64,000 nucleotides of DNA, from positions 372,001 through 436,000 of the forward strand of contig NZ_JAEVLS010000005.1 in assembly GCF_016801985.1 (NCBI RefSeq), given 5' to 3'. Shown one piece after another: positions 1-64,000 of the stretch. The notes beneath the pieces were generated by a model. It was not told where the DNA came from, made no database searches, and worked only from the letters and a program-made list of their open reading frames with translations. Source of the DNA: Steroidobacter gossypii. Its GTDB lineage: Bacteria; Pseudomonadota; Gammaproteobacteria; Steroidobacterales; Steroidobacteraceae. A program made the translations under genes and the position numbers. The stretch's first letter is position 1, and each line of letters begins with the position of its first letter.

Positions 1-140
1 GGCGGCGAACTAAAGCCGTTCCAGGACGTTTATTTATCGGCGTTGGCGGTAGGCGGAACGAATGGCAGGTGAGAGTATAAAGAGGAGATCCTTTCCTCCC
101 ACCTCTTAACCGGTCGTTCCACCGTCTCACCGCTGACCCC

Positions 141-881
141 ATGACCCAGCTCACCGAGTTGTTTCGCGCCAGCGAGCGCATTCTCGTCTTCAGCGGTGCG
201 GGCATCAGCACCGAATCCGGCATCCCCGACTTCCGCAGCCCGGGCGGCGTGTGGAGCAAGATGCAACCCATCTATTTCCAGGACTTCGTCGCTTCCGAAT
301 CGGTGCGACGTGAAGCCTGGCGTCGACGCTTCAGCAATGCCGATGGCTGGGTCGGCGCCAGGCCCAATCGCGGCCACTACGCCGTCGCCGAGCTGATTCG
401 ATCCGGTCGCGCCCGGGCGGTGGTAACGCAAAATGTCGACAACCTGCATCAAGAGTCTGGCGTGCCCGAAGAGCAAGTCATCGAACTGCACGGCAATTCG
501 ACGTACGCCAAATGTTTGAAGTGCCAGACTCGCCTTGAGCTGGTCGACATCGAACGCGAGTTTCAGGAGTCCGGCACGGTGGGGCCGTGCAAGCATTGCG
601 GCGGCATCGTCAAGTCCGCCACCATTTCCTTCGGCCAGCAGATGCCCGAGCTGCCCATGCGGCGCGCGCACGCGGAAACCCAGGCGTGCGATTTGTTCCT
701 TGTGCTGGGCTCCTCGCTGTCCGTCTTCCCGGCCGCCGACTTCCCGGTCCGCGCCAAACAACGGGGCGCCACTCTCGTCATCATCAACCGCGACCCCACG
801 CCGCTGGACGGCATCGCCGACCTCGTCATCCACGACGGGATCGGCGACACCATGGAAGCCGCCCTGGCGGACCTGCGCTGA
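141..881 (+). CDS. SIR2-family NAD-dependent protein deacylase (sirtuin)
   Basis: A 246-aa sirtuin that would remove acyl groups from protein lysines using NAD+. The NAD-binding GAGIS motif is at residues 20-24, followed by the IPDFR motif. TQNVDNLH is present, and the catalytic His is H117 in ELHGN. A zinc ribbon is formed by C125/C128 and C150/C153, and the GSSLSVFPA and INRDPT NAD-binding segments follow. The length matches the compact bacterial CobB type. No strong Shine-Dalgarno is visible before the ATG. The gene converges on the amidohydrolase gene with no spacer (stop codons at 879-881 and 882-884). Family assignment is secure, but whether it deacetylates or desuccinylates cannot be read from the sequence. 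Confidence 0.95.
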   Translation: MTQLTELFRASERILVFSGAGISTESGIPDFRSPGGVWSKMQPIYFQDFVASESVRREAWRRRFSNADGWVGARPNRGHYAVAELIRSGRARAVVTQNVDNLHQESGVPEEQVIELHGNSTYAKCLKCQTRLELVDIEREFQESGTVGPCKHCGGIVKSATISFGQQMPELPMRRAHAETQACDLFLVLGSSLSVFPAADFPVRAKQRGATLVIINRDPTPLDGIADLVIHDGIGDTMEAALADLR

Positions 882-2189
882 CTACTTCGCGCCCTGCAGA
901 TAATCCACCGCGACTGACGCCAGGGCGCGGGTGGCGAAGCTGAGGCTGGGCTCGTCGATGTAGAACAACGGCGAGTGGTTGCTGGGAGCGGCTAGGGCGT
1001 CCTGGCCGGGAGGGGTGACGCCGACGTAGAAGAACACGCTGGGAATCATGTCGGCGTAATAAGCGAAATCTTCCGAGCCGGTGATCAACGGCAGCACCAC
1101 CACGCGGTCGTCGCCAGCAACGCGCTTCAGCGACGGCAGCACGCGCTGCGTGAGCTGCGGGTTGTTCATCACCACCGGATTGTTGCCGGGGCTGAACGCA
1201 ACCTTGGCCTGCGCGCCGCTGGAAGCAGCCACGCTGGTCGCGGTGTGCTCGATGCGCTTCATGATGTCGGCGCGCATGTCCTTGTCGAACGTGCGCAACG
1301 TGCCCAGCATCTCGACCTTATCGGGAATGATGTTGTGACGAACGCCGCCATCGAACTTGCCGATGGTCACCACCGCCGGCAGCTCCGTGATATCGATCTG
1401 ACGGCTGACGATGGTCTGCAACCCCATCACGATCTGCGAAGCCGCGACGATGGGATCCACTCCGGACCACGGCCGCGAACCGTGCGATTGCCGGCCGAGC
1501 ACCTCGATGCGGAACGAATCGGAGGCTGCCATGAAGGGCCCCGAGCGATAGCCCAGCACCCCGCTATTGAGCGTCGAAGTCACATGCAGGCCGAACACTG
1601 CCTCAGGCTTGACCTGGTCGAACACGCCTTCCTTGATCATCAGCGATGCGCCGCCCTGCTCGCCTTCCGGCGCGCCCTCTTCCGCCGGCTGGAAAATGAA
1701 CAGCACCGTGCCCGGCAGATCCTGTTTCATGCCGACCAGCATCTCGGCCACGCCCATCAAGTTGGCGACGTGCGCGTCGTGGCCGCAGGCATGCATGACG
1801 CCAACTTTCTTGCCCAGGAATTCAGTCGTCACGGTCGACTTGAACGGCACGTCCACCTGCTCGGTCACCGGCAGCGCATCCATGTCGGCGCGCAAGGCGA
1901 TCACCGGGCCCGGCTTGCCGCCCTTGAGAACGGCAGTCACACCCGTATGCGCGATGCCGGTGCGCACCGGCAGTCCCAGTTTCTTGAGGTGATCGGCCAC
2001 CAGCTTCGAGGTGCGGGTCTCGCGATTGCTGAGCTCGGGATGCTGATGGATGTCCCGCCGCCAGTCGATCACCTTCGACTGCACTTTGCTGGCAGCACCG
2101 TCGAGTTGCGCGGGTGAGATTTGAGCGCCGGCGGTGGCGGCGCCGAGCATGGCGGTGGCGGCGAGGCTGGTCGGAATCATCCACTTCAT
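882..2189 (-). CDS. M20-family amidohydrolase / metallopeptidase, exported
   Basis: A 435-aa amidohydrolase of the M20D type (hippurate hydrolase, IAA-amino-acid hydrolase, carboxypeptidase). These are two-metal enzymes that cleave amide-linked N-acyl amino acids. Family landmarks are RRDIHQHPELS, the metal-binding ALRADMDALP segment, MHACGHDAH, and FQPAEEG carrying the catalytic Glu. The chosen start (ATG at 2189) gives a clean Sec signal peptide, with a hydrophobic core and a TAGAQ cleavage region. A longer reading starts at 2270 but would overlap the upstream ApbE gene and bury the signal peptide. It lies 40 nt downstream of the ApbE gene on the same strand. Substrate is unknown. Confidence 0.93.
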   Translation of the reverse strand: MKWMIPTSLAATAMLGAATAGAQISPAQLDGAASKVQSKVIDWRRDIHQHPELSNRETRTSKLVADHLKKLGLPVRTGIAHTGVTAVLKGGKPGPVIALRADMDALPVTEQVDVPFKSTVTTEFLGKKVGVMHACGHDAHVANLMGVAEMLVGMKQDLPGTVLFIFQPAEEGAPEGEQGGASLMIKEGVFDQVKPEAVFGLHVTSTLNSGVLGYRSGPFMAASDSFRIEVLGRQSHGSRPWSGVDPIVAASQIVMGLQTIVSRQIDITELPAVVTIGKFDGGVRHNIIPDKVEMLGTLRTFDKDMRADIMKRIEHTATSVAASSGAQAKVAFSPGNNPVVMNNPQLTQRVLPSLKRVAGDDRVVVLPLITGSEDFAYYADMIPSVFFYVGVTPPGQDALAAPSNHSPLFYIDEPSLSFATRALASVAVDYLQGAK

Positions 2190-2229
2190 AGTTTGTTTCC
2201 CGTCGGTATGAACGATGACAAGGCCGCGG

Positions 2230-3279
2230 TCAGGGAACGACCACGTAGGGCTCGAACTGCGGCGTGACAACCGAGTGCAACTCGGCGCCGCGCGCCTCGA
2301 TGAACATTACGGGCATGGCGAGCCGAACGGCGAGCTCGCGTCCAGCCTCGACGCCCAACACGTTGAGCGCCGTCGCCCAAGCGTCGGTATGCATCGATGT
2401 GGGACCGATGACAACGACCGATGCAAGGCTGTGCTCCACCGGTCGCCCGGTGCGCGGGTCGATAGTGTGCGAGTAGCGATGCCCATCGCGATCATAGTAA
2501 TGGCGGTACTCCCCCGAAGTCGTCACCGCCGCATCTTTGAGCTGCACGATTGCGTACGGCTCGGGCTCCGCATCGACTGGTTGCTCCACCGCGATCCGCC
2601 AAGGCTCGCCACGAGCGTTGTCGCCTCGAGCGAGCACTTCGCCGCCGATATCGATCATGAAATGGCTCACGTGCAGGTCGCGCAGCCGCTGCGCCATCAA
2701 GTCCACCGCATATCCCGGCGCGACGCCATTGAGATTCACGCTCAAGGTTGCTTTGGATTTCCGCAGCGCCGGCGGATCGAGCCGCGCCTGCAGCTTGTCG
2801 TAACCCACCCGCGCCTTCAGCTCGGCGAGCTGCGCGTCATCAGGCAGATCGACGGGCTCTCCTTCGTCGCCAAAACCCCAAGCCGCCACCAGCGGCCCGA
2901 CCGTGATGTCGAACGCGCCGCCTGACTGACGACTCACCTGGAGCGCATAGTCCACGACGATAGCGAGGTCGGCGGACACCTCATACCAGTCCGTCGAGAG
3001 CGAAGCATTGAATCGCGAGATCTCCGAATCGGGACGGTATCCCGACATGCTTCGATCGATGCGCGCGAGCACTTCATCGGCCGCCCGCCGCAAGGCATTT
3101 GCATCGAGGTCGTCGGGAGCCGACACGACTTTGATGGAGTAAGTCGTGCCCATGGTCGGGCCGCTGATAGCGAGCTCTTGCGGAGCGCGCGCACAGCCGG
3201 CGGCCAGCAGCGCCAGCAGGGTGATGAATGCCCGGTTCGCTCCAACCACACGCCGCCCCGAGGATGAACAGGCGCGCAT
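2230..3279 (-). CDS. apbE: FAD:protein FMN transferase (ApbE), lipoprotein
   Basis: A 349-aa ApbE-family enzyme. It attaches FMN covalently to a Ser/Thr of target flavoproteins such as Nqr/Rnf subunits, using FAD and Mg2+. The N-terminus is a lipoprotein signal with lipobox LAAGC near residue 28, so it should be anchored on the periplasmic side. Family motifs are MGTTYS, SGGAFDITVGPLV, GEYRHYY, HTIDPRTGRP and TSMHTDAWATAL, the last with the conserved metal-binding Asp and Thr. No Nqr/Rnf target gene is seen in the window. The M20 gene follows 40 nt downstream and may be cotranscribed. Confidence 0.94.
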   Translation of the reverse strand: MRACSSSGRRVVGANRAFITLLALLAAGCARAPQELAISGPTMGTTYSIKVVSAPDDLDANALRRAADEVLARIDRSMSGYRPDSEISRFNASLSTDWYEVSADLAIVVDYALQVSRQSGGAFDITVGPLVAAWGFGDEGEPVDLPDDAQLAELKARVGYDKLQARLDPPALRKSKATLSVNLNGVAPGYAVDLMAQRLRDLHVSHFMIDIGGEVLARGDNARGEPWRIAVEQPVDAEPEPYAIVQLKDAAVTTSGEYRHYYDRDGHRYSHTIDPRTGRPVEHSLASVVVIGPTSMHTDAWATALNVLGVEAGRELAVRLAMPVMFIEARGAELHSVVTPQFEPYVVVP

Positions 3280-3421
3280 GGTAGCAGCAGGCAGGAGAAG
3301 CCGCGGCCGGCGGCGACGAGCGTCCGAACGGGAGGAGAACGGACCGCGCGCATTTGCGGTGGCATGCCACCAGCCGCGGCTTCAAATCGATTCGACGTAA
3401 TCGCGGAAATGGAATCGATTG

Positions 3422-3691
3422 TCAGCGCGGGCAGCGCTCGGTCCCATTGACCATAAGGTCAGAATCCGTCGCTGGCGTGGGTTCGGGCGGAACATCGGGG
3501 TGGGTCGAACCTGCTGCATCGGTGCAGTCGACGGGAGTCGCGGCGGCCGCCGGCGCCACGACGGGCGGAACGACGGCGGAAGGTGTTGCGGCGGGCGCGG
3601 GCACCTCTTCCATTGCGGAACGGTTGAGCATCGCCGCCAGCAGAAAACTGCCGCAGATCATCAGCCCGCCGACGACGACACCTCGCTCCAC
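3422..3691 (-). CDS. Small single-pass membrane protein, unknown
   Basis: An 89-residue reading frame that starts with GTG. It is preceded by a good ribosome binding sequence (GAGGGAG, 5 nt spacing), which is the main reason to accept it. It has one predicted transmembrane helix near the N-terminus (about residues 5-21). An Ala/Pro/Val-rich tail follows, with two Cys (in VDCTD and ERCPR) that could form a disulfide outside the membrane. I do not recognise a family. It lies alone between the ApbE gene and a gap, and low-complexity composition in GC-rich DNA means it could be spurious. Confidence 0.45.
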   Translation of the reverse strand: MERGVVVGGLMICGSFLLAAMLNRSAMEEVPAPAATPSAVVPPVVAPAAAATPVDCTDAAGSTHPDVPPEPTPATDSDLMVNGTERCPR

Positions 3692-4058
3692 AATGCTCCC
3701 TCGCTGACGGGCGGGGGCAACGCTCTGTCGACCGCACTCGTCCGTGCGCAGAGTAGGGGCGGGTCATGCAGCTGTGATGTGTCCTTTCGGGCAGCCACGG
3801 CCCCGGCCGCCGCGAATTGCGGGAACCCACTAGCAGAACATCTCAACCAGCCGTCCCTGGAGCGGCAGCCCGCCGTACGTCCGTGCACCGGCATTCGCGC
3901 GGCTCGCGGCGACGTGGAGTCACCACGACGAGGCACCCGCGCCCACCCAGGCTCGCGATTCATGAGAACATAGCGCCGGAACTTTACCCGCAGTGCCCGT
4001 GCCCAAGCTCGGGATGGCGGGACGCTGCCGCAACTGCGCAGGGACTTCGGTGCACTTC
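3692..4058. other. Intergenic stretch with no recognisable gene
   Basis: About 370 bp between the divergently oriented small membrane protein and the DUF4382 lipoprotein. Long open frames cross it on both strands, as expected at this GC content, but none has a plausible ribosome binding site or protein composition. I see no tRNA, terminator or clear promoter. It probably holds the promoters of the two flanking genes. Confidence 0.5.
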
Positions 4059-4958
4059 ATGGCTTCAACGCAACTTTCAGCTTGGTCGCGATTCATCTTC
4101 GGCCGCGGCCCGGCGCGCGCGGCGCTGCTGGCTTCAGTGGGACTCCTCGCCGGCTGCGAGGGCGAAGTCACCATGGATCTCGCCACCGAACTGCCTTCCG
4201 ATCCGGCCATCACCCAGGTGGTCGCCGACGTCCGCGGCGTGGAATTCACCACCAGCGGCGGCGGCACCGAGACGCTGGAGTTTCGGGATAGCGAGCCCGT
4301 CGACTTCATCGCTCTGGCCACCGATAACGGCGTTATGCGGCTGTTCACCGGCGAGGAGTTGTCCGAGGGCAATTACACCGGCGTGCGCCTGCTGTTCGAT
4401 GAAGATCGCGCCGACGACGCATTCGTCACCACCTCGGACGGCAGAGAGTTTCCGCTGATTCTTGCCGAGAGCGACTATGCGCCGTTGAGCTTCAGCATCG
4501 ACGACAACGACAGCAGCTCCGATTCGTTCACGTTGCTGCTGGATCTGCGCAAGGCGCTGCGCTTCGATGACGACCGGCGCGAATACACGCTTACCCCCAC
4601 GATACGCGCCGTGGACACGGAAGATATGAGCCGCATCGACGGCGATATCAGTATCACCTGCCCCGCCGGTGACGACCTGGGTGAAGGGGCCATCTATTTG
4701 TTCACCGGCCGGGATGTCACGCCGGACGATATCGATGGCGCAGGCGTGGAGCCGTTCGCCACCACCCCGGTGTTTACGAGCCAGGGCGGCGCTTCGCTCT
4801 TTTACTCGCTGCGCTATTTACCTGCCGGCGACTACACGCTCGCGGTCACATGCATCGGCAACGATGAAGACCCGGCGGTGGACGACGATTTGGAATTCCG
4901 CAATATCGTCAACATAGATCTGGACGAAGCAGAAACCATCAGGCTCGACCTGCCGTAG
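4059..4958 (+). CDS. DUF4382-type lipoprotein
   Basis: A 299-aa lipoprotein with hydrophobic core AALLASVGLLAGC and a lipobox Cys. The mature part is acidic and beta-rich. Its first half resembles DUF4382 domains: an ITQVVADVRGVE strand, an RLFTGEEL segment and a GNYTGVRLLF segment. The second half carries a carboxypeptidase-regulatory-like beta-sandwich (LPAGDYTLAVTC). Function is unknown. Such proteins are thought to be surface or periplasmic. The start chosen (4059) gives a standard lipoprotein signal; a GTG at 3993 would add 22 unusual residues. It stands alone, convergent with the next gene. Confidence 0.8.
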   Translation: MASTQLSAWSRFIFGRGPARAALLASVGLLAGCEGEVTMDLATELPSDPAITQVVADVRGVEFTTSGGGTETLEFRDSEPVDFIALATDNGVMRLFTGEELSEGNYTGVRLLFDEDRADDAFVTTSDGREFPLILAESDYAPLSFSIDDNDSSSDSFTLLLDLRKALRFDDDRREYTLTPTIRAVDTEDMSRIDGDISITCPAGDDLGEGAIYLFTGRDVTPDDIDGAGVEPFATTPVFTSQGGASLFYSLRYLPAGDYTLAVTCIGNDEDPAVDDDLEFRNIVNIDLDEAETIRLDLP

Positions 4959-4986
4959 GCAGGCGACGGCACGGCCGCGCGGCAAG

Positions 4987-5466
4987 TTACATACGCAGCT
5001 TACGGTTCTCGCCCATCTCCGTGCGTTTGCCGGTCATAGCGGCCTTGGCCACGCCGAACAGATAGGCCGCCTTGCCGGCGGACGTCCAGTACTCGCCGCG
5101 CTCGACATGCACTCTCAGCAGCGCGAGATTGGGATCGTCCGGACCATTGGGAAACCAGGGCTTCGCGAACGGCGTCCACAGCTCCTGTATACGCTGCCGA
5201 TCCTGGACGATATCCGCGGTGCCGGACACCGCTACATACGCATCCTTGCTCGTGTCGGAGAACGCCACGCTGGCGCGCACGTCGTGCATGACTTCGCTCA
5301 CCTTGGCGGAGTCGATGGCGGTGTAGAACCACAGCTGCCCATCGTTCTCATAAGCCAGCGACGCCAGCGGCCGGGTGTGCAACGTTCCATCCGGCTCGAC
5401 CGTGGTCACCATGGCGATCCGGATATCCTTGATCAGCTCTCCCAATTTTTCGAACTCGGCTTGCAT
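4987..5466 (-). CDS. Pyridoxamine-5'-phosphate-oxidase-like / general stress flavoprotein
   Basis: A 159-aa split-barrel protein of the Pyrid_ox_like (general stress protein 26) family, expected to bind FMN. Visible family features are the opening IRIAMVTTVEPDG strand pair, TRPLAS, LWFYTA, VAFSDTSKDAYVAVSG, and WTPFAKPWFPNG. The C-terminal part reads VERGEYWTS. The start at 5466 follows a strong ribosome binding site (AGGAGAG). An upstream in-frame ATG at 5559 is unlikely. The members are linked to stress, but the substrate is generally not known. It may share a transcript with the gene upstream, whose stop is at 5600. Confidence 0.87.
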   Translation of the reverse strand: MQAEFEKLGELIKDIRIAMVTTVEPDGTLHTRPLASLAYENDGQLWFYTAIDSAKVSEVMHDVRASVAFSDTSKDAYVAVSGTADIVQDRQRIQELWTPFAKPWFPNGPDDPNLALLRVHVERGEYWTSAGKAAYLFGVAKAAMTGKRTEMGENRKLRM

Positions 5467-5599
5467 GGGTCGCTCTCCTGTCCGCACAACATCCAAGCAA
5501 TCGCGCATGCTAAGCCAAGGTTCCGACACGGCGCATACGGCTGCGGCTTGACGGGCCATTGTCGGCCGCAGCCGTACGCGCGTCGTCCAGTTGCGGACA

Positions 5600-5986
5600 T
5601 CAATTGAGCGCCAGGCGCATATACGTTACGCGCGGCTCCCGAACTTGACACGGTGGGGAAGCCATCTCCGCCGCGCGCTCCTCGAAGGCTGCTTCCAACT
5701 GCGCCACGCGCATGCGCAGCGCTTCCAGGCGTGTGAGCGACTCATCTAACAAACGCGCGATCACTTGCGCCACATCCGCATGCAGCGGCGAATCACCGTC
5801 GTCCGCATACAGCAGCACGCCCCGCAAACACCGAAGCATGGCGTGAATCTGCATGAGCTCGCTGCGCTCCTGCTCGATCAGATCGGCCAGCGAGGATGAT
5901 GTGATCGCCGTGTCGGTCGGCTCGGCGAGCGGCGCGGGTGAGGAACGGCGGCGACGGCGTGGAACGGAGGGTTCGTCTGGAGCCAT
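5600..5986 (-). CDS. Small helical protein of unknown function, likely SOS-controlled
   Basis: A 128-aa protein I cannot assign to a family. An Arg/Ser/Pro-rich N-terminus (about 25 residues, with five consecutive Arg) precedes a predicted all-helical region of about 80 residues rich in Leu, Glu and Ala. A heptad-like stretch ends in EERAAEMA, followed by a short tail with one Cys. No membrane segment or signal peptide is seen. The start has an excellent ribosome binding site (AGGAGA, 6 nt). The 16-mer at 6051-6066, 65 nt upstream of the ATG, has LexA-box form, so I infer induction by DNA damage. That is a prediction from the site only. Confidence 0.75.
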   Translation of the reverse strand: MAPDEPSVPRRRRRSSPAPLAEPTDTAITSSSLADLIEQERSELMQIHAMLRCLRGVLLYADDGDSPLHADVAQVIARLLDESLTRLEALRMRVAQLEAAFEERAAEMASPPCQVREPRVTYMRLALN

Positions 5987-6050
5987 GACATTCTCCTGCG
6001 TTGGGTCGGACTTGAATCGAGTGAGCCCATGCTACGCAGAGATTTCGCGG

Positions 6051-6066
6051 CTGTATATATAAACAG
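6051..6066 (-). promoter_or_regulatory. Predicted LexA (SOS) box
   Basis: The 16-mer CTGTATATATAAACAG keeps the invariant CTG-N10-CAG of gammaproteobacterial LexA sites, with the typical alternating AT centre. The dyad extends one base outwards on each side to GGCTGT/ACAGCC. It lies 65 nt upstream of the unknown gene that starts at 5986 and overlaps TATATA-like promoter sequence on that strand. The other neighbour (treY) ends just beyond, so the small gene is the only sensible target. Confidence 0.75.
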
Positions 6067-6120
6067 CCACGATCGCACATTTTTATTTTGACTGCGCTCC
6101 GCGCGCCATCGCGCGCGCAG

Positions 6121-8970
6121 TCACGCGGAGCGAAGTACCGCGAGCGGGAATCGCGACAATACGTCCGCGAGCCGCATCTCCTCGCCTTGCACACGCGGAC
6201 GCTCGTCCGTGAACACATCACGCAGCTCTGTCGCAGCTGCTTCGCCGAGCTGCACTCGCGTGTCGCCCCAGACATCGCCCAACGGCAATTCAGAGACGCC
6301 TCCCATGAGCCTCGCCGGCCAGCGCGGCACGATCACCACACATTGGCGACCTTCGTGGCTCCTCGCGAAGGCGAACACGTGATCCTTCTTCTCCCCCTCG
6401 ACTTGTAGTGGCTGATAGCCGCCCAACGCGAACAACGAAGCATCGTCCGCCCGAAGGCGCAACAGCTTCGCGGTCACAAACAACTTGGCCGATGCGCCGT
6501 TGCCGTCCGTTAGCAACGTGCCCAGGTCGTTCACATCTGCAAGGGCTTCGAGTTGCACCGCGGCAGCTGCAAAATTCACGGGTGCGCGATTGTCGGGGTC
6601 GACCAGCGTAAAGGCCGGCAGCTCCGTGCCTTGATAAAAATCCGGCACGCCCGGCGAAGTGATTTTCAATGCAGTCGTCACCAGAGAATTGATGCGACCG
6701 AAGAACGCCACTGTGGGGACGAACGCGGAGAGGTCACGCAGGAAAGCATTGCGCTCCGGATTGTTCAGCAGTTGCGCGATAAACTCGCCGACTGCGGTTT
6801 CATAGTCGGCATTGGGATCGATCCAGGACGTGGAGCGTTTCGCTTCGCGCCCGGCTTTGACCATGTACGCCTGCAAGCGCTCGATCAACTGCTCGGTGGC
6901 AAGCTCCGGCGACCACAACCCGGCCAGCGTCTGATACAGCAAATATTCGTCTTCGCGATTCGGCGCGGCCGCATCCTCCACCTGCCGACGTTTGTTGCGA
7001 TTGAGCTGAGACCAGCGCGAGAGGTGCTGCTTCCACAGCTCCGGCAACTCGCTCAGAACCGCGATGCGCGCACGAACATCCTCGCTGCGCTTGGTGTCGT
7101 GCGTCGAGGTGGCCAGCATGGAGTGCGGCCACAACTTGGCGCGCTCCAGATTGGCCTGATGCAAGGCCGTCGACGACACTCCGAACCGATTCGGATCTCC
7201 GCCCACTTCGTTCAAGCAGATCAGCCGGTTGTAACGGTAGAACGCCGTATCCTCGACCCCCTTGGCCGTGACCGGGGCGGTGACCTGCTGAAATTTCATG
7301 GCGAACTCGAGCATGGCCTGGCGATGCGACGGTGAGCGCCCTTCTGCGGCCGTGCCGAGCAGCACGTCACGAAGGAAATCGAACACGCTCACTTCAGCGC
7401 CCGTGCTCCGCCGTCGCGCCAGCCCGGTCGCCCAGTGGATGATCCTGCGATCTTCTTCGCCGATGCCGCGCGGCGAGATATAGGTGCGATAAACAGGGAA
7501 GCATGCGATGACTTCCCGGATGGCCTCGCGCAACGCCGCCCGGGTGAAATCGGCCGTGTGCCGATCGAGATGCGCGATACGATCCAGCTGCGTCGCCAGC
7601 ACTTCCACTTCCGCCGCCAGCGACGAACGCATCACCAGCCGCTTGCTCTCGTACATCAGCGTTTCGAACGACGCTTCGTTCTCGGTGAAATGCCGATAGC
7701 GCCGGGTCATGCGCGACTCTTCGTCGCCGCACACCAGCCAGGTGGTCTGCAGGGCCGCGTAGTCGTAACCGGTGGTGCCGTGAACCAGCCAGCTTTCCGG
7801 CAAGCGCTCGTGCGCGGCCAGGATCTTTTCGGTGACTACATACAAGGGTCGTCGCCCCTGCCCGCCGCCGAAACGCTCCTGCAGCCATTGGAAATATTCC
7901 TCCGGATCGTACAGGCCGTCGGAATGATCGATGCGCAGGCCGTCGATGCTGCCGGCGTCGATCAGCTCGAAAATCAGCTGATGCGTGCCCTCGAACACAC
8001 TGCGCTCGTTCATGCGCAGCGCCGCCAGATCGTTCACGTCGAAGAAGCGGCGATAGTTGATTTCATCGACCGCCACTCGCCAGAACGATAGTCGATAGGC
8101 CTGGGCCTCCAGCAATGCATCGAGCGCGTCGAAGCTCTCCGGCTGCTCGGGGTTCCCATTGAGTCTCGCGACACTGTCGTTGATGTGCCGCATGACCTCC
8201 GGACTACGCTCGATCAACCGCGCCAGGCGGCGTTTGTGCGCCTCCTTGTCGCGATAGCGAACGGCGACCGCCTCGGCTGAAATATCGTCGCGCGGTGGCA
8301 GGTTGCTGAAGCTGTTGAGCAGACTTTCGAAATCGGCGCGATGCGCGTCGTCCATGGGCAACAGCTCTTCAGGCATCGGCTCGGCGAAGATGCGCGCGTA
8401 TTCGCGAGGATCGATCGGCATCCGATGGTTGAAGTAGCGCACCGAGAAGCTGCCATTGACGGCATCGAACTCGATCTGCAGCTCGCCGCGCTCCAACACC
8501 TTGCCGTAGGAGTCGCCAAGCACCGGCACCAGGATGCGATCTCGCATCGAGCGACGCTCCGGCCGCCAGTCGATATCGAAGTGACAGGCATAGCGCGCCG
8601 CCGGGCCGTTCTCCAGCACGTCCAGCCAGCGCTCGTTGTCGTCGCCCATCACGCCGAGATGATTGGGCACGATATCCACGATCAGGCCGAGACCGTGCTC
8701 GTGCAGGATCTGCACCAGACGATCGAAATCCTCGCGCGTGCCCAGTTCGGGATTGAGCTGAGAATGATCGACCACGTCGTAGCCGTGCATGCTGCCCGGG
8801 CGCGCCTTCAGAATGGGCGAGGCATAGACGTGACTGATGCCGAGCCGCGCCAGGTAAGGAGCGATGCGCGCGGCATCGTTGAATGTGAAATCCTTGTTGA
8901 ACTGCAGCCGATACGTGGCGCGAGGGATGTTGAATTTCGAGCCCGCTTCGGTCGGTACCAACGCGGTCAT
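6121..8970 (-). CDS. treY: Maltooligosyl trehalose synthase
   Basis: A 949-aa GH13 enzyme that converts the reducing end of a maltodextrin into a trehalose unit by intramolecular transglycosylation. It is recognised by PRATYRLQFN at the start of the barrel, HVYASPILKARPGSMHGYDVVD, and the VDIVPNHLGVMGDDNERW segment. GLRIDHSDGLYDP carries the nucleophile Asp, and VEDTAFYRYNRL and PGVPDFYQGTE are also present. The length is somewhat above that of many TreY proteins. The start is the ATG overlapping the treZ stop by 4 nt (ATGA), giving translational coupling. Longer in-frame readings into treZ are rejected. Confidence 0.97.
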   Translation of the reverse strand: MTALVPTEAGSKFNIPRATYRLQFNKDFTFNDAARIAPYLARLGISHVYASPILKARPGSMHGYDVVDHSQLNPELGTREDFDRLVQILHEHGLGLIVDIVPNHLGVMGDDNERWLDVLENGPAARYACHFDIDWRPERRSMRDRILVPVLGDSYGKVLERGELQIEFDAVNGSFSVRYFNHRMPIDPREYARIFAEPMPEELLPMDDAHRADFESLLNSFSNLPPRDDISAEAVAVRYRDKEAHKRRLARLIERSPEVMRHINDSVARLNGNPEQPESFDALDALLEAQAYRLSFWRVAVDEINYRRFFDVNDLAALRMNERSVFEGTHQLIFELIDAGSIDGLRIDHSDGLYDPEEYFQWLQERFGGGQGRRPLYVVTEKILAAHERLPESWLVHGTTGYDYAALQTTWLVCGDEESRMTRRYRHFTENEASFETLMYESKRLVMRSSLAAEVEVLATQLDRIAHLDRHTADFTRAALREAIREVIACFPVYRTYISPRGIGEEDRRIIHWATGLARRRSTGAEVSVFDFLRDVLLGTAAEGRSPSHRQAMLEFAMKFQQVTAPVTAKGVEDTAFYRYNRLICLNEVGGDPNRFGVSSTALHQANLERAKLWPHSMLATSTHDTKRSEDVRARIAVLSELPELWKQHLSRWSQLNRNKRRQVEDAAAPNREDEYLLYQTLAGLWSPELATEQLIERLQAYMVKAGREAKRSTSWIDPNADYETAVGEFIAQLLNNPERNAFLRDLSAFVPTVAFFGRINSLVTTALKITSPGVPDFYQGTELPAFTLVDPDNRAPVNFAAAAVQLEALADVNDLGTLLTDGNGASAKLFVTAKLLRLRADDASLFALGGYQPLQVEGEKKDHVFAFARSHEGRQCVVIVPRWPARLMGGVSELPLGDVWGDTRVQLGEAAATELRDVFTDERPRVQGEEMRLADVLSRFPLAVLRSA

Positions 8971-10769
8971 GGCATGTCCACTGACCAGCGAACTTCCCAA
9001 GCGCCTAGTTGTTCGCCGCGCGCCTCCGCGCTGGCGCTGGAATACCAAAGCTCGCCGGCCGACGGCGCCGCTTTCGGCCGGTCGCCGAGATTGGCTTGCA
9101 ACACCAGCGCCTTGCCGCCCGTCATCGGCCATTTCACCGTGAGCAGACGATCGTCGGTCTGATAGCTGGCGGCGCCGGCACTGATACCCGCCAGCAGCGG
9201 CACGATCTTCTGTGCACGCAGGCTCAGCAGCTCACTGGTATATGCCAGCCATTCGCGATGAGGCGAGCGTTCGCGATCCGACTCGTGCAATTGACTTGCG
9301 CGGAACGTATCCGGGGCATTGGGATCGGGAATCTGTTCGCGCCGCTCGCCTGCGAATGCACCGAATCCCGCGAACTCGTTGCGACGACCTTCCCTGATGG
9401 CCTCGGCCAGTTCGCCCTGGTAGTCACAAAAATACAGGAACGGCTGGACTGCGCCGTATTCCTCACCCATGAACAGCATCGGGATCTGTGGCGACAGCAA
9501 CAGAATCGCAAGTCCCGCTCGCATGCGCTCCGGTGCGGCCAGCTGGGTGAGCCGGTCCCCGCAGGCGCGATTGCCGATCTGATCGTGATTCTGCAGAAAG
9601 CTGACGAACGCGGTGGGATGCAGGTGCTTGCTGGGCTCGCCGCGCTCGTGTTCGTCGGTGGGATACACCTCGCCCTGATATGCAAAACCTTCCGCGAGCA
9701 CGCGCCCCAGATGCTCGACCGGCCGCTCGGCATAGTTGCGATAGTAGCCGTCGGTCTCGTCGGTGAGCAGCACGTGCAGCGCATGGTGCGCATCGTCGTT
9801 CCATTGCGCCACCATCGAGCGACCCTTGATGCCCAGGCGTCGCGCTTCGTTGTGATGATTCTCCAGCACCACATGCACGTGCCGCTGGCTTCCGGGGCCG
9901 CGCTGCACCTCGTCCACCAGCTCGTCGATGAAATGCGTTTCGCCATCGTCGAACATGGCGTGCACGGCGTCGATGCGCAGACCGTCGAAGCGGTATTCGT
10001 TCAGCCAGTACAGCGCGTTCTGGATGAAAAACTGCCGCACCACTGGATGCGCGAAGTTAATGGCGCTGCCCCAGGGAGTGTGATGCGCGGAAGTGAAAAA
10101 GTCCGCGGCATAACGGTGCAGATAATTGCCTTCCGGCCCGAAGTGGTTATAGACCACGTCGAGCAGCACCATCAGACCGCGCCGGTGCGCCTCGTGCACG
10201 AAACGTTTCAGATCCTCAGGTCGGCCATAGGCGGGATGCGGCGCATACAGCAAGACACCGTCGTAACCCCAGCCCCAGCGCCCCGGAAACGTATTCAGCG
10301 GCAACAGCTCGATGGCGGTGATGCCGATGCGGGCGAGCTCGTCCAGGCGGGAGATTGCGGCGGCATAGGTGCCTTCGCGCGTGAACGCGCCAACGTGCAA
10401 TTCATACAGCACCGCTTCGGACCATTCACGACCGCGCCATTCGGAATGCGGCCAGGCAAAGCCGCGACGATCGAGCACTTCGCACGGCCCGGCGACGCCT
10501 TTGGGTTGAAAACGCGACGCCGGGTCGGGCACGTCGAGCTCGTCATCGATTCGAAAGCGGTATCTCGCTCCAGGCCCGATGCCGCGCGCGAACGTTTCAT
10601 ACCAGCCGTCACGCGTCGCAGTGAACTCCTGCCGTAGCGATCGCCCGTCCCGCGCCGTGACGAGCAGCTCGACGCGCCGCGCGGACGGGGCCCAGAAACG
10701 AAACTGAGTGCCGTCGGCGGTGAGCTGCGGACCGAAATGCGACGAGACATCGATGCTCACAACACTCAC
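8967..10769 (-). CDS. treZ: Malto-oligosyltrehalose trehalohydrolase
   Basis: A 600-aa GH13 enzyme that releases trehalose from the maltooligosyl trehalose made by TreY. It has an N-terminal beta-sandwich (FRFWAPSARRVELLV), then YELHVGAFTREGTY and LLDVVYNHFGPEGNY. The nucleophile segment FDGLRIDAVHAM, a VVLENHHN segment at the acid/base position, and FLQNHDQIGNRA complete the barrel. A short C-terminal beta domain follows. Translation appears to start at GTG 10769 or GTG 10760, close behind GAGCAGGGAAGG; the two cannot be separated. It lies 30 nt after the nucleotidyltransferase gene and overlaps treY, so the three form an operon. No debranching enzyme (TreX/GlgX) is nearby. Confidence 0.97.
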   Translation of the reverse strand: MSVVSIDVSSHFGPQLTADGTQFRFWAPSARRVELLVTARDGRSLRQEFTATRDGWYETFARGIGPGARYRFRIDDELDVPDPASRFQPKGVAGPCEVLDRRGFAWPHSEWRGREWSEAVLYELHVGAFTREGTYAAAISRLDELARIGITAIELLPLNTFPGRWGWGYDGVLLYAPHPAYGRPEDLKRFVHEAHRRGLMVLLDVVYNHFGPEGNYLHRYAADFFTSAHHTPWGSAINFAHPVVRQFFIQNALYWLNEYRFDGLRIDAVHAMFDDGETHFIDELVDEVQRGPGSQRHVHVVLENHHNEARRLGIKGRSMVAQWNDDAHHALHVLLTDETDGYYRNYAERPVEHLGRVLAEGFAYQGEVYPTDEHERGEPSKHLHPTAFVSFLQNHDQIGNRACGDRLTQLAAPERMRAGLAILLLSPQIPMLFMGEEYGAVQPFLYFCDYQGELAEAIREGRRNEFAGFGAFAGERREQIPDPNAPDTFRASQLHESDRERSPHREWLAYTSELLSLRAQKIVPLLAGISAGAASYQTDDRLLTVKWPMTGGKALVLQANLGDRPKAAPSAGELWYSSASAEARGEQLGAWEVRWSVDMP

Positions 10770-10799
10770 CTTCCCTGCTCGGCGGCACGCGGAAACAGG

Positions 10800-11816
10800 T
10801 TACAGACTCACGCCGGACATGGCGCGCTCGAAATGAGCATGCTGTGCGGCGAGATTGACCAGATCGATCTGACCGGACAGAGCGCCGGAACGCGAAATCC
10901 GCTCGCCGGGCAGCTTGCGCAGCGTCTCGCCGACCCGATGCGGCGTGCCCAGATCGCTCCAGCCGCACGGCGGCACCGGCAGCACGCTCAAGGAGGCTTC
11001 GCGACCTTCCAGCACGTCGCGTGAAAAATCCAGATCGGGCAGACGTGTATACATATCCACGATGGCCGGCCAGCCGAGCGCCGGACGCTGCTGGAGCGCG
11101 TTGCCGACAATGACCTGCATCTCCATGACGATGGACGCGAAGCGCGGCAGAAACAGATGCAGCAGGGCGCGCGCGGAGGCCGCAATAATAAATGTGTTCC
11201 ACAGACCGCCAGTGCGCACGATCTGGGCTGCCACGGTGAGCTCGGGCTTTTCCACGAACCGCGCCACAGTCTGGCCGCCGAAGCCGTCGCCGTTACCCGG
11301 GACCACGTAACCCAACTCGCTGTCCGGTTCATCCGGACGCAGACCGAGCAACACCGGGCGATCAGGACAGCGCGCGACATGCTCCATGGCAGCCGCCAGC
11401 GAGCGTTGCAGAACGCTTTCCTGCGCCACATAGTGATCGGAGGGCAACATCAACACCTGCGCCTCGGGATCCTGGCTTAAAATATGCACCAGCGAATACA
11501 GGATGCCGATGGCGGTGCCTCGGTTGCGTGGCTGAACGATCAGATTGGGCTGCGGCAGACAGGTCAGCGTGTCGATGTTCGACCACCAGCGATGATGCTG
11601 TTGGGCCACGATGGCGCAGACCCGTTCCGGGGCGACCCGCGCACGGGCACGGCCCAGGGCGTCTTCGAGCAACGACGGACCGCCGCTCAACGAACAATAT
11701 TGTTTGGGGACGGGCGTGCCGCATGGCTGGGTAGTCAACGCCCGCAAACGACTACCCTCGCCTGCCGCCAGAACCAATGCCCATTGATGCGGCTGGCTAT
11801 GCGACACGTCGATCAT
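10800..11816 (-). CDS. Sugar-phosphate nucleotidyltransferase (mannose-1-P guanylyltransferase-like)
   Basis: A 338-aa nucleotidyltransferase with the signature LAAGEGSRLRALTT at the N-terminus. VLMLPSDHYV and the metal-binding and sugar-binding segments FVEKPE and GGLWNTFI follow. It would join NTP and hexose-1-phosphate to an NDP-sugar, most like GDP-mannose pyrophosphorylases. It lacks the C-terminal isomerase domain of bifunctional ManC. The start at 11816 has a GGAGA ribosome binding site; a much longer frame to 12185 has no credible N-terminal sequence. It is first in the treZ-treY operon, an unusual partner for trehalose synthesis. Exact sugar specificity is not readable. Confidence 0.85.
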   Translation of the reverse strand: MIDVSHSQPHQWALVLAAGEGSRLRALTTQPCGTPVPKQYCSLSGGPSLLEDALGRARARVAPERVCAIVAQQHHRWWSNIDTLTCLPQPNLIVQPRNRGTAIGILYSLVHILSQDPEAQVLMLPSDHYVAQESVLQRSLAAAMEHVARCPDRPVLLGLRPDEPDSELGYVVPGNGDGFGGQTVARFVEKPELTVAAQIVRTGGLWNTFIIAASARALLHLFLPRFASIVMEMQVIVGNALQQRPALGWPAIVDMYTRLPDLDFSRDVLEGREASLSVLPVPPCGWSDLGTPHRVGETLRKLPGERISRSGALSGQIDLVNLAAQHAHFERAMSGVSL

Positions 11817-12183
11817 GCTGGTCTCCAACAAGAATGCAGTGAGAACGGTGTAGGCTGGTAGAGTGACGATGTTGTGGTGATGCCACGATCGAACATCGCT
11901 GCGCCTAATACGCGGCGAAGCGACGCGGTTCCGCGACAGTGATGAAATCTGGAACTGCGGCGTTGTGACATGCGTAGACCTGAGACCTGAAAGCTTCCTC
12001 GCGCCATGATGCGCAGCGAATCGGGTCGCTTCCGCTACGCACGAGCACCCGCAGCGGCTTTTGAACCAGGAACGATCGATTCGGATGAATTCAGGCGAGT
12101 CAGCAAATCCACGGGGCGTCGGCGCCTCGTCCCCACCCCGATCCAGACCACCCCTGCCGCCGCAGCGGTCGTCCCAGAAAACC
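11817..12183. other. Divergent intergenic region with an inverted repeat
   Basis: About 370 bp separating the minus-strand nucleotidyltransferase-treZ-treY operon from plus-strand opgG-opgH. It contains a nested dyad at 11867-11898: CGATGTT pairs with AACATCG, and inside it GTGG pairs with CCAC. This lies about 50 nt upstream of the nucleotidyltransferase start. Part of the plus-strand side (12061-12183) is open in frame with opgG and could be an N-terminal extension. No other gene is visible. Confidence 0.5.
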
Positions 12184-13704
12184 ATGCGTCGTTACTGGCT
12201 GGTCATGCTGGCCATTACGTTTTCATGCGTGGCTGGCGCCGCATCGACCAAATCGGCGCCGGAAACCGCTGGCCCGTCACGTTACAAATTCACGCCCGCC
12301 ACCGTGGTGGAGCTCGCCAGGCGGACCGCCGCATCGGCGTATACGCCGCGCCGCCTGGAAGGCAACCCCGCGCTTCAGCAGCTCAGCTACGATCAATATC
12401 GCGACATTCGTTTCAAACCCGAAATGGCGCTATGGCGTAACGAGCAAGTGCCGTTCCGGGTCGAGCTGTTGCCGGCCGGCTTTTTGTTTCAAACACCGGT
12501 AAAGGTGTCGATGGTCGAAAGCGGCATGGCCAGCGACCTGGTCGGCACGCCGAATCTGTTTGCGCTCGGGCCGCACGTGGCCAAGCTGCTCGCCAACCAA
12601 ACGTTGCCGCTGTCGGGCTTTCGTGTGCGCACGCTGCTCAATTCGCGCTCGGTGTGGGACGAATTCATGGTGTTCCAGGGTGCGACCTACTTTCGCGCCG
12701 TGCCTCGCGGCGGCCAGTACGGAATATCGGCGCGTGGCCTGGCGATTCGAACCGCGCATCCCTCCGGAGAAGAGTTCCCGGCGTTCACCCAGTTCTGGGT
12801 GGAGCGTCCCGGCGCCAATGCGTCGGGCATCGTGGTGCACGCCCTGCTCGACAGCCCTTCGGTGACCGGCGGGTATCGCTTTTCGATCCAGCCGGGCACC
12901 GAGACCGTCATGGACGTGGACATGACGCTGTTCCCGCGCGTCGATCTGGACAACATCGGTCTCGGACCGCTCACCTCGATGTTTCTGTTCGATGAATCCG
13001 AACGCACTCGTATCGACGACTTCCGCGACGAGGTGCACGACTCCGACGGCCTGCAAGTGGTCACCGCCTCGGGCGAGCGCCTATGGCGACCACTGCGCAA
13101 TCCTACCGATCTGCAAGTGTCGGCCTTCACGGCCGAAGCGCCGCGGGGCTTCGGCCTGGTGCAGCGGTCCCGGCGCATCAGCGACTATCGCGATTTCGAA
13201 GCCAAGTACGAGTTGCGCCCGAGCGTCTGGATCGAGCCGACCAGCGACTGGGGCAAGGGCTCGGTCGATCTGGTCGAAATCCCCACCGAGAACGAGACCA
13301 ACGACAACATCGTCGCGTTCTTCCGACCGCATTACGTGATTCCTGCCGGCAAGCCCTGGCATGGCTCGTATCGCATGCGTTGGAACAACATGCCGCGGCT
13401 GACGCCGTCGCTGGGCCGGGTCACCGCCACGCGCACCGGCCCGACCATCGACGGCAAGCGTCGCATCTTCGTGATCGACTTCTTCGGCGCCGGGCGTAAC
13501 ATCGAGGGGCTGACGCTCGATGTCGGCGCGTCCGCCGGCAAGGTGTCGCACCCCGTCCTGCATCGCAATCCCCTGACCAAGGGCGTGCGCGCGAGCTTCG
13601 AACTGGATCCCGCCGGCGCCAGTCTGGTCGAGTTGCGGTTACGCCTGCTGCGCGCCAATCGTCCCATTACCGAAACCTGGCTTTATCGATGGACGGCCAG
13701 CTGA
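12184..13704 (+). CDS. opgG: Periplasmic glucan biosynthesis protein OpgG
   Basis: A periplasmic protein of about 506 aa needed to build the branched beta-1,2/1,6 osmoregulated glucans made by OpgH. The start at 12184 gives a Sec-type signal (MRRYWLVMLAITFSC, then AGAAS). Typical family segments are YDQYRDIRFKPE, ALGPHVAKLLANQTLPLSGFRV, SWIEP-like WIEPTSDWGKGSVDLVEIPT, NDNIVAFF, and RMRWNNMPR-like YRMRWNNMP. The length is close to E. coli OpgG (511 aa). Alternative in-frame starts at 12061 (TTG) or 12085 would add a non-signal extension. It overlaps opgH by 16 nt. Confidence 0.94.
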   Translation: MRRYWLVMLAITFSCVAGAASTKSAPETAGPSRYKFTPATVVELARRTAASAYTPRRLEGNPALQQLSYDQYRDIRFKPEMALWRNEQVPFRVELLPAGFLFQTPVKVSMVESGMASDLVGTPNLFALGPHVAKLLANQTLPLSGFRVRTLLNSRSVWDEFMVFQGATYFRAVPRGGQYGISARGLAIRTAHPSGEEFPAFTQFWVERPGANASGIVVHALLDSPSVTGGYRFSIQPGTETVMDVDMTLFPRVDLDNIGLGPLTSMFLFDESERTRIDDFRDEVHDSDGLQVVTASGERLWRPLRNPTDLQVSAFTAEAPRGFGLVQRSRRISDYRDFEAKYELRPSVWIEPTSDWGKGSVDLVEIPTENETNDNIVAFFRPHYVIPAGKPWHGSYRMRWNNMPRLTPSLGRVTATRTGPTIDGKRRIFVIDFFGAGRNIEGLTLDVGASAGKVSHPVLHRNPLTKGVRASFELDPAGASLVELRLRLLRANRPITETWLYRWTAS

Positions 13705-15821
13705 AATCCCCGACTTCGTCTCCCGAAGGCCGCGATGTAGTTCGCGGCGCCATGCCGTTCGAACGGCCGATCGACATGCCAGTGCAGGATCTGCGCAACG
13801 CGCCGCAAGTGGTACGCGCGTTGGGCCCAGCGCCGGCCAGAGCGATTCTGGCGCGCGCGATCGTGATCCTCGGCACGCTCGGCATCACCGGCTATGGCGT
13901 GTACGAGATGCTGGGCATCGTCGAATTCTCGAAAATGACGGTGTTGCAAGGCGTGATGATCTTTTTCTTCAGCATCACGCTGGGATGGATCGCCTTCTCC
14001 GCCGCGTCGGCCGTCGCCGGGCTGCTGGTGCCCCTGCATAAACCGAAAACCAACGCGACGCTGGCCGGCTCGCGCACCGCGTTGTTGATGCCTATATATA
14101 ACGAGGACCCGACGCACACGACCTCGGCGTTGCAGGCGATGGCGGAAGCTCTGGCTCAGGCCGGGGCCGCGCAACACTTCGAGATCGTCATCATTTCGGA
14201 CTCGACCCAGGTCGATCCCTGGATCAATGAGTCGCTGGCCATCGATCGTCTGCGACGCGAACTGCGCGACGTGATGCCGGTGTGGTATCGCCGGCGCTGG
14301 CACAACACCGGCCGCAAAGCCGGCAATGTCGAGGAATTCGTCAAGCGCTGGGGCGGACGTTACGACTATATGATCGTGCTCGATGCCGACAGCCTGATGT
14401 CGGCGGAAACATTGATCGAGCTGGTCCGTCGCATGCAGGGCGATGCGCATCTGGGCATTCTGCAGACCGTGCCGATGTTGCACGGTCATTACAGTTTGTT
14501 TTCACGTATCCAACAGTTCGCCGGCCGTGTGTACGGCGGCGTGATCGCGCGCGGTGTCGCGGCGTGGTCCGGTAACGAAGGCAACTATTGGGGTCACAAC
14601 GCGATCATCCGGGTCGCGGCGTTCGCCGAAGCCTGCGGTATGCCGCAGCTGCCGGGACGCAAGCCGTTCGGCGGCCACGTCCTGTCGCACGATTTCGTGG
14701 AAGCCGCGCTGATGCGTCGGGCCGGATGGAAAGTGCGAATGGCTCCGGACCTGGATGGCTCGTGGGAAGAAAGTCCGCCGTCGCTGATCGACGTCGCCGT
14801 GCGCGACCGGCGCTGGGCGCAAGGCAATCTGCAACACTCCAAGATCATCGGCGCGGACGGCCTGTCCACGGTGAGCCGAGGTCACTTTTTCATCGGCATC
14901 ATGAGCTATCTGTCCTCGCCGCTGTGGCTGCTGCTGCTGATGGTCGGCTTTGCCCTGACCCTGCAAGCCACCCTGATCCGTCCCGAATATTTCAGCCGCA
15001 GCTTCCAGCTGTTCCCGGATTGGCCGAAGTTCGACGCCCAGCGCATGACCGCGCTGTTCATTTTCACCATGGCGGTGCTGTTCATCCCCAAGCTGCTGGG
15101 CATGTTGCGCTCGTTGTTCAACAACAAGGTTCGCAAGGGCTGCGGCGGCGTGCTCGGCGTGATCTTCAGCACCCTGTTCGAAACCTTGCTGTCGGCTTTG
15201 TATGCGCCCGTGATGATGCTGGTGCAGACCCAGCACGTCATCGAAATATTCACCGGTCGCGATTCGGGCTGGAATGCGCAGCGCCGACGCGCCGACGCCA
15301 CGGCCTGGAGCGAAGCGGCCCGCATGCATTGGGGGCACATGGTCATCGGCGTGTTCACCGGCGTGATTGCGTATCTGATCTCGCCCACCCTGCTGGCCTG
15401 GCTCACACCGACCCTGGCGGGCCTGTTGCTGGCGATCCCCCTGTCCAAGATGAGCGGCAGCGTACTCGCCGGGCGCGTGTTGCATTCGCTGGGCCTGTTG
15501 CGCACGCCGGAAGAAAAGCATGCGCCGGCGGTGATACGTCGTCGGGACGAACTGCTCGCGCAGGCTCAGCAGCCCGCGAAGGACGCTTTGCGATTGCTCG
15601 CCGCCGATCGTCAGGCGCGTTACGCGCATATCACTGGCAACCTGCCGCGGCCGGCGGAATCGCGCGGTCATCCCGATCCGCATCGCCTCACTGCGGAGCA
15701 AAAGGTGCGGGACGCTAGCACCCTCAACGAAGCCATGTCCTGGCTCGGACCGGCGGAGAAAGTTCACGTGGCCGGCGACCCTCGCCTGCTCGAACGGCTG
15801 GCGGAGCTGCCCGAGAGCTGA
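13689..15821 (+). CDS. opgH: Glucan beta-glucosyltransferase OpgH
   Basis: A 710-aa inner-membrane GT2 glucosyltransferase that polymerises UDP-glucose into the glucan backbone and passes it to the periplasm. Two transmembrane helices (about residues 55-75 and 88-110) precede a cytosolic catalytic domain. That domain has LLMPIYNED, the DADS metal site in MIVLDADSLMS, SHDFVEAALMRRAGW, and RDRRWAQGNLQH (the Q/RxxRW-like motif). Several more helices follow (about 405-590). It is shorter than E. coli OpgH (847 aa), mainly at the N-terminus. It is coupled to opgG by overlap. Confidence 0.96.
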   Translation: MDGQLKSPTSSPEGRDVVRGAMPFERPIDMPVQDLRNAPQVVRALGPAPARAILARAIVILGTLGITGYGVYEMLGIVEFSKMTVLQGVMIFFFSITLGWIAFSAASAVAGLLVPLHKPKTNATLAGSRTALLMPIYNEDPTHTTSALQAMAEALAQAGAAQHFEIVIISDSTQVDPWINESLAIDRLRRELRDVMPVWYRRRWHNTGRKAGNVEEFVKRWGGRYDYMIVLDADSLMSAETLIELVRRMQGDAHLGILQTVPMLHGHYSLFSRIQQFAGRVYGGVIARGVAAWSGNEGNYWGHNAIIRVAAFAEACGMPQLPGRKPFGGHVLSHDFVEAALMRRAGWKVRMAPDLDGSWEESPPSLIDVAVRDRRWAQGNLQHSKIIGADGLSTVSRGHFFIGIMSYLSSPLWLLLLMVGFALTLQATLIRPEYFSRSFQLFPDWPKFDAQRMTALFIFTMAVLFIPKLLGMLRSLFNNKVRKGCGGVLGVIFSTLFETLLSALYAPVMMLVQTQHVIEIFTGRDSGWNAQRRRADATAWSEAARMHWGHMVIGVFTGVIAYLISPTLLAWLTPTLAGLLLAIPLSKMSGSVLAGRVLHSLGLLRTPEEKHAPAVIRRRDELLAQAQQPAKDALRLLAADRQARYAHITGNLPRPAESRGHPDPHRLTAEQKVRDASTLNEAMSWLGPAEKVHVAGDPRLLERLAELPES

Positions 15822-15885
15822 CCAGGAACTTCGTTTCCATGCAGCCCATTGCTCCTGGAGCCAGCCACATTCGAGGAGCAAGCAT

Positions 15886-16509
15886 ATGGCACGAGCCACC
15901 CCCACCCGTTCGATGGACGCGCCCCAGGACGCGATCGCATTGCTCAAACAGGACCATCGCACCGTCGAGGCGCTGTTCGAGGAATTCGAAGAGGCGGACG
16001 AGAGCGAACAGTCCGAGCTCGCCACTCGCATCTGTCAGATGCTGACGGTGCACACGCAGATCGAGGAAGAGCTGTTATACCCGCAGGCCAAGGAAGCTTT
16101 CGGCGAAGAGGATGACGAGAAGGTGTACGAGGCCGAGATCGAGCACGGCTCCGCCAAGGAGCTGATCGCCAAGATCGAAGCCGGCACCCCGGAGGATCCG
16201 GAATTCAAGCCGCTGGTCAAAGTGCTCAGCGAGTACGTCAAACATCACGTCAAGGAAGAAGAGAAGGAGATGTTCCCTTCGCTCAAGGAGACCGAGCTGG
16301 ACTTGAAGGAGCTGGGCCGCCAGCTGGCGCATCGGAAGATGGAGCTGATGGAGCAGATGGGCATCGAGGCCGAAGAGCCGCCTGCGCCCCGGCGCAAGCG
16401 CGCTTCGGGATCGAAATCGAGCCGCACCTCGGCGAGCAAGCGTGGCCAGGCTCGCGCCGGCAGCCGGAGCAAATCCGCACGCAGCAGCGGCAGTCGCGCC
16501 CGTCACTAA
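15886..16509 (+). CDS. Hemerythrin (HHE) domain protein with a basic tail
   Basis: A 207-aa protein. Residues 10-150 are a four-helix hemerythrin-like domain with iron-ligand candidates in LLKQDHRTVE, VHTQIEEELLYP, EIEHGSAKEL and VKHHVKEEEKEMFP. Such domains bind a di-iron centre or act in redox/NO sensing. The last 45 residues are Arg/Lys/Ser/Gly-rich, resembling histone-H1-like tails, and could bind DNA or RNA. The start has GAGGAG 7 nt upstream. It is followed by a strong terminator, so it ends its transcript. The role is inferred from the fold. Confidence 0.88.
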   Translation: MARATPTRSMDAPQDAIALLKQDHRTVEALFEEFEEADESEQSELATRICQMLTVHTQIEEELLYPQAKEAFGEEDDEKVYEAEIEHGSAKELIAKIEAGTPEDPEFKPLVKVLSEYVKHHVKEEEKEMFPSLKETELDLKELGRQLAHRKMELMEQMGIEAEEPPAPRRKRASGSKSSRTSASKRGQARAGSRSKSARSSGSRARH

Positions 16510-16535
16510 CCTTTGTAAATGACACGCTGAAACAC

Positions 16536-16573
16536 GGCGGCGACTCTTCGCGAGCCGTCGCCGTCAGTTTTTT
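16536..16573 (+). terminator. Rho-independent terminator after the hemerythrin gene
   Basis: Left arm CGGCGAC (16538-16544) pairs with GTCGCCG (16557-16563). The stem extends outward by a G-U and a G-C pair, and a short inner CTT/GAG stem lies in the loop. Six T follow at 16568-16573. Confidence 0.85.
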
Positions 16574-16717
16574 CGTCGGTGAATTGCCGGGCCAGGGGAG
16601 TGAGTCCGACGAGCGACTACGCTCGGCGTTCGCATGCAGCGTGTAGTTCTTGGAACAATTTGCGGCGTCGTCAATTTGAATCCGTCACTGCCTTTCCACC
16701 GCCGATCGGAGATCCAC

Positions 16718-17071
16718 ATGGCGAGCCGCCCCTCAGGTACGACCCCCCGCTCCAAGAAGTCATCGACCCGTACTTTGCCGCCGGTGACCACCGTCAGTAA
16801 CGAGGAGCAGAAGCTGGCCGATGCCGACACCGATGCCGTGGAGAATCGCGCCGCCGACGGCGTCGTAGGCGAGGCGGCCCCGCACGATGTGAAGATCACT
16901 GAAAGCAAGCTCGAGCAGCGAGAGATTCCATCGTTCTCGGACAGTCGTGAGGCGCGCATTGCTGAAGCCGCCTACTGGCGCGCCGAGCGCCGGGGGTTTG
17001 CGCCGGGTCACGAGCTGGAAGACTGGTTGAGCGCCGAGCGCGAAATCGATCAAAGCGAGCAGCGCAAGTAG
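16718..17071 (+). CDS. DUF2934-domain protein
   Basis: A 117-aa soluble protein. Residues 1-40 are basic and disordered (Ser/Thr/Lys/Arg), the middle is acidic, and residues about 76-112 match the DUF2934 pattern: REARIAEAAYWRAERRGF, then GHELEDWLSAEREI. Function is unknown. The domain occurs in many small soil-bacterial proteins, sometimes linked to stress conditions. The start at 16718 follows GGAGATCC, a fair ribosome binding site. It sits alone between the hemerythrin terminator and the GNAT gene. Confidence 0.8.
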   Translation: MASRPSGTTPRSKKSSTRTLPPVTTVSNEEQKLADADTDAVENRAADGVVGEAAPHDVKITESKLEQREIPSFSDSREARIAEAAYWRAERRGFAPGHELEDWLSAEREIDQSEQRK

Positions 17072-17100
17072 TCGATCTCACTAGTCACCCCTTGGCCCAC

Positions 17101-17134
17101 CCTTATACTTCCTGCTCACACAGGAAGTATGGGG
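17101..17134 (+). promoter_or_regulatory. Long hairpin covering the GNAT ribosome binding site
   Basis: A perfect 10-bp inverted repeat, ATACTTCCTG (17105-17114) and CAGGAAGTAT (17121-17130), has a 6-nt loop. In RNA the stem extends by two G-U and two C-G pairs to 14 bp (17101-17134). The 3' arm contains the AGGAAG Shine-Dalgarno, and the stem ends exactly before the ATG at 17135. It could limit translation, or the DNA dyad could be an operator. Confidence 0.6.
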
Positions 17135-17590
17135 ATGGGCATGACGACTCTGGCGCGCACTCGCGCACTCACTGCTGAAGATCGGCCACGCTGGGACCAG
17201 TTGTGGTCGCAGTTCCTCGCCTTTTATCAGCAGACCCTGCCGCAATCGACCACCGACCTCACCTGGCAGCGCTTGATGGAAGGTCACGAGCTATGGGGCC
17301 TCGCCGGGCTCGATGACACGGGCCGGATGGTCGGCTTCGCGCACTACCAGTTTCATGTGTCGACCTGGTCGCCCGCCGGCTATTGCTATCTGGAGGATCT
17401 GTTCGTCGATCCGCAAAGTCGCGGTCGTCACGTCGGCCGCGCACTGATCGAAGCGGTGTACCGGGCCGCCGATGAACGAGGTGCGACGCGCGTGTACTGG
17501 CACACGGAGAACACCAACGCCCGTGCGCAGATTCTGTACAACCAAGTCGGTTACCTGACGCCGTTTCTGCAATTTCGCCGCCGCCCCTGA
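17135..17590 (+). CDS. GNAT-family N-acetyltransferase
   Basis: A GNAT acetyltransferase of about 151 aa that would move an acetyl group from acetyl-CoA to an amine. The acceptor is unknown. Core features are GRMVGFAHY, YLEDLFVDPQSRGRHVGRALIEAV (the acetyl-CoA pyrophosphate loop), and the ending YWHTENTNARAQILYNQVGY. There are three clustered ATGs at 17129, 17135 and 17141. The middle one has ideal spacing (7 nt) from AGGAAG, so it is preferred. The ribosome binding site lies inside a 14-bp hairpin, suggesting control of translation. Confidence 0.9.
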   Translation: MGMTTLARTRALTAEDRPRWDQLWSQFLAFYQQTLPQSTTDLTWQRLMEGHELWGLAGLDDTGRMVGFAHYQFHVSTWSPAGYCYLEDLFVDPQSRGRHVGRALIEAVYRAADERGATRVYWHTENTNARAQILYNQVGYLTPFLQFRRRP

Positions 17591-17608
17591 ACGATCCGGC
17601 ACAAAGCG

Positions 17609-17635
17609 TCCGGTAATTTCGTCCGGAACTTTTTA
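17609..17635 (+). terminator. Weak candidate terminator after the GNAT gene
   Basis: TCCGG (17609-17613) pairs with CCGGA (17623-17627) around a 9-nt loop and is followed by ACTTTTT. The stem is only 5 bp, so termination would be inefficient at best. Confidence 0.35.
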
Positions 17636-17685
17636 CGGCGGTGGGGCATTGAGTCGCGCTGGAAACAAAGCTCGACGAGTTGCGG

Positions 17686-19917
17686 ATGGTGTCAGCGGCT
17701 TTAACATCCGATCTCAACCTCGACTTATGCGCGCAAGAACCTATCCGGACCCCGGGCAGCATTCAGCCGCATGGCATGCTCGTGGTGGTGGATCCCCTCA
17801 ATCGGTGTATCGTGCAGGCAAGCGCCAATGCAAAGGCGCTGCTCGGCCGCGACCGTGGTTCGAGCGTGCTCGGCTTATCGCTGGCCGAGCTGGTCGGTGA
17901 ATCGGCGGAAGATCAAATCCACGGCTGGCTGGCCAATCCCGACAGCAGCTATTTGCGTACTTTGGACGTGAACGGTCGACGCCTGCAGGTGCTTCGCCAT
18001 CAAACGCCTCAGGGGATCATTCTCGAATTCGAGCAGCCACCGGCGTCCGAAGGTGAAACGCTCGAAGCCTATTACCCGCGCGTCGGCCGTTTCATGGAAG
18101 ACCTGCCGGCGTACGAGAACGTCGCCGAGCTCTGTTCAGCGGCGGCGCGCGAGTTTCGCCAGATCAGCGGCTTCAATCGAGTTCTGATCTATCGCTTCGA
18201 CGAGCAGTGGAACGGCGAAGTGCTGGCCGAGGATGGCGACGGCGTGCTGCCGTCCTACGCCGGGCTGCGTTTTCCCGCCACCGACATCCCGGCGCAGGCC
18301 CGAGAGTTATATCGCCTCAACCGGCTTCGCGTGATCCCGGATGCGAACTACACGCCTGTGCCGATGGAGCCGTCACTGCATCCCGCCGATGGCAAACCGC
18401 TGGACCTGAGTTTCGCCGCGCTTCGCAGCGTGTCGCCGGTCCATCTGCAATACATGCGGAACATGGGCACGCTCGCGTCCATGTCGATCTCGGTGCTGGT
18501 GGACGATCGGCTGTGGGGCCTGGTGTCCTGTCACAACGCCACGCCGCGCCGGGTGAATGCGCAGGCGCGTACCGCATGCGATCTGCTGGGCAAGGTTTTG
18601 TCACAACACATCGGCGCTCGCGACCGCGGCGCCTATGCGGCCCGGCGCATCGATGTGAAACGGATCGAAAGCGAGCTGCTCGCCAGGATCGCCGCCAACG
18701 ATTCGTTTCAAAGCGGGCTGGCCGCCAACGCGAACATCTGGTTGAAGATCGCCGACGCCACCGGCGCAGCGGTCCTGCATGACGACACGTTGTTCACCGC
18801 CGGAGTAACGCCCGCCCCCGATCGCCTGCGCGCGCTGGCCGAACAACTGCAGCAGCGAACCGCCGATCACTTCGTCACCGACAGCCTGGTGCGACAGTGG
18901 CCCGAGTTCGAGGACATCGTCGACGTGGCGAGCGGCGTGCTGGCCATCTCCATCTCCCAGCTGCATCCCAGTTATATCCTGTGGTTTCGTCCGGAAGTGC
19001 AACGAACCGTGTTGTGGGCCGGCGATCCCAGCGCAGCCAGGCAAGAGGAGAACGAGCGCCTCACGCCACGCCACTCGTTCGCGAGCTGGAAGGAACGAGT
19101 GAAGAATCGGGCCCTGCCCTGGTCGCAGGCGGAGCTCGACGGTGCGCTCGAGTTTCGTAACGCCATCATCAACTTCGTGCTCCGTCGCGCCGAGGAACGA
19201 GCCGAGCTCACCAGCCAATTGCAACGTTCCAACCGCGAGCTGGAGTCCTTCTCTTACTCGGTGAGCCACGACTTGCGCGCGCCGTTTCGTCACATCGTCG
19301 GCTACACGCAGTTGTTACGCGATCGCGAGAGGTCGTTGAGCGAACAGTCGCAACATTATCTCGACAGCATCAACGAGGCCGCCGCCTCGGCCGGCCAGCT
19401 GGTCGACGATCTGCTCGCCTTCTCGCAACTCGGCCGCACGGCCCTATCGATGGGCCCGGTCGACATGCACAAGGTGGTGCAGGAAATCGTGCGCTCGGTC
19501 GAGCCCGACGTGCGCAATCGCCAGATCGAATGGCGCATCCAATCGTTGCCGCCGGCCACCGGCGATGCCGCGCTATTGCGCCAGGCGCTGTTCAACATCA
19601 TCGACAACGCACTCAAGTACAGTCGCGACCGCTCGCCGGCGGTGATCGAGATCGTCGGCGAGCAGCGGCCGAACGAAAGTATCTACATCGTGCGCGACAA
19701 CGGCGTCGGCTTCGACATGGCGTACGCGCACAAGCTGTTCGGCGTGTTTCAGCGGCTGCATCGCATGGAAGATTTCGCCGGCACCGGCATCGGCCTGGCA
19801 TTGACTCAGCGAATCGTCGAACGGCATGGCGGCTGGATCGAGGCGCGTGGCGCCATCGACCGCGGCGCCGAATTCCGTTTTGGCATTCCTCGCCAAGGAG
19901 ACAATGTCGATGGCTGA
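17686..19917 (+). CDS. bphP: Bacteriophytochrome histidine kinase
   Basis: A 743-aa red/far-red photoreceptor kinase. The PAS domain (about 1-115) carries the biliverdin-binding Cys15 in LDLCAQEPI, followed by the GSIQPHG motif. The GAF domain (about 135-305) has PATDIP (the D200 position), the pyrrole-water His in SPVHLQYMRNMG, and the second His in LVSCHN. A PHY domain follows (about 315-490), then a HisKA domain with H528 in SYSVSHDLRAP. The HATPase shows DNALKY, DNGVGFD and GTGIGLALT. The architecture is the standard PAS-GAF-PHY-HK. A TTG two codons upstream is less likely than this ATG. It overlaps the response regulator by 14 nt, and the heme oxygenase lies 2.9 kb downstream. Confidence 0.96.
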   Translation: MVSAALTSDLNLDLCAQEPIRTPGSIQPHGMLVVVDPLNRCIVQASANAKALLGRDRGSSVLGLSLAELVGESAEDQIHGWLANPDSSYLRTLDVNGRRLQVLRHQTPQGIILEFEQPPASEGETLEAYYPRVGRFMEDLPAYENVAELCSAAAREFRQISGFNRVLIYRFDEQWNGEVLAEDGDGVLPSYAGLRFPATDIPAQARELYRLNRLRVIPDANYTPVPMEPSLHPADGKPLDLSFAALRSVSPVHLQYMRNMGTLASMSISVLVDDRLWGLVSCHNATPRRVNAQARTACDLLGKVLSQHIGARDRGAYAARRIDVKRIESELLARIAANDSFQSGLAANANIWLKIADATGAAVLHDDTLFTAGVTPAPDRLRALAEQLQQRTADHFVTDSLVRQWPEFEDIVDVASGVLAISISQLHPSYILWFRPEVQRTVLWAGDPSAARQEENERLTPRHSFASWKERVKNRALPWSQAELDGALEFRNAIINFVLRRAEERAELTSQLQRSNRELESFSYSVSHDLRAPFRHIVGYTQLLRDRERSLSEQSQHYLDSINEAAASAGQLVDDLLAFSQLGRTALSMGPVDMHKVVQEIVRSVEPDVRNRQIEWRIQSLPPATGDAALLRQALFNIIDNALKYSRDRSPAVIEIVGEQRPNESIYIVRDNGVGFDMAYAHKLFGVFQRLHRMEDFAGTGIGLALTQRIVERHGGWIEARGAIDRGAEFRFGIPRQGDNVDG

Positions 19918-20380
19918 TCTGCGGCCCATTCTGCTGGTCGAAGACAATCTGAAAGATATCGAGCTGACTCTGGCGGCGCTGGCGAAATGTCAGCTCGCCA
20001 ACGACATCGTGGTGGCGCGCGATGGCGCCGAGGCGCTCGACTACCTGTATTGCCGCGGCCAATACCAGGACCGCCCGCCGGGCGATCCGGCGGTGGTGCT
20101 GCTGGACCTGAAGCTGCCGAAGGTCGACGGCCTGGAAGTGCTCGCCAAACTCAAAACCGATGGACTCACACGCGCCGTGCCAGTGGTCATGCTCACCTCC
20201 TCGCGCGAAGAAAGCGATCTGGTGCGCAGTTACGAGCTGGGCGTCAACGCCTTCGTGGTCAAGCCGGTGGACTTCAACGCGTTTTTCGAAGCCATTCAGG
20301 GCCTGGGGATGTTCTGGGGCGTTCTGAACGAGACCCCGCCGCGCAGCGTGCCGGCGCCCCGCCTGGAGAGAAAGACCTAG
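19904..20380 (+). CDS. Single-domain response regulator, phytochrome partner
   Basis: A 158-aa receiver with no output domain, like the Rcp1/BphR regulators paired with phytochromes. ILLVEDN carries the acidic pocket, the phosphoacceptor is D68 in LLDLKLPKVDG, the conserved Thr/Ser lies in VVMLTSSREESD, and the Lys in FVVKPVDF. The start at 19904 has AGGAG 4 nt upstream, inside the end of bphP, so the two are translationally coupled. It probably takes phosphate from BphP H528 and passes it to another protein, for example the hybrid kinase encoded next. Confidence 0.93.
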   Translation: MSMADLRPILLVEDNLKDIELTLAALAKCQLANDIVVARDGAEALDYLYCRGQYQDRPPGDPAVVLLDLKLPKVDGLEVLAKLKTDGLTRAVPVVMLTSSREESDLVRSYELGVNAFVVKPVDFNAFFEAIQGLGMFWGVLNETPPRSVPAPRLERKT

Positions 20381-20382
20381 TC

Positions 20383-22782
20383 ATGGCCGCCGAGCTTGCA
20401 CCCCGCTCGAACACGCACGCGCGCATCCTGCTGCTCGAGGACAGCGAGATCGACGCCGAGCTCGCCATCACCCATTTGTCGAAGGCGGAAACTCGCAGCA
20501 GCATCGAGCGGGTCGCCAGTCGCGACGATTTCGTGCGCGAGCTCGGCAGCGGCGGCTACGACGTGGTGCTCGCGGATTATTCGCTGCCGGACTTCGACGG
20601 ACTGGCGGCGCTGGACATGGTGCGCGAACTCTGGCCGGACATGCCTTTCATCTTCGTCTCCGGCGTGGTCGGCGAAGAGTTCGCCATCAATGCATTGCGC
20701 CGGGGCGCCACCGACTACGTGATGAAGCGTGGCCTGAGTCGATTGCCCGCGGCGGTGGATCGCGCGGTCGCCGAAGCGCGCGAGCGGCAGGATCGCGTGC
20801 GAGCCGAGCAGGCGCTGCGGATCAGCGAGACCAGCGCGCAACTCGCCATCGAAACCGCGGGTCTCGGTCGTTGGGAGCTCGACCCGGTCACCGGCATCCT
20901 CGATCTCGATGCGCGTTGCCGGGAGTTGTTCGGCCTGACGGTCGACGCCAGCGCCAACCAGGAAGCGTTCCTGAGATGTTGTCACAGCGGCGACCGCGAG
21001 CGCATCGAAACCCTGTTGCGCACGGCACTGCAAGCTCCCAACGCAAACGTCTCGACCGAATTCCGGATCGTTCGCCCGGGCGACGCACAGGAACGCTGGA
21101 TTGCTCTGACCGGACGGGCATTTCACGACCGCGGCGCCTGCACGCGACTGATCGGCATCGTCAACGACATCACCGAGCGCAAACAAACCGAGACGGCTTT
21201 GCATGATCTGAATCAGACCTTGACCTTGCGCGTCGCTCACAAGACCGCCGAGCGCGATCATCTGTGGCAGTTGTCGAAAGATCTGATGGCGGTGATGACG
21301 CCGGCAGGCGCGCTGATAGAAGTCAATCCGGCATGGCAGGCAGCGCTCGGCCACGGCACCAGCGAAGTGGTCGGCGAGCATCTGGCAAGGTTTGCTCATC
21401 CGGACGACGCCGCCATCGTGCAACAGGCGGTCACGCACGCCGCGCTGGAAAGTCAGCGGCCGTTCGAATGCAGATTCCTGTGTCGCGACGGTCAGCCTCG
21501 CTGGATCTCGTGGTCGACGGCGCTCGGGCACGGCTGCATCTACGCGGTGGGCCGCGACGTGAGCGAGGACAAAGCTGCGCAGCTCAAACTGGAGCACGCG
21601 CAGGAAGCTCTGCGGCAGGCGCAGAAGATGGAGGCGGTCGGCCAGCTCACCGGCGGCCTGGCGCACGACTTCAACAACCTGTTGCAGATCGTGGTCGGCA
21701 ACATAGAAACCTTGCAACGTAAGCTGCCGCCCAATCTGGATCGCTTGCGACGCGCCGCGGATCACGCCATGGCCGGCGCGCAGCGCGCGACCAATCTCAC
21801 TCAACACCTGCTCGCGTTTTCACGCAGACAGCCGTTGAATCCGCGCCCGGTGGCCGTCAATCGACTGGTCGCCGGCATGTCGGAGATGTTGCAACGGACG
21901 CTGGGCGAGCTGATCGAAGTCGAGACGGTCCTGTCGCCCGAGCTGCGTCACGTCGAGATTGACAGCAATCAGCTGGAAATCGCGCTGTTGAATCTTGCCG
22001 TCAATGCGCGCGACGCGATGCCGGACGGGGGCAAGCTGCGCATCGAAACATTCAATCTGGATCTGCGCGAGGACCTGCTCGCCGATGCGGAAGGTCTGCC
22101 CCGCAACGAGTACGTTGTGCTCAATGTTCGCGACACCGGCACGGGCATGCCGCCCGAAGTGCTGGCGCGCGCTTTCGAACCTTTCTTCACCACCAAGAGC
22201 GTCGGCCAAGGCACCGGCCTGGGCCTGTCGCAGGTGTATGGCTTCGTTCACCAATCCGGCGGACAGGTGCGGATCGCTTCGACGGATGGTGCAGGCACTG
22301 CCATTCGCATCTATTTGCCTGCGGCCCGGCCGGACGCGCAGCTGCCCGATGAAGACGACGCACGCGAGCCGCCACTGGCGGTCGAACGAAAAACCATTCT
22401 GGTGGTCGAAGACGATCCCGACGTACGCGCTTTTACCGTCGAGACCGTGGGTGAGCTTGGCTACGATGTTCTGGAAGCGCGCGATGGCGTCACTGCGCTC
22501 AACCTGCTGCGTCAGACGCCTGCCGGCGACATCGATCTGTTGTTCAGCGACGTGGTGTTGCCGGGAGGCTTGAATGGCCAGCAACTGGCTCAGCAGGCCC
22601 TGTTGCTCCATCCCCGCTTGAAAGTTCTGTTCGCGACCGGTTATGCGCGCGATGTGATCGTGCATCATGGAAGGCTCGATCCGGGCGTGCAGTTGATCAC
22701 CAAACCTTTTGCCTTCGATGACCTGGCGGCGCGCATTCGTAGCGTGCTGGAGGGTCAGGACTCAGCACGACATGCCAATTGA
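20383..22782 (+). CDS. Hybrid histidine kinase, REC-PAS-PAS-HK-REC
   Basis: A 799-aa soluble hybrid kinase. The N-terminal receiver (1-125) has D65 in VLADYSLPDFDG. Two PAS-like domains (about 145-265 and 290-395) follow; the first closes with GIVNDITERKQ. The kinase core has H428 in GGLAHDFNNLLQ, with NLAVNARDAMPDGG, DTGTGMP and GQGTGLGLSQVYG as ATP-binding boxes. A C-terminal receiver (about 670-790) has D723 in LLFSDVVLPGG. No transmembrane segment is visible. The start lies 2 nt after the regulator stop. The two receivers fit a phosphorelay that both receives from and returns to other proteins. It overlaps bphO by 11 nt. Confidence 0.95.
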   Translation: MAAELAPRSNTHARILLLEDSEIDAELAITHLSKAETRSSIERVASRDDFVRELGSGGYDVVLADYSLPDFDGLAALDMVRELWPDMPFIFVSGVVGEEFAINALRRGATDYVMKRGLSRLPAAVDRAVAEARERQDRVRAEQALRISETSAQLAIETAGLGRWELDPVTGILDLDARCRELFGLTVDASANQEAFLRCCHSGDRERIETLLRTALQAPNANVSTEFRIVRPGDAQERWIALTGRAFHDRGACTRLIGIVNDITERKQTETALHDLNQTLTLRVAHKTAERDHLWQLSKDLMAVMTPAGALIEVNPAWQAALGHGTSEVVGEHLARFAHPDDAAIVQQAVTHAALESQRPFECRFLCRDGQPRWISWSTALGHGCIYAVGRDVSEDKAAQLKLEHAQEALRQAQKMEAVGQLTGGLAHDFNNLLQIVVGNIETLQRKLPPNLDRLRRAADHAMAGAQRATNLTQHLLAFSRRQPLNPRPVAVNRLVAGMSEMLQRTLGELIEVETVLSPELRHVEIDSNQLEIALLNLAVNARDAMPDGGKLRIETFNLDLREDLLADAEGLPRNEYVVLNVRDTGTGMPPEVLARAFEPFFTTKSVGQGTGLGLSQVYGFVHQSGGQVRIASTDGAGTAIRIYLPAARPDAQLPDEDDAREPPLAVERKTILVVEDDPDVRAFTVETVGELGYDVLEARDGVTALNLLRQTPAGDIDLLFSDVVLPGGLNGQQLAQQALLLHPRLKVLFATGYARDVIVHHGRLDPGVQLITKPFAFDDLAARIRSVLEGQDSARHAN

Positions 22783-23416
22783 AGCTACGCCCGACACTCT
22801 GCTCGCCTCCACCAATCGCCGCAATTCCCTGCGTGGAGCCACCGATCATCTGCATCGCGACCTCGATCGACTGGCGGCCGCTTTCAATCTGGCGGATATC
22901 ACGCATTACCGGCGTTTCCTGCAGGCCAACGCCACCGCGCTGATCGCCATCGAGCAGTTGCTCGAGAGCGCGGGCGTCGCGCAACTGCTGCCCGACTGGC
23001 CGCAACGTTCGCGGCGCTCGGCCATCCTTGCCGATCTGCACAGCCTCGGCTCCGACGTGCAACCGTTCGCGTTGCGGCGGGCGGCGCCGACGCCGCCGGA
23101 AATGTTCGGTGTTCTGTATGTATTGGAAGGCTCACGTCTCGGCGCGCGCGTACAGCTGGAGCAAGTCATGACCAGCAGCGACGAGAGGGTTCGTAACGCA
23201 TCTACTTATCTGCGTCATGGCCAGCCGACGCTCGGCCAGGACGGAGTGCAAAGCGTCGGCTTGTGGCGCAGCTTCCTGGAGCAGCTGGAATCCAACGAAG
23301 CGGCCGACGATCAGACACAGAGCGTATCGGGCGCCGTCTATGCGTTCACGATGTTTATTCGCTCGTTCGGCCGAGCGGCCAACGAGCTGAGTTTGCGCAC
23401 TGCACCAGCGGCCTGA
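22772..23416 (+). CDS. bphO: Biliverdin-producing heme oxygenase
   Basis: A 214-aa heme oxygenase of the bacterial BphO type. It opens heme to biliverdin, the chromophore of the phytochrome encoded upstream. The proximal-His helix is GATDHLHRDLDRL, and the distal helix contains VLYVLEGSRLGARVQ with the flexible Gly-rich stretch. The C-terminal part has the AYAFTMF-like VYAFTMFIRSF segment. The chosen ATG (22772) overlaps the hybrid kinase stop; an earlier start at 22709 would extend deep into it. Placement in this operon supports the assignment. Confidence 0.93.
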   Translation: MPIEATPDTLLASTNRRNSLRGATDHLHRDLDRLAAAFNLADITHYRRFLQANATALIAIEQLLESAGVAQLLPDWPQRSRRSAILADLHSLGSDVQPFALRRAAPTPPEMFGVLYVLEGSRLGARVQLEQVMTSSDERVRNASTYLRHGQPTLGQDGVQSVGLWRSFLEQLESNEAADDQTQSVSGAVYAFTMFIRSFGRAANELSLRTAPAA

Positions 23417-23443
23417 GCCGCAGCAAACGTTAACTCACACGGT

Positions 23444-23460
23444 CCTGCGTCGCAGGTTTT
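23444..23460 (+). terminator. Candidate terminator after bphO
   Basis: CCTGC (23444-23448) and GCAGG (23452-23456) form a tight GC-rich hairpin with a 3-nt loop, directly followed by TTTT. It is small, but it is placed 27 nt after the bphO stop and before a gap, so it may end the phytochrome operon. Confidence 0.45.
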
Positions 23461-23562
23461 GCGCGCCAACGCGTTCGGCGCACTGGAACTGTGCGCCACA
23501 TCGCGTGTCCTGTGACGGCAGTTGGCGACACTGCGGCCACGTCCTGGTGAGTACGTGGATCA

Positions 23563-25107
23563 ATGTCTTATCTCGTCGTTTGTGTTTGGGTCGCGCTGTG
23601 TGCGGTTGCAGCCTGGGCATTCTCGCTCCAGCGCCGGTTGCGCGAACTGGATGCACGAATCGTCGAAGCCGAAGCGCAGCATCGGGAATTCATCGAGCAG
23701 GTGGAACATGGCGGCATGGTCCGACGCAAGATCGAAGCGCAGCTGTTGGAGAACCAACAACGACTCGACCGGCTCGCACATCATGACCAGCTGACCGGCC
23801 TGCCCAATCGTTTGTTTCTTGCCGCGCATCTGCCCGCAGCCATCGCCGATGCCCGCCGCAATAAAGTCGCGCTGGCCGTGCTGTTCGTCGATCTGGATCG
23901 TTTCAAGCATGTCAACGACACGCACGGCCACGAGGTCGGCGACAGGCTATTGCAATCGGTGGCGCAACGAATCACCGACGCGGTGCGCAGCGAAGACCTC
24001 GTGGTGCGCATGGGTGGCGATGAGTTCGTGGTCGTGCTCAATTCCGTCAGGAGCAACAACCAGGTTCACGAGACTGCTGCACGCATCACCGCTGCACTCG
24101 GCGCCCCATTGCAGATAGATGGCAAGCCGCTCGTCACCACGGCGAGCGTCGGCGCGAGCATGTTCCCGCGCGATGGCGAGGACGTGGGCGCCCTGCTGCG
24201 CCACTCCGACACAGCGATGTATCGAGCCAAGGGATGTGGCCGGAACAATTTCCAGGTCTTCAGCCCGGTGATGGACCGGCAGCTGAAGGAGCGCCTCGCC
24301 ATCGAAACCAGTCTGCGCACGGCGCTGGCAACTCAGACGCAGCTGGATGTGCACTATCAGCCGCTGGTGGATCTCGAGACGCGTCGCGTGGTTGCGCTGG
24401 AAGCGCTAGTGCGATGGAAACATCCCAGCGAGGGCCATGTCTCACCGCTACGTTTCATTCCCATTGCCGAGGAGACCGGCCTGATCGGCGAACTGGGCGA
24501 CTTTGTACTGCAGCGGGTGGTCGCCGACATGGCCCGCTGGCGCAAAGCCGGACACGCGGCGCTGGCGCCGGTGGCTATCAATGTCTCCGCCGGTCAGCTG
24601 GCCCGCTGCGACCTGCGTGGACGCATCGCCGAGCTGACCCAGGCCAACCGGCTGAGCCCGGCGCTGCTGCAGATCGAGCTCACCGAGGGCGCAATGTTCG
24701 ACCGGGTGGGCGCCGAGGCGATCGAGGCGTTGCGGGCGCTCGGCGTGCGCGTGGCCATCGACGACTTCGGCACCGGCTATTCGTCGCTGAGCTCTCTGCT
24801 GCGCTGGCGCGTCGACTCCTTGAAGATCGATCGCAGTTTCATCCAGGACCTCGCCACCGACCGCAACCATCACGCCATCGTCGCGGCCATGGTAGCGATG
24901 GCCCAGCACTTGAGCATCAAGGTGATCGCCGAGGGCGTAGAAAGCTGGTCGCAGCTGGCAACGCTGCGCCAACTGGGCTGCCGCTACGCCCAGGGTTACC
25001 TGTTCGCCGAAGCGGCGCCGGCGGAACGGTGCCGGGAATTCCTGGAGGGCAGCCCGCTCGCCCAGGCGGACTTCGACGCCGAGCCGCTCAAAGCGGTGAG
25101 CGCCTAG
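23563..25107 (+). CDS. Diguanylate cyclase / phosphodiesterase (GGDEF-EAL)
   Basis: A 514-aa c-di-GMP enzyme. An N-terminal hydrophobic segment (about residues 3-20) is a membrane anchor, followed by a short coiled coil (about 22-70). The GGDEF domain (about 75-235) has an intact MGGDEF active site and an RSED inhibitory site exactly five residues before it. The EAL domain (about 250-500) keeps EALVRW, INVSAGQL, ELTEGAM, DDFGTGYSSLS, KIDRSF, EGVE and QGYLF. Both activities may therefore be present. No clear ribosome binding site is seen; a dyad (CCACGT/ACGTGG, 23537-23558) lies just before the ATG. It follows the phytochrome genes and may be their output. Confidence 0.95.
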   Translation: MSYLVVCVWVALCAVAAWAFSLQRRLRELDARIVEAEAQHREFIEQVEHGGMVRRKIEAQLLENQQRLDRLAHHDQLTGLPNRLFLAAHLPAAIADARRNKVALAVLFVDLDRFKHVNDTHGHEVGDRLLQSVAQRITDAVRSEDLVVRMGGDEFVVVLNSVRSNNQVHETAARITAALGAPLQIDGKPLVTTASVGASMFPRDGEDVGALLRHSDTAMYRAKGCGRNNFQVFSPVMDRQLKERLAIETSLRTALATQTQLDVHYQPLVDLETRRVVALEALVRWKHPSEGHVSPLRFIPIAEETGLIGELGDFVLQRVVADMARWRKAGHAALAPVAINVSAGQLARCDLRGRIAELTQANRLSPALLQIELTEGAMFDRVGAEAIEALRALGVRVAIDDFGTGYSSLSSLLRWRVDSLKIDRSFIQDLATDRNHHAIVAAMVAMAQHLSIKVIAEGVESWSQLATLRQLGCRYAQGYLFAEAAPAERCREFLEGSPLAQADFDAEPLKAVSA

Positions 25108-25154
25108 TCGCCCGAACGCGGTCCTGCCTCGAAAGAAAATTTTTCAAAGAACCG

Positions 25155-25182
25155 GGAACCGTCGAAACGCGCCGTGCGTATC
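25155..25182 (+). promoter_or_regulatory. Possible ECF-type promoter upstream of rsbR
   Basis: GGAACC (25155-25160), a 16-nt spacer, then CGTATC (25177-25182) resemble the GGAAC / CGT pattern of extracytoplasmic-function sigma promoters. It lies in a 198-bp gap about 125 nt upstream of rsbR. The match is short and could be chance. Confidence 0.25.
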
Positions 25183-25305
25183 GCCTCGTCGGGCGTCGCC
25201 AGCGGTAGACGTCCCTCACCCCCGTTGCAATGAAGGCTCCGCGAGCGAGCCACTCTCAAGCTACTTTCGATCGGGCCTCGCGCGGGCCACACACAGGAGT
25301 CGCGG

Positions 25306-26178
25306 ATGAACCGACTGGCAAGTCGACTGCCGGCCATTGTCGAGCAGCATCAACGAGAAATTCTCGCCGAATGGGTCAGACTTCAGTTGGAATCCGGTAA
25401 CTGGCGCGCCGGCCGGTTACAGGAATCGCAGCTCCGGGACGAGTCGCAAAAGTTCATCGGCCTGCTCGCCGGCACCCTTCAGAACACAGTTCAATTCGAC
25501 GCGCGCAACGCGCAGTGGGCGGAGCTTCGCGAGTTTCTGAGCGAGCTGTCCCGCAGCCGCGCCACCCAGGGCTTCTCGCCCTCGCAAGTGGCTACCTTCG
25601 TGTTCTCGCTGAAGCAGCCGATCTTCGGACGCCTGCGCCTCGCCCTGGCCAAGGAGCCCGAGGCGCTGGCGGACGCCATGTGGGAGATCAACACGCTGCT
25701 GGATGCGCTCGGCCTGTACACCACCGAGGTGTATCAGCAGGCGCGTGAAGCGGTGATTTCCCGCCAGCAGGAGGAACTCATCGAGCTGTCCACACCGGTG
25801 GTCGAGCTGTGGCCCGGCATCCTGGCGCTGCCGCTGATCGGTACGCTGGATAGCGAGCGCACCCAGGTGGTGATGGAAACGTTGCTGCAGCGGCTGGTCG
25901 CCACCGGGTCGAGCATCGCGGTGATCGACATCACCGGCGTGCCGACCGTCGACACACTGGTTGCACAACACTTGCTCAAGACCGTCTCGGCCGCGCAGCT
26001 CATGGGCGCGGACTGCATCATCAGCGGCATCCGTCCGCAGATCGCGCAAACCATCGTGCACCTCGGCATCGACCTGTCGGCGGTCGCCACCAAAGCCAGC
26101 CTGTCGGACGCGTTCGCGCTCGCACTCAAGCGGCGCGGCCTGGCGGTGACTTCCAGCACCGCCGCGGCTCGAGGATAA
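25306..26178 (+). CDS. rsbR: Stressosome sensor protein RsbR
   Basis: A 290-aa RsbR-family protein. The N-terminal half (1-155) is a helical RsbRD-type sensor domain (it begins RLPAIVEQHQREILAEWV) rather than a globin or PAS. The C-terminal STAS domain (about 165-275) contains LPLIGTLDSERTQ and VIDITGVPTVDTLVAQHLL, with T217 at the phosphorylatable position. The end is GADCIISGIRPQIAQTIVHLGIDL. It should co-assemble with RsbS into the stressosome shell and be phosphorylated by RsbT. A GGAG ribosome binding site lies 7 nt from the ATG. It is first of seven tightly packed genes. Confidence 0.94.
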   Translation: MNRLASRLPAIVEQHQREILAEWVRLQLESGNWRAGRLQESQLRDESQKFIGLLAGTLQNTVQFDARNAQWAELREFLSELSRSRATQGFSPSQVATFVFSLKQPIFGRLRLALAKEPEALADAMWEINTLLDALGLYTTEVYQQAREAVISRQQEELIELSTPVVELWPGILALPLIGTLDSERTQVVMETLLQRLVATGSSIAVIDITGVPTVDTLVAQHLLKTVSAAQLMGADCIISGIRPQIAQTIVHLGIDLSAVATKASLSDAFALALKRRGLAVTSSTAAARG

Positions 26179-26182
26179 CGCG

Positions 26183-26566
26183 GTGGATCGCGTCCCGATT
26201 CTGCGCCTGGGCGATTGTCTGCTGGTCACGGTGCAAGTCGACATGCACGACGAGCTGGCCATGAGCCTGCAGGACGATCTGACCAACAAAATCGTCGCAA
26301 CCAAGGCCCGCGGCGTGCTGATCGACATTTCCGCGCTGGAGATGGTCGACTCGTTCATCGGCCGCATGCTGGGCAACATCGCCTCCATGTCGCGCATCCT
26401 CGATGCGCAAACCGTGGTGGTCGGCATGCAGCCCGCGGTCGCCATCACTTTGGTCGAGCTTGGATTGTCGCTGCCTGGCATTCGCACCGCATTGAATGTC
26501 GACGCAGGCCTCGCGTTGCTGCGGCGTGCGCTCGACCGGGGCGACGAAGGCGGCTATGTCGATTGA
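26183..26566 (+). CDS. rsbS: Stressosome scaffold protein RsbS
   Basis: A 127-aa single STAS-domain protein. S57 in LEMVDSFIGRML is at the position phosphorylated by RsbT in Bacillus RsbS. ILRLGDCLLVTVQVDM and VVVGMQPAVAITLVELGL are also characteristic. It starts with GTG, with GAGG about 9 nt upstream, 4 nt after the rsbR stop. It should form the shell with RsbR and hold RsbT until phosphorylated. It overlaps rsbT by 11 nt. Confidence 0.94.
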   Translation: MDRVPILRLGDCLLVTVQVDMHDELAMSLQDDLTNKIVATKARGVLIDISALEMVDSFIGRMLGNIASMSRILDAQTVVVGMQPAVAITLVELGLSLPGIRTALNVDAGLALLRRALDRGDEGGYVD

Positions 26567-26960
26567 ACCAACGACGCTGCCCGTGCGTTCCGGCGAAGAC
26601 GTGGTCAAGGTCCGTCAAGCTGTTCGCACCTTGGCCATGGATCTGGGCTTCAGCCTCGTGGATCAGACCAAAGTCATCACCGCAGCAAGCGAGTTGGCGC
26701 GCAACACGCTGACCTATGGCGGCGGCGGCGAAGTCCGCATCGAACGTTTGAACCAGGGCCCGAAGCGCAGCGGCGTGCGCCTCACGTTCGAGGATCGCGG
26801 CCCCGGCATCGCCAATATCGAGCTGGCCCTGACCGATGGTTACACCACCGGCACCGGTCTCGGCCTGGGGCTCAACGGCGCAAGGAAGCTTTCCCATGAA
26901 TTCGATATATGGTCACAGCCCGGCGTCGGCACGCGTGTGACCATTACTCGCTGGAAGTAG
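26556..26960 (+). CDS. rsbT: Stressosome switch kinase RsbT
   Basis: A 134-aa GHKL ATPase that phosphorylates RsbS and RsbR and is then released to act on a downstream partner. The N-box is SELARNTLTYGGGG, the G1 box EDRGPGIANIE, and the G2 box GTGLGLGLNGARKL, all intact. It is slightly shorter than the longest reading from 26496, which lacks a ribosome binding site; this ATG lies inside the rsbS end. The canonical partner RsbU is absent. The next two proteins both carry RsbT-like domains instead. Confidence 0.94.
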   Translation: MSIEPTTLPVRSGEDVVKVRQAVRTLAMDLGFSLVDQTKVITAASELARNTLTYGGGGEVRIERLNQGPKRSGVRLTFEDRGPGIANIELALTDGYTTGTGLGLGLNGARKLSHEFDIWSQPGVGTRVTITRWK

Positions 26961-27956
26961 ATGCAACAGTTCTCCATTGGCGACCCCAGCGCCGTCGCGC
27001 CTGCCCGGCGCGGCATCAATACGCTTGCCGGCTCGCTGGGTTTCGATGCCGAAGACACCGGCCGTGCAGCGCTGGTTGCGACCGAGATCGGCACCAACCT
27101 GGTCAAGCACGGCGGCGGCGGCGAACTGATCGCGCAACGGATTTCGCACGCCGGCCGCAGCGGTCTGGAACTGCTGGGGCTGGACAAGGGGCCCGGCATC
27201 GACGACGTGGCCAAGTGTTTGCGCGACGGCTATTCCACCAGCGGCAGTCCGGGCACCGGACTGGGTGCGATGGAGCGCATGTCGGAGCGTTTCGAAATCT
27301 ATTCCCGGCCTGGCCAAGGCACCGCGGTGCTGGCGCAATTGTGGCCGGACTCACGTGCGCCGGCCGAGCCGCGCGTGCAGATCGGTTCACTCGTGGTGCC
27401 CAAGCCGGGCGAGACCTCCTGCGGCGATTCGTGGTGCTATCACGAGCGCGTCGAAGGGGTTCTGGTAGTGGGCATCGACGGGCTGGGTCATGGCTTCGCC
27501 GCTCAGCAGGCCGCCATCGAAGCTTGTCGCGTATTCGACGCCGAGAACCATCGCCCGGTGCTACGTCTCATGCAGATGCTGCACGAAGCGCTGCGCCCGA
27601 CGCGTGGAGCCGCCATCACCTTGGTGGAAGTGGATTGGGATGCCGGCCGCGCCACTAGCGTGGCGGTGGGCAATGTGACTGCCGCGCTGGTCAATGACGG
27701 CGAAGTCAAAAGGATCGCGTCCGACAACGGCATTGTCGGTCATGTGATTGCGCGGCCCCGCGAGCTGCAGCATCCCTGTAAGCCCGACTCACTGCTGATA
27801 TTGCATTCGGACGGCCTGACCTCGAGCTGGCAGCTGGATCGCTACCCTGGCCTGACGCAGCATCATCCGGCGCTGATCGCGGGCGTGTTACATCGGGACT
27901 TCCGGCGTGGCCGCGACGACAGTCTGGTCGTTGTCATCCGACGCACGCCGTCATGA
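26961..27956 (+). CDS. RsbT-like ATPase fused to SpoIIE/RsbX-type phosphatase
   Basis: A 331-aa fusion. Residues 1-130 are a second RsbT-like ATPase with ATEIGTNLVKHGGGG, LDKGPGIDD and GTGLGAMERM. Residues 140-330 are a PP2C/SpoIIE phosphatase of the RsbX kind: CGDSWCYH, IDGLGHGFAA, LHSDGLTSSW and RDDSLVVV, with the metal-binding Asp residues kept. It probably dephosphorylates RsbS/RsbR to reset the stressosome. The start follows the rsbT stop with no spacer, with GGAAG as the ribosome binding site, and it overlaps the next gene by 4 nt. Confidence 0.92.
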   Translation: MQQFSIGDPSAVAPARRGINTLAGSLGFDAEDTGRAALVATEIGTNLVKHGGGGELIAQRISHAGRSGLELLGLDKGPGIDDVAKCLRDGYSTSGSPGTGLGAMERMSERFEIYSRPGQGTAVLAQLWPDSRAPAEPRVQIGSLVVPKPGETSCGDSWCYHERVEGVLVVGIDGLGHGFAAQQAAIEACRVFDAENHRPVLRLMQMLHEALRPTRGAAITLVEVDWDAGRATSVAVGNVTAALVNDGEVKRIASDNGIVGHVIARPRELQHPCKPDSLLILHSDGLTSSWQLDRYPGLTQHHPALIAGVLHRDFRRGRDDSLVVVIRRTPS

Positions 27957-29722
27957 ATCGTTCTCTGCTGCGACTGGAGCTCGCCCAGGATCGCGACATC
28001 GTCACGGCCCGGCAACGTGCGCGCCAGGTCAGCGCCCTGCTCGGTTTCGACTCTCAGGATCAAGTTCGCATCGCCACTGCCGTTTCGGAGCTGGCGCGCA
28101 ACGCCATGCGCCACGCCGGCGGCGGGGCCATCGAATTCATCCTGGCGGAAGCGCCGGCGCGCGCTTCCCTGCATATCAGCAACCCGCAGCTGCAGATCGT
28201 TATCAGCGACCACGGACCGGGCATCTCCAATCTGGACGACGCGATCAACGAGTCCGGCAACGGTGAAGTGAAATTGGGACTGGTGGCGGCCCGGCGCCTC
28301 ATGGATACCTTCGATGTTTATTCCGGCAAAGGACGCGGCACGACCATCACGCTTGGCAAGTTCGTGCCTCGCCGCACCGAGGGCTTTACTGCCGCGCGCA
28401 CCGCCGCCATCGTCGCGCAGCTGGCGGCGGACGGGCCCACCGATCCGACCACCGAGATTCAATATCAGAATCGCGAGCTGTTGCGCAGCCTGGAAGAGCT
28501 GCGCTTGCGCAAAGAAGAATTGGCGCGCTTGAACGCCGAGCTCGAAGACACCAACCGCGGCGTAATGGCGTTGTATGCGGAGCTCGAAGAGCGAGCCGCA
28601 CACCTGCGGCTGGCCGATGAAACCAAGACCCGCTTCCTGTCGGCCGCGAGTCACGAGTTCCGCACGCCGGTGAACTCCATCCTGGCGTTGTCCAAGATCC
28701 TGTTGCATCGGCTGGACGGCGATCTTACAGCCGAGCAGGAAAGACAGGTCACGTACATCCGTCAGGCCGCCGAGCAACTCTCGACCATGGTCGACGACCT
28801 GCTCGACCTGCGCAAAGTCGAATCGGGCAAGCTGCAGCTGCGCGTCGAACCGTTCACTGTCACCGATCTGTTCGGCGCGCTGCGCGGCATGTTCAAGCCG
28901 CTCAGCATCAAGGACACCGTCTCGCTCACGTTCGAGGAAAATGGCGCGTTGCCCGAGCTGCATACCGATCAGGGCAAGGTTTCGCAGATTCTGCGCAATC
29001 TGATTTCCAACGCGCTGAAGTTCACCGAAGCCGGCTCGGTGCGCGTGACCGCACGACTGGCCGCCGACACCGATATGATCGTGTTCTCGGTGGCGGATAC
29101 CGGCATCGGCGTCGCGCCGGAAAATCATCGGCGCATTTTCGACGAGTTCACACAGGTCGAGAACCCGCTGCAAAAGCATGCGAAAGGCACCGGTCTGGGC
29201 CTGCCCCTGTCGCAGCGGCTGGCCGGGCTGCTCGGCGGCAGTATCGATGTCGCCAGCGAGCTGGGCAAAGGTTCGGTGTTCTCCCTGGCCATTCCTCTGC
29301 GCCTGGCCACTTCGGCGCCGCTTGGCGTGCCGTCAACGCCCCATGCCCGCGAAGCGCAGCGCGTGCTGATCGTCGACGACAGCGAAATCGAGCGCTATGC
29401 GTTGCGCCAGTTCCTGCCGAGCCGTACCTTCGAAGTCATCGAGGCCAGCGGCGGTTACGAGGGCCTGCGGCTGGCGCGGCAATCGCACCCCGATCTGATC
29501 TTCCTCGATCTGGCCATGCCCGACGTGCACGGCCTGGAAGTGCTCAAGATGCTCAAGGCCATCGAGGAGACTCGAAACATTCCGGTGATCCTGTTCACCT
29601 CGCAACGCGCGGACGATATCCCCGCAGAATCGGCGACTGCGGCCAGCGCATTACTGTTGAAGAGCGAGATGTCACGCGAGTCGGTCGCGGCCGTGATCCG
29701 GCGCGTCGGCAGTCGGGAGTAA
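27953..29722 (+). CDS. RsbT-like domain / histidine kinase / receiver fusion
   Basis: A 589-aa soluble protein. Residues 1-140 are a third RsbT-like GHKL domain (SELARNAMRHAGGG, SDHGPGISNLD), but its G2 box reads NGEVKLGLVAARR without the GTG motif. A coiled coil (about 170-225) leads to a HisKA domain with H234 in AASHEFRTPVNS. A full HATPase follows: LISNALKFTEAG, DTGIGVAP and GTGLGLPLSQ. The C-terminal receiver has D519 in LIFLDLAMPDVHG. It therefore joins partner-switching and two-component signalling in one chain. It is likely the effector contacted by RsbS or the stressosome, an inference from domain order. Confidence 0.93.
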   Translation: MNRSLLRLELAQDRDIVTARQRARQVSALLGFDSQDQVRIATAVSELARNAMRHAGGGAIEFILAEAPARASLHISNPQLQIVISDHGPGISNLDDAINESGNGEVKLGLVAARRLMDTFDVYSGKGRGTTITLGKFVPRRTEGFTAARTAAIVAQLAADGPTDPTTEIQYQNRELLRSLEELRLRKEELARLNAELEDTNRGVMALYAELEERAAHLRLADETKTRFLSAASHEFRTPVNSILALSKILLHRLDGDLTAEQERQVTYIRQAAEQLSTMVDDLLDLRKVESGKLQLRVEPFTVTDLFGALRGMFKPLSIKDTVSLTFEENGALPELHTDQGKVSQILRNLISNALKFTEAGSVRVTARLAADTDMIVFSVADTGIGVAPENHRRIFDEFTQVENPLQKHAKGTGLGLPLSQRLAGLLGGSIDVASELGKGSVFSLAIPLRLATSAPLGVPSTPHAREAQRVLIVDDSEIERYALRQFLPSRTFEVIEASGGYEGLRLARQSHPDLIFLDLAMPDVHGLEVLKMLKAIEETRNIPVILFTSQRADDIPAESATAASALLLKSEMSRESVAAVIRRVGSRE

Positions 29723-29728
29723 GCCAGC

Positions 29729-30781
29729 ATGTCAAACACTGAAATCATACTGAACGTCGACGACAACGAACCGGGGCGGTACGCGACCACGCGCATCCTG
29801 AGTCGCGCCGGCTTTCAGGTGATCGAAGCGGGCACCGGCTCGGAAGCATTGCGTCTGGCGCGCAGCGCCTCGCCGCAGCTGGTGATCCTGGACGTGAACC
29901 TGCCCGATATGAACGGCATCGAAGTCTGCCGGCAGCTGAAGACCGATCCCCATACGGCGAGCATCATGGTGCTGCAGGTCTCCGCCACCAATGTCGCTTT
30001 GCTGGATCGGGTGTCTTCGTTACAGGCCGGCGCCGACAGCTTCCTGATCGAACCGGTCGAGCCCGAGGAGTTGGAAGCCGTGGCGCGCGCACTGCTTCGT
30101 CTGCATCGCACTGAGGCGCAGCTGCGTCGCTCATTGGCCGAACGCGAACTGTTATTGCGCGAAGTCAATCATCGCGTGAAGAACAGCTTGCAGCTGGTGC
30201 TCAGCATGTTGAGCCTGCAAGGCAACGAATTTCGAGAGGCCGGCGCCAGAGAAATCTTCGCCAAAGCCATTGCGCGCGTGACCGCCATCGCTTCGATTCA
30301 CGAGCGGCTTTATCAAGACAACGATCCGCTCAGCATCGACATGCACACCTATTTGAACGGGTTGTGTGCGGAACTGGCGCGCGCCGGCATTGGCGAAGAA
30401 CGTCACGCCGACCTGCGCACCGAGATCGAGCCGCTGCGGCTGCCGACTGAAAATGGCGTGTCGCTCGCCTTGATCGTCAACGAGTTGGTGATGAACGCGC
30501 TGAAGCACGGCCGTCCGGTGGATCGACCCGCCATCGTCCACGTCAAGCTGCGTCGCCTCGACTCCGGCCAGGGGCAACTCATCATCGCCGATAACGGCCC
30601 GGGACTGACGGCCAGCGCGTCGCGCGAAGCGATCGTCGCATCGAGCGGATTGGGCTCGCGGCTGATCAACATGTTGGTGCGGCAACTCAACGGCCAGCTG
30701 CGCATCGAAGATGCCGATGGCTACGCCGTGCATATCACCTTTCCCCTGCAGCCAGCCCCGACATGGGGACCGAAGTCTTAA
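29729..30781 (+). CDS. Receiver / HWE-type (HisKA_2) histidine kinase
   Basis: A 350-aa soluble protein. The N-terminal receiver (1-125) has D55 in VILDVNLPDMNG. The HisKA_2 domain has H148 in LLREVNHRVKNSLQLV, and the HATPase shows VNELVMNALKHG, DNGPGL and SGLGSRLINMLVRQL. Such proteins receive phosphate and control a second kinase step. Here the donor could be the upstream fusion kinase. The ATG lies 6 nt after the previous stop, and the gene overlaps the next by 19 nt. Confidence 0.93.
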   Translation: MSNTEIILNVDDNEPGRYATTRILSRAGFQVIEAGTGSEALRLARSASPQLVILDVNLPDMNGIEVCRQLKTDPHTASIMVLQVSATNVALLDRVSSLQAGADSFLIEPVEPEELEAVARALLRLHRTEAQLRRSLAERELLLREVNHRVKNSLQLVLSMLSLQGNEFREAGAREIFAKAIARVTAIASIHERLYQDNDPLSIDMHTYLNGLCAELARAGIGEERHADLRTEIEPLRLPTENGVSLALIVNELVMNALKHGRPVDRPAIVHVKLRRLDSGQGQLIIADNGPGLTASASREAIVASSGLGSRLINMLVRQLNGQLRIEDADGYAVHITFPLQPAPTWGPKS

Positions 30782-31137
30782 TCGTCGAAGATCAGGTGCT
30801 CATTGCCATCCACCTGCAGGACCTGGTGGAGGAGGCGGGGTACCGGGTCGCCGCGATCGCGCACGATGCGGCCGGTGCACTGGCCGAGGTCGCGCAACAG
30901 CGCCCTGCGTTCGCCATCATGGATATTCGCCTGGCGAACGGCGGCAGCGGCGTCGAGGTGGCGCGTCAGTTGTATCTCGAATATGGCGTGCGCTGCTTGT
31001 TCATCAGCGCCAATATCAACGATGAAGTACGCGCCCGCGTCGCCGAACTGCAGCCCCTGGGCTTCATCGGCAAACCGTTCCTGGCGGCCGAAGTGATCGG
31101 CGCCGTGCAAGCCGCAGCGCTTGCAACCGCACGCTAG
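30763..31137 (+). CDS. Single-domain response regulator
   Basis: A 124-aa lone receiver of the AgmR/Rec type paired with HWE kinases. VLIVEDQVL supplies the acidic pocket, and D54 in AIMDIRLANGGSG is the phosphoacceptor. FISANIND and GFIGKPF carry the conserved switch and Lys positions. It has no output domain, so its effect must be protein-protein. It closes the seven-gene stressosome operon, and its stop overlaps the convergent hutG stop by 4 nt. Confidence 0.92.
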   Translation: MGTEVLIVEDQVLIAIHLQDLVEEAGYRVAAIAHDAAGALAEVAQQRPAFAIMDIRLANGGSGVEVARQLYLEYGVRCLFISANINDEVRARVAELQPLGFIGKPFLAAEVIGAVQAAALATAR

Positions 31138-31922
31138 CTTCGCGCCTTGAGATAGCGCGTCAGCAGCTGAGCGATCAACGTCTGTGCCGATTGCGCGCGC
31201 TGCGGATTCCAACCAGTGCCAGCCGCTTCATCCATGTACACGCGACGCGAAAGCTCCAACTGCACGGCATAGATCCCATCGCTGGGTCGGCCGTAATTCT
31301 GCGTGATGTATCCGCCTTTGAAGCGACCGTTCAACACCGCCCCGAACTTGCCGTCCGATGTCACCAGATCCAGCAGCTGATCGGCGACGGCGCGTGGACA
31401 ACTCGCATCGTCGCGCGTACCGAAGTTGAATTCGGGCAGCACGCCGGCGAACAGCGAGGGCACTTCGCTCGCGATCGAATGCGCATCCCAGAGCAAGGCA
31501 TAGCCGTGACGCTCCCGCATGGCGTTGAGCTCGGCGGCCAGTCGCTGGTGATACGGCTGCCAATACTGCTCGATTCGCGCCTGGATCTCGGTCGCGGTGA
31601 CCTCACGACCCGGAGCGTAGAGGGGCTCGTTGTCGAACGTAAGTGTCGGGCACACCGGCGAGGTGGGATTGCCAACGTACAGCGACGCCGAATCCGGCGA
31701 GCGATTCAAGTCGACCACGTAGCGCGAATAGTTGGCCTGCAAAATGGAGACGCCCAGCTCGCGCGTGAACTCATATAACTTCTCGACATGCCAATCCGTA
31801 TCCGCCAGGCGACTGCCGGCCAGAGTGAAACGTGTTGCGATCGCTTCCGGCACGAACGTACCCGCGTGCGGAATGCTGATCAGCAGCGGCAGCGAGCCTT
31901 GGTGATACTCGTAAATGTTCAT
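31134..31922 (-). CDS. hutG: N-formylglutamate deformylase
   Basis: A 262-aa amidohydrolase that removes the formyl group of N-formyl-L-glutamate, the last step of the HutF/HutG histidine degradation branch. Motifs are SIPHAGTFVPE, TDWHVEKLY, RYVVDLNRSPD and LLWDAHSIASEVPSLF. FKGGYITQNYGRP and VQLELSRRVYMDE follow. It starts 10 nt after the hutF stop, so both are in one operon. Confidence 0.95.
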   Translation of the reverse strand: MNIYEYHQGSLPLLISIPHAGTFVPEAIATRFTLAGSRLADTDWHVEKLYEFTRELGVSILQANYSRYVVDLNRSPDSASLYVGNPTSPVCPTLTFDNEPLYAPGREVTATEIQARIEQYWQPYHQRLAAELNAMRERHGYALLWDAHSIASEVPSLFAGVLPEFNFGTRDDASCPRAVADQLLDLVTSDGKFGAVLNGRFKGGYITQNYGRPSDGIYAVQLELSRRVYMDEAAGTGWNPQRAQSAQTLIAQLLTRYLKARS

Positions 31923-31932
31923 GCGGGCCGTC

Positions 31933-33315
31933 TCACGATTTCAACATCTTTTGTAGGGCGCGCTTGTAGCCCGCCGACACCGCGGTCTCGGCGAAATGAC
32001 GGCGCTCCTGCACCAGCCAGCGCCCACCCACCATCACATCGCGCACCGATTCGCTGGTGCCCGAGAAAACAAACGTATCGATGATGGATTCGTCGCTGCG
32101 CGCGGCAAACAGCGACGAATTCAGATCCAGCACAAGAATGTCCGCGCGTTTGCCGACAGCAAGCTCACCGACGGGTCGACCCGTGACGCGCGCACCGGCG
32201 GTACATGCTCGCTGCCATAGCAACGCGCCACCCGACCGACCATCTTGAGTCAGGACGTTGCGCTGGCGTCGAGCCAATCGCGCCTGGTATTCCAGCCAGC
32301 GCAGTTCCTCGATCGGCGACAGCGAGATGTGACTGTCCGAGCCGATGCCGAACGCTCCACCGGCGGCGAGCAACTCCTCCATGGGGAAGATGCCGTCACC
32401 CAGATTGGCTTCGGTGCTTGGACACAAACCTACCACGGCGCGAGTCGCCGCGACCCCCTGCAATTCGGCGCTGGTGGCGTGAGTCGCGTGCACCAGGCAC
32501 CAATGTTTATCGACCGGTGCATTGTCCAGCAACCATTCGATGGGGCGTTTGCCGAAGTGCTGCTGACAAGCCTGTACTTCGCGCTCCTGCTCGGCGATAT
32601 GGATATGAACCACCTGCCCGTCCCGCTGCGAGTCGAGCACCGCCTGCATGGACTGCGGAGGCACGGCGCGGAGGCTGTGTAATGCAATGCCGACTTCCAA
32701 CTGTTGCGAGCGTTGTGACGAGTGGCGCAGAGCATCGAGCAGATCGAGATACTCGCCCGTCTCCATCGCGAACTGGCGTTGCCGCTCGGTCGGCGGCGCG
32801 CCGCCAAAGTCGGACGTTTGATACAGCGTCGGCATCACAGTGAGACCGATGCCCGCCGTGGTGGCCGCATCCATCAGCGCCTGACTCATCGCCAGCTGCA
32901 CTTCGCGCGATCGGTTCTCGCCGGCCGGGCCGTAGCTGTGCAGATAATGAAACTCGCACACCGAGGTGTAGCCGGCCTTGACCATGTCTGCATACAACTG
33001 AGCCGCCACCGCGTTGAGGCACTCGGGCGTGATGCGACTGGCGAGGTCGTACATGATCTCGCGCCAGGTCCAGAAGCTGTCGCCCTGACCGCTGCGCTGC
33101 TCGGCCAGACCCGCCATGGCGCGCTGGAACGCATGGCTGTGCACGTTGGGCATGCCTGGAATGGCCGCGCCATTGATCATTCGCGCGGTGGTAACGGTGT
33201 CGTCCGCCGAGACATCGACGATATCGCCGCCCGGATCGACCGAAATGACCACGTTGCGACGCCAGCCGTCGGGCAGCCACGCACAGGGAAAACGATAGCG
33301 GGATTGCATGGACAT
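31933..33315 (-). CDS. hutF: Formimidoylglutamate deiminase
   Basis: A 460-aa zinc amidohydrolase that turns N-formimino-L-glutamate into N-formyl-L-glutamate and ammonia. Metal and catalytic motifs are NVHSHAFQRAM, VHIHIAEQEREV, LVHATHAT and GIGSDSHISLSP, with RSREVQ near the substrate site. Two adjacent ATGs (33315 and 33309) are possible starts; longer readings would run into hutI. It is divergent from hutI, with only 26 nt between the start codons. Confidence 0.95.
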   Translation of the reverse strand: MSMQSRYRFPCAWLPDGWRRNVVISVDPGGDIVDVSADDTVTTARMINGAAIPGMPNVHSHAFQRAMAGLAEQRSGQGDSFWTWREIMYDLASRITPECLNAVAAQLYADMVKAGYTSVCEFHYLHSYGPAGENRSREVQLAMSQALMDAATTAGIGLTVMPTLYQTSDFGGAPPTERQRQFAMETGEYLDLLDALRHSSQRSQQLEVGIALHSLRAVPPQSMQAVLDSQRDGQVVHIHIAEQEREVQACQQHFGKRPIEWLLDNAPVDKHWCLVHATHATSAELQGVAATRAVVGLCPSTEANLGDGIFPMEELLAAGGAFGIGSDSHISLSPIEELRWLEYQARLARRQRNVLTQDGRSGGALLWQRACTAGARVTGRPVGELAVGKRADILVLDLNSSLFAARSDESIIDTFVFSGTSESVRDVMVGGRWLVQERRHFAETAVSAGYKRALQKMLKS

Positions 33316-33341
33316 GCGCACGAGTATAAGACTGCGGAGCA

Positions 33342-34637
33342 ATGAAAGCTTCGACCCCGAATGACACGATGTGGGACCGGGTATGGCTGGGCGCCCACCT
33401 GGCCACCATGACTGGCGGCGCTGCATACAACACCCCCGGCTCGGGCGAGGAACTGGATGAGCTGCGGGACGCTGCGCTCGCCGTCAAGGACGGGCGGATC
33501 GCCTGGCTCGGCAGCCGCCAGGAACTGGACGGCATGCAGTGGTCCGCCCGCGAGATCACTCGGGCGCAAGGGTTGTGGATCACGCCCGGCCTGGTCGAAT
33601 GCCATACCCATCTGGTCTACGGCGGCGATCGTAGCAACGAGTTCGCCGCCCGACTGCGCGGCGCGACGTATGAAGAAATATCACGTGCCGGCGGCGGCAT
33701 CGTGGCGACCATGAAAGCGACCCGCGCCGCCACTGAAGACGAGTTGCTCGAACAATCGTTGCCTCGCGCCCGGGCGCTTGCCGCCGAAGGCGTCACCACG
33801 CTGGAAATCAAATCCGGCTACGGACTGGATCTGGCCAACGAGCTCAAGATGCTGCGGGTAGCGCAACGCATCGGCGAGGTCACCGGACTCAGCGTGGTCA
33901 AAACATTTCTAGGCGCGCACGCCCTGCCGCCCGAGTTCGCCGGCAGGCAGGAAGACTATGTGCGGCACATCTGTGACGAAATGTTGCCCGCCGTGGCGAG
34001 CGCTGAACTGGCCGATGCCGTGGACGTGTTCTGTGAGCGCATCGCCTTCACTCAGGAACAAACGCGACGCATCTTCGCTCGCGCCGCCGAGCTTGGCTTG
34101 CCTTTGCGACTGCATGCGGATCAATTGAGCGACGGCAACGGTGGCGAGATCGCCGCAGACTGTGGCGCGCTCTCGGCGGATCATCTGGAGCATACATCCG
34201 AGCAGTCCCTGCAGCGCATGGCCGAGCGCGGCGTCGTCGCAGGACTGTTGCCTGGCGCGTTCTACTATCTGCGCGAAACCAAACTGCCGCCAATCGAGCG
34301 GCTGCGCCAGTTGAATATTCCCATGGCCATTTCCACCGACTGCAATCCGGGCACGTCGCCCATCGCTTCACTGCTCATGGCCATGAACATGGCTTGCGTG
34401 ATGTTTCGGTTGACGGCGGCAGAGACACTGCGGGGTGTCACGGTAAACGCAGCGCGCGCACTGGGCTTGTCAAAAGATCGCGGCACGCTGCAGGTGGGTT
34501 CGCGCGCCGATCTGGCAATCTGGCGCCTGCGCCATCCCGAACAACTGTGCGCCGAGGTCGGCGTGCACCGGCCCGTGGAAATCGTGCTCGGGAGCGGATC
34601 TCGATCGGTCGAATCGGCGCTCAGAACACGACCGTGA
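33342..34637 (+). CDS. hutI: Imidazolonepropionase
   Basis: A 431-aa metal-dependent enzyme that hydrolyses 4-imidazolone-5-propionate to formiminoglutamate, supplying HutF. The metal His residues lie in VECHTHLVYGGDR, and further motifs are TTLEIKSGYGLD, LRLHADQLSDGNG, DHLEHTS and ISTDCNPGTSP. The C-terminus is somewhat longer than in many homologues. GGAG lies only 2-3 nt before the ATG. A second ATG at 33369 is possible. hutH and hutU are not in this window. Its end overlaps the convergent barrel gene by 17 nt. Confidence 0.96.
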   Translation: MKASTPNDTMWDRVWLGAHLATMTGGAAYNTPGSGEELDELRDAALAVKDGRIAWLGSRQELDGMQWSAREITRAQGLWITPGLVECHTHLVYGGDRSNEFAARLRGATYEEISRAGGGIVATMKATRAATEDELLEQSLPRARALAAEGVTTLEIKSGYGLDLANELKMLRVAQRIGEVTGLSVVKTFLGAHALPPEFAGRQEDYVRHICDEMLPAVASAELADAVDVFCERIAFTQEQTRRIFARAAELGLPLRLHADQLSDGNGGEIAADCGALSADHLEHTSEQSLQRMAERGVVAGLLPGAFYYLRETKLPPIERLRQLNIPMAISTDCNPGTSPIASLLMAMNMACVMFRLTAAETLRGVTVNAARALGLSKDRGTLQVGSRADLAIWRLRHPEQLCAEVGVHRPVEIVLGSGSRSVESALRTRP

Positions 34638-35313
34638 TGCCGAGGGAAATGATGTCGTTGTCCGCTTCGCCAGTGGTCTTGTCGCCGGAGTCGAACACAC
34701 GCTGATACTCCAGTCGCACGTCGTAGATTTCGAAGAAGCTGAAGCTGGTGCCTACTCCCGCCAGCAGGTCCACGTCGTTCTCGGAGAATGCATCGCGTCG
34801 CGGGTTCTGCTCGATGTCATCGTAGAACAGCCGGAAATCGTTGCTCGAGAACAGTGCACCGGCCCGGCCATACACTTCCCAGCGATAGCTCAGCGGCCAA
34901 ACGCCCAGCGCCGAGACAGTGATGCCGGCGCTCTCGGTATCGACGTTGGTCACGGCCGTGGTGGGGATGCCGACGATGTTGCCAGTTAGATTGGCCCGAT
35001 ACGTGACGTTGCCCAGATCCACGTAGCCGCCTTCGACGGCAAAGTGCGTGTTGAAACGATAGCCGGCGAAGAAGCCGTAGCCGCTGTCTTTGGTGTCCAG
35101 CGTCGCGGTCATCGATTCGACCGTCAGCTGCACCACGGGATTTGGATAGACCACCGTGGCGGCGTAGGTATTGAAAGGACCGATGTCCATCTGCTTGTCG
35201 GCCTGGCCATAGTGGGCGCCGATGTAGAAGCCCGGCTGCGCGGCCTGCGCGACCGGCATCATGCCTGCCAGCGCGATCATGGCGGTGGCCACGGAAACTC
35301 GTTTGGGGTTCAT
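34621..35313 (-). CDS. Outer-membrane beta-barrel protein
   Basis: A 230-aa exported protein with a Sec signal (ATAMIALAGMMPVAQA, cleaved before AQPGF). The remainder shows alternating polar and aromatic residues typical of an eight-strand OmpA/OmpX-like barrel: GFYIGAHYGQAD, YGFFAGYRFNTHFAVEGGYVD, EVYGRAGALFSS and LEYQRVFDSG. The final strand is IISLGITVVF, ending in Phe as expected for outer-membrane insertion. The function is unknown. A 77-bp palindrome lies about 135 nt upstream. Confidence 0.88.
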   Translation of the reverse strand: MNPKRVSVATAMIALAGMMPVAQAAQPGFYIGAHYGQADKQMDIGPFNTYAATVVYPNPVVQLTVESMTATLDTKDSGYGFFAGYRFNTHFAVEGGYVDLGNVTYRANLTGNIVGIPTTAVTNVDTESAGITVSALGVWPLSYRWEVYGRAGALFSSNDFRLFYDDIEQNPRRDAFSENDVDLLAGVGTSFSFFEIYDVRLEYQRVFDSGDKTTGEADNDIISLGITVVF

Positions 35314-35447
35314 GCCGAGCGATCACCCATGCTGCGACGGTAGAGAATGGACTGTACCGAAAATAACGGGCTGCCGCGATCCAAGTCCCGGGATTGGCGC
35401 GGCGTATTCGAGCATATCGCAGCCCGCGGCGGATCAGATGCAAAGGA

Positions 35448-35524
35448 GCTGCGGTCGCGCTGCCGTCCCGAAGTAGCAAGCGATGATTATTTTGGGACTA
35501 TTCGGGACGGCAGGCGATCGCAGC
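35448..35524. repeat. REP-like long imperfect palindrome
   Basis: Left arm 35448-35472 and right arm 35501-35524 are inverted copies, identical except for one substitution and one extra base. The innermost 13 bases (CTGCCGTCCCGAA) are perfect. The 28-nt loop holds a third related copy, TTTTGGGAC. It lies in the gap between two minus-strand genes (35313 and 35556), without a T-run. It could be a REP/BIME-type element, a transcript-stabilising hairpin or a non-classical terminator. Confidence 0.7.
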
Positions 35525-35555
35525 GAACGTTCCGAGTGGGATATTCAGCGTCCGT

Positions 35556-35966
35556 TCACGCACTCACAGGAGTGACGGTCGGCGACTTACGCAGACCGAC
35601 GTACTCGAGTTCGGCGATGACCGCCACGAAGGCGCCCTGTCCCGCGACGAACAGGTAGCCCAGCAGATTGGGCTGCACCCAGCCGGTGAACAACAGCACG
35701 ATGCTGTCGATCGCCCAGATCGCGTTGACCACGATCACCGCCCAGACCGCGAACCGCGGCAGCCGGGCGCGCGTGCTCAAGAACGCCAGCAGCATTGCGA
35801 ACGGCAACAGCACCAGGGCGGCTTCCGACAGCAAGCCGGCCGGCAAGCTCAGCAACTCGGCCAACCAGCCACTGCAGGTCAACAGCAGCAAGCCCATGCC
35901 GGCGCAGCTCACCGCGTCCAGCACCAGCACTCGCCGGAGAAAAGTCGATGTTTGAATGGAGCTCAT
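35556..35966 (-). CDS. Small four-helix membrane protein, unknown
   Basis: A 136-aa integral membrane protein with four hydrophobic segments: LDAVSCAGMGLLLLTC; AALVLLPFAMLLAFL; FAVWAVIVVNAIWAIDSIVL; and YLFVAGQGAFVAVI. The short loops carry Arg on the cytoplasmic side. I do not recognise a functional family. The start at 35966 lies 13 nt from a GAGGA sequence; longer frames running through the XRE gene on the other strand are spurious. It is divergent from the XRE regulator across 114 nt, which suggests it may be that regulator's target. Confidence 0.82.
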   Translation of the reverse strand: MSSIQTSTFLRRVLVLDAVSCAGMGLLLLTCSGWLAELLSLPAGLLSEAALVLLPFAMLLAFLSTRARLPRFAVWAVIVVNAIWAIDSIVLLFTGWVQPNLLGYLFVAGQGAFVAVIAELEYVGLRKSPTVTPVSA

Positions 35967-36080
35967 GACCGAAGTCCTCGTGGTTGTGTGACGGGACACA
36001 GCATGGCTGGTCCGCGGCGGTCGGTCGATTACCGCGGAGGTAATGGAGCCGGAGCTGGCGGCTGCGCTATCGTCGCTGCC

Positions 36081-36878
36081 ATGAACGCAACTGACATCCA
36101 ACCCGTCGGCCGTCTGCTGCGCGAATGGCGCCAGCGGCGCCGTTTGAGCCAGCTCGATTTCGCGGTCGAAGCCGAGATTTCTTCCAAACACCTGAGCTTT
36201 CTGGAAACCGGGCGCGCGCGGCCGAGTCGCGAAATGCTGTTGAAGCTGGCGGAGCTGCTCGATGTGCCGCTTCGAGAGCGCAACACCCTGCTGGTCGCCG
36301 CGGGATTCGCACCCATGTTTACCGAACGCAAACTCGACGATCCGACCTTGCAGGCGGCGCGCGACGCCATGGAAATGGTGCTCAAGGGTCACGAGCCCTA
36401 CCCGGCCGTGGCCGTCGATCGGCATTGGACTTTGCTCGCGGCCAATCGCGCCGTCGCGCCGATGCTGACCGATATCGATCCGCGGCTGCTCGAGCCGCCG
36501 ATGAATGTTTTGCGACTCAGCCTGCATCCCGACGGTCTCGCGCCCCGCATCGTGAATCTCGATCAGTGGCGAGCGCATCTGTTGGCGCGCCTGCGGCGAC
36601 AGATAGAAATATCCGCCGACAAAGTGCTGATCGCGTTGCTGGAAGAGCTGGCCGCCTACCCCGCCCCGCAAGCTCCGGCCCGCACCGCGGATGGCAACGG
36701 CGCCAACGCCTTCGTCGTGCCCATGCGGCTGGCGACGCCGATGGGCGTGCTCAGTTTCATCAGCACCACCACGGTGTTCGGCACACCGATCGACGTGACT
36801 CTGTCAGAATTGGCGCTGGAAGCGTTTTTCCCCGCCGATGCGGCCACCGCGGCCGCGTTACGACAGTTGCCGTTATGA
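36081..36878 (+). CDS. XRE-family regulator with MmyB-like ligand domain
   Basis: A 265-aa transcription factor. Residues 5-65 are a Cro/C1 helix-turn-helix (GRLLREWRQRRRLSQLDFA, SSKHLSFLETGRARPS). The rest matches the MmyB-like ligand-binding region, a PAS-like domain that binds fatty acids in one studied member: YPAVAVDRHWTLLAANRA, NVLRLSLHPDGLAPRI and VFGTPIDVTLSELALE. It overlaps the thioesterase gene by 4 nt, which supports sensing of an acyl compound and autoregulation. This is an inference from neighbours. Confidence 0.92.
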   Translation: MNATDIQPVGRLLREWRQRRRLSQLDFAVEAEISSKHLSFLETGRARPSREMLLKLAELLDVPLRERNTLLVAAGFAPMFTERKLDDPTLQAARDAMEMVLKGHEPYPAVAVDRHWTLLAANRAVAPMLTDIDPRLLEPPMNVLRLSLHPDGLAPRIVNLDQWRAHLLARLRRQIEISADKVLIALLEELAAYPAPQAPARTADGNGANAFVVPMRLATPMGVLSFISTTTVFGTPIDVTLSELALEAFFPADAATAAALRQLPL

Positions 36879-37657
36879 GTTACGTCTACCGCGTCGAAGG
36901 CTCCATCGCTCATGCCCAGCCCAGCTCCGCCGGGCCGTGGGATCCTCACCTGCAGCACGGCGGCGCGCCTGCCTCGCTGATCGCCTGGGCGGTGGAACGC
37001 ATGCCGATGCGCGAGCCCATGCAAGTCGCGCGCATGACTTTCGATTTCCTCCGGCCCATCCCGGTCGCGCCGCTGGAAATAACCATCGACGTGCAGCGCG
37101 AGGGACGCAAGATCCAGGTCTGCAACGTGACTTTGTCACATGAAGGTCAGGCCTGCGTGCGCGCCACGGTGCTCAAGATCCGTCAGGCGCCGACCGAGCT
37201 GCCCGAACATGTGCTGGACGAACAGGTGATATTGCCGGGCCCGGAGCAAGGCCGGGAGGAGAAGGTCCGCTTCCGGGACTACGAGCAGTTCGCATCGGGG
37301 GTGACACTGCGCTCGGTGCGAGGCTCGTTCGCAGAGCTGGGCCCCGGCGCGGTGTGGTTTCGAGCCCATCGAGACATCATCGCAGGCGAGTCCATCACGC
37401 CGTTGATGCGCGCGGCCATGACCGGGGATTTCTGTAACGGCGTGTCCTCGGAGCTCGACTTCAGTCAATGGACTTTCATCAACGCCGATCTGACCATCAG
37501 CCTGGCGCGCATGCCGGTCGGCGAATGGATCCTGCTGGATGCGCAGAGCTGGCTGGGCGACCAGGGCGCGGGCCTCGCGTTCGCCAAGCTGGGCGACGAG
37601 CGGGGTTACTTTGGCCGCGCCATTCAAACGCTGGTGATCGAACCTCGCGCCAGGTAA
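36875..37657 (+). CDS. Acyl-CoA thioesterase, double hotdog fold
   Basis: A 260-aa TesB-like thioesterase that would hydrolyse acyl-CoA. The first hotdog half has DPHLQHGGAPASLIAWAVER and ARMTFDFLRPIPVAPLEI. The second half has FINADLTISLARMPVGEWILLDAQSW and GLAFAKLGDERGYFGRAIQTLV. The active-site Asp/Gln positions of the family are not certain from reading alone. Its ATG overlaps the XRE regulator stop (ATGA), so they are co-translated. Its stop abuts the convergent small membrane gene. Confidence 0.88.
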   Translation: MSYVYRVEGSIAHAQPSSAGPWDPHLQHGGAPASLIAWAVERMPMREPMQVARMTFDFLRPIPVAPLEITIDVQREGRKIQVCNVTLSHEGQACVRATVLKIRQAPTELPEHVLDEQVILPGPEQGREEKVRFRDYEQFASGVTLRSVRGSFAELGPGAVWFRAHRDIIAGESITPLMRAAMTGDFCNGVSSELDFSQWTFINADLTISLARMPVGEWILLDAQSWLGDQGAGLAFAKLGDERGYFGRAIQTLVIEPRAR

Positions 37658-37885
37658 TCAGCGGTCGAGGGGTGGCGGCTGCTCCGCGGCCGCAGCCTTC
37701 TTGCGCTCTTCCTCTTTTCGTTCGCGCCGGATGGTGTAGACCACCGAGCCAAACGCCACTGCGATCACCAGCATGAGCGCGGCCATGATGAACACCAGGC
37801 CGCCGGCGAGCCGCCAGCCCTCGTAAAGGCCAATGGCGAGTCCAATGGGTGTGGTGACCAGCAGGATGGGTTTGGCGATACGCAT
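37658..37885 (-). CDS. Small two-helix membrane protein, unknown
   Basis: A 75-aa protein with two hydrophobic helices (ILLVTTPIGLAIGLYEGW and GLVFIMAALMLVIAVAFGSVV). A charged C-terminal tail, RRERKEEERKK, then Pro-rich sequence follows. This resembles many unassigned inner-membrane proteins of soil bacteria. The start at 37885 gives a standard N-terminus; an earlier frame to 37927 adds odd residues. It is transcribed away from uup across 89 nt. Confidence 0.7.
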   Translation of the reverse strand: MRIAKPILLVTTPIGLAIGLYEGWRLAGGLVFIMAALMLVIAVAFGSVVYTIRRERKEEERKKAAAAEQPPPLDR

Positions 37886-37974
37886 TCCGGCATTGTAAGG
37901 CCACATTGCCGATTTCCAGCCCGGCACTTGCCGAGGCCGTTATCATTCGGGCCCCACGCTGCCGCTTTACCGAC

Positions 37975-39786
37975 ATGCCTCTGCTCACGCTGCGCAACGC
38001 CGAACTCGCCTATGGGCTGCATCCGCTGCTGGATCGCGCCAACTTCACCATCGACGAGCGTGAGCGCGTTGGTTTGATCGGCCGCAACGGCACCGGCAAG
38101 TCCTCGCTACTGAAAGTCATCACGGGGCTTGCGCCTTTGGATGACGGCGAGCTGGCGCGCCAGGACGGACTGAACATCGTGCTGGTGGAACAGGAACCGC
38201 TGCTGCCGCCGGCCGCAACGGTGCGTGACAGCCTGGTTGCACGCGGCAAGCTCGAACAGATCCACGACGAACGCGAACGCTGGCGCCTGGAGGCCCGGCT
38301 CAGCGAATTCTTACAACGCCTGGGCGTGGCCGCCGAACGCTCTCCGGAAACCACCTCCGGCGGCGAACGGAAACGAGCCGCGCTGGCGCTGGCCCTGGCG
38401 CTCGAGCCCGACCTGCTGCTGCTCGACGAACCCACCAACCATCTGGACATCGACGGCATCACCGCGCTGGAAGAACTGCTGATCAAGGGCCCGGCATCCA
38501 TCGTCGTCACTCACGATCGTGCGTTTCTCGACCGGGTGGTCACGCGTATCGTCGAGCTCGACCGAGGCCTGCTGCGCTCCTACCCCGGCAACTTCGCCGC
38601 GTACGAAACGCGCAAGACCGAACAGCTGGCGGCCGAAGAAGTGATGAACCGCAAGTTCGACAAGTTCTGGGCGCAGGAAGAAGTCTGGATCCGCAAGGGT
38701 GTCGAAGCGCGCCGCACGCGAAATGAAGGCCGCGTGCGTCGACTCGAAGCACTGCGCGAACAACGCGCCGCGCGGCGCGAACAAATGGGCAGCGTGAAAC
38801 TCACGCTGGATACCGGCGAACGCTCCGGCAAGCTCGTTGCCGAACTGACCGACGTTGCGAAATCGTTTGGCGATCGGCCGATCGTGCGCGATCTGTCCAT
38901 GCGCATCATGCGAGGCGATCGTCTTGGCCTGATCGGGCCGAATGGCGCCGGCAAGTCCACGCTCATCAAGCTCATTCTCGGCAAGCTCGCGCCGGACAAC
39001 GGAGATGTGCGACTCGGCACCAACATCGCGGTCGCTTACTTCGATCAGTTGCGCGAGCAGCTCGATCCGGACAAATCAGTCGCCGAAACCATCAGCCCCG
39101 GCTCGGATTGGGTCGAGATCGGCAGCGAGCGCAAGCACGTCATGACTTATCTCGGTGACTTCTTGTTTCCACCTCAGCGGGCCAACTCGCCGGTGAAAGC
39201 GCTCTCCGGCGGCGAGCGCAATCGTCTGCTGCTGGCGCGGCTGTTCGCGCGGCCGGCCAACGTGCTGGTGATGGACGAGCCCACCAACGATCTGGACATC
39301 GATTCGCTGGAGCTGCTGGAAGACACCTTGCAAAGCTATCCCGGCACGCTGCTGCTGGTGAGCCACGACCGGACCTTTCTGGACAATGTGGTCACCCAAA
39401 CATTGGTGGCGCAAGGCAACGGTCGATGGCAGGAATATGTCGGCGGCTACAGCGACTGGCTGGCGCAGCGGCCCGCGCCTGTTGCCCCTGCCGCACCGGC
39501 AAAAGCCAAGCAAGAAACGAAAGCCGCGGCGCGCGCGCCGGCCCCGGTCAAGCTCAGTTACAAGGAAACGCGCGAGCTGGCGCAGCTGCCGGCGGAGATC
39601 GAATCGCTGGAACAACGTCAGCAGGAACTGACGGCGCGCATGAGCTCGGCCGATTATCACAAGCAGGGACCGGATCAGATCAAGGCCGACCGCAAGCTGG
39701 CCGAGGATCTGGAACGCGAAATGTCGGAAAAATTCGAGCGCTGGTCGACGCTGGAAGCCAAGGCCGAGGCGGCCGCGAAAACCTGA
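37975..39786 (+). CDS. uup: ABC-F ATPase Uup
   Basis: A 603-aa ABC-F protein with two ATPase domains and no membrane part, acting at the ribosome or on DNA branch structures. Walker A boxes are GRNGTGKSSLLK and GPNGAGKSTLIK. Signatures are TSGGERKRAALALAL and LSGGERNRLLLARLF. Walker B is LLLDEPTNHLDIDG in the first and VMDEPTNDLDIDS in the second. The linker has the ABC-F EARRTRNEGRVRRLEALR helix. The final 75 residues form a coiled coil (ETRELAQLPAEIESLE), the Uup DNA-binding C-terminal domain. An earlier start at 37906 is in frame but does not fit homologues. Confidence 0.95.
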   Translation: MPLLTLRNAELAYGLHPLLDRANFTIDERERVGLIGRNGTGKSSLLKVITGLAPLDDGELARQDGLNIVLVEQEPLLPPAATVRDSLVARGKLEQIHDERERWRLEARLSEFLQRLGVAAERSPETTSGGERKRAALALALALEPDLLLLDEPTNHLDIDGITALEELLIKGPASIVVTHDRAFLDRVVTRIVELDRGLLRSYPGNFAAYETRKTEQLAAEEVMNRKFDKFWAQEEVWIRKGVEARRTRNEGRVRRLEALREQRAARREQMGSVKLTLDTGERSGKLVAELTDVAKSFGDRPIVRDLSMRIMRGDRLGLIGPNGAGKSTLIKLILGKLAPDNGDVRLGTNIAVAYFDQLREQLDPDKSVAETISPGSDWVEIGSERKHVMTYLGDFLFPPQRANSPVKALSGGERNRLLLARLFARPANVLVMDEPTNDLDIDSLELLEDTLQSYPGTLLLVSHDRTFLDNVVTQTLVAQGNGRWQEYVGGYSDWLAQRPAPVAPAAPAKAKQETKAAARAPAPVKLSYKETRELAQLPAEIESLEQRQQELTARMSSADYHKQGPDQIKADRKLAEDLEREMSEKFERWSTLEAKAEAAAKT

Positions 39787-39880
39787 ACGCAGCCGCTGCG
39801 CCATCCGTGCCGTATGTCACGGCCACGCTGGCGCTGTATGCTAGATTCGCGTCACCCTTCAGCGGCGACGATGGATCTGC

Positions 39881-40435
39881 ATGTCGCAAGTGACTTTACT
39901 GCTCGATGCATCCCGGCGGGGCGACGCCGCCGCGGTCGAGCAATTGTTCGATCTGTTGTACAACGACCTGCGCCAACTGGCGCACGCCCGCCTCCGTCGC
40001 AGCGGTCAATTCACGTTGCTCGACACCACCGCGCTGGTGCATGAATCCTATCTGCGGTTGTTCAAAGCCGGCGCCATCGAGGCCAACGACCGCGGGCACT
40101 TCATGGGCTACGCCGCCCAGGTAATGCGGTCTATCGTCGTTGATTTCGTGCGTCGTCGCTCCGCCGATCGGCGCGGCGGTGACGCGATCCATGTCGATCT
40201 CGATACAGCTGCGGCTCACGTGGAAGATCCTCGCGAGCGCGAAGTGTTACAGATTCACGAAGCGCTGCAGGAGCTGGAGAAGATCGATCCGCGCCTGGTC
40301 AAGGTCGTGGAGATGCGTTATTTCGCGGGCATGACCGAACAGGAAGTGGCGGACGCCCTGGAGCGCAGCGTGCGCTCGGTGGCGCGCGATTGGGAGAAGG
40401 CGCGCCTGTTCCTGGCCACCAATCTGACACCTTAG
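39881..40435 (+). CDS. ECF-type sigma factor of the kinase-linked group
   Basis: A 184-aa sigma factor with region 2 (LFDLLYNDLRQLAHARLRRS, then HFMGYAAQVMRSIVVDFVRRR). Region 4 is DPRLVKVVEMRYFAGMTEQEVADALERSVRSVARDW. It matches the TIGR02999-type ECF group, commonly encoded next to a Ser/Thr kinase. That is the case here, as the kinase ATG follows 5 nt after the stop. No anti-sigma gene is seen, so kinase phosphorylation may control it. No clear ribosome binding site is seen. Confidence 0.93.
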   Translation: MSQVTLLLDASRRGDAAAVEQLFDLLYNDLRQLAHARLRRSGQFTLLDTTALVHESYLRLFKAGAIEANDRGHFMGYAAQVMRSIVVDFVRRRSADRRGGDAIHVDLDTAAAHVEDPREREVLQIHEALQELEKIDPRLVKVVEMRYFAGMTEQEVADALERSVRSVARDWEKARLFLATNLTP

Positions 40436-40440
40436 CTGTC

Positions 40441-43155
40441 ATGCAAAAGATCGGGCCGGAAGACTGGAAGCAGATGTTCGAGCTGCTCGACACCGCGCTC
40501 GACCTGCCGCCGCCCGAGCGCAACACCTGGATCGATTCCCTCGGCGACGATTACGAGCGACTCAAGCCTGCTCTGCGAGAGTTGCTCGCTAAACATGCTT
40601 CGCGGGACACCGACACGTTCTTGCGTGACATTCCGGAGTTCACCAGCCTCACCGGCATCAACACGTCGCCGCTGAGCATGCCCGAGCCGGGCAATCACGT
40701 CGGCCCATATCGTTTGGTTCGCGAGCTTGGCCGTGGCGGCATGGGCAGCGTCTGGTTGGCCGAGCGAGCTGACGGCGCATTCAAAAGAAGCGTCGCGCTC
40801 AAATTGCCGCACGTCACCTGGATCGGCGGTCTTGCGGAAAGAATGGCGCGCGAGCGGGACATTCTAGCCACGCTCGAACATCCGAATATCGCACGGCTGT
40901 ACGACGCCGGCGTCGACGATTTCGGTCGGCCGTTCATGGCCATGGAATTCGTCGCCGGCCAGACCATCGACAATTATTGCAGCCAGCATGAGCTCACCGT
41001 CGAGCAGATCTTGCAACTGATCCTGCAGGTAGCGCGCGCGGTTGCTCATGCTCACGCGCGGTTGGTGGTTCATCGCGACCTGAAGCCGAGCAATATCCTG
41101 GTGACGGACGACGGGTCGGTGCGCCTGCTCGACTTCGGCGTCGCCAAGTTGCTGGAGAACCAGCCGGGCGAACAAACGCAATTCGCCGTGCGCGCGTTCA
41201 CTCCGGAATATGCAGCGCCGGAGCAGATCAAGGGCGAGCCGATCGGCACGGCCACCGATGTTTATTCCTTGGGCGTCGTCAGTTATCGATTGCTCACCGG
41301 CATGCTGCCCTACGAGGTCAAACAGACCGGCGTCGGGCAGCTGGAACGAGCGATCACCGAAGTCGACGCTGCTCCGGCAAGTTCGATTGCTGCGAATCCT
41401 CTGCGCGGCCGCCGCTTGCGAGGCGACATCGATGCGATCTTGAATCGCGCGTTGAAGAAAGATCCTGCGCAGCGCTATGCCACTGCGGACGCCTTTGCTC
41501 TGGATATCGAGCACCACTTGCTTGGCCGCCCCATTCAGGCGCGGCCAGATAGCGCGTGGTATCGGTTCAGCAAGTTCATCGGCAGGAACAGGATTGCTAC
41601 TGCAGCGGCGGCAGCCGTTCTGATCGCCATCCTCGGCGGCGCCAGCATCGCGCTCTGGCAGGCTCGCGAAGCCCGCGAGCACGCGGCTCGTGCTGTGATC
41701 GAACGTGATATCGCACGTCGGGCGGCGGCGCGGGAAGAAGCAGTGCGGATGTATCTCACGCGGATGTTTCGCAGTTCGGTGGCGCAAGGAGGATCGGGTC
41801 CGACCACTGCCAAAGCCATGCTGGATCGAAGCGCCCAACGCGTGTTGCAGGAATATCGCGACGATCCCTATCTCGCCGGCAAGGTCGTCGAGACGCTCGC
41901 CGATTTGTATGGCGCGTTGGAAGATGTGGCCGGGCAGGCGCCGCTGCTCGAAGGTTATTTGAAGCAGGCGGGGCCGGAGGCGGATCCCGAGACGGTGGCT
42001 CTGGCCCAGCAGAAGCTGGCGCATGCCGAGTTGTCGCGAGGGAATATTCAGCGCGCGGCGGAGCTGCTACGACCTGCCGAGGAATTCTGGAACCGCGATC
42101 GCAATCGGTTCGCCGAACAGCGCCTGGAAGGGCTGGTGGTCAAGGCTCGAATACTTCGCGCTCAGGGCGATCTGGCTGGCTCCATCGCCACCAATGAGCG
42201 GGCCATCGCGGAGCGCGTCGCGCTCTCTGGGGAGAATCACAGCGAGACGGCAATTCTTTATAACTCGCTCGGGATTGCACTGATGAATGCCAATCGGCTG
42301 CAGGAGGCTACGGCGGCTTATCGCAAGGCGTTGTCGATTCATGACGCGCTGGGAACGGGTGAGGATGTTCCCGCGCTGGTGATGCGAGCCAACGTCGGCA
42401 CGCTTTCTTATCGCGTGGGACGTATTGCCGATGCCGAGCGTGAGTTGAAACAAGCGTTCGAGGCGCAGCGCGCACTTTCCGGAGATTCGGCCGCCGTGGC
42501 GGCGTCCATGGGGCAGTACGGATCGTTGCAAACGGCGCTCGGGCGGGCTGCTCAGGCCATTCCCATTCTTGAACAAGCGACGCTCATGGCGGAGAAGTTC
42601 ACTGCTCGCGGCAGCGCCCTGCACGTACAGAACTGTACGTTTCTTGCCGAAGCGCTCGCCGCGTCCGGCGACGCGCAGCGCGCCGCTCGAGTCGTCGATG
42701 CGACTTTGGCGCAAGCTCGGAAGCAGTTCGGCGACGGTCACTTCTTCACGCATCGCGTGCGACTTGCTCAAGCGAAGCTCGCCGCCGCTCAAAAGCCGAA
42801 CGCCCAGTCGCTCGCTGCGCTCGCCGAAGTGACAACCAAGCTACGCTCCGCTGGTCCCGTCGCTCAGCTAGCGCTCGCTCAAGCACTGCTCGTGCAGGGC
42901 GAAACCCTCACTCGACTTCGCCGCCCCTCCGAAGCCCTTCCTCTGCTCGAAGAAGCGGTGTTCCTCCGCGAACAGGTGATGTGGGACCAAAGCTGGGAAC
43001 TCGCCGAAGCGCGCGCCCGCCTCGCCGAAGCCCAACTCGCCGCCGGGCACGCCGGCGCCCAACCCCTCCTCCAACGCTCCCTCGCCACCCTCGAATCCCA
43101 ACTCGGCCCTCACCATCCCCAGACCGCTCGCGCCCGAAGCTCGCTCGACCGATGA
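40441..43155 (+). CDS. Membrane Ser/Thr protein kinase with TPR-like tail
   Basis: A 904-aa PknB-like receptor kinase. The kinase domain (about 85-360) has the glycine loop LGRGGMGSVWLA, K121 in VALKLPH, and D213 in VVHRDLKPSNIL. LLDFGVAKLL and APEQIKGEP complete it. One transmembrane helix lies near residues 380-400 (AAAAAVLIAILGGASIALW), followed by a coiled coil. The rest is about 450 residues of TPR-like helical repeats (for example SETAILYNSLGIALMNANRLQEA). It should phosphorylate the adjacent sigma factor in response to a periplasmic or outer signal. That is an inference from family. Confidence 0.93.
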   Translation: MQKIGPEDWKQMFELLDTALDLPPPERNTWIDSLGDDYERLKPALRELLAKHASRDTDTFLRDIPEFTSLTGINTSPLSMPEPGNHVGPYRLVRELGRGGMGSVWLAERADGAFKRSVALKLPHVTWIGGLAERMARERDILATLEHPNIARLYDAGVDDFGRPFMAMEFVAGQTIDNYCSQHELTVEQILQLILQVARAVAHAHARLVVHRDLKPSNILVTDDGSVRLLDFGVAKLLENQPGEQTQFAVRAFTPEYAAPEQIKGEPIGTATDVYSLGVVSYRLLTGMLPYEVKQTGVGQLERAITEVDAAPASSIAANPLRGRRLRGDIDAILNRALKKDPAQRYATADAFALDIEHHLLGRPIQARPDSAWYRFSKFIGRNRIATAAAAAVLIAILGGASIALWQAREAREHAARAVIERDIARRAAAREEAVRMYLTRMFRSSVAQGGSGPTTAKAMLDRSAQRVLQEYRDDPYLAGKVVETLADLYGALEDVAGQAPLLEGYLKQAGPEADPETVALAQQKLAHAELSRGNIQRAAELLRPAEEFWNRDRNRFAEQRLEGLVVKARILRAQGDLAGSIATNERAIAERVALSGENHSETAILYNSLGIALMNANRLQEATAAYRKALSIHDALGTGEDVPALVMRANVGTLSYRVGRIADAERELKQAFEAQRALSGDSAAVAASMGQYGSLQTALGRAAQAIPILEQATLMAEKFTARGSALHVQNCTFLAEALAASGDAQRAARVVDATLAQARKQFGDGHFFTHRVRLAQAKLAAAQKPNAQSLAALAEVTTKLRSAGPVAQLALAQALLVQGETLTRLRRPSEALPLLEEAVFLREQVMWDQSWELAEARARLAEAQLAAGHAGAQPLLQRSLATLESQLGPHHPQTARARSSLDR

Positions 43156-43167
43156 GCACCGATCGCC

Positions 43168-44433
43168 TCAGCGAACGCTCTTCACCGGAAGAATCGTCAC
43201 CGACGCCAGCAACGCAATCGCCCCGGCAATAGCAAACAACCAGGTGTAATTCCCACCGCTGGTGGCAAGGATCACCGGCGCAACCGCCGGCGCGATCGCT
43301 TGAGGCATCGCATTGGCGACATTGAAGATGCCGAGATCCTTGGCAGCATCCCGCCAGCGATTCGGCAGCACATCCGTCACCAGCGCCAGATCGACCGCGA
43401 AGTAAATGCCGTGCCCGATCCCAGTGATCGTCATGCCAACGAGGAACATGGGATAGTCCGGCGCCGCCGCGATGACCCACAACCCCATCGCATACACCAC
43501 ACCGCCAATCACCACAAAAACCTTGCGCCGCCCAATCGCGTCCGACAGCCGCCCGCCCAGCACACTCACTGCAACGATCGCGACCGTCTGCACCAGGATG
43601 CCTTGAAATATCAGGGTCGGAATCTCCACCGCGGCATGACCCAGTTTGTCGATGAGATAGAACGGTTGATAGGTGTTCAGAAACGCCGTGCCCAACACCA
43701 ACAGCAACCGGCTGAGCCACGTCCACCCGAAATCGGGATGCTGCCTGGGATTGACCCAGTAGATCGCAACCGTATCTCGCCAGCCCAGCGGCTTCACCGC
43801 GCCCGGCGCCAGCCGCCGATCATCCAGCGACAGCGCAAACAAAATCACGAGCACCACGCAAATCGCCGCCGGCACCATGAACATCTGCAACGTGGAAGCA
43901 CTCACCTGCTGCACGAGGAAGGTGCCGCTGACCTGCCCGAGCGGCAGACAGATCCCCATCACACCCGCGACCGTTCCACGCTGCGCGGCGGGCACCTGAT
44001 CTGGCAGAACCGCGATGATCGCTGCCAACACCGCGTTAAATGCCAGCTGCGCGAGACACCATCCCACCAGCACCATCGCAACCGACGTCGCCGTCGCGAT
44101 CAACAGCAAGGCGAGCGCTCCGCAGATCACTCCGCCGATCAACCAAGGCCTGCGCATGCCAAACCGCGACGTCGTGCGATCGCTCAAGCGCCCGAACAGC
44201 GGATTGCCGATCAGCGCAAAAAATGCACCGAGGCCAAGCACCAGCGACAAGCTCGACGCTGCGTGCTCGGGCGCAAGGTGTCGCACCTTCAAGGCAATAG
44301 TGACGAGCACCGGCGTGAGCAACGCCAGCCACGTTCCTGTGTAGGCCAGCGCATGCAGGGAGATGAATTTCCATCCGACGCGCGGCTTGTCCTGGTCAGC
44401 TGCGGCCGAGGCCAGCTGCTCTTCTGATTGCAT
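43168..44433 (-). CDS. MFS transporter, GPH/sugar-cation type
   Basis: A 12-helix MFS-type permease of about 421 aa. Family loops are GNPLFGRLSDRTTSRFGMRRPWL after TM2 and LGGRLSDAIGRRKVFVV after TM8. DQVPAAQRGTVAGVMG fits the GPH or LacY/RafB-like group. The substrate is not recognisable. The start is uncertain: ATG 44433 gives a short cytoplasmic N-terminus, and ATG 44475 adds 14 residues; neither has a good ribosome binding site. It converges on the kinase gene and diverges from the next MFS gene. Confidence 0.85.
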   Translation of the reverse strand: MQSEEQLASAAADQDKPRVGWKFISLHALAYTGTWLALLTPVLVTIALKVRHLAPEHAASSLSLVLGLGAFFALIGNPLFGRLSDRTTSRFGMRRPWLIGGVICGALALLLIATATSVAMVLVGWCLAQLAFNAVLAAIIAVLPDQVPAAQRGTVAGVMGICLPLGQVSGTFLVQQVSASTLQMFMVPAAICVVLVILFALSLDDRRLAPGAVKPLGWRDTVAIYWVNPRQHPDFGWTWLSRLLLVLGTAFLNTYQPFYLIDKLGHAAVEIPTLIFQGILVQTVAIVAVSVLGGRLSDAIGRRKVFVVIGGVVYAMGLWVIAAAPDYPMFLVGMTITGIGHGIYFAVDLALVTDVLPNRWRDAAKDLGIFNVANAMPQAIAPAVAPVILATSGGNYTWLFAIAGAIALLASVTILPVKSVR

Positions 44434-44634
44434 GGCGCGCAGGATGCCCGGAAGCGCGCCCGACTCACAAGTCATTCGTTCTGCGCAACGAAATCAAGCA
44501 CGTGGAACTCGCGATCGAGCGCGGCTGCGTCTACACTGATTTCGAATGCGCGGTACGCGGCCAAGGAAACAAGGCGGCGAGCGCGACTGCTTGCGAAGCC
44601 CATAACCATTCGATCGCAGCACGGGGGACGACCA

Positions 44635-46017
44635 TTGAACTCGGAGCATTCCGCAGCGAACCCGACCGCCATTCCCGCAGCCTTGCCTTATCCAGCTTCG
44701 GCCCAGGCCTGGTACCTGGTGTTCGTGCTGCTGGTGTTCTACATCTTCTCGTTCATCGACCGGCAGATCATTTCGCTGCTGGTGGAGCCCATCAAGCGAG
44801 ACCTGCAGGTCAGCGACACGCAGATCGGTCTGTTGCAAGGCTTTGCGTTCGCGTTGTTCTACACCTTCTTCGGCATTCCCATCGGCAGACTCGCCGATCG
44901 CATGAACCGCAAGAGCATCGTCGCGGCCGGCGTGATCGCGTGGTCGCTCATGGCGACCTGCTGCGGCCTCGCCAGAAACTGGATTCAGTTGTGCCTCGCG
45001 CGCGCCGGCGTCGGCGTGGGTGAAGCGGCGCTGTCGCCAGCAGCGTACTCGATGATCACCGATGCGTTCCCGCGGGAGAAGCAAGGGCGCGCATTCAGCG
45101 TCTATAACATGGGCATCGCGATTGGCGCCGGCGTCGCAATGTTGGTCGGCGGCCTGGTCGTTGCAGCGGTTTCGGCGGAAGGCAAAACATTCACCCTGCC
45201 TTTGCTCGGCGAAGTGCGCGCCTGGCAGTTCGTATTCATCGTGACCGGCGCGCCAGGACTGTTGTTGCCCTTGTTGCTATTGGGCGTGCGCGAACCGACA
45301 CGCCGCGGCTTGATGAAGATGCAATCAGCCAGCGGCGAGGATTTCGGCCAGAAAGTGCCGTTCAGTGAAGTCATGAAGTACGTGATGAAGCACGGCAAGT
45401 TTTACAGCTTGCACTTCGTCGCGCTCGCCATGCTGGCCATGGTGGGCTATTCGGTCGGCGCGTGGCTGCCGACGGTGATTGCCAGAACATACGGCGTGGC
45501 GCCGGCGCAGGTCGGCGTGGTCATCGGCCTGTCCACCATCTTCATCAACACCACGGGAATCTTTCTGGCGGGCAGGCTTTGCGACTTCTGGGTGGCGCGC
45601 GGCCTGAGCGACGCGCCCGTCAAGGTGTGCCTGTTGATCGCGCTGGCGACTTTGGCAACGAGCTCCATCACGCCGTTCATGCCCTCGTACGCCATCGCCG
45701 TCGTGGCGATCTGCGTCGCCGGCCTGCCATTCCACGGCTATGTCGCGATGGGGCCGATGGCCATCAATCAAGTCACGCCCAACCAGATGCGCGCCCAGGT
45801 TTCCTCGATGTACCTGTTCACGGTCAATTTGATCGGCATGGGCGTCGGCCCGGCGCTGGTGCCGTTCATCAGCGACTACCTGCTGCAGGATCCCATGCAG
45901 ATTCGGTGGGCGCTGATGATCGTGGTGGTTTTGGGCACCAGCATCGCGGCCGCCCTGTTGTGGCTGGAGCGCCCGCTGTTCCGGGAGCGGATTGCGGCAA
46001 GCGCGAACTGGCATTGA
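44635..46017 (+). CDS. MFS transporter, spinster-like
   Basis: A 460-aa MFS permease resembling bacterial spinster-like transporters. VFYIFSFIDRQIISLLVEPIKRDL marks TM1 and the first loop, GIPIGRLADRMNRKSIVAAGV the second, and GVGEAALSPAAYSMITDAFPREKQGRAFS the fourth. The start is probably TTG 44635, preceded by GGGGGA at 7 nt; the frame is open upstream but the sequence there is not protein-like. In soil bacteria such genes often go with hydroxylated-aromatic or sterol degradation, but nothing here confirms that. Confidence 0.87.
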   Translation: MNSEHSAANPTAIPAALPYPASAQAWYLVFVLLVFYIFSFIDRQIISLLVEPIKRDLQVSDTQIGLLQGFAFALFYTFFGIPIGRLADRMNRKSIVAAGVIAWSLMATCCGLARNWIQLCLARAGVGVGEAALSPAAYSMITDAFPREKQGRAFSVYNMGIAIGAGVAMLVGGLVVAAVSAEGKTFTLPLLGEVRAWQFVFIVTGAPGLLLPLLLLGVREPTRRGLMKMQSASGEDFGQKVPFSEVMKYVMKHGKFYSLHFVALAMLAMVGYSVGAWLPTVIARTYGVAPAQVGVVIGLSTIFINTTGIFLAGRLCDFWVARGLSDAPVKVCLLIALATLATSSITPFMPSYAIAVVAICVAGLPFHGYVAMGPMAINQVTPNQMRAQVSSMYLFTVNLIGMGVGPALVPFISDYLLQDPMQIRWALMIVVVLGTSIAAALLWLERPLFRERIAASANWH

Positions 46018-46054
46018 TGCGCGGGCGTGCCGCGCCTGGACTAGAATAGGTTCC

Positions 46055-46633
46055 ATGCACGCCACCGCCCTGCACCGCCATCCGTCCACACCGGACGATA
46101 TCCTCACCGGCATCACGGTCGAGGTGGATTCACTCACCGCCGATTTGCTGGTGCTGTATTTCAAAATTGCCGGCGACATCGATCGTCTGCAGTTGCCCGC
46201 ACAGGCGGCCAGCAAGTTTCAGGACGAGCTGTGGAAACACACCTGCCTGGAAGCGTTCCTGGCATTCGCGGACAGCGATGTGTACTACGAATTCAACTTC
46301 TCCCCTTCAAGCCAGTGGGCGGTGTATCGGTTCGATAGCTACCGAGAGGGAATGACGCCGCTGCATCCGGATCCGCCGCCGCGTGTGCTCGTTCGACGCC
46401 GCGAGGGCGAACTGGACGTCGATGTGGACATCCATCTCGGCGCGATTCCGGGATTGACGGCGGACGAGCTCAAAGGTCGCGAGCTGCGCCTCGCAGTCTC
46501 CGCCGTCATGGAAAACGATCAGGGCCGCGTTTCCTACTGGGCGCTGGCGCATCCGCCCGGCAAGCCCGATTTTCATCACCGCGATGGCTTTGCACTTGCC
46601 CTGGATGGCGGCGCGGCCGGAGAGTCCGCATGA
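46055..46633 (+). CDS. DOMON-like domain protein
   Basis: A 192-aa soluble protein with a beta-sandwich typical of DOMON-like proteins (the MurB-associated type). Readable segments are LVLYFKIAGDIDRLQLP, LWKHTCLEAFLA, YYEFNFSPSSQWAVYRFDSYREGM, and YWALAHPPGKPDFHHRDGF. The last two are conserved in this group. It probably binds a sugar-like ligand. It overlaps the DUF1343 gene by 4 nt (ATGA), suggesting a joint role in cell-wall sugar handling. No signal peptide is present. Confidence 0.83.
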   Translation: MHATALHRHPSTPDDILTGITVEVDSLTADLLVLYFKIAGDIDRLQLPAQAASKFQDELWKHTCLEAFLAFADSDVYYEFNFSPSSQWAVYRFDSYREGMTPLHPDPPPRVLVRRREGELDVDVDIHLGAIPGLTADELKGRELRLAVSAVMENDQGRVSYWALAHPPGKPDFHHRDGFALALDGGAAGESA

Positions 46634-47832
46634 AGTTCGGTATCGATCGGCTGCTCGAGGAGCCGTCGCTGCGTCGTGAGTTGCAAGGCAGGCGCGTGGC
46701 GCTGCTGGCCCATCCCGCTTCGGTCACCGCCGATCTCACACATTCGCTGGACGCGCTCGCCGGCGCTGGTGTGAATCTCACGGCGGCGTTCGGCCCGCAA
46801 CATGGCCTGCGCGGCGACAAGCAGGACAACATGGTCGAGTCGCCAACCTTCAACGATCCCATCCACGGCATTCCAGTGTTCAGCCTGTATGGGGAAGTGC
46901 GGCGGCCGACCGACGAGATGATGCAGCCGTTCGACGTGCTGCTGGTGGATCTGCAAGACCTCGGCTGTCGGATCTACACGTTTATAACGACGCTGCGCTA
47001 TGTGCTCGAAGCCGCGGCCAAGCACGGCAAGTCCGTGTGGGTGCTGGATCGGCCCAATCCGGCGGGCCGACCGATCGAAGGATTGCGTTTGCGCGCGGGC
47101 TGGGAAAGTTTCGTCGGCGCAGGCCCGTTACCGATGCGGCATGGTTTGACGCTCGGAGAGCTGGCGCATTGGTTTGTTCGCACTCTGAAGCTCAACGTCG
47201 ATTACCGAGTCATCGAGATGCACGGCTGGCAGCCGGCGGCGGCGCCGGGTTACGGCTGGCCGTTGGGTGAGCGCACCTGGGTCAACCCCAGCCCGAATGC
47301 ACCGAATCTTTGGATGGCGCGTGCCTATGCAGGCACCGTGATGTTGGAAGGCACGACGCTTTCGGAAGGTCGCGGCACCACCCGCCCGCTCGAGCTGTTC
47401 GGCGCACCCGACATCGACGCGAACAAGGTGCTGACCGAGATGCGCGCGCTCGCCCCGCAATGGTTGCAAGGTTGTCGCCTGCGGCCCTGCTGGTTCGAGC
47501 CGACCTTTCATAAACATGTCGGGAAACTTTGCTCAGGACTGCAGATTCACGTCGAAGATCCCAGCTACCATCATGAGGCGTTCCGCCCGTGGCGATTGCA
47601 AACATTGGCGTTCAAGGCGCTGCGACGACTGCAGCCGGAATATCCGCTGTGGCGCGACTTCCACTATGAATATGAGAAAGACCGGCTCGCCATAGACATC
47701 ATCAACGGCAGTCCACTGCTGCGCGAATGGGTGGACGATGCGCAATCGACGCCCGCGGACCTGGATGCGTTGACTGCGCCAGATGAGACATCCTGGAGCG
47801 AGGAGCGCGAAGCTTTCCTTGTTTATCGGTGA
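46630..47832 (+). CDS. namZ: DUF1343 / NamZ-type exo-beta-N-acetylmuramidase
   Basis: A 400-aa DUF1343 protein. Members such as Bacillus NamZ (YbbC) release MurNAc from the ends of peptidoglycan strands. Conserved stretches are RVALLAHPASVT, AFGPQHGLRGDKQDN, VFSLYGE-type PVFSLYGEVRRPT, DLQDLGCRIYTF, LDRPNPAGRP, GWESFVGAGPLPMRHG, and NPSPNAPN. TLSEGRGTTRPLELFGAP completes the set. No signal peptide is visible, so it should act in the cytoplasm, which is unlike secreted homologues. It is coupled to the DOMON-like gene. Confidence 0.88.
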   Translation: MKFGIDRLLEEPSLRRELQGRRVALLAHPASVTADLTHSLDALAGAGVNLTAAFGPQHGLRGDKQDNMVESPTFNDPIHGIPVFSLYGEVRRPTDEMMQPFDVLLVDLQDLGCRIYTFITTLRYVLEAAAKHGKSVWVLDRPNPAGRPIEGLRLRAGWESFVGAGPLPMRHGLTLGELAHWFVRTLKLNVDYRVIEMHGWQPAAAPGYGWPLGERTWVNPSPNAPNLWMARAYAGTVMLEGTTLSEGRGTTRPLELFGAPDIDANKVLTEMRALAPQWLQGCRLRPCWFEPTFHKHVGKLCSGLQIHVEDPSYHHEAFRPWRLQTLAFKALRRLQPEYPLWRDFHYEYEKDRLAIDIINGSPLLREWVDDAQSTPADLDALTAPDETSWSEEREAFLVYR

Positions 47833-47909
47833 CGTTTCGGAACAGCGCACTGTTGTAAGGCGTTGCCTGCTCGGGACTAATCCATCCCGCCACCAACGAG
47901 GAACACCTC

Positions 47910-48158
47910 ATGGCAACACGTAAGTACAGCAAGAAGGCGTCCAAGAAGGTCGAGAAGACCATGCGCGAGCGCAAGCGTGGCACGTTGCGCAGCGGCGGAT
48001 CGGGCAAGAAGGTGACCAGCCGCAAGCAGGCCATCGCCATCGGCCTGTCCGAAGCGCGGCGTTCTGGGGCCAAGGTCCCGAAGAAAAAGACCGGGCGCAA
48101 GAGCAGCGGCGGTCGCAAGACCGGCAGCCGCAAGAAAAAGACCGCGAAAAAGAAATAA
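47910..48158 (+). CDS. DUF6496 basic protein
   Basis: An 82-aa Lys/Arg-rich protein. The first 56 residues match DUF6496 (YSKKASKKVEKTMRERKRGT, then SRKQAIAIGLSEARRSG, a pattern also seen in plasmid-stabilisation-like small proteins). The last 25 residues are almost all Lys, Arg, Gly and Ser. It is likely to bind nucleic acid. GAGGAA lies 7 nt before the ATG. It is a single gene ending at a large hairpin. Confidence 0.85.
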   Translation: MATRKYSKKASKKVEKTMRERKRGTLRSGGSGKKVTSRKQAIAIGLSEARRSGAKVPKKKTGRKSSGGRKTGSRKKKTAKKK

Positions 48159-48168
48159 CCTTCAGCTG

Positions 48169-48204
48169 GTGCGCGGCTCCACTTCAAGACCTGGAGCTGC
48201 GCAC
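48169..48204. terminator. Hairpin between convergent genes
   Basis: A 13-bp stem pairs 48169-48181 with 48192-48204 (one G-U pair) around a 10-nt loop. It sits between the DUF6496 gene and the end of an MFS gene on the other strand. There is no long T-run on either side, so termination is possible but not certain. Confidence 0.4.
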
Positions 48205-49427
48205 GAGCAGTAGCGCGCTCAGCGCGACCAACGCTAGCGCGCTGAGCACCAGAGAGGAATGGATCCCGATCGCCGCGCCCATCAATCCCACTGTCACGCC
48301 ACTGAACGTCCGCAGACCCAGCGCCATCATTGAAAACACGCCCAGCACGCGGCCGCGAATGTCGGCGGGTGCATTGAGCTGCACCAGGGTTTGCGACATC
48401 GAGTTGAACGACAGATCCATGAAGCCGGCGATGAATAGCAGCAGCACCGCCAGCGAATAGATCGAGGACAGCGCGAAACCCGCCAGCGCGCCACACCACG
48501 CAATCGCGAGGATCATGGCGGTGCGTGGATTCGGTTGCAGCCAGCCGCGACTTTCCAACAGGAAGCCGGCGGTCAACGCGCCGACCGCGTCCGCACCCAA
48601 CAGCACGCTGTAGGAAAGGTCCGCATCGAAGTGGCCGAGCGAACGCGCGAAGTCCGGCATCTGGGGCAGATAAGCATTGCCGATGAAGAACGAGGCGCCG
48701 CCGGACAGCAGAATCATCGACAACAGGACTGGATGCGAAGCAATGCGTCGCAGTGTCGAGGTCACATCGGATACCGACAGCAACGCACGACGCGGCGCTC
48801 CCTGCCCTGCCGCGGCTCGCGAATACGGCGCTTTCCACAACCAGACGATGGTGGGCACGTAGATCAAAGCGTTCAGCAGAATGCCGTGCGCGGGACCGAA
48901 GATCATCAGCAACAAGCCGCCAATCGCCGGCCCGCCGAGCAAGCCCAGCTGTCGCGAAGTTGCATTCAAGCGCACCGCGCTCTGCAACTGCTCCGGCGGC
49001 ACCACGTGATGCAGCAGGACTTGTGAGCTCGGCGTCCACAACACGCCGGCGATACCGTGCAAGGTCAGCAGCAGCATGGCATGCCAGATTTCCAACGTAT
49101 CGGTCAGGAACAACACACCCCACGCCACCGACACGCCCATGAAAATCACCATGCCGATCTGAATCAGTCGACGCGGATCGAAATGATCGGCCAGCGCGCC
49201 CACGGGTAGAGACAACAGCAGGAACGGCAACCAGTGCGAGACCACCGCAAACGCACCGAGCGCGTTCGACTGGAACTTCTGGAACATGATCCAGTAGCTG
49301 ATGACGTGCTCGATGCTGTCGGCCATCATCGCGCCGGCGAACGCCAGGAAAAAACCGCGGTAGCCCGGATGCCTCAGGGCTGCGAAGGATCGTCGCGGGG
49401 GCGCCGCAGCCGTCGTGTCGTTGCTCA

Positions 49428-49428
<1 letters not shown>
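48184..49428 (-). CDS. MFS exporter, enterobactin-exporter-like group
   Basis: A 414-aa permease of the MFS_3 group. Features are FAALRHPGYRGFFLAF, LPVGALADHFDPRRLIQIGM, LWTPSSQVLLHHVVPPEQL, and LNAPADIRGRVLGVFSMMALGLRTF. It probably has 11-12 helices, and the substrate is unknown. The start ATG overlaps the upstream pump gene stop by one base (TGATG), so the two are coupled. Longer in-frame starts would run into that gene. Confidence 0.88.
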
Positions 49429-51530
<2,102 letters not shown>

Positions 51531-51645
51531 CACAACGTTCAGTCCGTCGTGATTTGCTCTCGGCTGGTCGCAATGGCGACAACCCGCCGCGGCGGCTGAG
51601 GTCCAATCCTCCCATTAGAAACTGGCCAGTTCTCGGAGCCGAGCG

Positions 51646-54600
51646 ATGCGTCTCATTGCCGCCGCCATCCGCAACCCCATCGCCATCGGGGTGACCGTCC
51701 TGCTCGTCTGCCTGTTCGGCGCTCTGAGCCTGCGGGAGCTGCCGCTGCAGCTGTTTCCGGATATCGAACGCCCCACCATCGGCATCTTCACCAACTGGCG
51801 CGGCGCCTCCCCGGAGGAAGCCGAAGCCGAGCTGCTCGAGCCCCAGGAACGCGTGCTGCAAGGACTGCAGGGGCTGGAGGAAATTACCGGCAACGCCAAC
51901 AGCGGCGGCACCGAAGTGATTCTTACGTTTGCCATCGGCACCGACATGAAGGCCGCGCTGGTGGACGTCATCGGCCGGATGAGCCGGCTGCCGCCCTTGC
52001 CGCGCGATGCCGACCGACCGGTGGTGCAACTCGGCGCTTTCGGCGACGCGAATCAGAACCTGACGTTCTTTTTCGTGCAGCTGCTGCCCGGCACGGAAGG
52101 TCCCATCGATAAGTATCGTCGCTTCATCGAAGACGTGGTGCGGCCGCGGATCGAATCCGTTCCCGGTGTCGGTGGCGTGAACGTGAACGGCGGCTCGCCC
52201 AACGACGTGCGCATCACGGTCGATCTGGCGCGGGCGGCCGCCCTTGGTGTCGGCATTCCCGATATCGCCCGACTCGCGGCCAGCGCCAACAACGTTTCTG
52301 CAGGGCAGCTCGATGTGGGCCGTCGGCAATATGCGCTGCGTTACGCGGGACGCTATGACCTCGACGAACTGGGGCAACTGGTATTGGCATGGCGGGACGG
52401 TCAGCCGGTTCGTCTTGCCGATGTCGCGGTGATCGAAACGCGGCCACCCGACAAGCTCACGTACGCGCATCAGAACGGCAATCCCGCCATCGATCTGCAG
52501 ATCCTGAGAGCGCCCGGCGCAAACGTGCTCAGCACGCTCGCCGAAGTGAAAAAGGTTGTGGCGGAGCTGCGTGAAGGCCCGTTGCGCGAGCGCGGACTGG
52601 GCATCGAGCAGTCGTTCGATGCATCGCTGTTCATCACGCGCGCCGTCAACCTGCTGACCGAGAACCTGATCGTCGGTGCGTTGCTGGCCCTGGTGTGCGT
52701 GTGGTGGTTCATGAGAAACATGCGCGCCACGATCATCATTGCGACCACTATCCCGGTTTGTTTGCTCGCGACTTTCTGCGCGCTGCATCTCGGCGGCCGA
52801 AGTATCAACGTCATCTCACTCGCCGGCCTGGCGTTCGCCGTGGGCATGGTGGTCGAAGGCGCGATCGTCGTTTCGGGCAACATCATCCGCCTGCGAGAAA
52901 CGGGCATGCCCATCGACCAGGCGGCTCATGACGGCACGCGGCAGGTCGTGCCGGCACTGTTTGCTTCCACCACCACGACCATCGCGGTGTTCCTGCCAGT
53001 GCTGTTCCTCGAAGACGTCGAAGGACAGATCTTCGCCGACCTGGCGCTGACCATCTCGATCGCCGTCGCGTTTTCCATCCTGGTCGCCATCACCGTGGTG
53101 CCGGCGGCCGCTGGACGTTGGCTCGGCGGTCCCGCCCGGAAATCCGGTTACGGCGAAGGCTGGCCCGCGCTCACCGACAAGGTGATCGAATGGACTCGCA
53201 CGCGTCGTCAGCAAGTGGCGTGGGTGTTGGCGTTGCTGGTCCTGCCGCTGGTGTTGTCCTGGGTGTTCCTGCCCAAGCTGGACTATCTGCCGCCGGTGAA
53301 GCGCGCGGCCATCGATGCGTACTTCAGCTTCCCGCCGGGCATGAGTCCGACCACGGTGGACCGCGAAATCGTCACCAGGCTGCAGCAACGCATGGAGCCT
53401 TACATGAGCGGCGCGAAGGAGCCGCGCCTGAAGAACTATTACATTCTGTTGTGGCCGGGCGGCGGCACGTTGGGCGCACGGGTCGTCGACGATGAACGCA
53501 TCGGCGAACTGGAACGCATCGTTCGCCACGAGGTCGTCGTTGGGATTCCGGACACACGCGTGTTCGTGAACGAGGGCGAACTGTTCGGCGGGATCGGCGG
53601 TTCGGCTCGCTCCATCGCCATCCATCTGCAAACCTCGGACACCGCCTCATTGAACGCAGTGGGCGCGGCCGGACGCCGACTGCTGGAGCAAACATTCCCT
53701 GGGGCGAACGTGCAGTCGTTCCCCAATACGGACGTGCAGGTGCTGGAACTTCGCGCCGAGCCCAATGACCGGCGGATCGCCGAAGTGGGCTGGGATCGCG
53801 CCGCGCTGGGCACCATCGTTCGCTCGCTCGGCGACGGTGCATGGCTGGGCGAATACTTCGATGGCCAGGCGCGACTGCCGGTGATGTTACGCACCAATCT
53901 TGGCGAGCGGCCCGAGGACATCGCGCAGGCGCCGTTGATCACGCCCTCCGGAGAAATCGTGCCGCTCGGGGATCTGGTGACGCTGCAAACGACCTTGGTG
54001 CCGGAGCAGATCCGGCGTGTCGATCATCACCGCACCGTCACGCTGACCATCGATCCGCCGCCGACGCTGTCGCTCGAAGACATGCTGGCGAAGATCAACA
54101 CCGAGATCGTGCCCAAGCTGCGCGCCGACCTGCCCGCGGATGCAAACATTCGCCTCGCCGGCAGCGCCGATCGCCTGGACGCCATCATCGCCACGATGAG
54201 CGGCAACTTCCTGCTCGCGTTGCTGGTGCTATTCATGCTGATGGCGGCGATGTTTCATTCGCTTCGCGACGCGCTCGTGGTGGTGCTCACGGTGCCGTTG
54301 GCCCTGGCGGGCGGCGTGCTGGGCATTCGTTTGCTCGGCGTCGTGGCGTTCCAGCCGCTGGATCTGCTGACCATGATCGGGTTCATCATGATGATCGGCA
54401 TCATCGTGAATCACGCGATTCTGCTGGTCGATCTGACCCGGCACGCCATGAACGACGGCCACAGCCTGGAAGAGGCCTTGCGTATGTCGCTAAACCAACG
54501 TCTGCGCGCCATGGTTGCAAGCACTCTCACGGGCGCGCTGGGCGCGCTCCCCATGGTGATCAATCCTGGTCCGGCGAGCACCATCTATCGCGGCCTCGCT

Positions 54601-54741
54601 GCCGTGAATGTGGCGGGTGTGATCGTGAGCATGGTGTTTTCGATCGTGCTGCTGCCGAGCCTCATGCGACTTGTTTACGAGCGACGTTCGCCCGCCACGG
54701 CGAGCGATGACGCCACCCTTCTAGTGGAGACTGCGCGATGA
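51646..54741 (+). CDS. RND efflux pump, inner-membrane subunit
   Basis: A 1031-aa RND/HAE1-like permease. Typical segments are ELPLQLFPDIERPTIGI, DVIGRMSRLPPLP, AFAVGMVVEGAIVVSGN (TM4) and MIGFIMMIGIIVNHAILLVD (TM10). The TM4 acidic pair that relays protons in AcrB (Asp407-Asp408) is E404-G405 here, so one acidic residue is retained as Glu and the second is lost. CGGAGC lies 7 nt before the start. The adaptor gene overlaps its end, and no TolC-like channel gene is nearby. Confidence 0.94.
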   Translation: MRLIAAAIRNPIAIGVTVLLVCLFGALSLRELPLQLFPDIERPTIGIFTNWRGASPEEAEAELLEPQERVLQGLQGLEEITGNANSGGTEVILTFAIGTDMKAALVDVIGRMSRLPPLPRDADRPVVQLGAFGDANQNLTFFFVQLLPGTEGPIDKYRRFIEDVVRPRIESVPGVGGVNVNGGSPNDVRITVDLARAAALGVGIPDIARLAASANNVSAGQLDVGRRQYALRYAGRYDLDELGQLVLAWRDGQPVRLADVAVIETRPPDKLTYAHQNGNPAIDLQILRAPGANVLSTLAEVKKVVAELREGPLRERGLGIEQSFDASLFITRAVNLLTENLIVGALLALVCVWWFMRNMRATIIIATTIPVCLLATFCALHLGGRSINVISLAGLAFAVGMVVEGAIVVSGNIIRLRETGMPIDQAAHDGTRQVVPALFASTTTTIAVFLPVLFLEDVEGQIFADLALTISIAVAFSILVAITVVPAAAGRWLGGPARKSGYGEGWPALTDKVIEWTRTRRQQVAWVLALLVLPLVLSWVFLPKLDYLPPVKRAAIDAYFSFPPGMSPTTVDREIVTRLQQRMEPYMSGAKEPRLKNYYILLWPGGGTLGARVVDDERIGELERIVRHEVVVGIPDTRVFVNEGELFGGIGGSARSIAIHLQTSDTASLNAVGAAGRRLLEQTFPGANVQSFPNTDVQVLELRAEPNDRRIAEVGWDRAALGTIVRSLGDGAWLGEYFDGQARLPVMLRTNLGERPEDIAQAPLITPSGEIVPLGDLVTLQTTLVPEQIRRVDHHRTVTLTIDPPPTLSLEDMLAKINTEIVPKLRADLPADANIRLAGSADRLDAIIATMSGNFLLALLVLFMLMAAMFHSLRDALVVVLTVPLALAGGVLGIRLLGVVAFQPLDLLTMIGFIMMIGIIVNHAILLVDLTRHAMNDGHSLEEALRMSLNQRLRAMVASTLTGALGALPMVINPGPASTIYRGLAAVNVAGVIVSMVFSIVLLPSLMRLVYERRSPATASDDATLLVETAR

Positions 54742-55817
54742 TGAGAGCGACTCAGGGATTGTTAGTCATGCTGTTCGCCGCGACGGCCAGCGCACAACAA
54801 TCCCAAGAACAAATGCCTGCGGCGATGGTCGAGGTGGCGCAAGCGTCTGTCGCGCGTGTCGCGCCACGGCGATGGGTGCCGGGCAGCGTCGTGAGTCGCA
54901 ACGACGCTCGCTTGGCGACCAGCGCTGCCGGGCGGTTGGAATACGTTGCCGAAGTTGGCACCGTCGTACGAGCCGGCCAGCGCGTCGCCAAGCTCGAGGA
55001 CGAAGCCGTGCGCTTGCAGGTCGAAGACGCCAAGGCGGAAGTCATGCGCATCGAGGCGCAACGCGCGATGGCGGAGCGGCAGCTGCAACGGATCGAGCAA
55101 CTCGCCAACAATTCCATCTCGCAAACCCAGATCGACGAAGTGCGCTCGCAGCTCGCGATGCTCACGGCGCAGCTTCAACAGGCCGAGGTGCGTCACCGCT
55201 CCGCCAGGCACGACCTGGAGCAGACTGAAGTGCGCGCTCCGTTCTCCGGCGTCGTAACCGAGCGGCTCGCTCAACGCGGTGAGTATGTGGCCACCGGAGC
55301 GGCAATCGCTCGGCTCGTCGATACGGTGCATGTTGAAGCTCGCGTGCAAGCACCGCTGTCGCTGCTCAGTTCGGTGAAGCCTAAGATGGAGCTGCCGATC
55401 AAAGTCGGTAGCAAACAAATACCCGCGGTCGTGCGGACAGTCGTTCCCGTCGGTGAGGAACGCTCGCGCCAGTTCGAACTGCGCATGGTGCTCGCCGACA
55501 ATCAATTCAACGTCGGCTCCGCCCTCGAAGTGGGCCTGCCCGAACGCGAGGCCACTGAAGCTCTGGTCGTACCTCGCGACGCCATCGCCGTGCGCCAGAC
55601 TGGCGACTACCTGATGCGCGTCCGTCGCGACAACACCGCCGAACGCGTCGCCATCACCTCCATCGCCACCGACGGCGATCTCGTCACCATCGATGGGCCG
55701 GTGCAGCCCGGCGACATCGTCGTCATCCGGGGCGTCGAACGCCTGCAGGACGGCCAACGCGTCACCATCCTCACCCGCGACGCTTCCCTGCAAACCCGGC
55801 GACAGCCGGACGCTTGA
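54738..55817 (+). CDS. RND efflux periplasmic adaptor
   Basis: A 359-aa membrane-fusion protein that links the RND subunit to an outer-membrane channel. A signal peptide (GLLVMLFAATASA) precedes the lipoyl/barrel-sandwich segments (TSAAGRLEYVAEVGTVVRAGQ and VRAPFSGVVTERLAQRGEYV). A coiled coil of about 60 residues lies between them. A beta barrel and a C-terminal MPD domain follow. It overlaps the pump gene by 4 nt. The order pump-adaptor is the reverse of acrAB. Confidence 0.93.
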   Translation: MMRATQGLLVMLFAATASAQQSQEQMPAAMVEVAQASVARVAPRRWVPGSVVSRNDARLATSAAGRLEYVAEVGTVVRAGQRVAKLEDEAVRLQVEDAKAEVMRIEAQRAMAERQLQRIEQLANNSISQTQIDEVRSQLAMLTAQLQQAEVRHRSARHDLEQTEVRAPFSGVVTERLAQRGEYVATGAAIARLVDTVHVEARVQAPLSLLSSVKPKMELPIKVGSKQIPAVVRTVVPVGEERSRQFELRMVLADNQFNVGSALEVGLPEREATEALVVPRDAIAVRQTGDYLMRVRRDNTAERVAITSIATDGDLVTIDGPVQPGDIVVIRGVERLQDGQRVTILTRDASLQTRRQPDA

Positions 55818-55868
55818 AGCCGGAAGCCCCCCTGCCCCGGAAGCGCGCAACTTGCTTTCCATTCCAAA

Positions 55869-55883
55869 TAAGAATGATTATCA
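55869..55883 (+). promoter_or_regulatory. Predicted Fur box
   Basis: TAAGAATGATTATCA fits the 7-1-7 Fur pattern TGATAAT-N-ATTATCA: the right half is perfect and the left half matches 5 of 7. It lies 139 nt upstream of the DUF3649 gene in a 205-nt gap, and suggests iron repression of the DUF3649-PepSY-DUF3325-fpr block. Confidence 0.6.
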
Positions 55884-56022
55884 TCCGATGACTTGATCGT
55901 CGGGACCAGCCACGCCCGTCAGGCCCGAGTGCGGCCGAGACCGCTAGCCATCCTGTGAGTTCGTGTGACCGGGAGGCGTATGGGGTCGGGAATGTTCTTC
56001 GGGTGTCGGGGCCGCTGAACGC

Positions 56023-56313
56023 ATGGCGGCGCTTACCTCTGCATATCGTCTTTCCGTAGCTTCGCGAATGGCTGCAGCCATTCTTGGCGGCTATGCGCTG
56101 ACGGCATTGGCGACGATGGCGCTGGCGATGAACCTGCCCATGTCCCGGGCGGAGGCATCCATGGCGGCGACGTTGCTGTCATTCCCTATCTATACCTGCG
56201 CAATGATCTGGGTCTTCGCCACGCGCACGGCGAAGCGCGCGTGGCTGGGAATTGGGGCGTCGGCGGTGGTGCTGATGGCGCTGATCGGATTGCAACGGCT
56301 GGTGGCTGCATGA
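56023..56313 (+). CDS. DUF3649-family iron-uptake-associated membrane protein
   Basis: A 96-aa protein with three hydrophobic helices (AAILGGYALTALATMALAM, AATLLSFPIYTCAMIWVF, WLGIGASAVVLMALIGL). YRLSVASRMAAAILGGYA and FPIYTCAMIWVFATRTAKRAW are typical of DUF3649 proteins, found beside ferrisiderophore reductases and receptors. The precise role is unknown. A 12-codon reading frame (55980-56018) with a GGGAGG sequence ends 4 nt before this ATG and may couple translation. Confidence 0.82.
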   Translation: MAALTSAYRLSVASRMAAAILGGYALTALATMALAMNLPMSRAEASMAATLLSFPIYTCAMIWVFATRTAKRAWLGIGASAVVLMALIGLQRLVAA

Positions 56314-57890
56314 AAGAGGGATTTCGCCAGTCGATGGCCTGGCTGCACACCTGGTCGGGGCTGGTGGTGGGCTGGATTCTGTTTGCGGTGTTCGTCACCG
56401 GCACGCTCAGTTATTTTCGCCCCGAGATCTCGCAATGGATGCGGCCCGAGCTGCGAGACATGCAGCCTCACCCGCAAGCCGCTGCCAGTGCGATCGCAGC
56501 TCTTCAGCAACGCGCGCCCGATTCGCCGCGCTGGTTCATTCGACTGCCCGACGCGCGCGAACCGATTGTGCGCGTGACCTGGAGAGATCCCAACGCCACC
56601 GGACCGCGTCGTTTCCAGAACGCCGTGCTGGATCCGGCGACCGGCGCGGAAGTGAAAGCCCGCGACACACGCGGCGGCGACTTCTTCTATCGCTTCCATT
56701 TCGAACTGAGCATGAAGCCCATCTGGGGCCGCTGGGTGGTCGGCTGCTGTGCCATGTTCATGCTGATCGCCATCGTCACCGGCGTGATCACGCACAAAAA
56801 AATCTTCAAAGACTTTTTCACTTTCCGCCCGAAAAAAGGCCAGCGCTCCTGGCTCGACGCGCACAACGTGGTCGGCGTGCTGGCCCTGCCCTATCACGTC
56901 ATGATCACGTACAGCGGCCTGGTGACGTTGATGTTCATGTACATGCCGTGGGGCGTGCAGGCCAACTACGGTCAGAACCGTGCCGCGTTCTTCGACCAAG
57001 CACTTGGAGTATCCGCTGAAACGCCACTCGCGAATCGACCAGGCGCGTTAACAAACATAGAACCGCTGCTGCTCACGGCACAACGCCATTGGGACGGCGC
57101 GAACCCATCGCTGATCACGGTGCATAACCCGGCAGATGCGAACTCGCGCATCGAGATGCGTCGTGACAATAGCGACCGCCTGGCTCACAGCAGCCAAAGC
57201 GTGGTGTTCGCCGGGACCACGGGTGAACTGCTCGCGGCCGCGGGCGAGCCGATGCCGGCCACGCGGACACGCGACGTGGTGTACGGCCTGCACATGGCGA
57301 ACTTCTCGTCTTCTCCGCTTCGCTGGCTGTTTGCACTGTCGGGCCTGGCCGGCATTCTCATGATCGCAAGCGGCCTGGTGTTGTGGTCCGTGAAGCGTGC
57401 ACCCGAGCGGGTCAAACTGGGCCGTGTTCCGTTCGGCCAACGGCTGGTCGAAGTCCTGAACATCGGCGTGATTGCCGGACTGCCGATCACGATTGCCGTT
57501 TTCTTCCATGCCAATCGCCTGCTGCCGATCGGCCTCGCCGAGCGCCCCACCTGGGAGGTCCGCGCCTTCTTCGCGGCATGGCTGCTGAGCTTCGTGGTCC
57601 CGTTGATCAGGCCGGCGAAGGCCGCCTGGAAGGCACAGTTCCTGGCCGCCGCAACGCTGTTCGGCGCGTTGCCCGTGGTCAACGCCCTGACCACCGACGC
57701 TCACCTGGGCGTCACGCTGGCCAGCCGCAATTGGGTCTACGCGGGCTTCGATTTGACATGTTTGGGCATCGCGGCGCTGCTCGGCCTGATCGCCTGGCAT
57801 GCCTCCCGCACTTCCGCGACCCAACGTAAGCCCGCGCGAAATAAGGCGGAAACGCCCGCAAATCTGCCCGCCGAGGCGGAGCGAGCGTAA
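56310..57890 (+). CDS. PepSY-domain ferrisiderophore reductase-like protein
   Basis: A 526-aa inner-membrane protein of the PepSY-TM (FoxB/PiuB-like) group, thought to use heme to reduce iron from siderophores. Helices at about 12-35, 150-172, 195-225, 350-370 and 385-410 are readable, with further helices near the C-terminus. Likely heme-contact His residues lie in WLHTWSGLVVGW, RFHFELSMKPIWGRW, AHNVVGVLALPYHVMI and YGLHMANF. The segment RRFQNAVLDPATGAEV fits the PepSY part. It overlaps both neighbours (ATGA and TAATG), so the three genes are translated together. Confidence 0.9.
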   Translation: MKEGFRQSMAWLHTWSGLVVGWILFAVFVTGTLSYFRPEISQWMRPELRDMQPHPQAAASAIAALQQRAPDSPRWFIRLPDAREPIVRVTWRDPNATGPRRFQNAVLDPATGAEVKARDTRGGDFFYRFHFELSMKPIWGRWVVGCCAMFMLIAIVTGVITHKKIFKDFFTFRPKKGQRSWLDAHNVVGVLALPYHVMITYSGLVTLMFMYMPWGVQANYGQNRAAFFDQALGVSAETPLANRPGALTNIEPLLLTAQRHWDGANPSLITVHNPADANSRIEMRRDNSDRLAHSSQSVVFAGTTGELLAAAGEPMPATRTRDVVYGLHMANFSSSPLRWLFALSGLAGILMIASGLVLWSVKRAPERVKLGRVPFGQRLVEVLNIGVIAGLPITIAVFFHANRLLPIGLAERPTWEVRAFFAAWLLSFVVPLIRPAKAAWKAQFLAAATLFGALPVVNALTTDAHLGVTLASRNWVYAGFDLTCLGIAALLGLIAWHASRTSATQRKPARNKAETPANLPAEAERA

Positions 57891-58213
57891 TGTCCTTATT
57901 CCCTTTCGCGCTCACGTACACCGGGTGGGTGGCGCTATGCTTGTCGCTGAGCCGCCATGCCCGCGAGATCTTGCAGCGGGAGCCGTCGCCCCTAGAAAGG
58001 CACCTCCTGCGCGCCGCCGGCTGGCTTGCCTTGACCGCGTCGCTGTTGCTGACCGCCGCCCGTACGGGCTGGCCGTTAGGCACGGTGGAATGGTTCGGCA
58101 TGCTCACCGCCACCGCCGTGAGCTTCGTTTTATTGCTGAGTTTCTACCCTCGGTTGGCCGCCGGGCTGGGGCTGGGGTTACCGGTCTGCGCTGCTGTGGT
58201 CAGCTTGGTTTGA
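57890..58213 (+). CDS. DUF3325-family small membrane protein
   Basis: A 107-aa protein with three hydrophobic helices: FALTYTGWVALCLSL, LLRAAGWLALTASLLLTAA and FGMLTATAVSFVLLLSFYP. The motif GWVALCLSLSRHAREIL is typical of DUF3325, which accompanies DUF3649 and PepSY proteins in siderophore loci. The function is unknown. Its start shares a base with the PepSY stop. Confidence 0.82.
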   Translation: MSLFPFALTYTGWVALCLSLSRHAREILQREPSPLERHLLRAAGWLALTASLLLTAARTGWPLGTVEWFGMLTATAVSFVLLLSFYPRLAAGLGLGLPVCAAVVSLV

Positions 58214-58225
58214 TTGAGGATTACG

Positions 58226-59002
58226 ATGTCGAGCTTCAACACCGAACGCGTCCTGAAAGTGCGTCACTGGAACGACACGCTGTTCAGCTTCGTGACCACG
58301 CGCAACCCAGGCCTGCGTTTCGAGAACGGCCAGTTCGTGATGATGGGCCTGCAGGTGGACGGCCGTCCGTTGACCCGCGCCTACAGCATCGCCAGCGCCA
58401 ACCACGAAGAGCACCTGGAGTTTTTCAGCATCAAAGTGCAGAACGGCGCGCTTACCTCCCGCCTGCAGCACCTGCTGCCGGGCCACGAGGTGCTGGTCAG
58501 CCGCAAGCCCACCGGCTCGCTGCTGCTCGATGACCTGAAGCCCGGCAAGCATTTGTACCTGCTGAGCTCGGGCACCGGTCTCGCGCCGTTCATGAGCCTG
58601 GTCAAAGATCCTTCGATGTATGAGAAGTTCGAGAAGGTCGTGCTCCTGCACAGCGTGCGCGCGACCAGTGAGCTGGCGTACGAGGAATATCTGACTCACG
58701 TCCTCCCGCGCGATGAACACATCGGCGAGATGGTGAGCAACCAGCTCATCTATTATCCGACGGTGACGCGCGAGCCGTATCGCAATCGCGGCCGCATCAC
58801 CGACCTGATCGAAAACGGCTCGCTGTTCGAGCAGATCGGCCTGCCGCCGCTCAGCCCCGAAACCGATCGCGCCATGATCTGCGGCAGCCCGTCCATGCTG
58901 AAGGATCTTTCAGCCCTGCTGGACGCGCGCGGTTTCCAGATTTCGCCGCACATCGGCGCTCAAGGCGACTACGTGATCGAGCGCGCCTTCGTCGAGAAAT
59001 AA
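58226..59002 (+). CDS. fpr: Ferredoxin/flavodoxin-NADP reductase
   Basis: A 258-aa FAD-containing reductase that passes electrons between NADPH and ferredoxin or flavodoxin. The FAD motif is RAYSIASANHEE, the NADP-binding segments are LLSSGTGLAPFMSLV and MICGSPSMLKDL, and the C-terminus ends in VEK as in bacterial Fpr. A GAGGA ribosome binding site is 6 nt upstream. It lies 12 nt behind the DUF3325 gene, so it may be iron-regulated with it, and could reduce released Fe(III). Confidence 0.95.
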   Translation: MSSFNTERVLKVRHWNDTLFSFVTTRNPGLRFENGQFVMMGLQVDGRPLTRAYSIASANHEEHLEFFSIKVQNGALTSRLQHLLPGHEVLVSRKPTGSLLLDDLKPGKHLYLLSSGTGLAPFMSLVKDPSMYEKFEKVVLLHSVRATSELAYEEYLTHVLPRDEHIGEMVSNQLIYYPTVTREPYRNRGRITDLIENGSLFEQIGLPPLSPETDRAMICGSPSMLKDLSALLDARGFQISPHIGAQGDYVIERAFVEK

Positions 59003-59021
59003 CGCGTTCTCCGCAGCGTCG

Positions 59022-59059
59022 AAACAAACAGGCCGCCTTCCAAGGCGGCCTGTTTGTTT
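59022..59059. terminator. Bidirectional rho-independent terminator
   Basis: A perfect 18-bp inverted repeat, 59022-59039 and 59042-59059, with a 2-nt centre. The core is GGCCGCCTT/AAGGCGGCC, flanked by A-rich and T-rich arms, so either strand ends the stem in TTTGTTT. It separates convergent fpr and xthA. Confidence 0.9.
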
Positions 59060-59071
59060 GTGGCGCCGACC

Positions 59072-59872
59072 TTAGTCCAGCGCCAGGGTCACGCTCACCG
59101 GACAGTGGTCGCTGCCCATCACGTCGCTGTGGATCTCGGCTTTTTTCACCAGCTTGCGCAGCTTCTCCGACACCAGCCAATAGTCGATTCTCCATCCCAC
59201 GTTGCGTGCGCGGGCGTTGGAGAAATTGCTCCACCACGAATAGTGGCCGTTGCCCTCGGTGAACATACGGAAGGTGTCGACGAAACCGGCGTCGAGGAAA
59301 TTCTGAAAGCCTTCGCGCTCTTCCTCGGTGAAACCCTTCTTGCCGCGGTTCGGCTTGGGATTCGCCAGGTCCAGCTCGGTGTGCGCCACGTTCAGGTCGC
59401 CACAGAACAGCACCGGCTTGTTCTTCTCCAGCAGTTTCAGATAGCTCAGGAACGCCGGATCCCAATGTTTGTGTCGTAGCGGCAGCCGGCTCAGATCGTC
59501 CTTGGCGTTGGGCGTGTACACCGTGACCACGAAGAACTTGTCGAACTCCGCAGTGATCACGCGGCCTTCCTCGTTGGCATCGCGCTTGAGCTCATCGGCG
59601 AACGAGAACTTCTTGGCGAACTCCTTGGGAAAGCCGTTGATCACGTCCAGCGGCTCGCGCTTGGAAAAAATCGCGGTGCCCGAATAGCCCTTCTTGACCG
59701 CCGAGTTCCAGTACTCGTGATAACCGGCCAGGTCGATCTCGGCCTGGCCGCGCTCGGCCTTGGTCTCCTGCAGGCACAGCACATCCGGCTTGTGCCGCTT
59801 GATGAATTCCTGAAATGTTCCTTTTTTGACCACGGCACGAATGCCGTTGACGTTCCACGAATAGAACTTCAT
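59072..59872 (-). CDS. xthA: Exodeoxyribonuclease III
   Basis: A 266-aa AP endonuclease and 3'-5' exonuclease of base excision repair. Catalytic segments are FYSWNVNGIRA, LCLQETKAERGQ (metal Glu), VVTVYTPNAKDDL, FCGDLNVAHTELDL (catalytic Asp/Asn) and GSDHCPV (His). WRIDYWLVS is also typical. The ATG at 59872 is preferred to a GTG two codons earlier. It follows the DUF411 gene start region on the other side and ends at a shared terminator. Confidence 0.96.
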   Translation of the reverse strand: MKFYSWNVNGIRAVVKKGTFQEFIKRHKPDVLCLQETKAERGQAEIDLAGYHEYWNSAVKKGYSGTAIFSKREPLDVINGFPKEFAKKFSFADELKRDANEEGRVITAEFDKFFVVTVYTPNAKDDLSRLPLRHKHWDPAFLSYLKLLEKNKPVLFCGDLNVAHTELDLANPKPNRGKKGFTEEEREGFQNFLDAGFVDTFRMFTEGNGHYSWWSNFSNARARNVGWRIDYWLVSEKLRKLVKKAEIHSDVMGSDHCPVSVTLALD

Positions 59873-59899
59873 CGTCACGCTCGTTGTTATCGATCGCAG

Positions 59900-60358
59900 T
59901 TATTTCTTGTCGCCGTGCGTGGCGAACACGGAAGTCTTGCCGTCCTTGCCCACCAGCAGCACGTCGTAGCGATCGACTCGCCCGGACGGCACTTCCATGC
60001 CCGGCGAGCCGGCCGGCATACCCGGCACGGTGAGGCCCTTGGCCTCGGGACGCTCGCGAAGCAGCCGCTTGACGTCCTCGGCGGGCACATGGCCTTCGAT
60101 GAAATAGCCGCCCACTTCGGCGGTGTGGCACGAGCCCATCCCGAACGGCACCCCGACGCGCTCCTTGATGGGAGCGAGGTTATCCAGATCATGCACCTGC
60201 ACGGCGAAGCCGGCGGCCTGCATGTGCTTGACCCAGAGGCCGCAGCAGCCGCACGTCGGCGTTTTGTTCACGACCACGGTGGGTGTATTCGCCGCCGCGG
60301 CAACATGCGCCACCGCGGGCAAGGCAACGAGCCCGAGCAGGGCCTGGCGTCGATTCAT
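59900..60358 (-). CDS. DUF411 periplasmic metal-binding protein
   Basis: A 152-aa exported protein with a signal peptide (MNRRQALLGLVALPAVAHVAAA; Sec, with a weak Tat-like RR). The mature part has the DUF411 motif KTPTCGCCGLWVKHM, whose CxCC resembles metal sites. GSCHTAEVGGYFIEGHVPAEDVKRLL and GLTVPGMPAGSPGME follow. The family is often linked to copper or other metal handling. GGAG lies 9 nt before the ATG, downstream of a 10-bp hairpin (60376-60408). Confidence 0.9.
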   Translation of the reverse strand: MNRRQALLGLVALPAVAHVAAAANTPTVVVNKTPTCGCCGLWVKHMQAAGFAVQVHDLDNLAPIKERVGVPFGMGSCHTAEVGGYFIEGHVPAEDVKRLLRERPEAKGLTVPGMPAGSPGMEVPSGRVDRYDVLLVGKDGKTSVFATHGDKK

Positions 60359-60375
60359 GTAGGTCTCCAAACCGA

Positions 60376-60408
60376 TGGGGCGGAGCCTGCCACGCAGACT
60401 CCGCCCCA
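60376..60408 (-). other. Intercistronic hairpin upstream of the DUF411 gene
   Basis: TGGGGCGGAG (60376-60385) pairs perfectly with CTCCGCCCCA (60399-60408) around a 13-nt loop. There is no T-run. It lies 18 nt before the DUF411 start on the minus strand and may affect mRNA stability or attenuation. Confidence 0.5.
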
Positions 60409-60495
60409 ATCATGACCGCGACGCGCGGAACTGACCAGTCTTGCCGAACCGGCGCCGATGCGCTCGCGCCCGACCAGGGTTTGGCAAGTTTTGGC

Positions 60496-61608
60496 TTACT
60501 CCTCGCCCTTATCGTTATCCGCCTCGTTCTGCTTGATCGCCTTGCCGCCCGCCTGCTTTTCCTCTTCGCGCGCACCCGCCAGGATGCCTGGCAATGCATA
60601 GTTGCCCTCGTGACAGGCGTACTCGTACATCAGATCCGGCGTCGCGTTCAGCGGCAGCTCGCCGGCGAACGGCTGGGTCAACGCGGGATCCTCGACCTTG
60701 AACTGGTACAGGATCTGGTCCGCCGAGATGCGAGTGAAGCGCTCGATCACCTTGCGATCCGGACCCAGGCCACGGAAGGTCTGTTGCGGATGGAAGTTGG
60801 TGGTCTCGACCACCAGGGTGTCGCCCTCCCAGCGGCCAATCGAATCGCCGTACCACTTTTTCACATTGCTCGGCACGTGCTTGCCATTGAGGCGAATCAC
60901 GCGCGCGTCGTGAATCATCTCGACCAGGATCATCACCGTGTCCGGCGTCTGCACGATGGAGTACGTGTTGTTGTACATCAGCGGCAGCATCGGCGGACCC
61001 GCGCTCGATCCGAACGACGTGAGACACCGTTCACCCAATGAACGAAGCTCGGGACCATCCACCGGTCCGGCGCCTTTACGGAAAGCGGCGACGCGCTCAC
61101 GCATTTGCCTGGCAGCCTCCGGGGTCATCGGAGGAATGCGACCGTTCGCGGGCTCGGTGATGATGGAGCTGCGCGGTTGACCGTCGATGCGGATCACTTG
61201 CGTGCCGCGGTCTACCCAAAAATTGTTGTAACCGCAATTGGTGCCGGTGAAGCCGTAGCCGCAATCCTTGGGCAGATCTTCGATGCCGAGTTTCGGATCG
61301 GTGGGCCTGGCGTTATCGGCCACATGCTTGGCGGCGTAGCCTTCGATCTGCTGCGCTTCTTCCGCGGTCAGCGTCTTGCGATCGCCATGCTCGGGCGAGC
61401 GCTCCAGCTGCGTGAGCGTCGCATTGGTCCAGTTGCCTTGCAGGTCTGGCTGGCCATCCGCCGTGCGCGGCATCTTCCACCCTGCAGCTTTCTTGGCGCT
61501 CGCGGCCTGCGCCGGCGCACCGTCGACACAAACCACCGAAAGGATACTGCCTATCAGAACGGCGGGCAGGCGGGCTGCAAGCGAACCACGCAACGATCGA
61601 TATTTCAT
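60496..61608 (-). CDS. Secreted protein of unknown function
   Basis: A 370-aa exported protein. The signal peptide has core LPAVLIGSILSVVCV with a likely cleavage after APAQA. The mature part begins with RTADGQPDLQGNWTNAT. Further features are two CGY motifs (KDCGYGFTGTNCGYNNFW), GPPMLPLMYNNTYSIVQ and DSIGRWEGDTLVVETTNF, with an acidic/basic disordered C-terminus. This belongs to an uncharacterised group of secreted proteins frequent in Acidobacteria and soil Gammaproteobacteria. I do not know its activity. GGGGGAG lies 4 nt before the ATG. It is divergent from the PQQ enzyme across 140 nt. Confidence 0.83.
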   Translation of the reverse strand: MKYRSLRGSLAARLPAVLIGSILSVVCVDGAPAQAASAKKAAGWKMPRTADGQPDLQGNWTNATLTQLERSPEHGDRKTLTAEEAQQIEGYAAKHVADNARPTDPKLGIEDLPKDCGYGFTGTNCGYNNFWVDRGTQVIRIDGQPRSSIITEPANGRIPPMTPEAARQMRERVAAFRKGAGPVDGPELRSLGERCLTSFGSSAGPPMLPLMYNNTYSIVQTPDTVMILVEMIHDARVIRLNGKHVPSNVKKWYGDSIGRWEGDTLVVETTNFHPQQTFRGLGPDRKVIERFTRISADQILYQFKVEDPALTQPFAGELPLNATPDLMYEYACHEGNYALPGILAGAREEEKQAGGKAIKQNEADNDKGEE

Positions 61609-61748
61609 AAACTCCCCCACACGCCGCTTCAGGTAGCGCCCGGGCAGTGTATGGATCAAATGCGTCGAGACAATCGCACCACCCCGCCTTTGACGTTTCT
61701 TTTTACGAGCCTGGCGTCGAATCCGGTAAACAGCACATCGGGGGATTC

Positions 61749-63680
61749 ATGCCGACACTGTTCATGACCGGACATTCGTTCTGTCGCAAGGTTTTCGCAC
61801 GCGCCGCGACAGCGCTTGCTGTCGGATTCATTCATCACATTGCATCAGCCGCTGAAGGGCCGGGGCCCGATGCGCGCGCCAATCATCCTGGCCGCGCTGT
61901 GTATCAAACTTACTGCGCGACCTGTCACAACATCCCTGGCACGCGCGCGCCCGCGCTATCAGCCCTGCAGCTCATGAGCGCACAGTCGTTGCGTCTCGCT
62001 TTGACACAAGGAGTGATGCAACAGCAGGGCTCGCTCGTTCCCAAAGACAAGATGCCTCTGCTGCTGGAATATCTCGCCGCGGACGATGCCGATAGCAACT
62101 GGACCGCCGCAATGATGTGCGCCGGCGGCGAGCGCAACGTCGACTTGAACCCGCCGGCCTCGCTGAGCATGTTCGGCGTGGATCACAAGAATAGCCGTCG
62201 CATGAGTGCGCAGCAGGCCGGGCTCAGCAGCAAACAATTGCCGGATCTCGAGCTCGCGTGGGCGATCGGCTTCCCACAAACGACCTCGCTGCGCTCTTCG
62301 CCGGTGATCGTCGGCCCGACCATGTTTTATGCGCCGGCGCAGAGCGGTAAGCTGCTCGCGCTCGACATCGAGAAGGCGTGCGCCAAATGGGTTTATGACG
62401 TCGGCGTAGCAGTGCGCAGCTCGGTGTCGTATGGAGACATCGGCTCGCGTAAAGCGCTGATCCTTGCCGACGCTCAGGCTCAAGTGCACGTGGTCGACGC
62501 CAGGACTGGCGAGCGCATCTGGAAAGCCAATGGCCGTCACGATGCGACGGGCACTATCACCGGCGCTCCGGTGCTCTACAAAGATCGCATCATCGTGCCG
62601 GTCTCCTCTTCAGGTGTCGGCGCAGGCGCGAATCCCAAACACGAATGCTGTGTCGGTCACGGCGCCGTGGTCGCCCTGGATGCGGCGACTGGCAAACAGC
62701 TGTGGACCGCGCACACGATGGAAGACGCGCAGTACACCGGCAGGACGAGCTCGATCGGTGTGAAATTGCGCGGCCCTTCGGGCGCGCCGATCTGGTCGAC
62801 GCCCTCCATCGATAGCGAGCGCGGGCTGGTCTATGCGACGACGGGACAAAACACTTCGTTGCCTGCGACGCAGACCAGCGATGCGGTGCTGGCCATCGAT
62901 CTCGCCAACGGCAATCTGCAATGGACGTTTCAAGCGCTGGCCAACGATGTTTGGAATCTGGCGTGCCGCCCCGAGCCGGCGCAGTCCGGCCCCAATTGCC
63001 CCAGCCCGGCGGACAGTGTTTTGAAGGACTTTGACTTCGGTGCCGGCGCCGTGCTCGCTCGAACTCGCGACGGCAAGGACATCGTGCTCGCCGGTCAGAA
63101 GTCCGGCGACTTGTGGGCGTTGGATCCGCAGCAGAACGGCAAACTGCTGTGGCGGCAACGCTTCGGCGACGGCACGGCGCTCGGCGGCATCCACTGGGGT
63201 CTCGCCATCGACAGCGAATATCGCGTATTCGCGCCGATCAACGATCCGCACTTCCCCGAGATCGAGGACTATGTGCCCCAGCCAGGCATGAACGCCGTCG
63301 ACATCGATACTGGGGCGGTGTTGTGGCGCAAGCCGGTGACTGCCGATTGCAGCAACGGTCGCAAAGAGCGATTCAACTTGTGCGGCGAGAAGTATGGGCT
63401 GTCGGCCGCGCCACTGGTCGTGGACAAGTCCATCGTCGCCGGTGCCCTCGACGGACGCGTCTATGTCTTCGACGCAGCCACTGGCGATATCGTTTGGCAG
63501 TACGACACCCTTCGCGATTTCTCGACAGTGAATGGAATCAAGGGTCAGGGTGGCGGCATCGATTCGCATTCGGTGTTTGCGGGCAGCGGCATGCTGTTCG
63601 TCGCTTCGGGCTACGGCGGGTTCCGTCAACCGCCCGGCAATGTGCTGCTGGCGTTTCGTCCCAAATCCAAAGCTCGCTAA
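61749..63680 (+). CDS. Cytochrome c / PQQ dehydrogenase, polyvinyl-alcohol-dehydrogenase-like
   Basis: A 643-aa periplasmic enzyme. After a signal peptide, a cytochrome c domain carries the heme site CATCH (about residue 57-61) with a Met ligand downstream (KDKMPLLLEY). An eight-bladed PQQ beta-propeller follows, readable as repeats such as LLALDIEKACAKWVYD, HVVDARTGERIWKA, VALDAATGKQLW and LAIDLANGNLQW. The FGVDHKNSRR and ISP-like AGLSSKQLPDLELAWA part fits polyvinyl-alcohol dehydrogenases. The substrate may be another polymeric or secondary alcohol. GGGGGA precedes the ATG. Confidence 0.88.
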   Translation: MPTLFMTGHSFCRKVFARAATALAVGFIHHIASAAEGPGPDARANHPGRAVYQTYCATCHNIPGTRAPALSALQLMSAQSLRLALTQGVMQQQGSLVPKDKMPLLLEYLAADDADSNWTAAMMCAGGERNVDLNPPASLSMFGVDHKNSRRMSAQQAGLSSKQLPDLELAWAIGFPQTTSLRSSPVIVGPTMFYAPAQSGKLLALDIEKACAKWVYDVGVAVRSSVSYGDIGSRKALILADAQAQVHVVDARTGERIWKANGRHDATGTITGAPVLYKDRIIVPVSSSGVGAGANPKHECCVGHGAVVALDAATGKQLWTAHTMEDAQYTGRTSSIGVKLRGPSGAPIWSTPSIDSERGLVYATTGQNTSLPATQTSDAVLAIDLANGNLQWTFQALANDVWNLACRPEPAQSGPNCPSPADSVLKDFDFGAGAVLARTRDGKDIVLAGQKSGDLWALDPQQNGKLLWRQRFGDGTALGGIHWGLAIDSEYRVFAPINDPHFPEIEDYVPQPGMNAVDIDTGAVLWRKPVTADCSNGRKERFNLCGEKYGLSAAPLVVDKSIVAGALDGRVYVFDAATGDIVWQYDTLRDFSTVNGIKGQGGGIDSHSVFAGSGMLFVASGYGGFRQPPGNVLLAFRPKSKAR

Positions 63681-63702
63681 CGGACTGTGAAGGGGGATCA
63701 TC

Positions 63703-64000
63703 ATGTCGAACGTCATCATTCGAGCTTCGCTTGCGGTGTGTGGTGTGTTACTGGGCGCGAGCGCTCTCGCGCAGTCGTCCTCGCCGCAGAGCGCGCCGCA
63801 GGCTGCCAACGATTACAGCAAGCCAGAGACCTGGCTGTGTCGACCGGGGCGCAAAGATTCATGCGCGGTGGATTTGACGACGACTGTCATCGCAGCGGAT
63901 GGCAACTTGACCAAAGAGCCGTTCAAGGCGAATCCGGATGCGTCGGTCGATTGTTTCTATGTCTATCCGACGGTGTCCAACGATCAGACTCCGAACAGCG
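63703..64000 (+). CDS. DUF3089 alpha/beta hydrolase, partial (cut by window end)
   Basis: The first 99 residues of a secreted DUF3089 protein, a lysophospholipase-like hydrolase group. It has a signal peptide (ASLAVCGVLLGASALA), then YSKPETWLCRPGRKDSC, AVDLTTTVIAADG and CFYVYPTVSNDQT, all typical of the family start. The catalytic Ser lies beyond the window. AGGGGG lies 6 nt before the ATG, and the gene is 22 nt behind the PQQ enzyme, so the two are probably cotranscribed. Confidence 0.88.
   Translation, partial: MSNVIIRASLAVCGVLLGASALAQSSSPQSAPQAANDYSKPETWLCRPGRKDSCAVDLTTTVIAADGNLTKEPFKANPDASVDCFYVYPTVSNDQTPNS

Follow-up and report, generated by a model that had tools for sequence, protein, structure and literature searches.

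Neighbouring light-sensing and stressosome operons in a lineage of Peristeroidobacter, with like GGAAC sites upstream

This locus raises the question of whether neighbouring genes for light sensing, c-di-GMP turnover and a stressosome form one pathway, or are linked by something other than their place. A sequence-only reading of the window, by which we mean the whole 64,000-nt stretch of Steroidobacter gossypii DNA that was analysed, had counted twelve same-strand genes here. Open reading frames and domain searches bear this out, with the following genes between 17686 and 31137.

17686..19917, +, bphP, bacteriophytochrome histidine kinase (PAS_2-GAF-PHY-HisKA-HATPase, with Cys15 near the N-terminus)
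19904..20380, +, RR1, single-domain receiver (lone REC) of the phytochrome response-regulator kind
20377..22782, +, hybrid kinase (REC-PAS-PAS-HisKA-HATPase-REC)
22772..23416, +, heme oxygenase, putative start (PF01126, 28.9 bits, cut-off 23, scanned from 22769)
23563..25107, +, free-standing GGDEF-EAL protein (GGDEF-EAL domains)
25306..26178, +, rsbR (RsbRD_N-STAS)
26183..26566, +, rsbS (STAS; putative GTG start)
26556..26960, +, rsbT, switch kinase (RsbT-type ATPase domain)
26961..27956, +, RsbT-like ATPase fused to a SpoIIE (PP2C) phosphatase, with a putative RsbX-like role
27953..29722, +, RsbT-like ATPase fused to a HisKA-HATPase-REC hybrid kinase
29729..30781, +, REC-HisKA_2-HATPase kinase with an HRXXN motif (HRVKN)
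30763..31137, +, single-domain receiver (lone REC), the last gene

Two known modules and a free-standing gene

The locus consists of two known modules and the free-standing GGDEF-EAL gene. Within each set, neighbouring genes overlap or sit at most 6 nt apart. A gap of 198 nt (25108-25305), correctly given in the earlier reading, parts the GGDEF-EAL gene from rsbR, and another of 146 nt (23417-23562), which that reading did not mention, parts it from the heme oxygenase gene; it is therefore isolated on both sides. The earlier domain calls stood throughout except for one label: the 'HWE kinase' that is the terminal kinase of the stressosome operon belongs to the HRXXN (HisKA_2) class, a sister family of the HWE kinases, and fits it better (79.8 versus 27.3 bits).

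The first operon comprises bphP, the regulator, the hybrid kinase and the heme oxygenase gene, a Ramlibacter-like set. BphP has the PAS-GAF-PHY sensor, N-terminal cysteine and histidine kinase of a bacteriophytochrome, and its best solved relative is 8uph (2.2e-129). Heme oxygenase, which supplies the bacteriophytochrome chromophore, is linked here with the receiver and the hybrid kinase, and the three also occur together elsewhere in a relative (G008). The solved relatives of RR1 are 5brj (8.7e-65), 5ic5 (2.7e-56), presumably RtBRR, and RcpA and Rcp1. In Ramlibacter tataouinensis, the putative RtBphP1 operon holds the same four gene kinds, namely heme oxygenase, bphP1, the receiver RtBRR and the atypical hybrid kinase RtBHK, whereas the window's operon has the heme oxygenase gene last (PMC6848086). 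The likeness is one of gene kinds, and the window's operon, unlike that of RtBphP1, has an EcfG-type site upstream. Light is predicted to alter the bacteriophytochrome, which would then signal to its receiver and hybrid-kinase partners.

The second is a seven-gene stressosome operon running from rsbR to the lone receiver. RsbR (sensor-STAS), RsbS (STAS) and RsbT (ATPase) adjoin. Within RsbR, the threonines T180, T186, T214 and T217 do not vary in 10 of 10 aligned sequences and may correspond to the STAS Ser/Thr phosphorylation sites of B. subtilis. Published descriptions of Gram-negative RsbRST-X modules with phosphorelay output, from Vibrio and others, give RsbR, RsbS, RsbT and a PP2C phosphatase followed by two-component proteins, as in the window (PMC9237108, PMC4976288). 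The described modules have a globin-type RsbR and a single-domain RsbX, whereas the window's RsbR has RsbRD_N and an RsbT-like ATPase is joined to its phosphatase in one protein (PMC9237108, PMC4976288). Among 80 named stressosome loci, the best 80 of at least 587 (47 of them with over 5 kb of upstream sequence and over 9 kb counted from the start of rsbR), most carry this fusion and 65 keep the five-gene core in order; the terminal REC-HisKA_2 kinase finds a strong match only in the congener, with weaker full-length matches in two loci (L137 and L143). Judging from the domains, stress would loosen the hold of the RsbR/RsbS core on RsbT, and the phosphatase fusion would reset that core; the signal would be passed on by a phosphorelay made up of the RsbT-domain hybrid kinase, the REC-HisKA_2 kinase and the lone receiver. 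In Caulobacter, MrrA is a single-domain receiver hub that acts with HWE/HisKA_2-type kinases upstream of PhyR (PMC5964349); a like arrangement for the window's lone receiver is part of the rather unlikely extension weighed below.

Conservation of the neighbourhood

All twelve genes occur in order in the window's genome (G000) and in its genus mates G003 and G011, and apparently also in G001 (two contigs) and G009 (three contigs), where the order is broken at contig ends. Given the collinearity in the former pair and the fit across contig ends in the latter, the order is no assembly artefact. In G003 and G011, collinearity extends over nearly all of the window, so that the conservation of the twelve genes there is background synteny. 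The flanks are conserved in G006, with the light block missing between them, while the light operon, the GGDEF-EAL gene and the stressosome of G008 lie on three contigs. The GGDEF-EAL protein has orthologues (70%) apart from the two sets in G008, and also in G002, where neither set is present.

Outside the genus, 22 other Pseudomonadota possess both sensors; in none of these do the two fall within 20 kb on one contig, and in 14 they lie on different contigs. Just past one stressosome operon of the 80, that of Duganella phyllosphaerae (L139), a phytochrome of 31% identity lies on the other strand, a single case that we judged to be chance. Across the phylum sample without the window's genome, PHY and RsbR co-occur above chance (19 versus 7.7 expected, uncorrected for ancestry and genome size).

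We thus found no bphP-rsbRST adjacency conserved beyond background synteny. The adjacency is local to one lineage of Peristeroidobacter (Steroidobacteraceae), a small group of soil-type bacteria, and shows no integration; even among members of the genus the neighbourhood is not always intact. The sequence-only reading had taken sets lying far apart in relatives as the mark of coincidence, and this is largely what we observed; its idea that the signals meet through the neighbourhood is not supported, given the split in G008, the missing light block in G006 and the 22 genomes outside the genus. Its remark that each set was known and their standing side by side undescribed holds as far as our literature search reached.

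GGAAC-N17 sites upstream of the operons

Five promoter-like sites with a spacing of 17 were noted in the window.

11951..11976, +, GGAAC-N17-CGTA, 5' of the OpgG/MdoG gene (12061), which a glycosyltransferase gene follows; kept in G001, G003 and G011
15825..15850, +, GGAAC-N17-CATT, 5' of a hemerythrin-domain gene (15886); kept in G001, G003 and G011
17625..17650, +, GGAAC-N17-CATT, 5' of bphP; conserved in 5 of 5 genomes carrying the block, and before the separate bphP operon of G008
25155..25180, +, GGAAC-N17-CGTA, 5' of rsbR; found in the aligned genomes
47839..47864, +, GGAAC-N17-CGTT, 5' of a DUF6496 gene (47910); kept in G003 and G011

For bphP and rsbR, the sites of relatives were compared by alignment, and the orthology of the others was judged from coordinates. 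Before rsbR, GGGAACC-N15-GCGTA is present in 6 of 6 aligned genomes, including G006 without the light block, so that the site is kept also where the upstream genes differ. The rsbR genes of G004 and G008 have GGAAC-N16/17-CGTT with the exact -10 part, and those of G012 and G022 have no GGAAC-type site. The window's bphP (CATT) and rsbR (CGTA) sites are each one base off CGTT, with GGAAC and the spacing of 17 conserved. All five matches at this spacing are in sense orientation and no more than 160 nt from a gene start. Testing the 25 other spacings between 8 and 33 gave 24 matches in the window, none of them so placed. The choice of the relaxed pattern, GGAAC-N17-C(A/G)T(T/A), and of the 160-nt zone followed inspection of the bphP and rsbR sites, and 9 of 100 shuffled windows hold at least five relaxed matches anywhere. 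The exact GGAAC-N16/17-CGTT is not enriched genome-wide (142 versus 156 in the control), and the argument therefore rests on placement and conservation. On these grounds, it is fairly well supported that the bphP, rsbR and like sites form one candidate promoter class.

Taking the sites as promoters, both operons are probably started separately, and the conserved site of rsbR lends support to the earlier suggestion of separate operons. A sigma-70 scan of the window gave no promoter-like sites (shuffles 1.8), and a terminator scan gave four terminator-like sites (shuffles 9.7), with neither gap holding one; these scans did not tip the balance in either direction. A GGAAC-N17-GTCC stretch 5' of the GGDEF-EAL gene was rejected, as relatives do not share it. 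Neither the genome's second bphP (C11), within 900 nt, nor the light operon of G331 has a GGAAC-type site upstream. In other groups, an EcfG-type site precedes rsbR in 1 of the 77 loci with 400 nt upstream among the 80 named ones, which is at background (58 of 3185 windows), and in none of 16 evaluated regions, alphaproteobacterial-type loci included, from a set of 20 loci (in the other 4 the RsbR match was too short). The site is thus a feature of this genus and not of stressosome operons. Site and terminal HisKA_2 kinase are not strictly linked: the site occurs in G004 and G008, which lack a full kinase match, whereas G012 has the kinase but no site.

A possible shared stress regulon

Genes for PhyR and NepR, with an ECF sigma gene next to them, are present in the window's genome, which is that of a gammaproteobacterium. 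PhyR shows sigma-like domains and a receiver (PF22029 2.5e-27, PF22233 5.6e-20; NF006623 369.4 bits, cut-off 240; solved relative 3n0r, 2.1e-89). The NepR beside the sigma gene reaches 54.2 bits against PF18557 (cut-off 25.7), with 38.3 bits against NF051865, below the cut-off of 100. The sigma gene is EcfG-like, a candidate for the EcfG (ECF15) group, by its ECF-type domains and its place by PhyR and NepR, at scores below the specific NCBIfam cut-offs. Canonical GGAAC-N16/17-CGTT sites precede the nepR-ecfG operon and other genes. The HRXXN kinase class serves PhyR. As in this genome, the alphaproteobacterial system has PhyR divergent from nepR and the ECF sigma gene, an HRXXN kinase alongside and GGAAC-N16/17-CGTT sites (PMC3892343, PMC8103513). 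The host here is a gammaproteobacterium, for which we propose that the bphP and rsb operons belong to the regulon.

We accordingly weighed several readings of the locus. That one long transcript spans all twelve genes is improbable: the strand is the same throughout and both gaps lack a terminator-like site, but the gaps contrast with the tight packing within the sets, and rsbR has its own site, kept where the upstream genes are absent. Still slighter is the chance of the earlier reading's single pathway, in which light, c-di-GMP and stress would be integrated by cross-talk among receivers and kinases. The order shared by up to five genomes and the co-occurrence of PHY and RsbR speak for it, with the limits given above; against it stand the background synteny in G003 and G011, the three separate contigs of G008, the missing light block of G006, the lone GGDEF-EAL gene of G002, and the lack of close pairs in the 22 genomes outside the genus.

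A plain neighbourhood of two widespread modules, with the GGAAC sites read by one or more other ECF factors and no common stress regulon, is a reading that we regard as quite possible. With 74 Sigma70_r4_2 matches in the genome, these sites could be read by some other ECF factor; 30 of the 74 loci, scanned by one open frame each such that some sigma gene starts were possibly missed, gave one hit, which is not above background alone (84 of 7221 windows). The loss of adjacency outside the lineage, the absence of genome-wide enrichment and the differing -10 parts of the bphP and rsb sites also favour it. However, both -10 variants recur in the window at the same spacing (CATT at the hemerythrin gene, CGTA at OpgG), and PhyR-NepR and an EcfG-like gene with a canonical site are present in the same genome.

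To the reading that the operons are separate, neighbours by lineage, and both probably made in a PhyR-NepR-EcfG general stress response, we give an even chance. Two separately started operons and the GGDEF-EAL gene would have come side by side in one Peristeroidobacter lineage, and the link between the operons would be one of expression and not of neighbourhood, each having a conserved GGAAC-N17-C(A/G)T(T/A) site. The same site class upstream of both suggests that they may be switched on together by the general stress response; the EcfG-like sigma factor would read the bphP and rsb sites, and these kinases or the stressosome may signal to PhyR. It is a rather unlikely extension that the stressosome is wired as an input: the RsbRST core would act on PhyR by way of the RsbT-domain hybrid kinase, the REC-HisKA_2 (HRXXN) kinase and then the lone receiver, and both operons would in turn be transcribed by the EcfG-like factor.

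Were this wiring true, it would form a feedback loop in which light sensing is also raised under stress, and two partner-switching stress systems, those of Bacillus and of Alphaproteobacteria, would be joined in series. EcfG has been described as confined to Alphaproteobacteria, and a shared regulon here would extend the system to another class. If the rsb operon belongs to, or feeds, the PhyR-EcfG regulon, the control target of Gram-negative stressosomes would become directly testable in a named strain, and there would be a reason beyond neighbourhood for light and stress sensors to be made jointly.

Composition of the twelve-gene block

As the sequence-only reading had described, the twelve genes follow one another in the stated functional order, every one of them on the + strand, in a genome of 7.1 Mb. 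The block divides into three parts:

17686-23416, +, light operon with overlapping genes: bphP, receiver, hybrid kinase and heme oxygenase
23563-25107, +, GGDEF-EAL gene, set off by gaps of 146 nt and 198 nt at either side
25306-31137, +, stressosome operon whose genes overlap or are separated by no more than 6 nt: rsbR, rsbS, rsbT, an RsbT-like ATPase/SpoIIE fusion, an RsbT-like ATPase/HisKA-REC fusion, a REC-HisKA_2 kinase and a lone receiver

In a structure-database search the phytochrome resembled solved full-length bacteriophytochromes (8uph, 2.2e-129). The receiver of the light operon is similar to phytochrome response regulators (5brj, 8.7e-65; 5ic5, 2.7e-56; RcpA; Rcp1), and RsbR matches solved stressosome chains (7o0i, 9o4r and others). 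The genome has a second phytochrome gene, 30% to the first (locus L172, G000:C11:722000-740000, at 8628-10805), with no GGAAC site within 900 nt of it. Flanking the stressosome operon, at 31134-34637, are genes for an N-formylglutamate amidohydrolase and two amidohydrolases, probably for histidine breakdown, which are kept in the congener G006.

That each set has counterparts in other bacteria holds in the accessible portions of the literature: the light operon has four gene kinds in common with the putative RtBphP1 operon of Ramlibacter tataouinensis (PMC6848086), and stressosomes whose output is a phosphorelay are already known (PMC9237108, PMC4976288). In the same portions, YtvA is the meeting point of light and stress in B. 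subtilis (PMC6848086, PMC12627116), and the Moorella stressosome is reported to act on a diguanylate cyclase (cited in PMC4976288); the themes of the sequence-only reading therefore have precedents. For the side-by-side arrangement itself, of which the sequence-only reading knew no description, no precedent was found in the accessible portions of the literature on phytochrome/stressosome adjacency.

Conservation of the adjacency

Among 14 genomes of the genus, including that of the window, the PHY domain is present in 7 and RsbR in 10, and all seven PHY-bearing genomes also encode RsbR. The complete twelve-gene order is seen in the window's genome, G003 and G011; in G001 and G009 contig breaks interrupt the block, and the contig ends agree with that order. 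Nearly all conserved genes of the window from ~4 to 56 kb are collinear in G003 and G011, so the togetherness of the twelve genes there adds nothing beyond overall synteny. In G006 the stressosome operon and its flanking genes are present, with a GNAT gene 135 nt upstream of rsbR; the light block and the GGDEF-EAL gene are absent, and no PHY was found in this assembly (84% complete). In G008 the four-gene light operon, the GGDEF-EAL orthologue and the stressosome lie on contigs C2, C1 and C5, respectively. In G002 a GGDEF-EAL orthologue (70%) lies at the beginning of a contig, and neither PHY nor RsbR was found in this genome; the phytochrome of G004 is a different one (34%) on another contig. 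A stressosome without PHY occurs in G007 (75% complete) and G012, and in G019 and G022 from other genera of the family. The dispersal over three contigs in G008, the missing light block in G006 and the background synteny in G003 and G011 leave unsupported the proposal that neighbourhood integrates the two sets.

Beyond the genus, PHY, RsbR and both were detected in 16, 22 and 4 of 369 genomes of the class, and in 66, 48 and 20 of 398 genomes of the phylum. Without correction for ancestry or genome size, co-occurrence in the phylum sample is above chance (20 vs 8.0 expected; without the window's genome 19 vs 7.7, hypergeometric p 2e-5), and the class sample without the window's genome gives 3 vs 0.86 (p 0.05). 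Apart from the window's own genome, both sensors were found in 22 genomes. Their coordinates place the two less than 20 kb apart on a shared contig in none of these, and the conserved adjacency of bphP and rsbRST proposed as a check was not seen. The pair shares a contig in 8 of the 22, the closest at 50.6 kb (G698), and is on different contigs in 14, where a contig break could hide adjacency. In 18 of the 22 (G466, G642, G748 and G760 left out) the phytochrome sensor region had no match at the rsb locus and its flanks, and the phytochrome kinase part was matched at some of these 18 loci.

Among the best 80 of at least 587 named stressosome loci, the five-gene core is in order in 65; in most of the remaining 15 the locus is truncated at a contig end. 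The light set appears in one of these 80, a congener and hence not independent. Only one further locus, L139 (Duganella phyllosphaerae T54, 10001-18414), gives a complete phytochrome match, at 31%; the gene is encoded ~0.5 kb beyond the stressosome operon and on the other strand. In L102 the match is partial and lies in the GAF region. The stressosome genes of L134 (Hydrococcus sp. Prado102) form two divergent runs, with rsbRST in one and the phosphatase and kinase fusions in the other.

A probable shared class of promoter-like sites

Upstream of rsbR, GGGAACC-N15-GCGTA is unchanged in all six aligned genomes, and is kept in G006 despite a different upstream gene. G008 and G004 have GGAAC-N17-CGTT and GGAAC-N16-CGTT at similar distances, and no such site was found within 900 nt before rsbR in G012 and G022. 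Upstream of bphP, GGAAC-N17-CATT is kept in 5/5, and the same form stands 208 nt upstream of the distant light operon of G008. The light and stressosome operons thus each have a conserved site of their own, of the ECF-promoter kind.

A scan of the window for GGAAC-Nn-C(A/G)T(T/A) covered all n in the range 8-33. At spacing 17 it gave five matches, each of which is on the + strand and no more than 160 nt upstream of a gene start; they precede the genes for OpgG/MdoG (12061) and hemerythrin (15886), bphP, rsbR and a DUF6496 gene (47910). The remaining 25 spacings gave 24 matches in total, none of them within that zone, which covers 6.8% of strand positions. The probability of 5/5 by chance is ~1.5e-6, or ~3e-4 by hand for the 3/3 left once bphP and rsbR, the origin of the pattern, are removed, values to be read with the zone width and relaxed ending having been picked after the sites were seen and with gene starts that are partly mechanical. 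The relaxed pattern with N16/17 is expected 2.27 times per shuffled window, at least five matches anywhere occur in 9 of 100 shuffled windows, and the exact form is found once vs 0.73 expected. Exact sites also show no genome-wide excess (142 vs 156 in the control). Position and conservation speak for a real class. By coordinates, corresponding sites are present at 5/5 places in G003 and G011, and at 4/4 and 2/2 of the places that the assemblies of G001 and G009, respectively, contain; besides the site before rsbR, G006 has N16 or N17 forms before the hemerythrin, DUF6496 and OpgG genes. Among the exact sites listed, four pairs lie back to back within ~150 nt, vs ~0.1 expected by hand; in these regions, selected because back to back, and at nepR, an open frame begins 21-115 nt downstream of all nine sites. 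On balance we consider it more probable than not that the light and stressosome operons are co-regulated via this shared promoter class.

The stretch 11951-15821 comprises a GGAAC-N17-CGTA site and, downstream of it, OpgG/MdoG followed by a glycosyltransferase gene, the two genes probably serving osmoregulated periplasmic glucan synthesis. At 47839-48158 the small DUF6496 gene begins 46 nt past an exact GGAAC-N17-CGTT site, as in G003 and G011.

A PhyR-NepR-sigma locus and the terminal kinase

The genome has 74 Sigma70_r4_2 matches, and of the best 30 of these one has a GGAAC-type site 5' of its frame, a result that taken alone does not exceed background (84 of 7221 windows). This sigma gene adjoins PhyR at 1.636 Mb of contig C11:

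L234 (G000:C11:1628000-1646000), 7297-10997: PhyR, NepR, EcfG-like sigma gene and Cache-HisKA_2 kinase

PhyR is divergent from the sigma gene and combines PF22029 (2.5e-27) and PF22233 (5.6e-20) with a receiver; it scores 369.4 bits against the family model NF006623 (cut-off 240) and matches the PhyR structure 3n0r at 2.1e-89. Before the sigma gene is a 62 aa NepR (PF18557, 1.1e-14; best solved match NepR 3t0y, 6.1e-6), with GGAAC-N17-CGTT 56 nt upstream of it. The sigma gene reached no specific NCBIfam cut-off; downstream of it is a HisKA_2 kinase with a Cache domain. Two further canonical sites stand back to back near the locus, before a DUF1328 gene and a small lipoprotein-like gene. In the accessible portions of the sources, the arrangement is like that of phyR divergent from nepR-ecfG with an HRXXN kinase nearby (PMC8103513), the EcfG1 motif of Rhizobium etli is GGAAC-N16-CGTT, and EcfG is called exclusive to Alphaproteobacteria (PMC3892343). 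By its genes, L234 looks like a complete general stress locus of the alphaproteobacterial type in a gammaproteobacterium. Literature on PhyR/NepR/EcfG, ECF15, Gammaproteobacteria, Steroidobacter and stressosome with PhyR, partially covered, yielded no gammaproteobacterial report, which leaves absence unproven.

The last kinase of the stressosome operon is of the HRXXN kind (HRVKN) and is followed by the lone receiver, which in the accessible text resembles alphaproteobacterial pathways into PhyR (PMC8103513; PMC5964349). Of the ten rsb loci in the genus, eight give full matches to it, the exceptions being G004 and G008. Its kinase half was matched at 1e-6 in a congener only, among the best 80 of at least 587 named loci; L137 and L143 give weaker full-length matches. 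In L242 (G522:C2), from ~10979, rsbRST is followed by an RsbT-like region and immediately by a HisKA_2 kinase-region match, possibly a direct RsbT-HisKA_2 fusion.

In the working that we propose, a free general stress sigma factor would cause the light and stress sets to be made, and the stressosome, once made, would sense its own signal and pass it on via its kinases. In the boldest reading, drawn by analogy, the terminal stressosome kinase would signal to PhyR. What deserves follow-up here is the link to a gammaproteobacterial PhyR-EcfG system.
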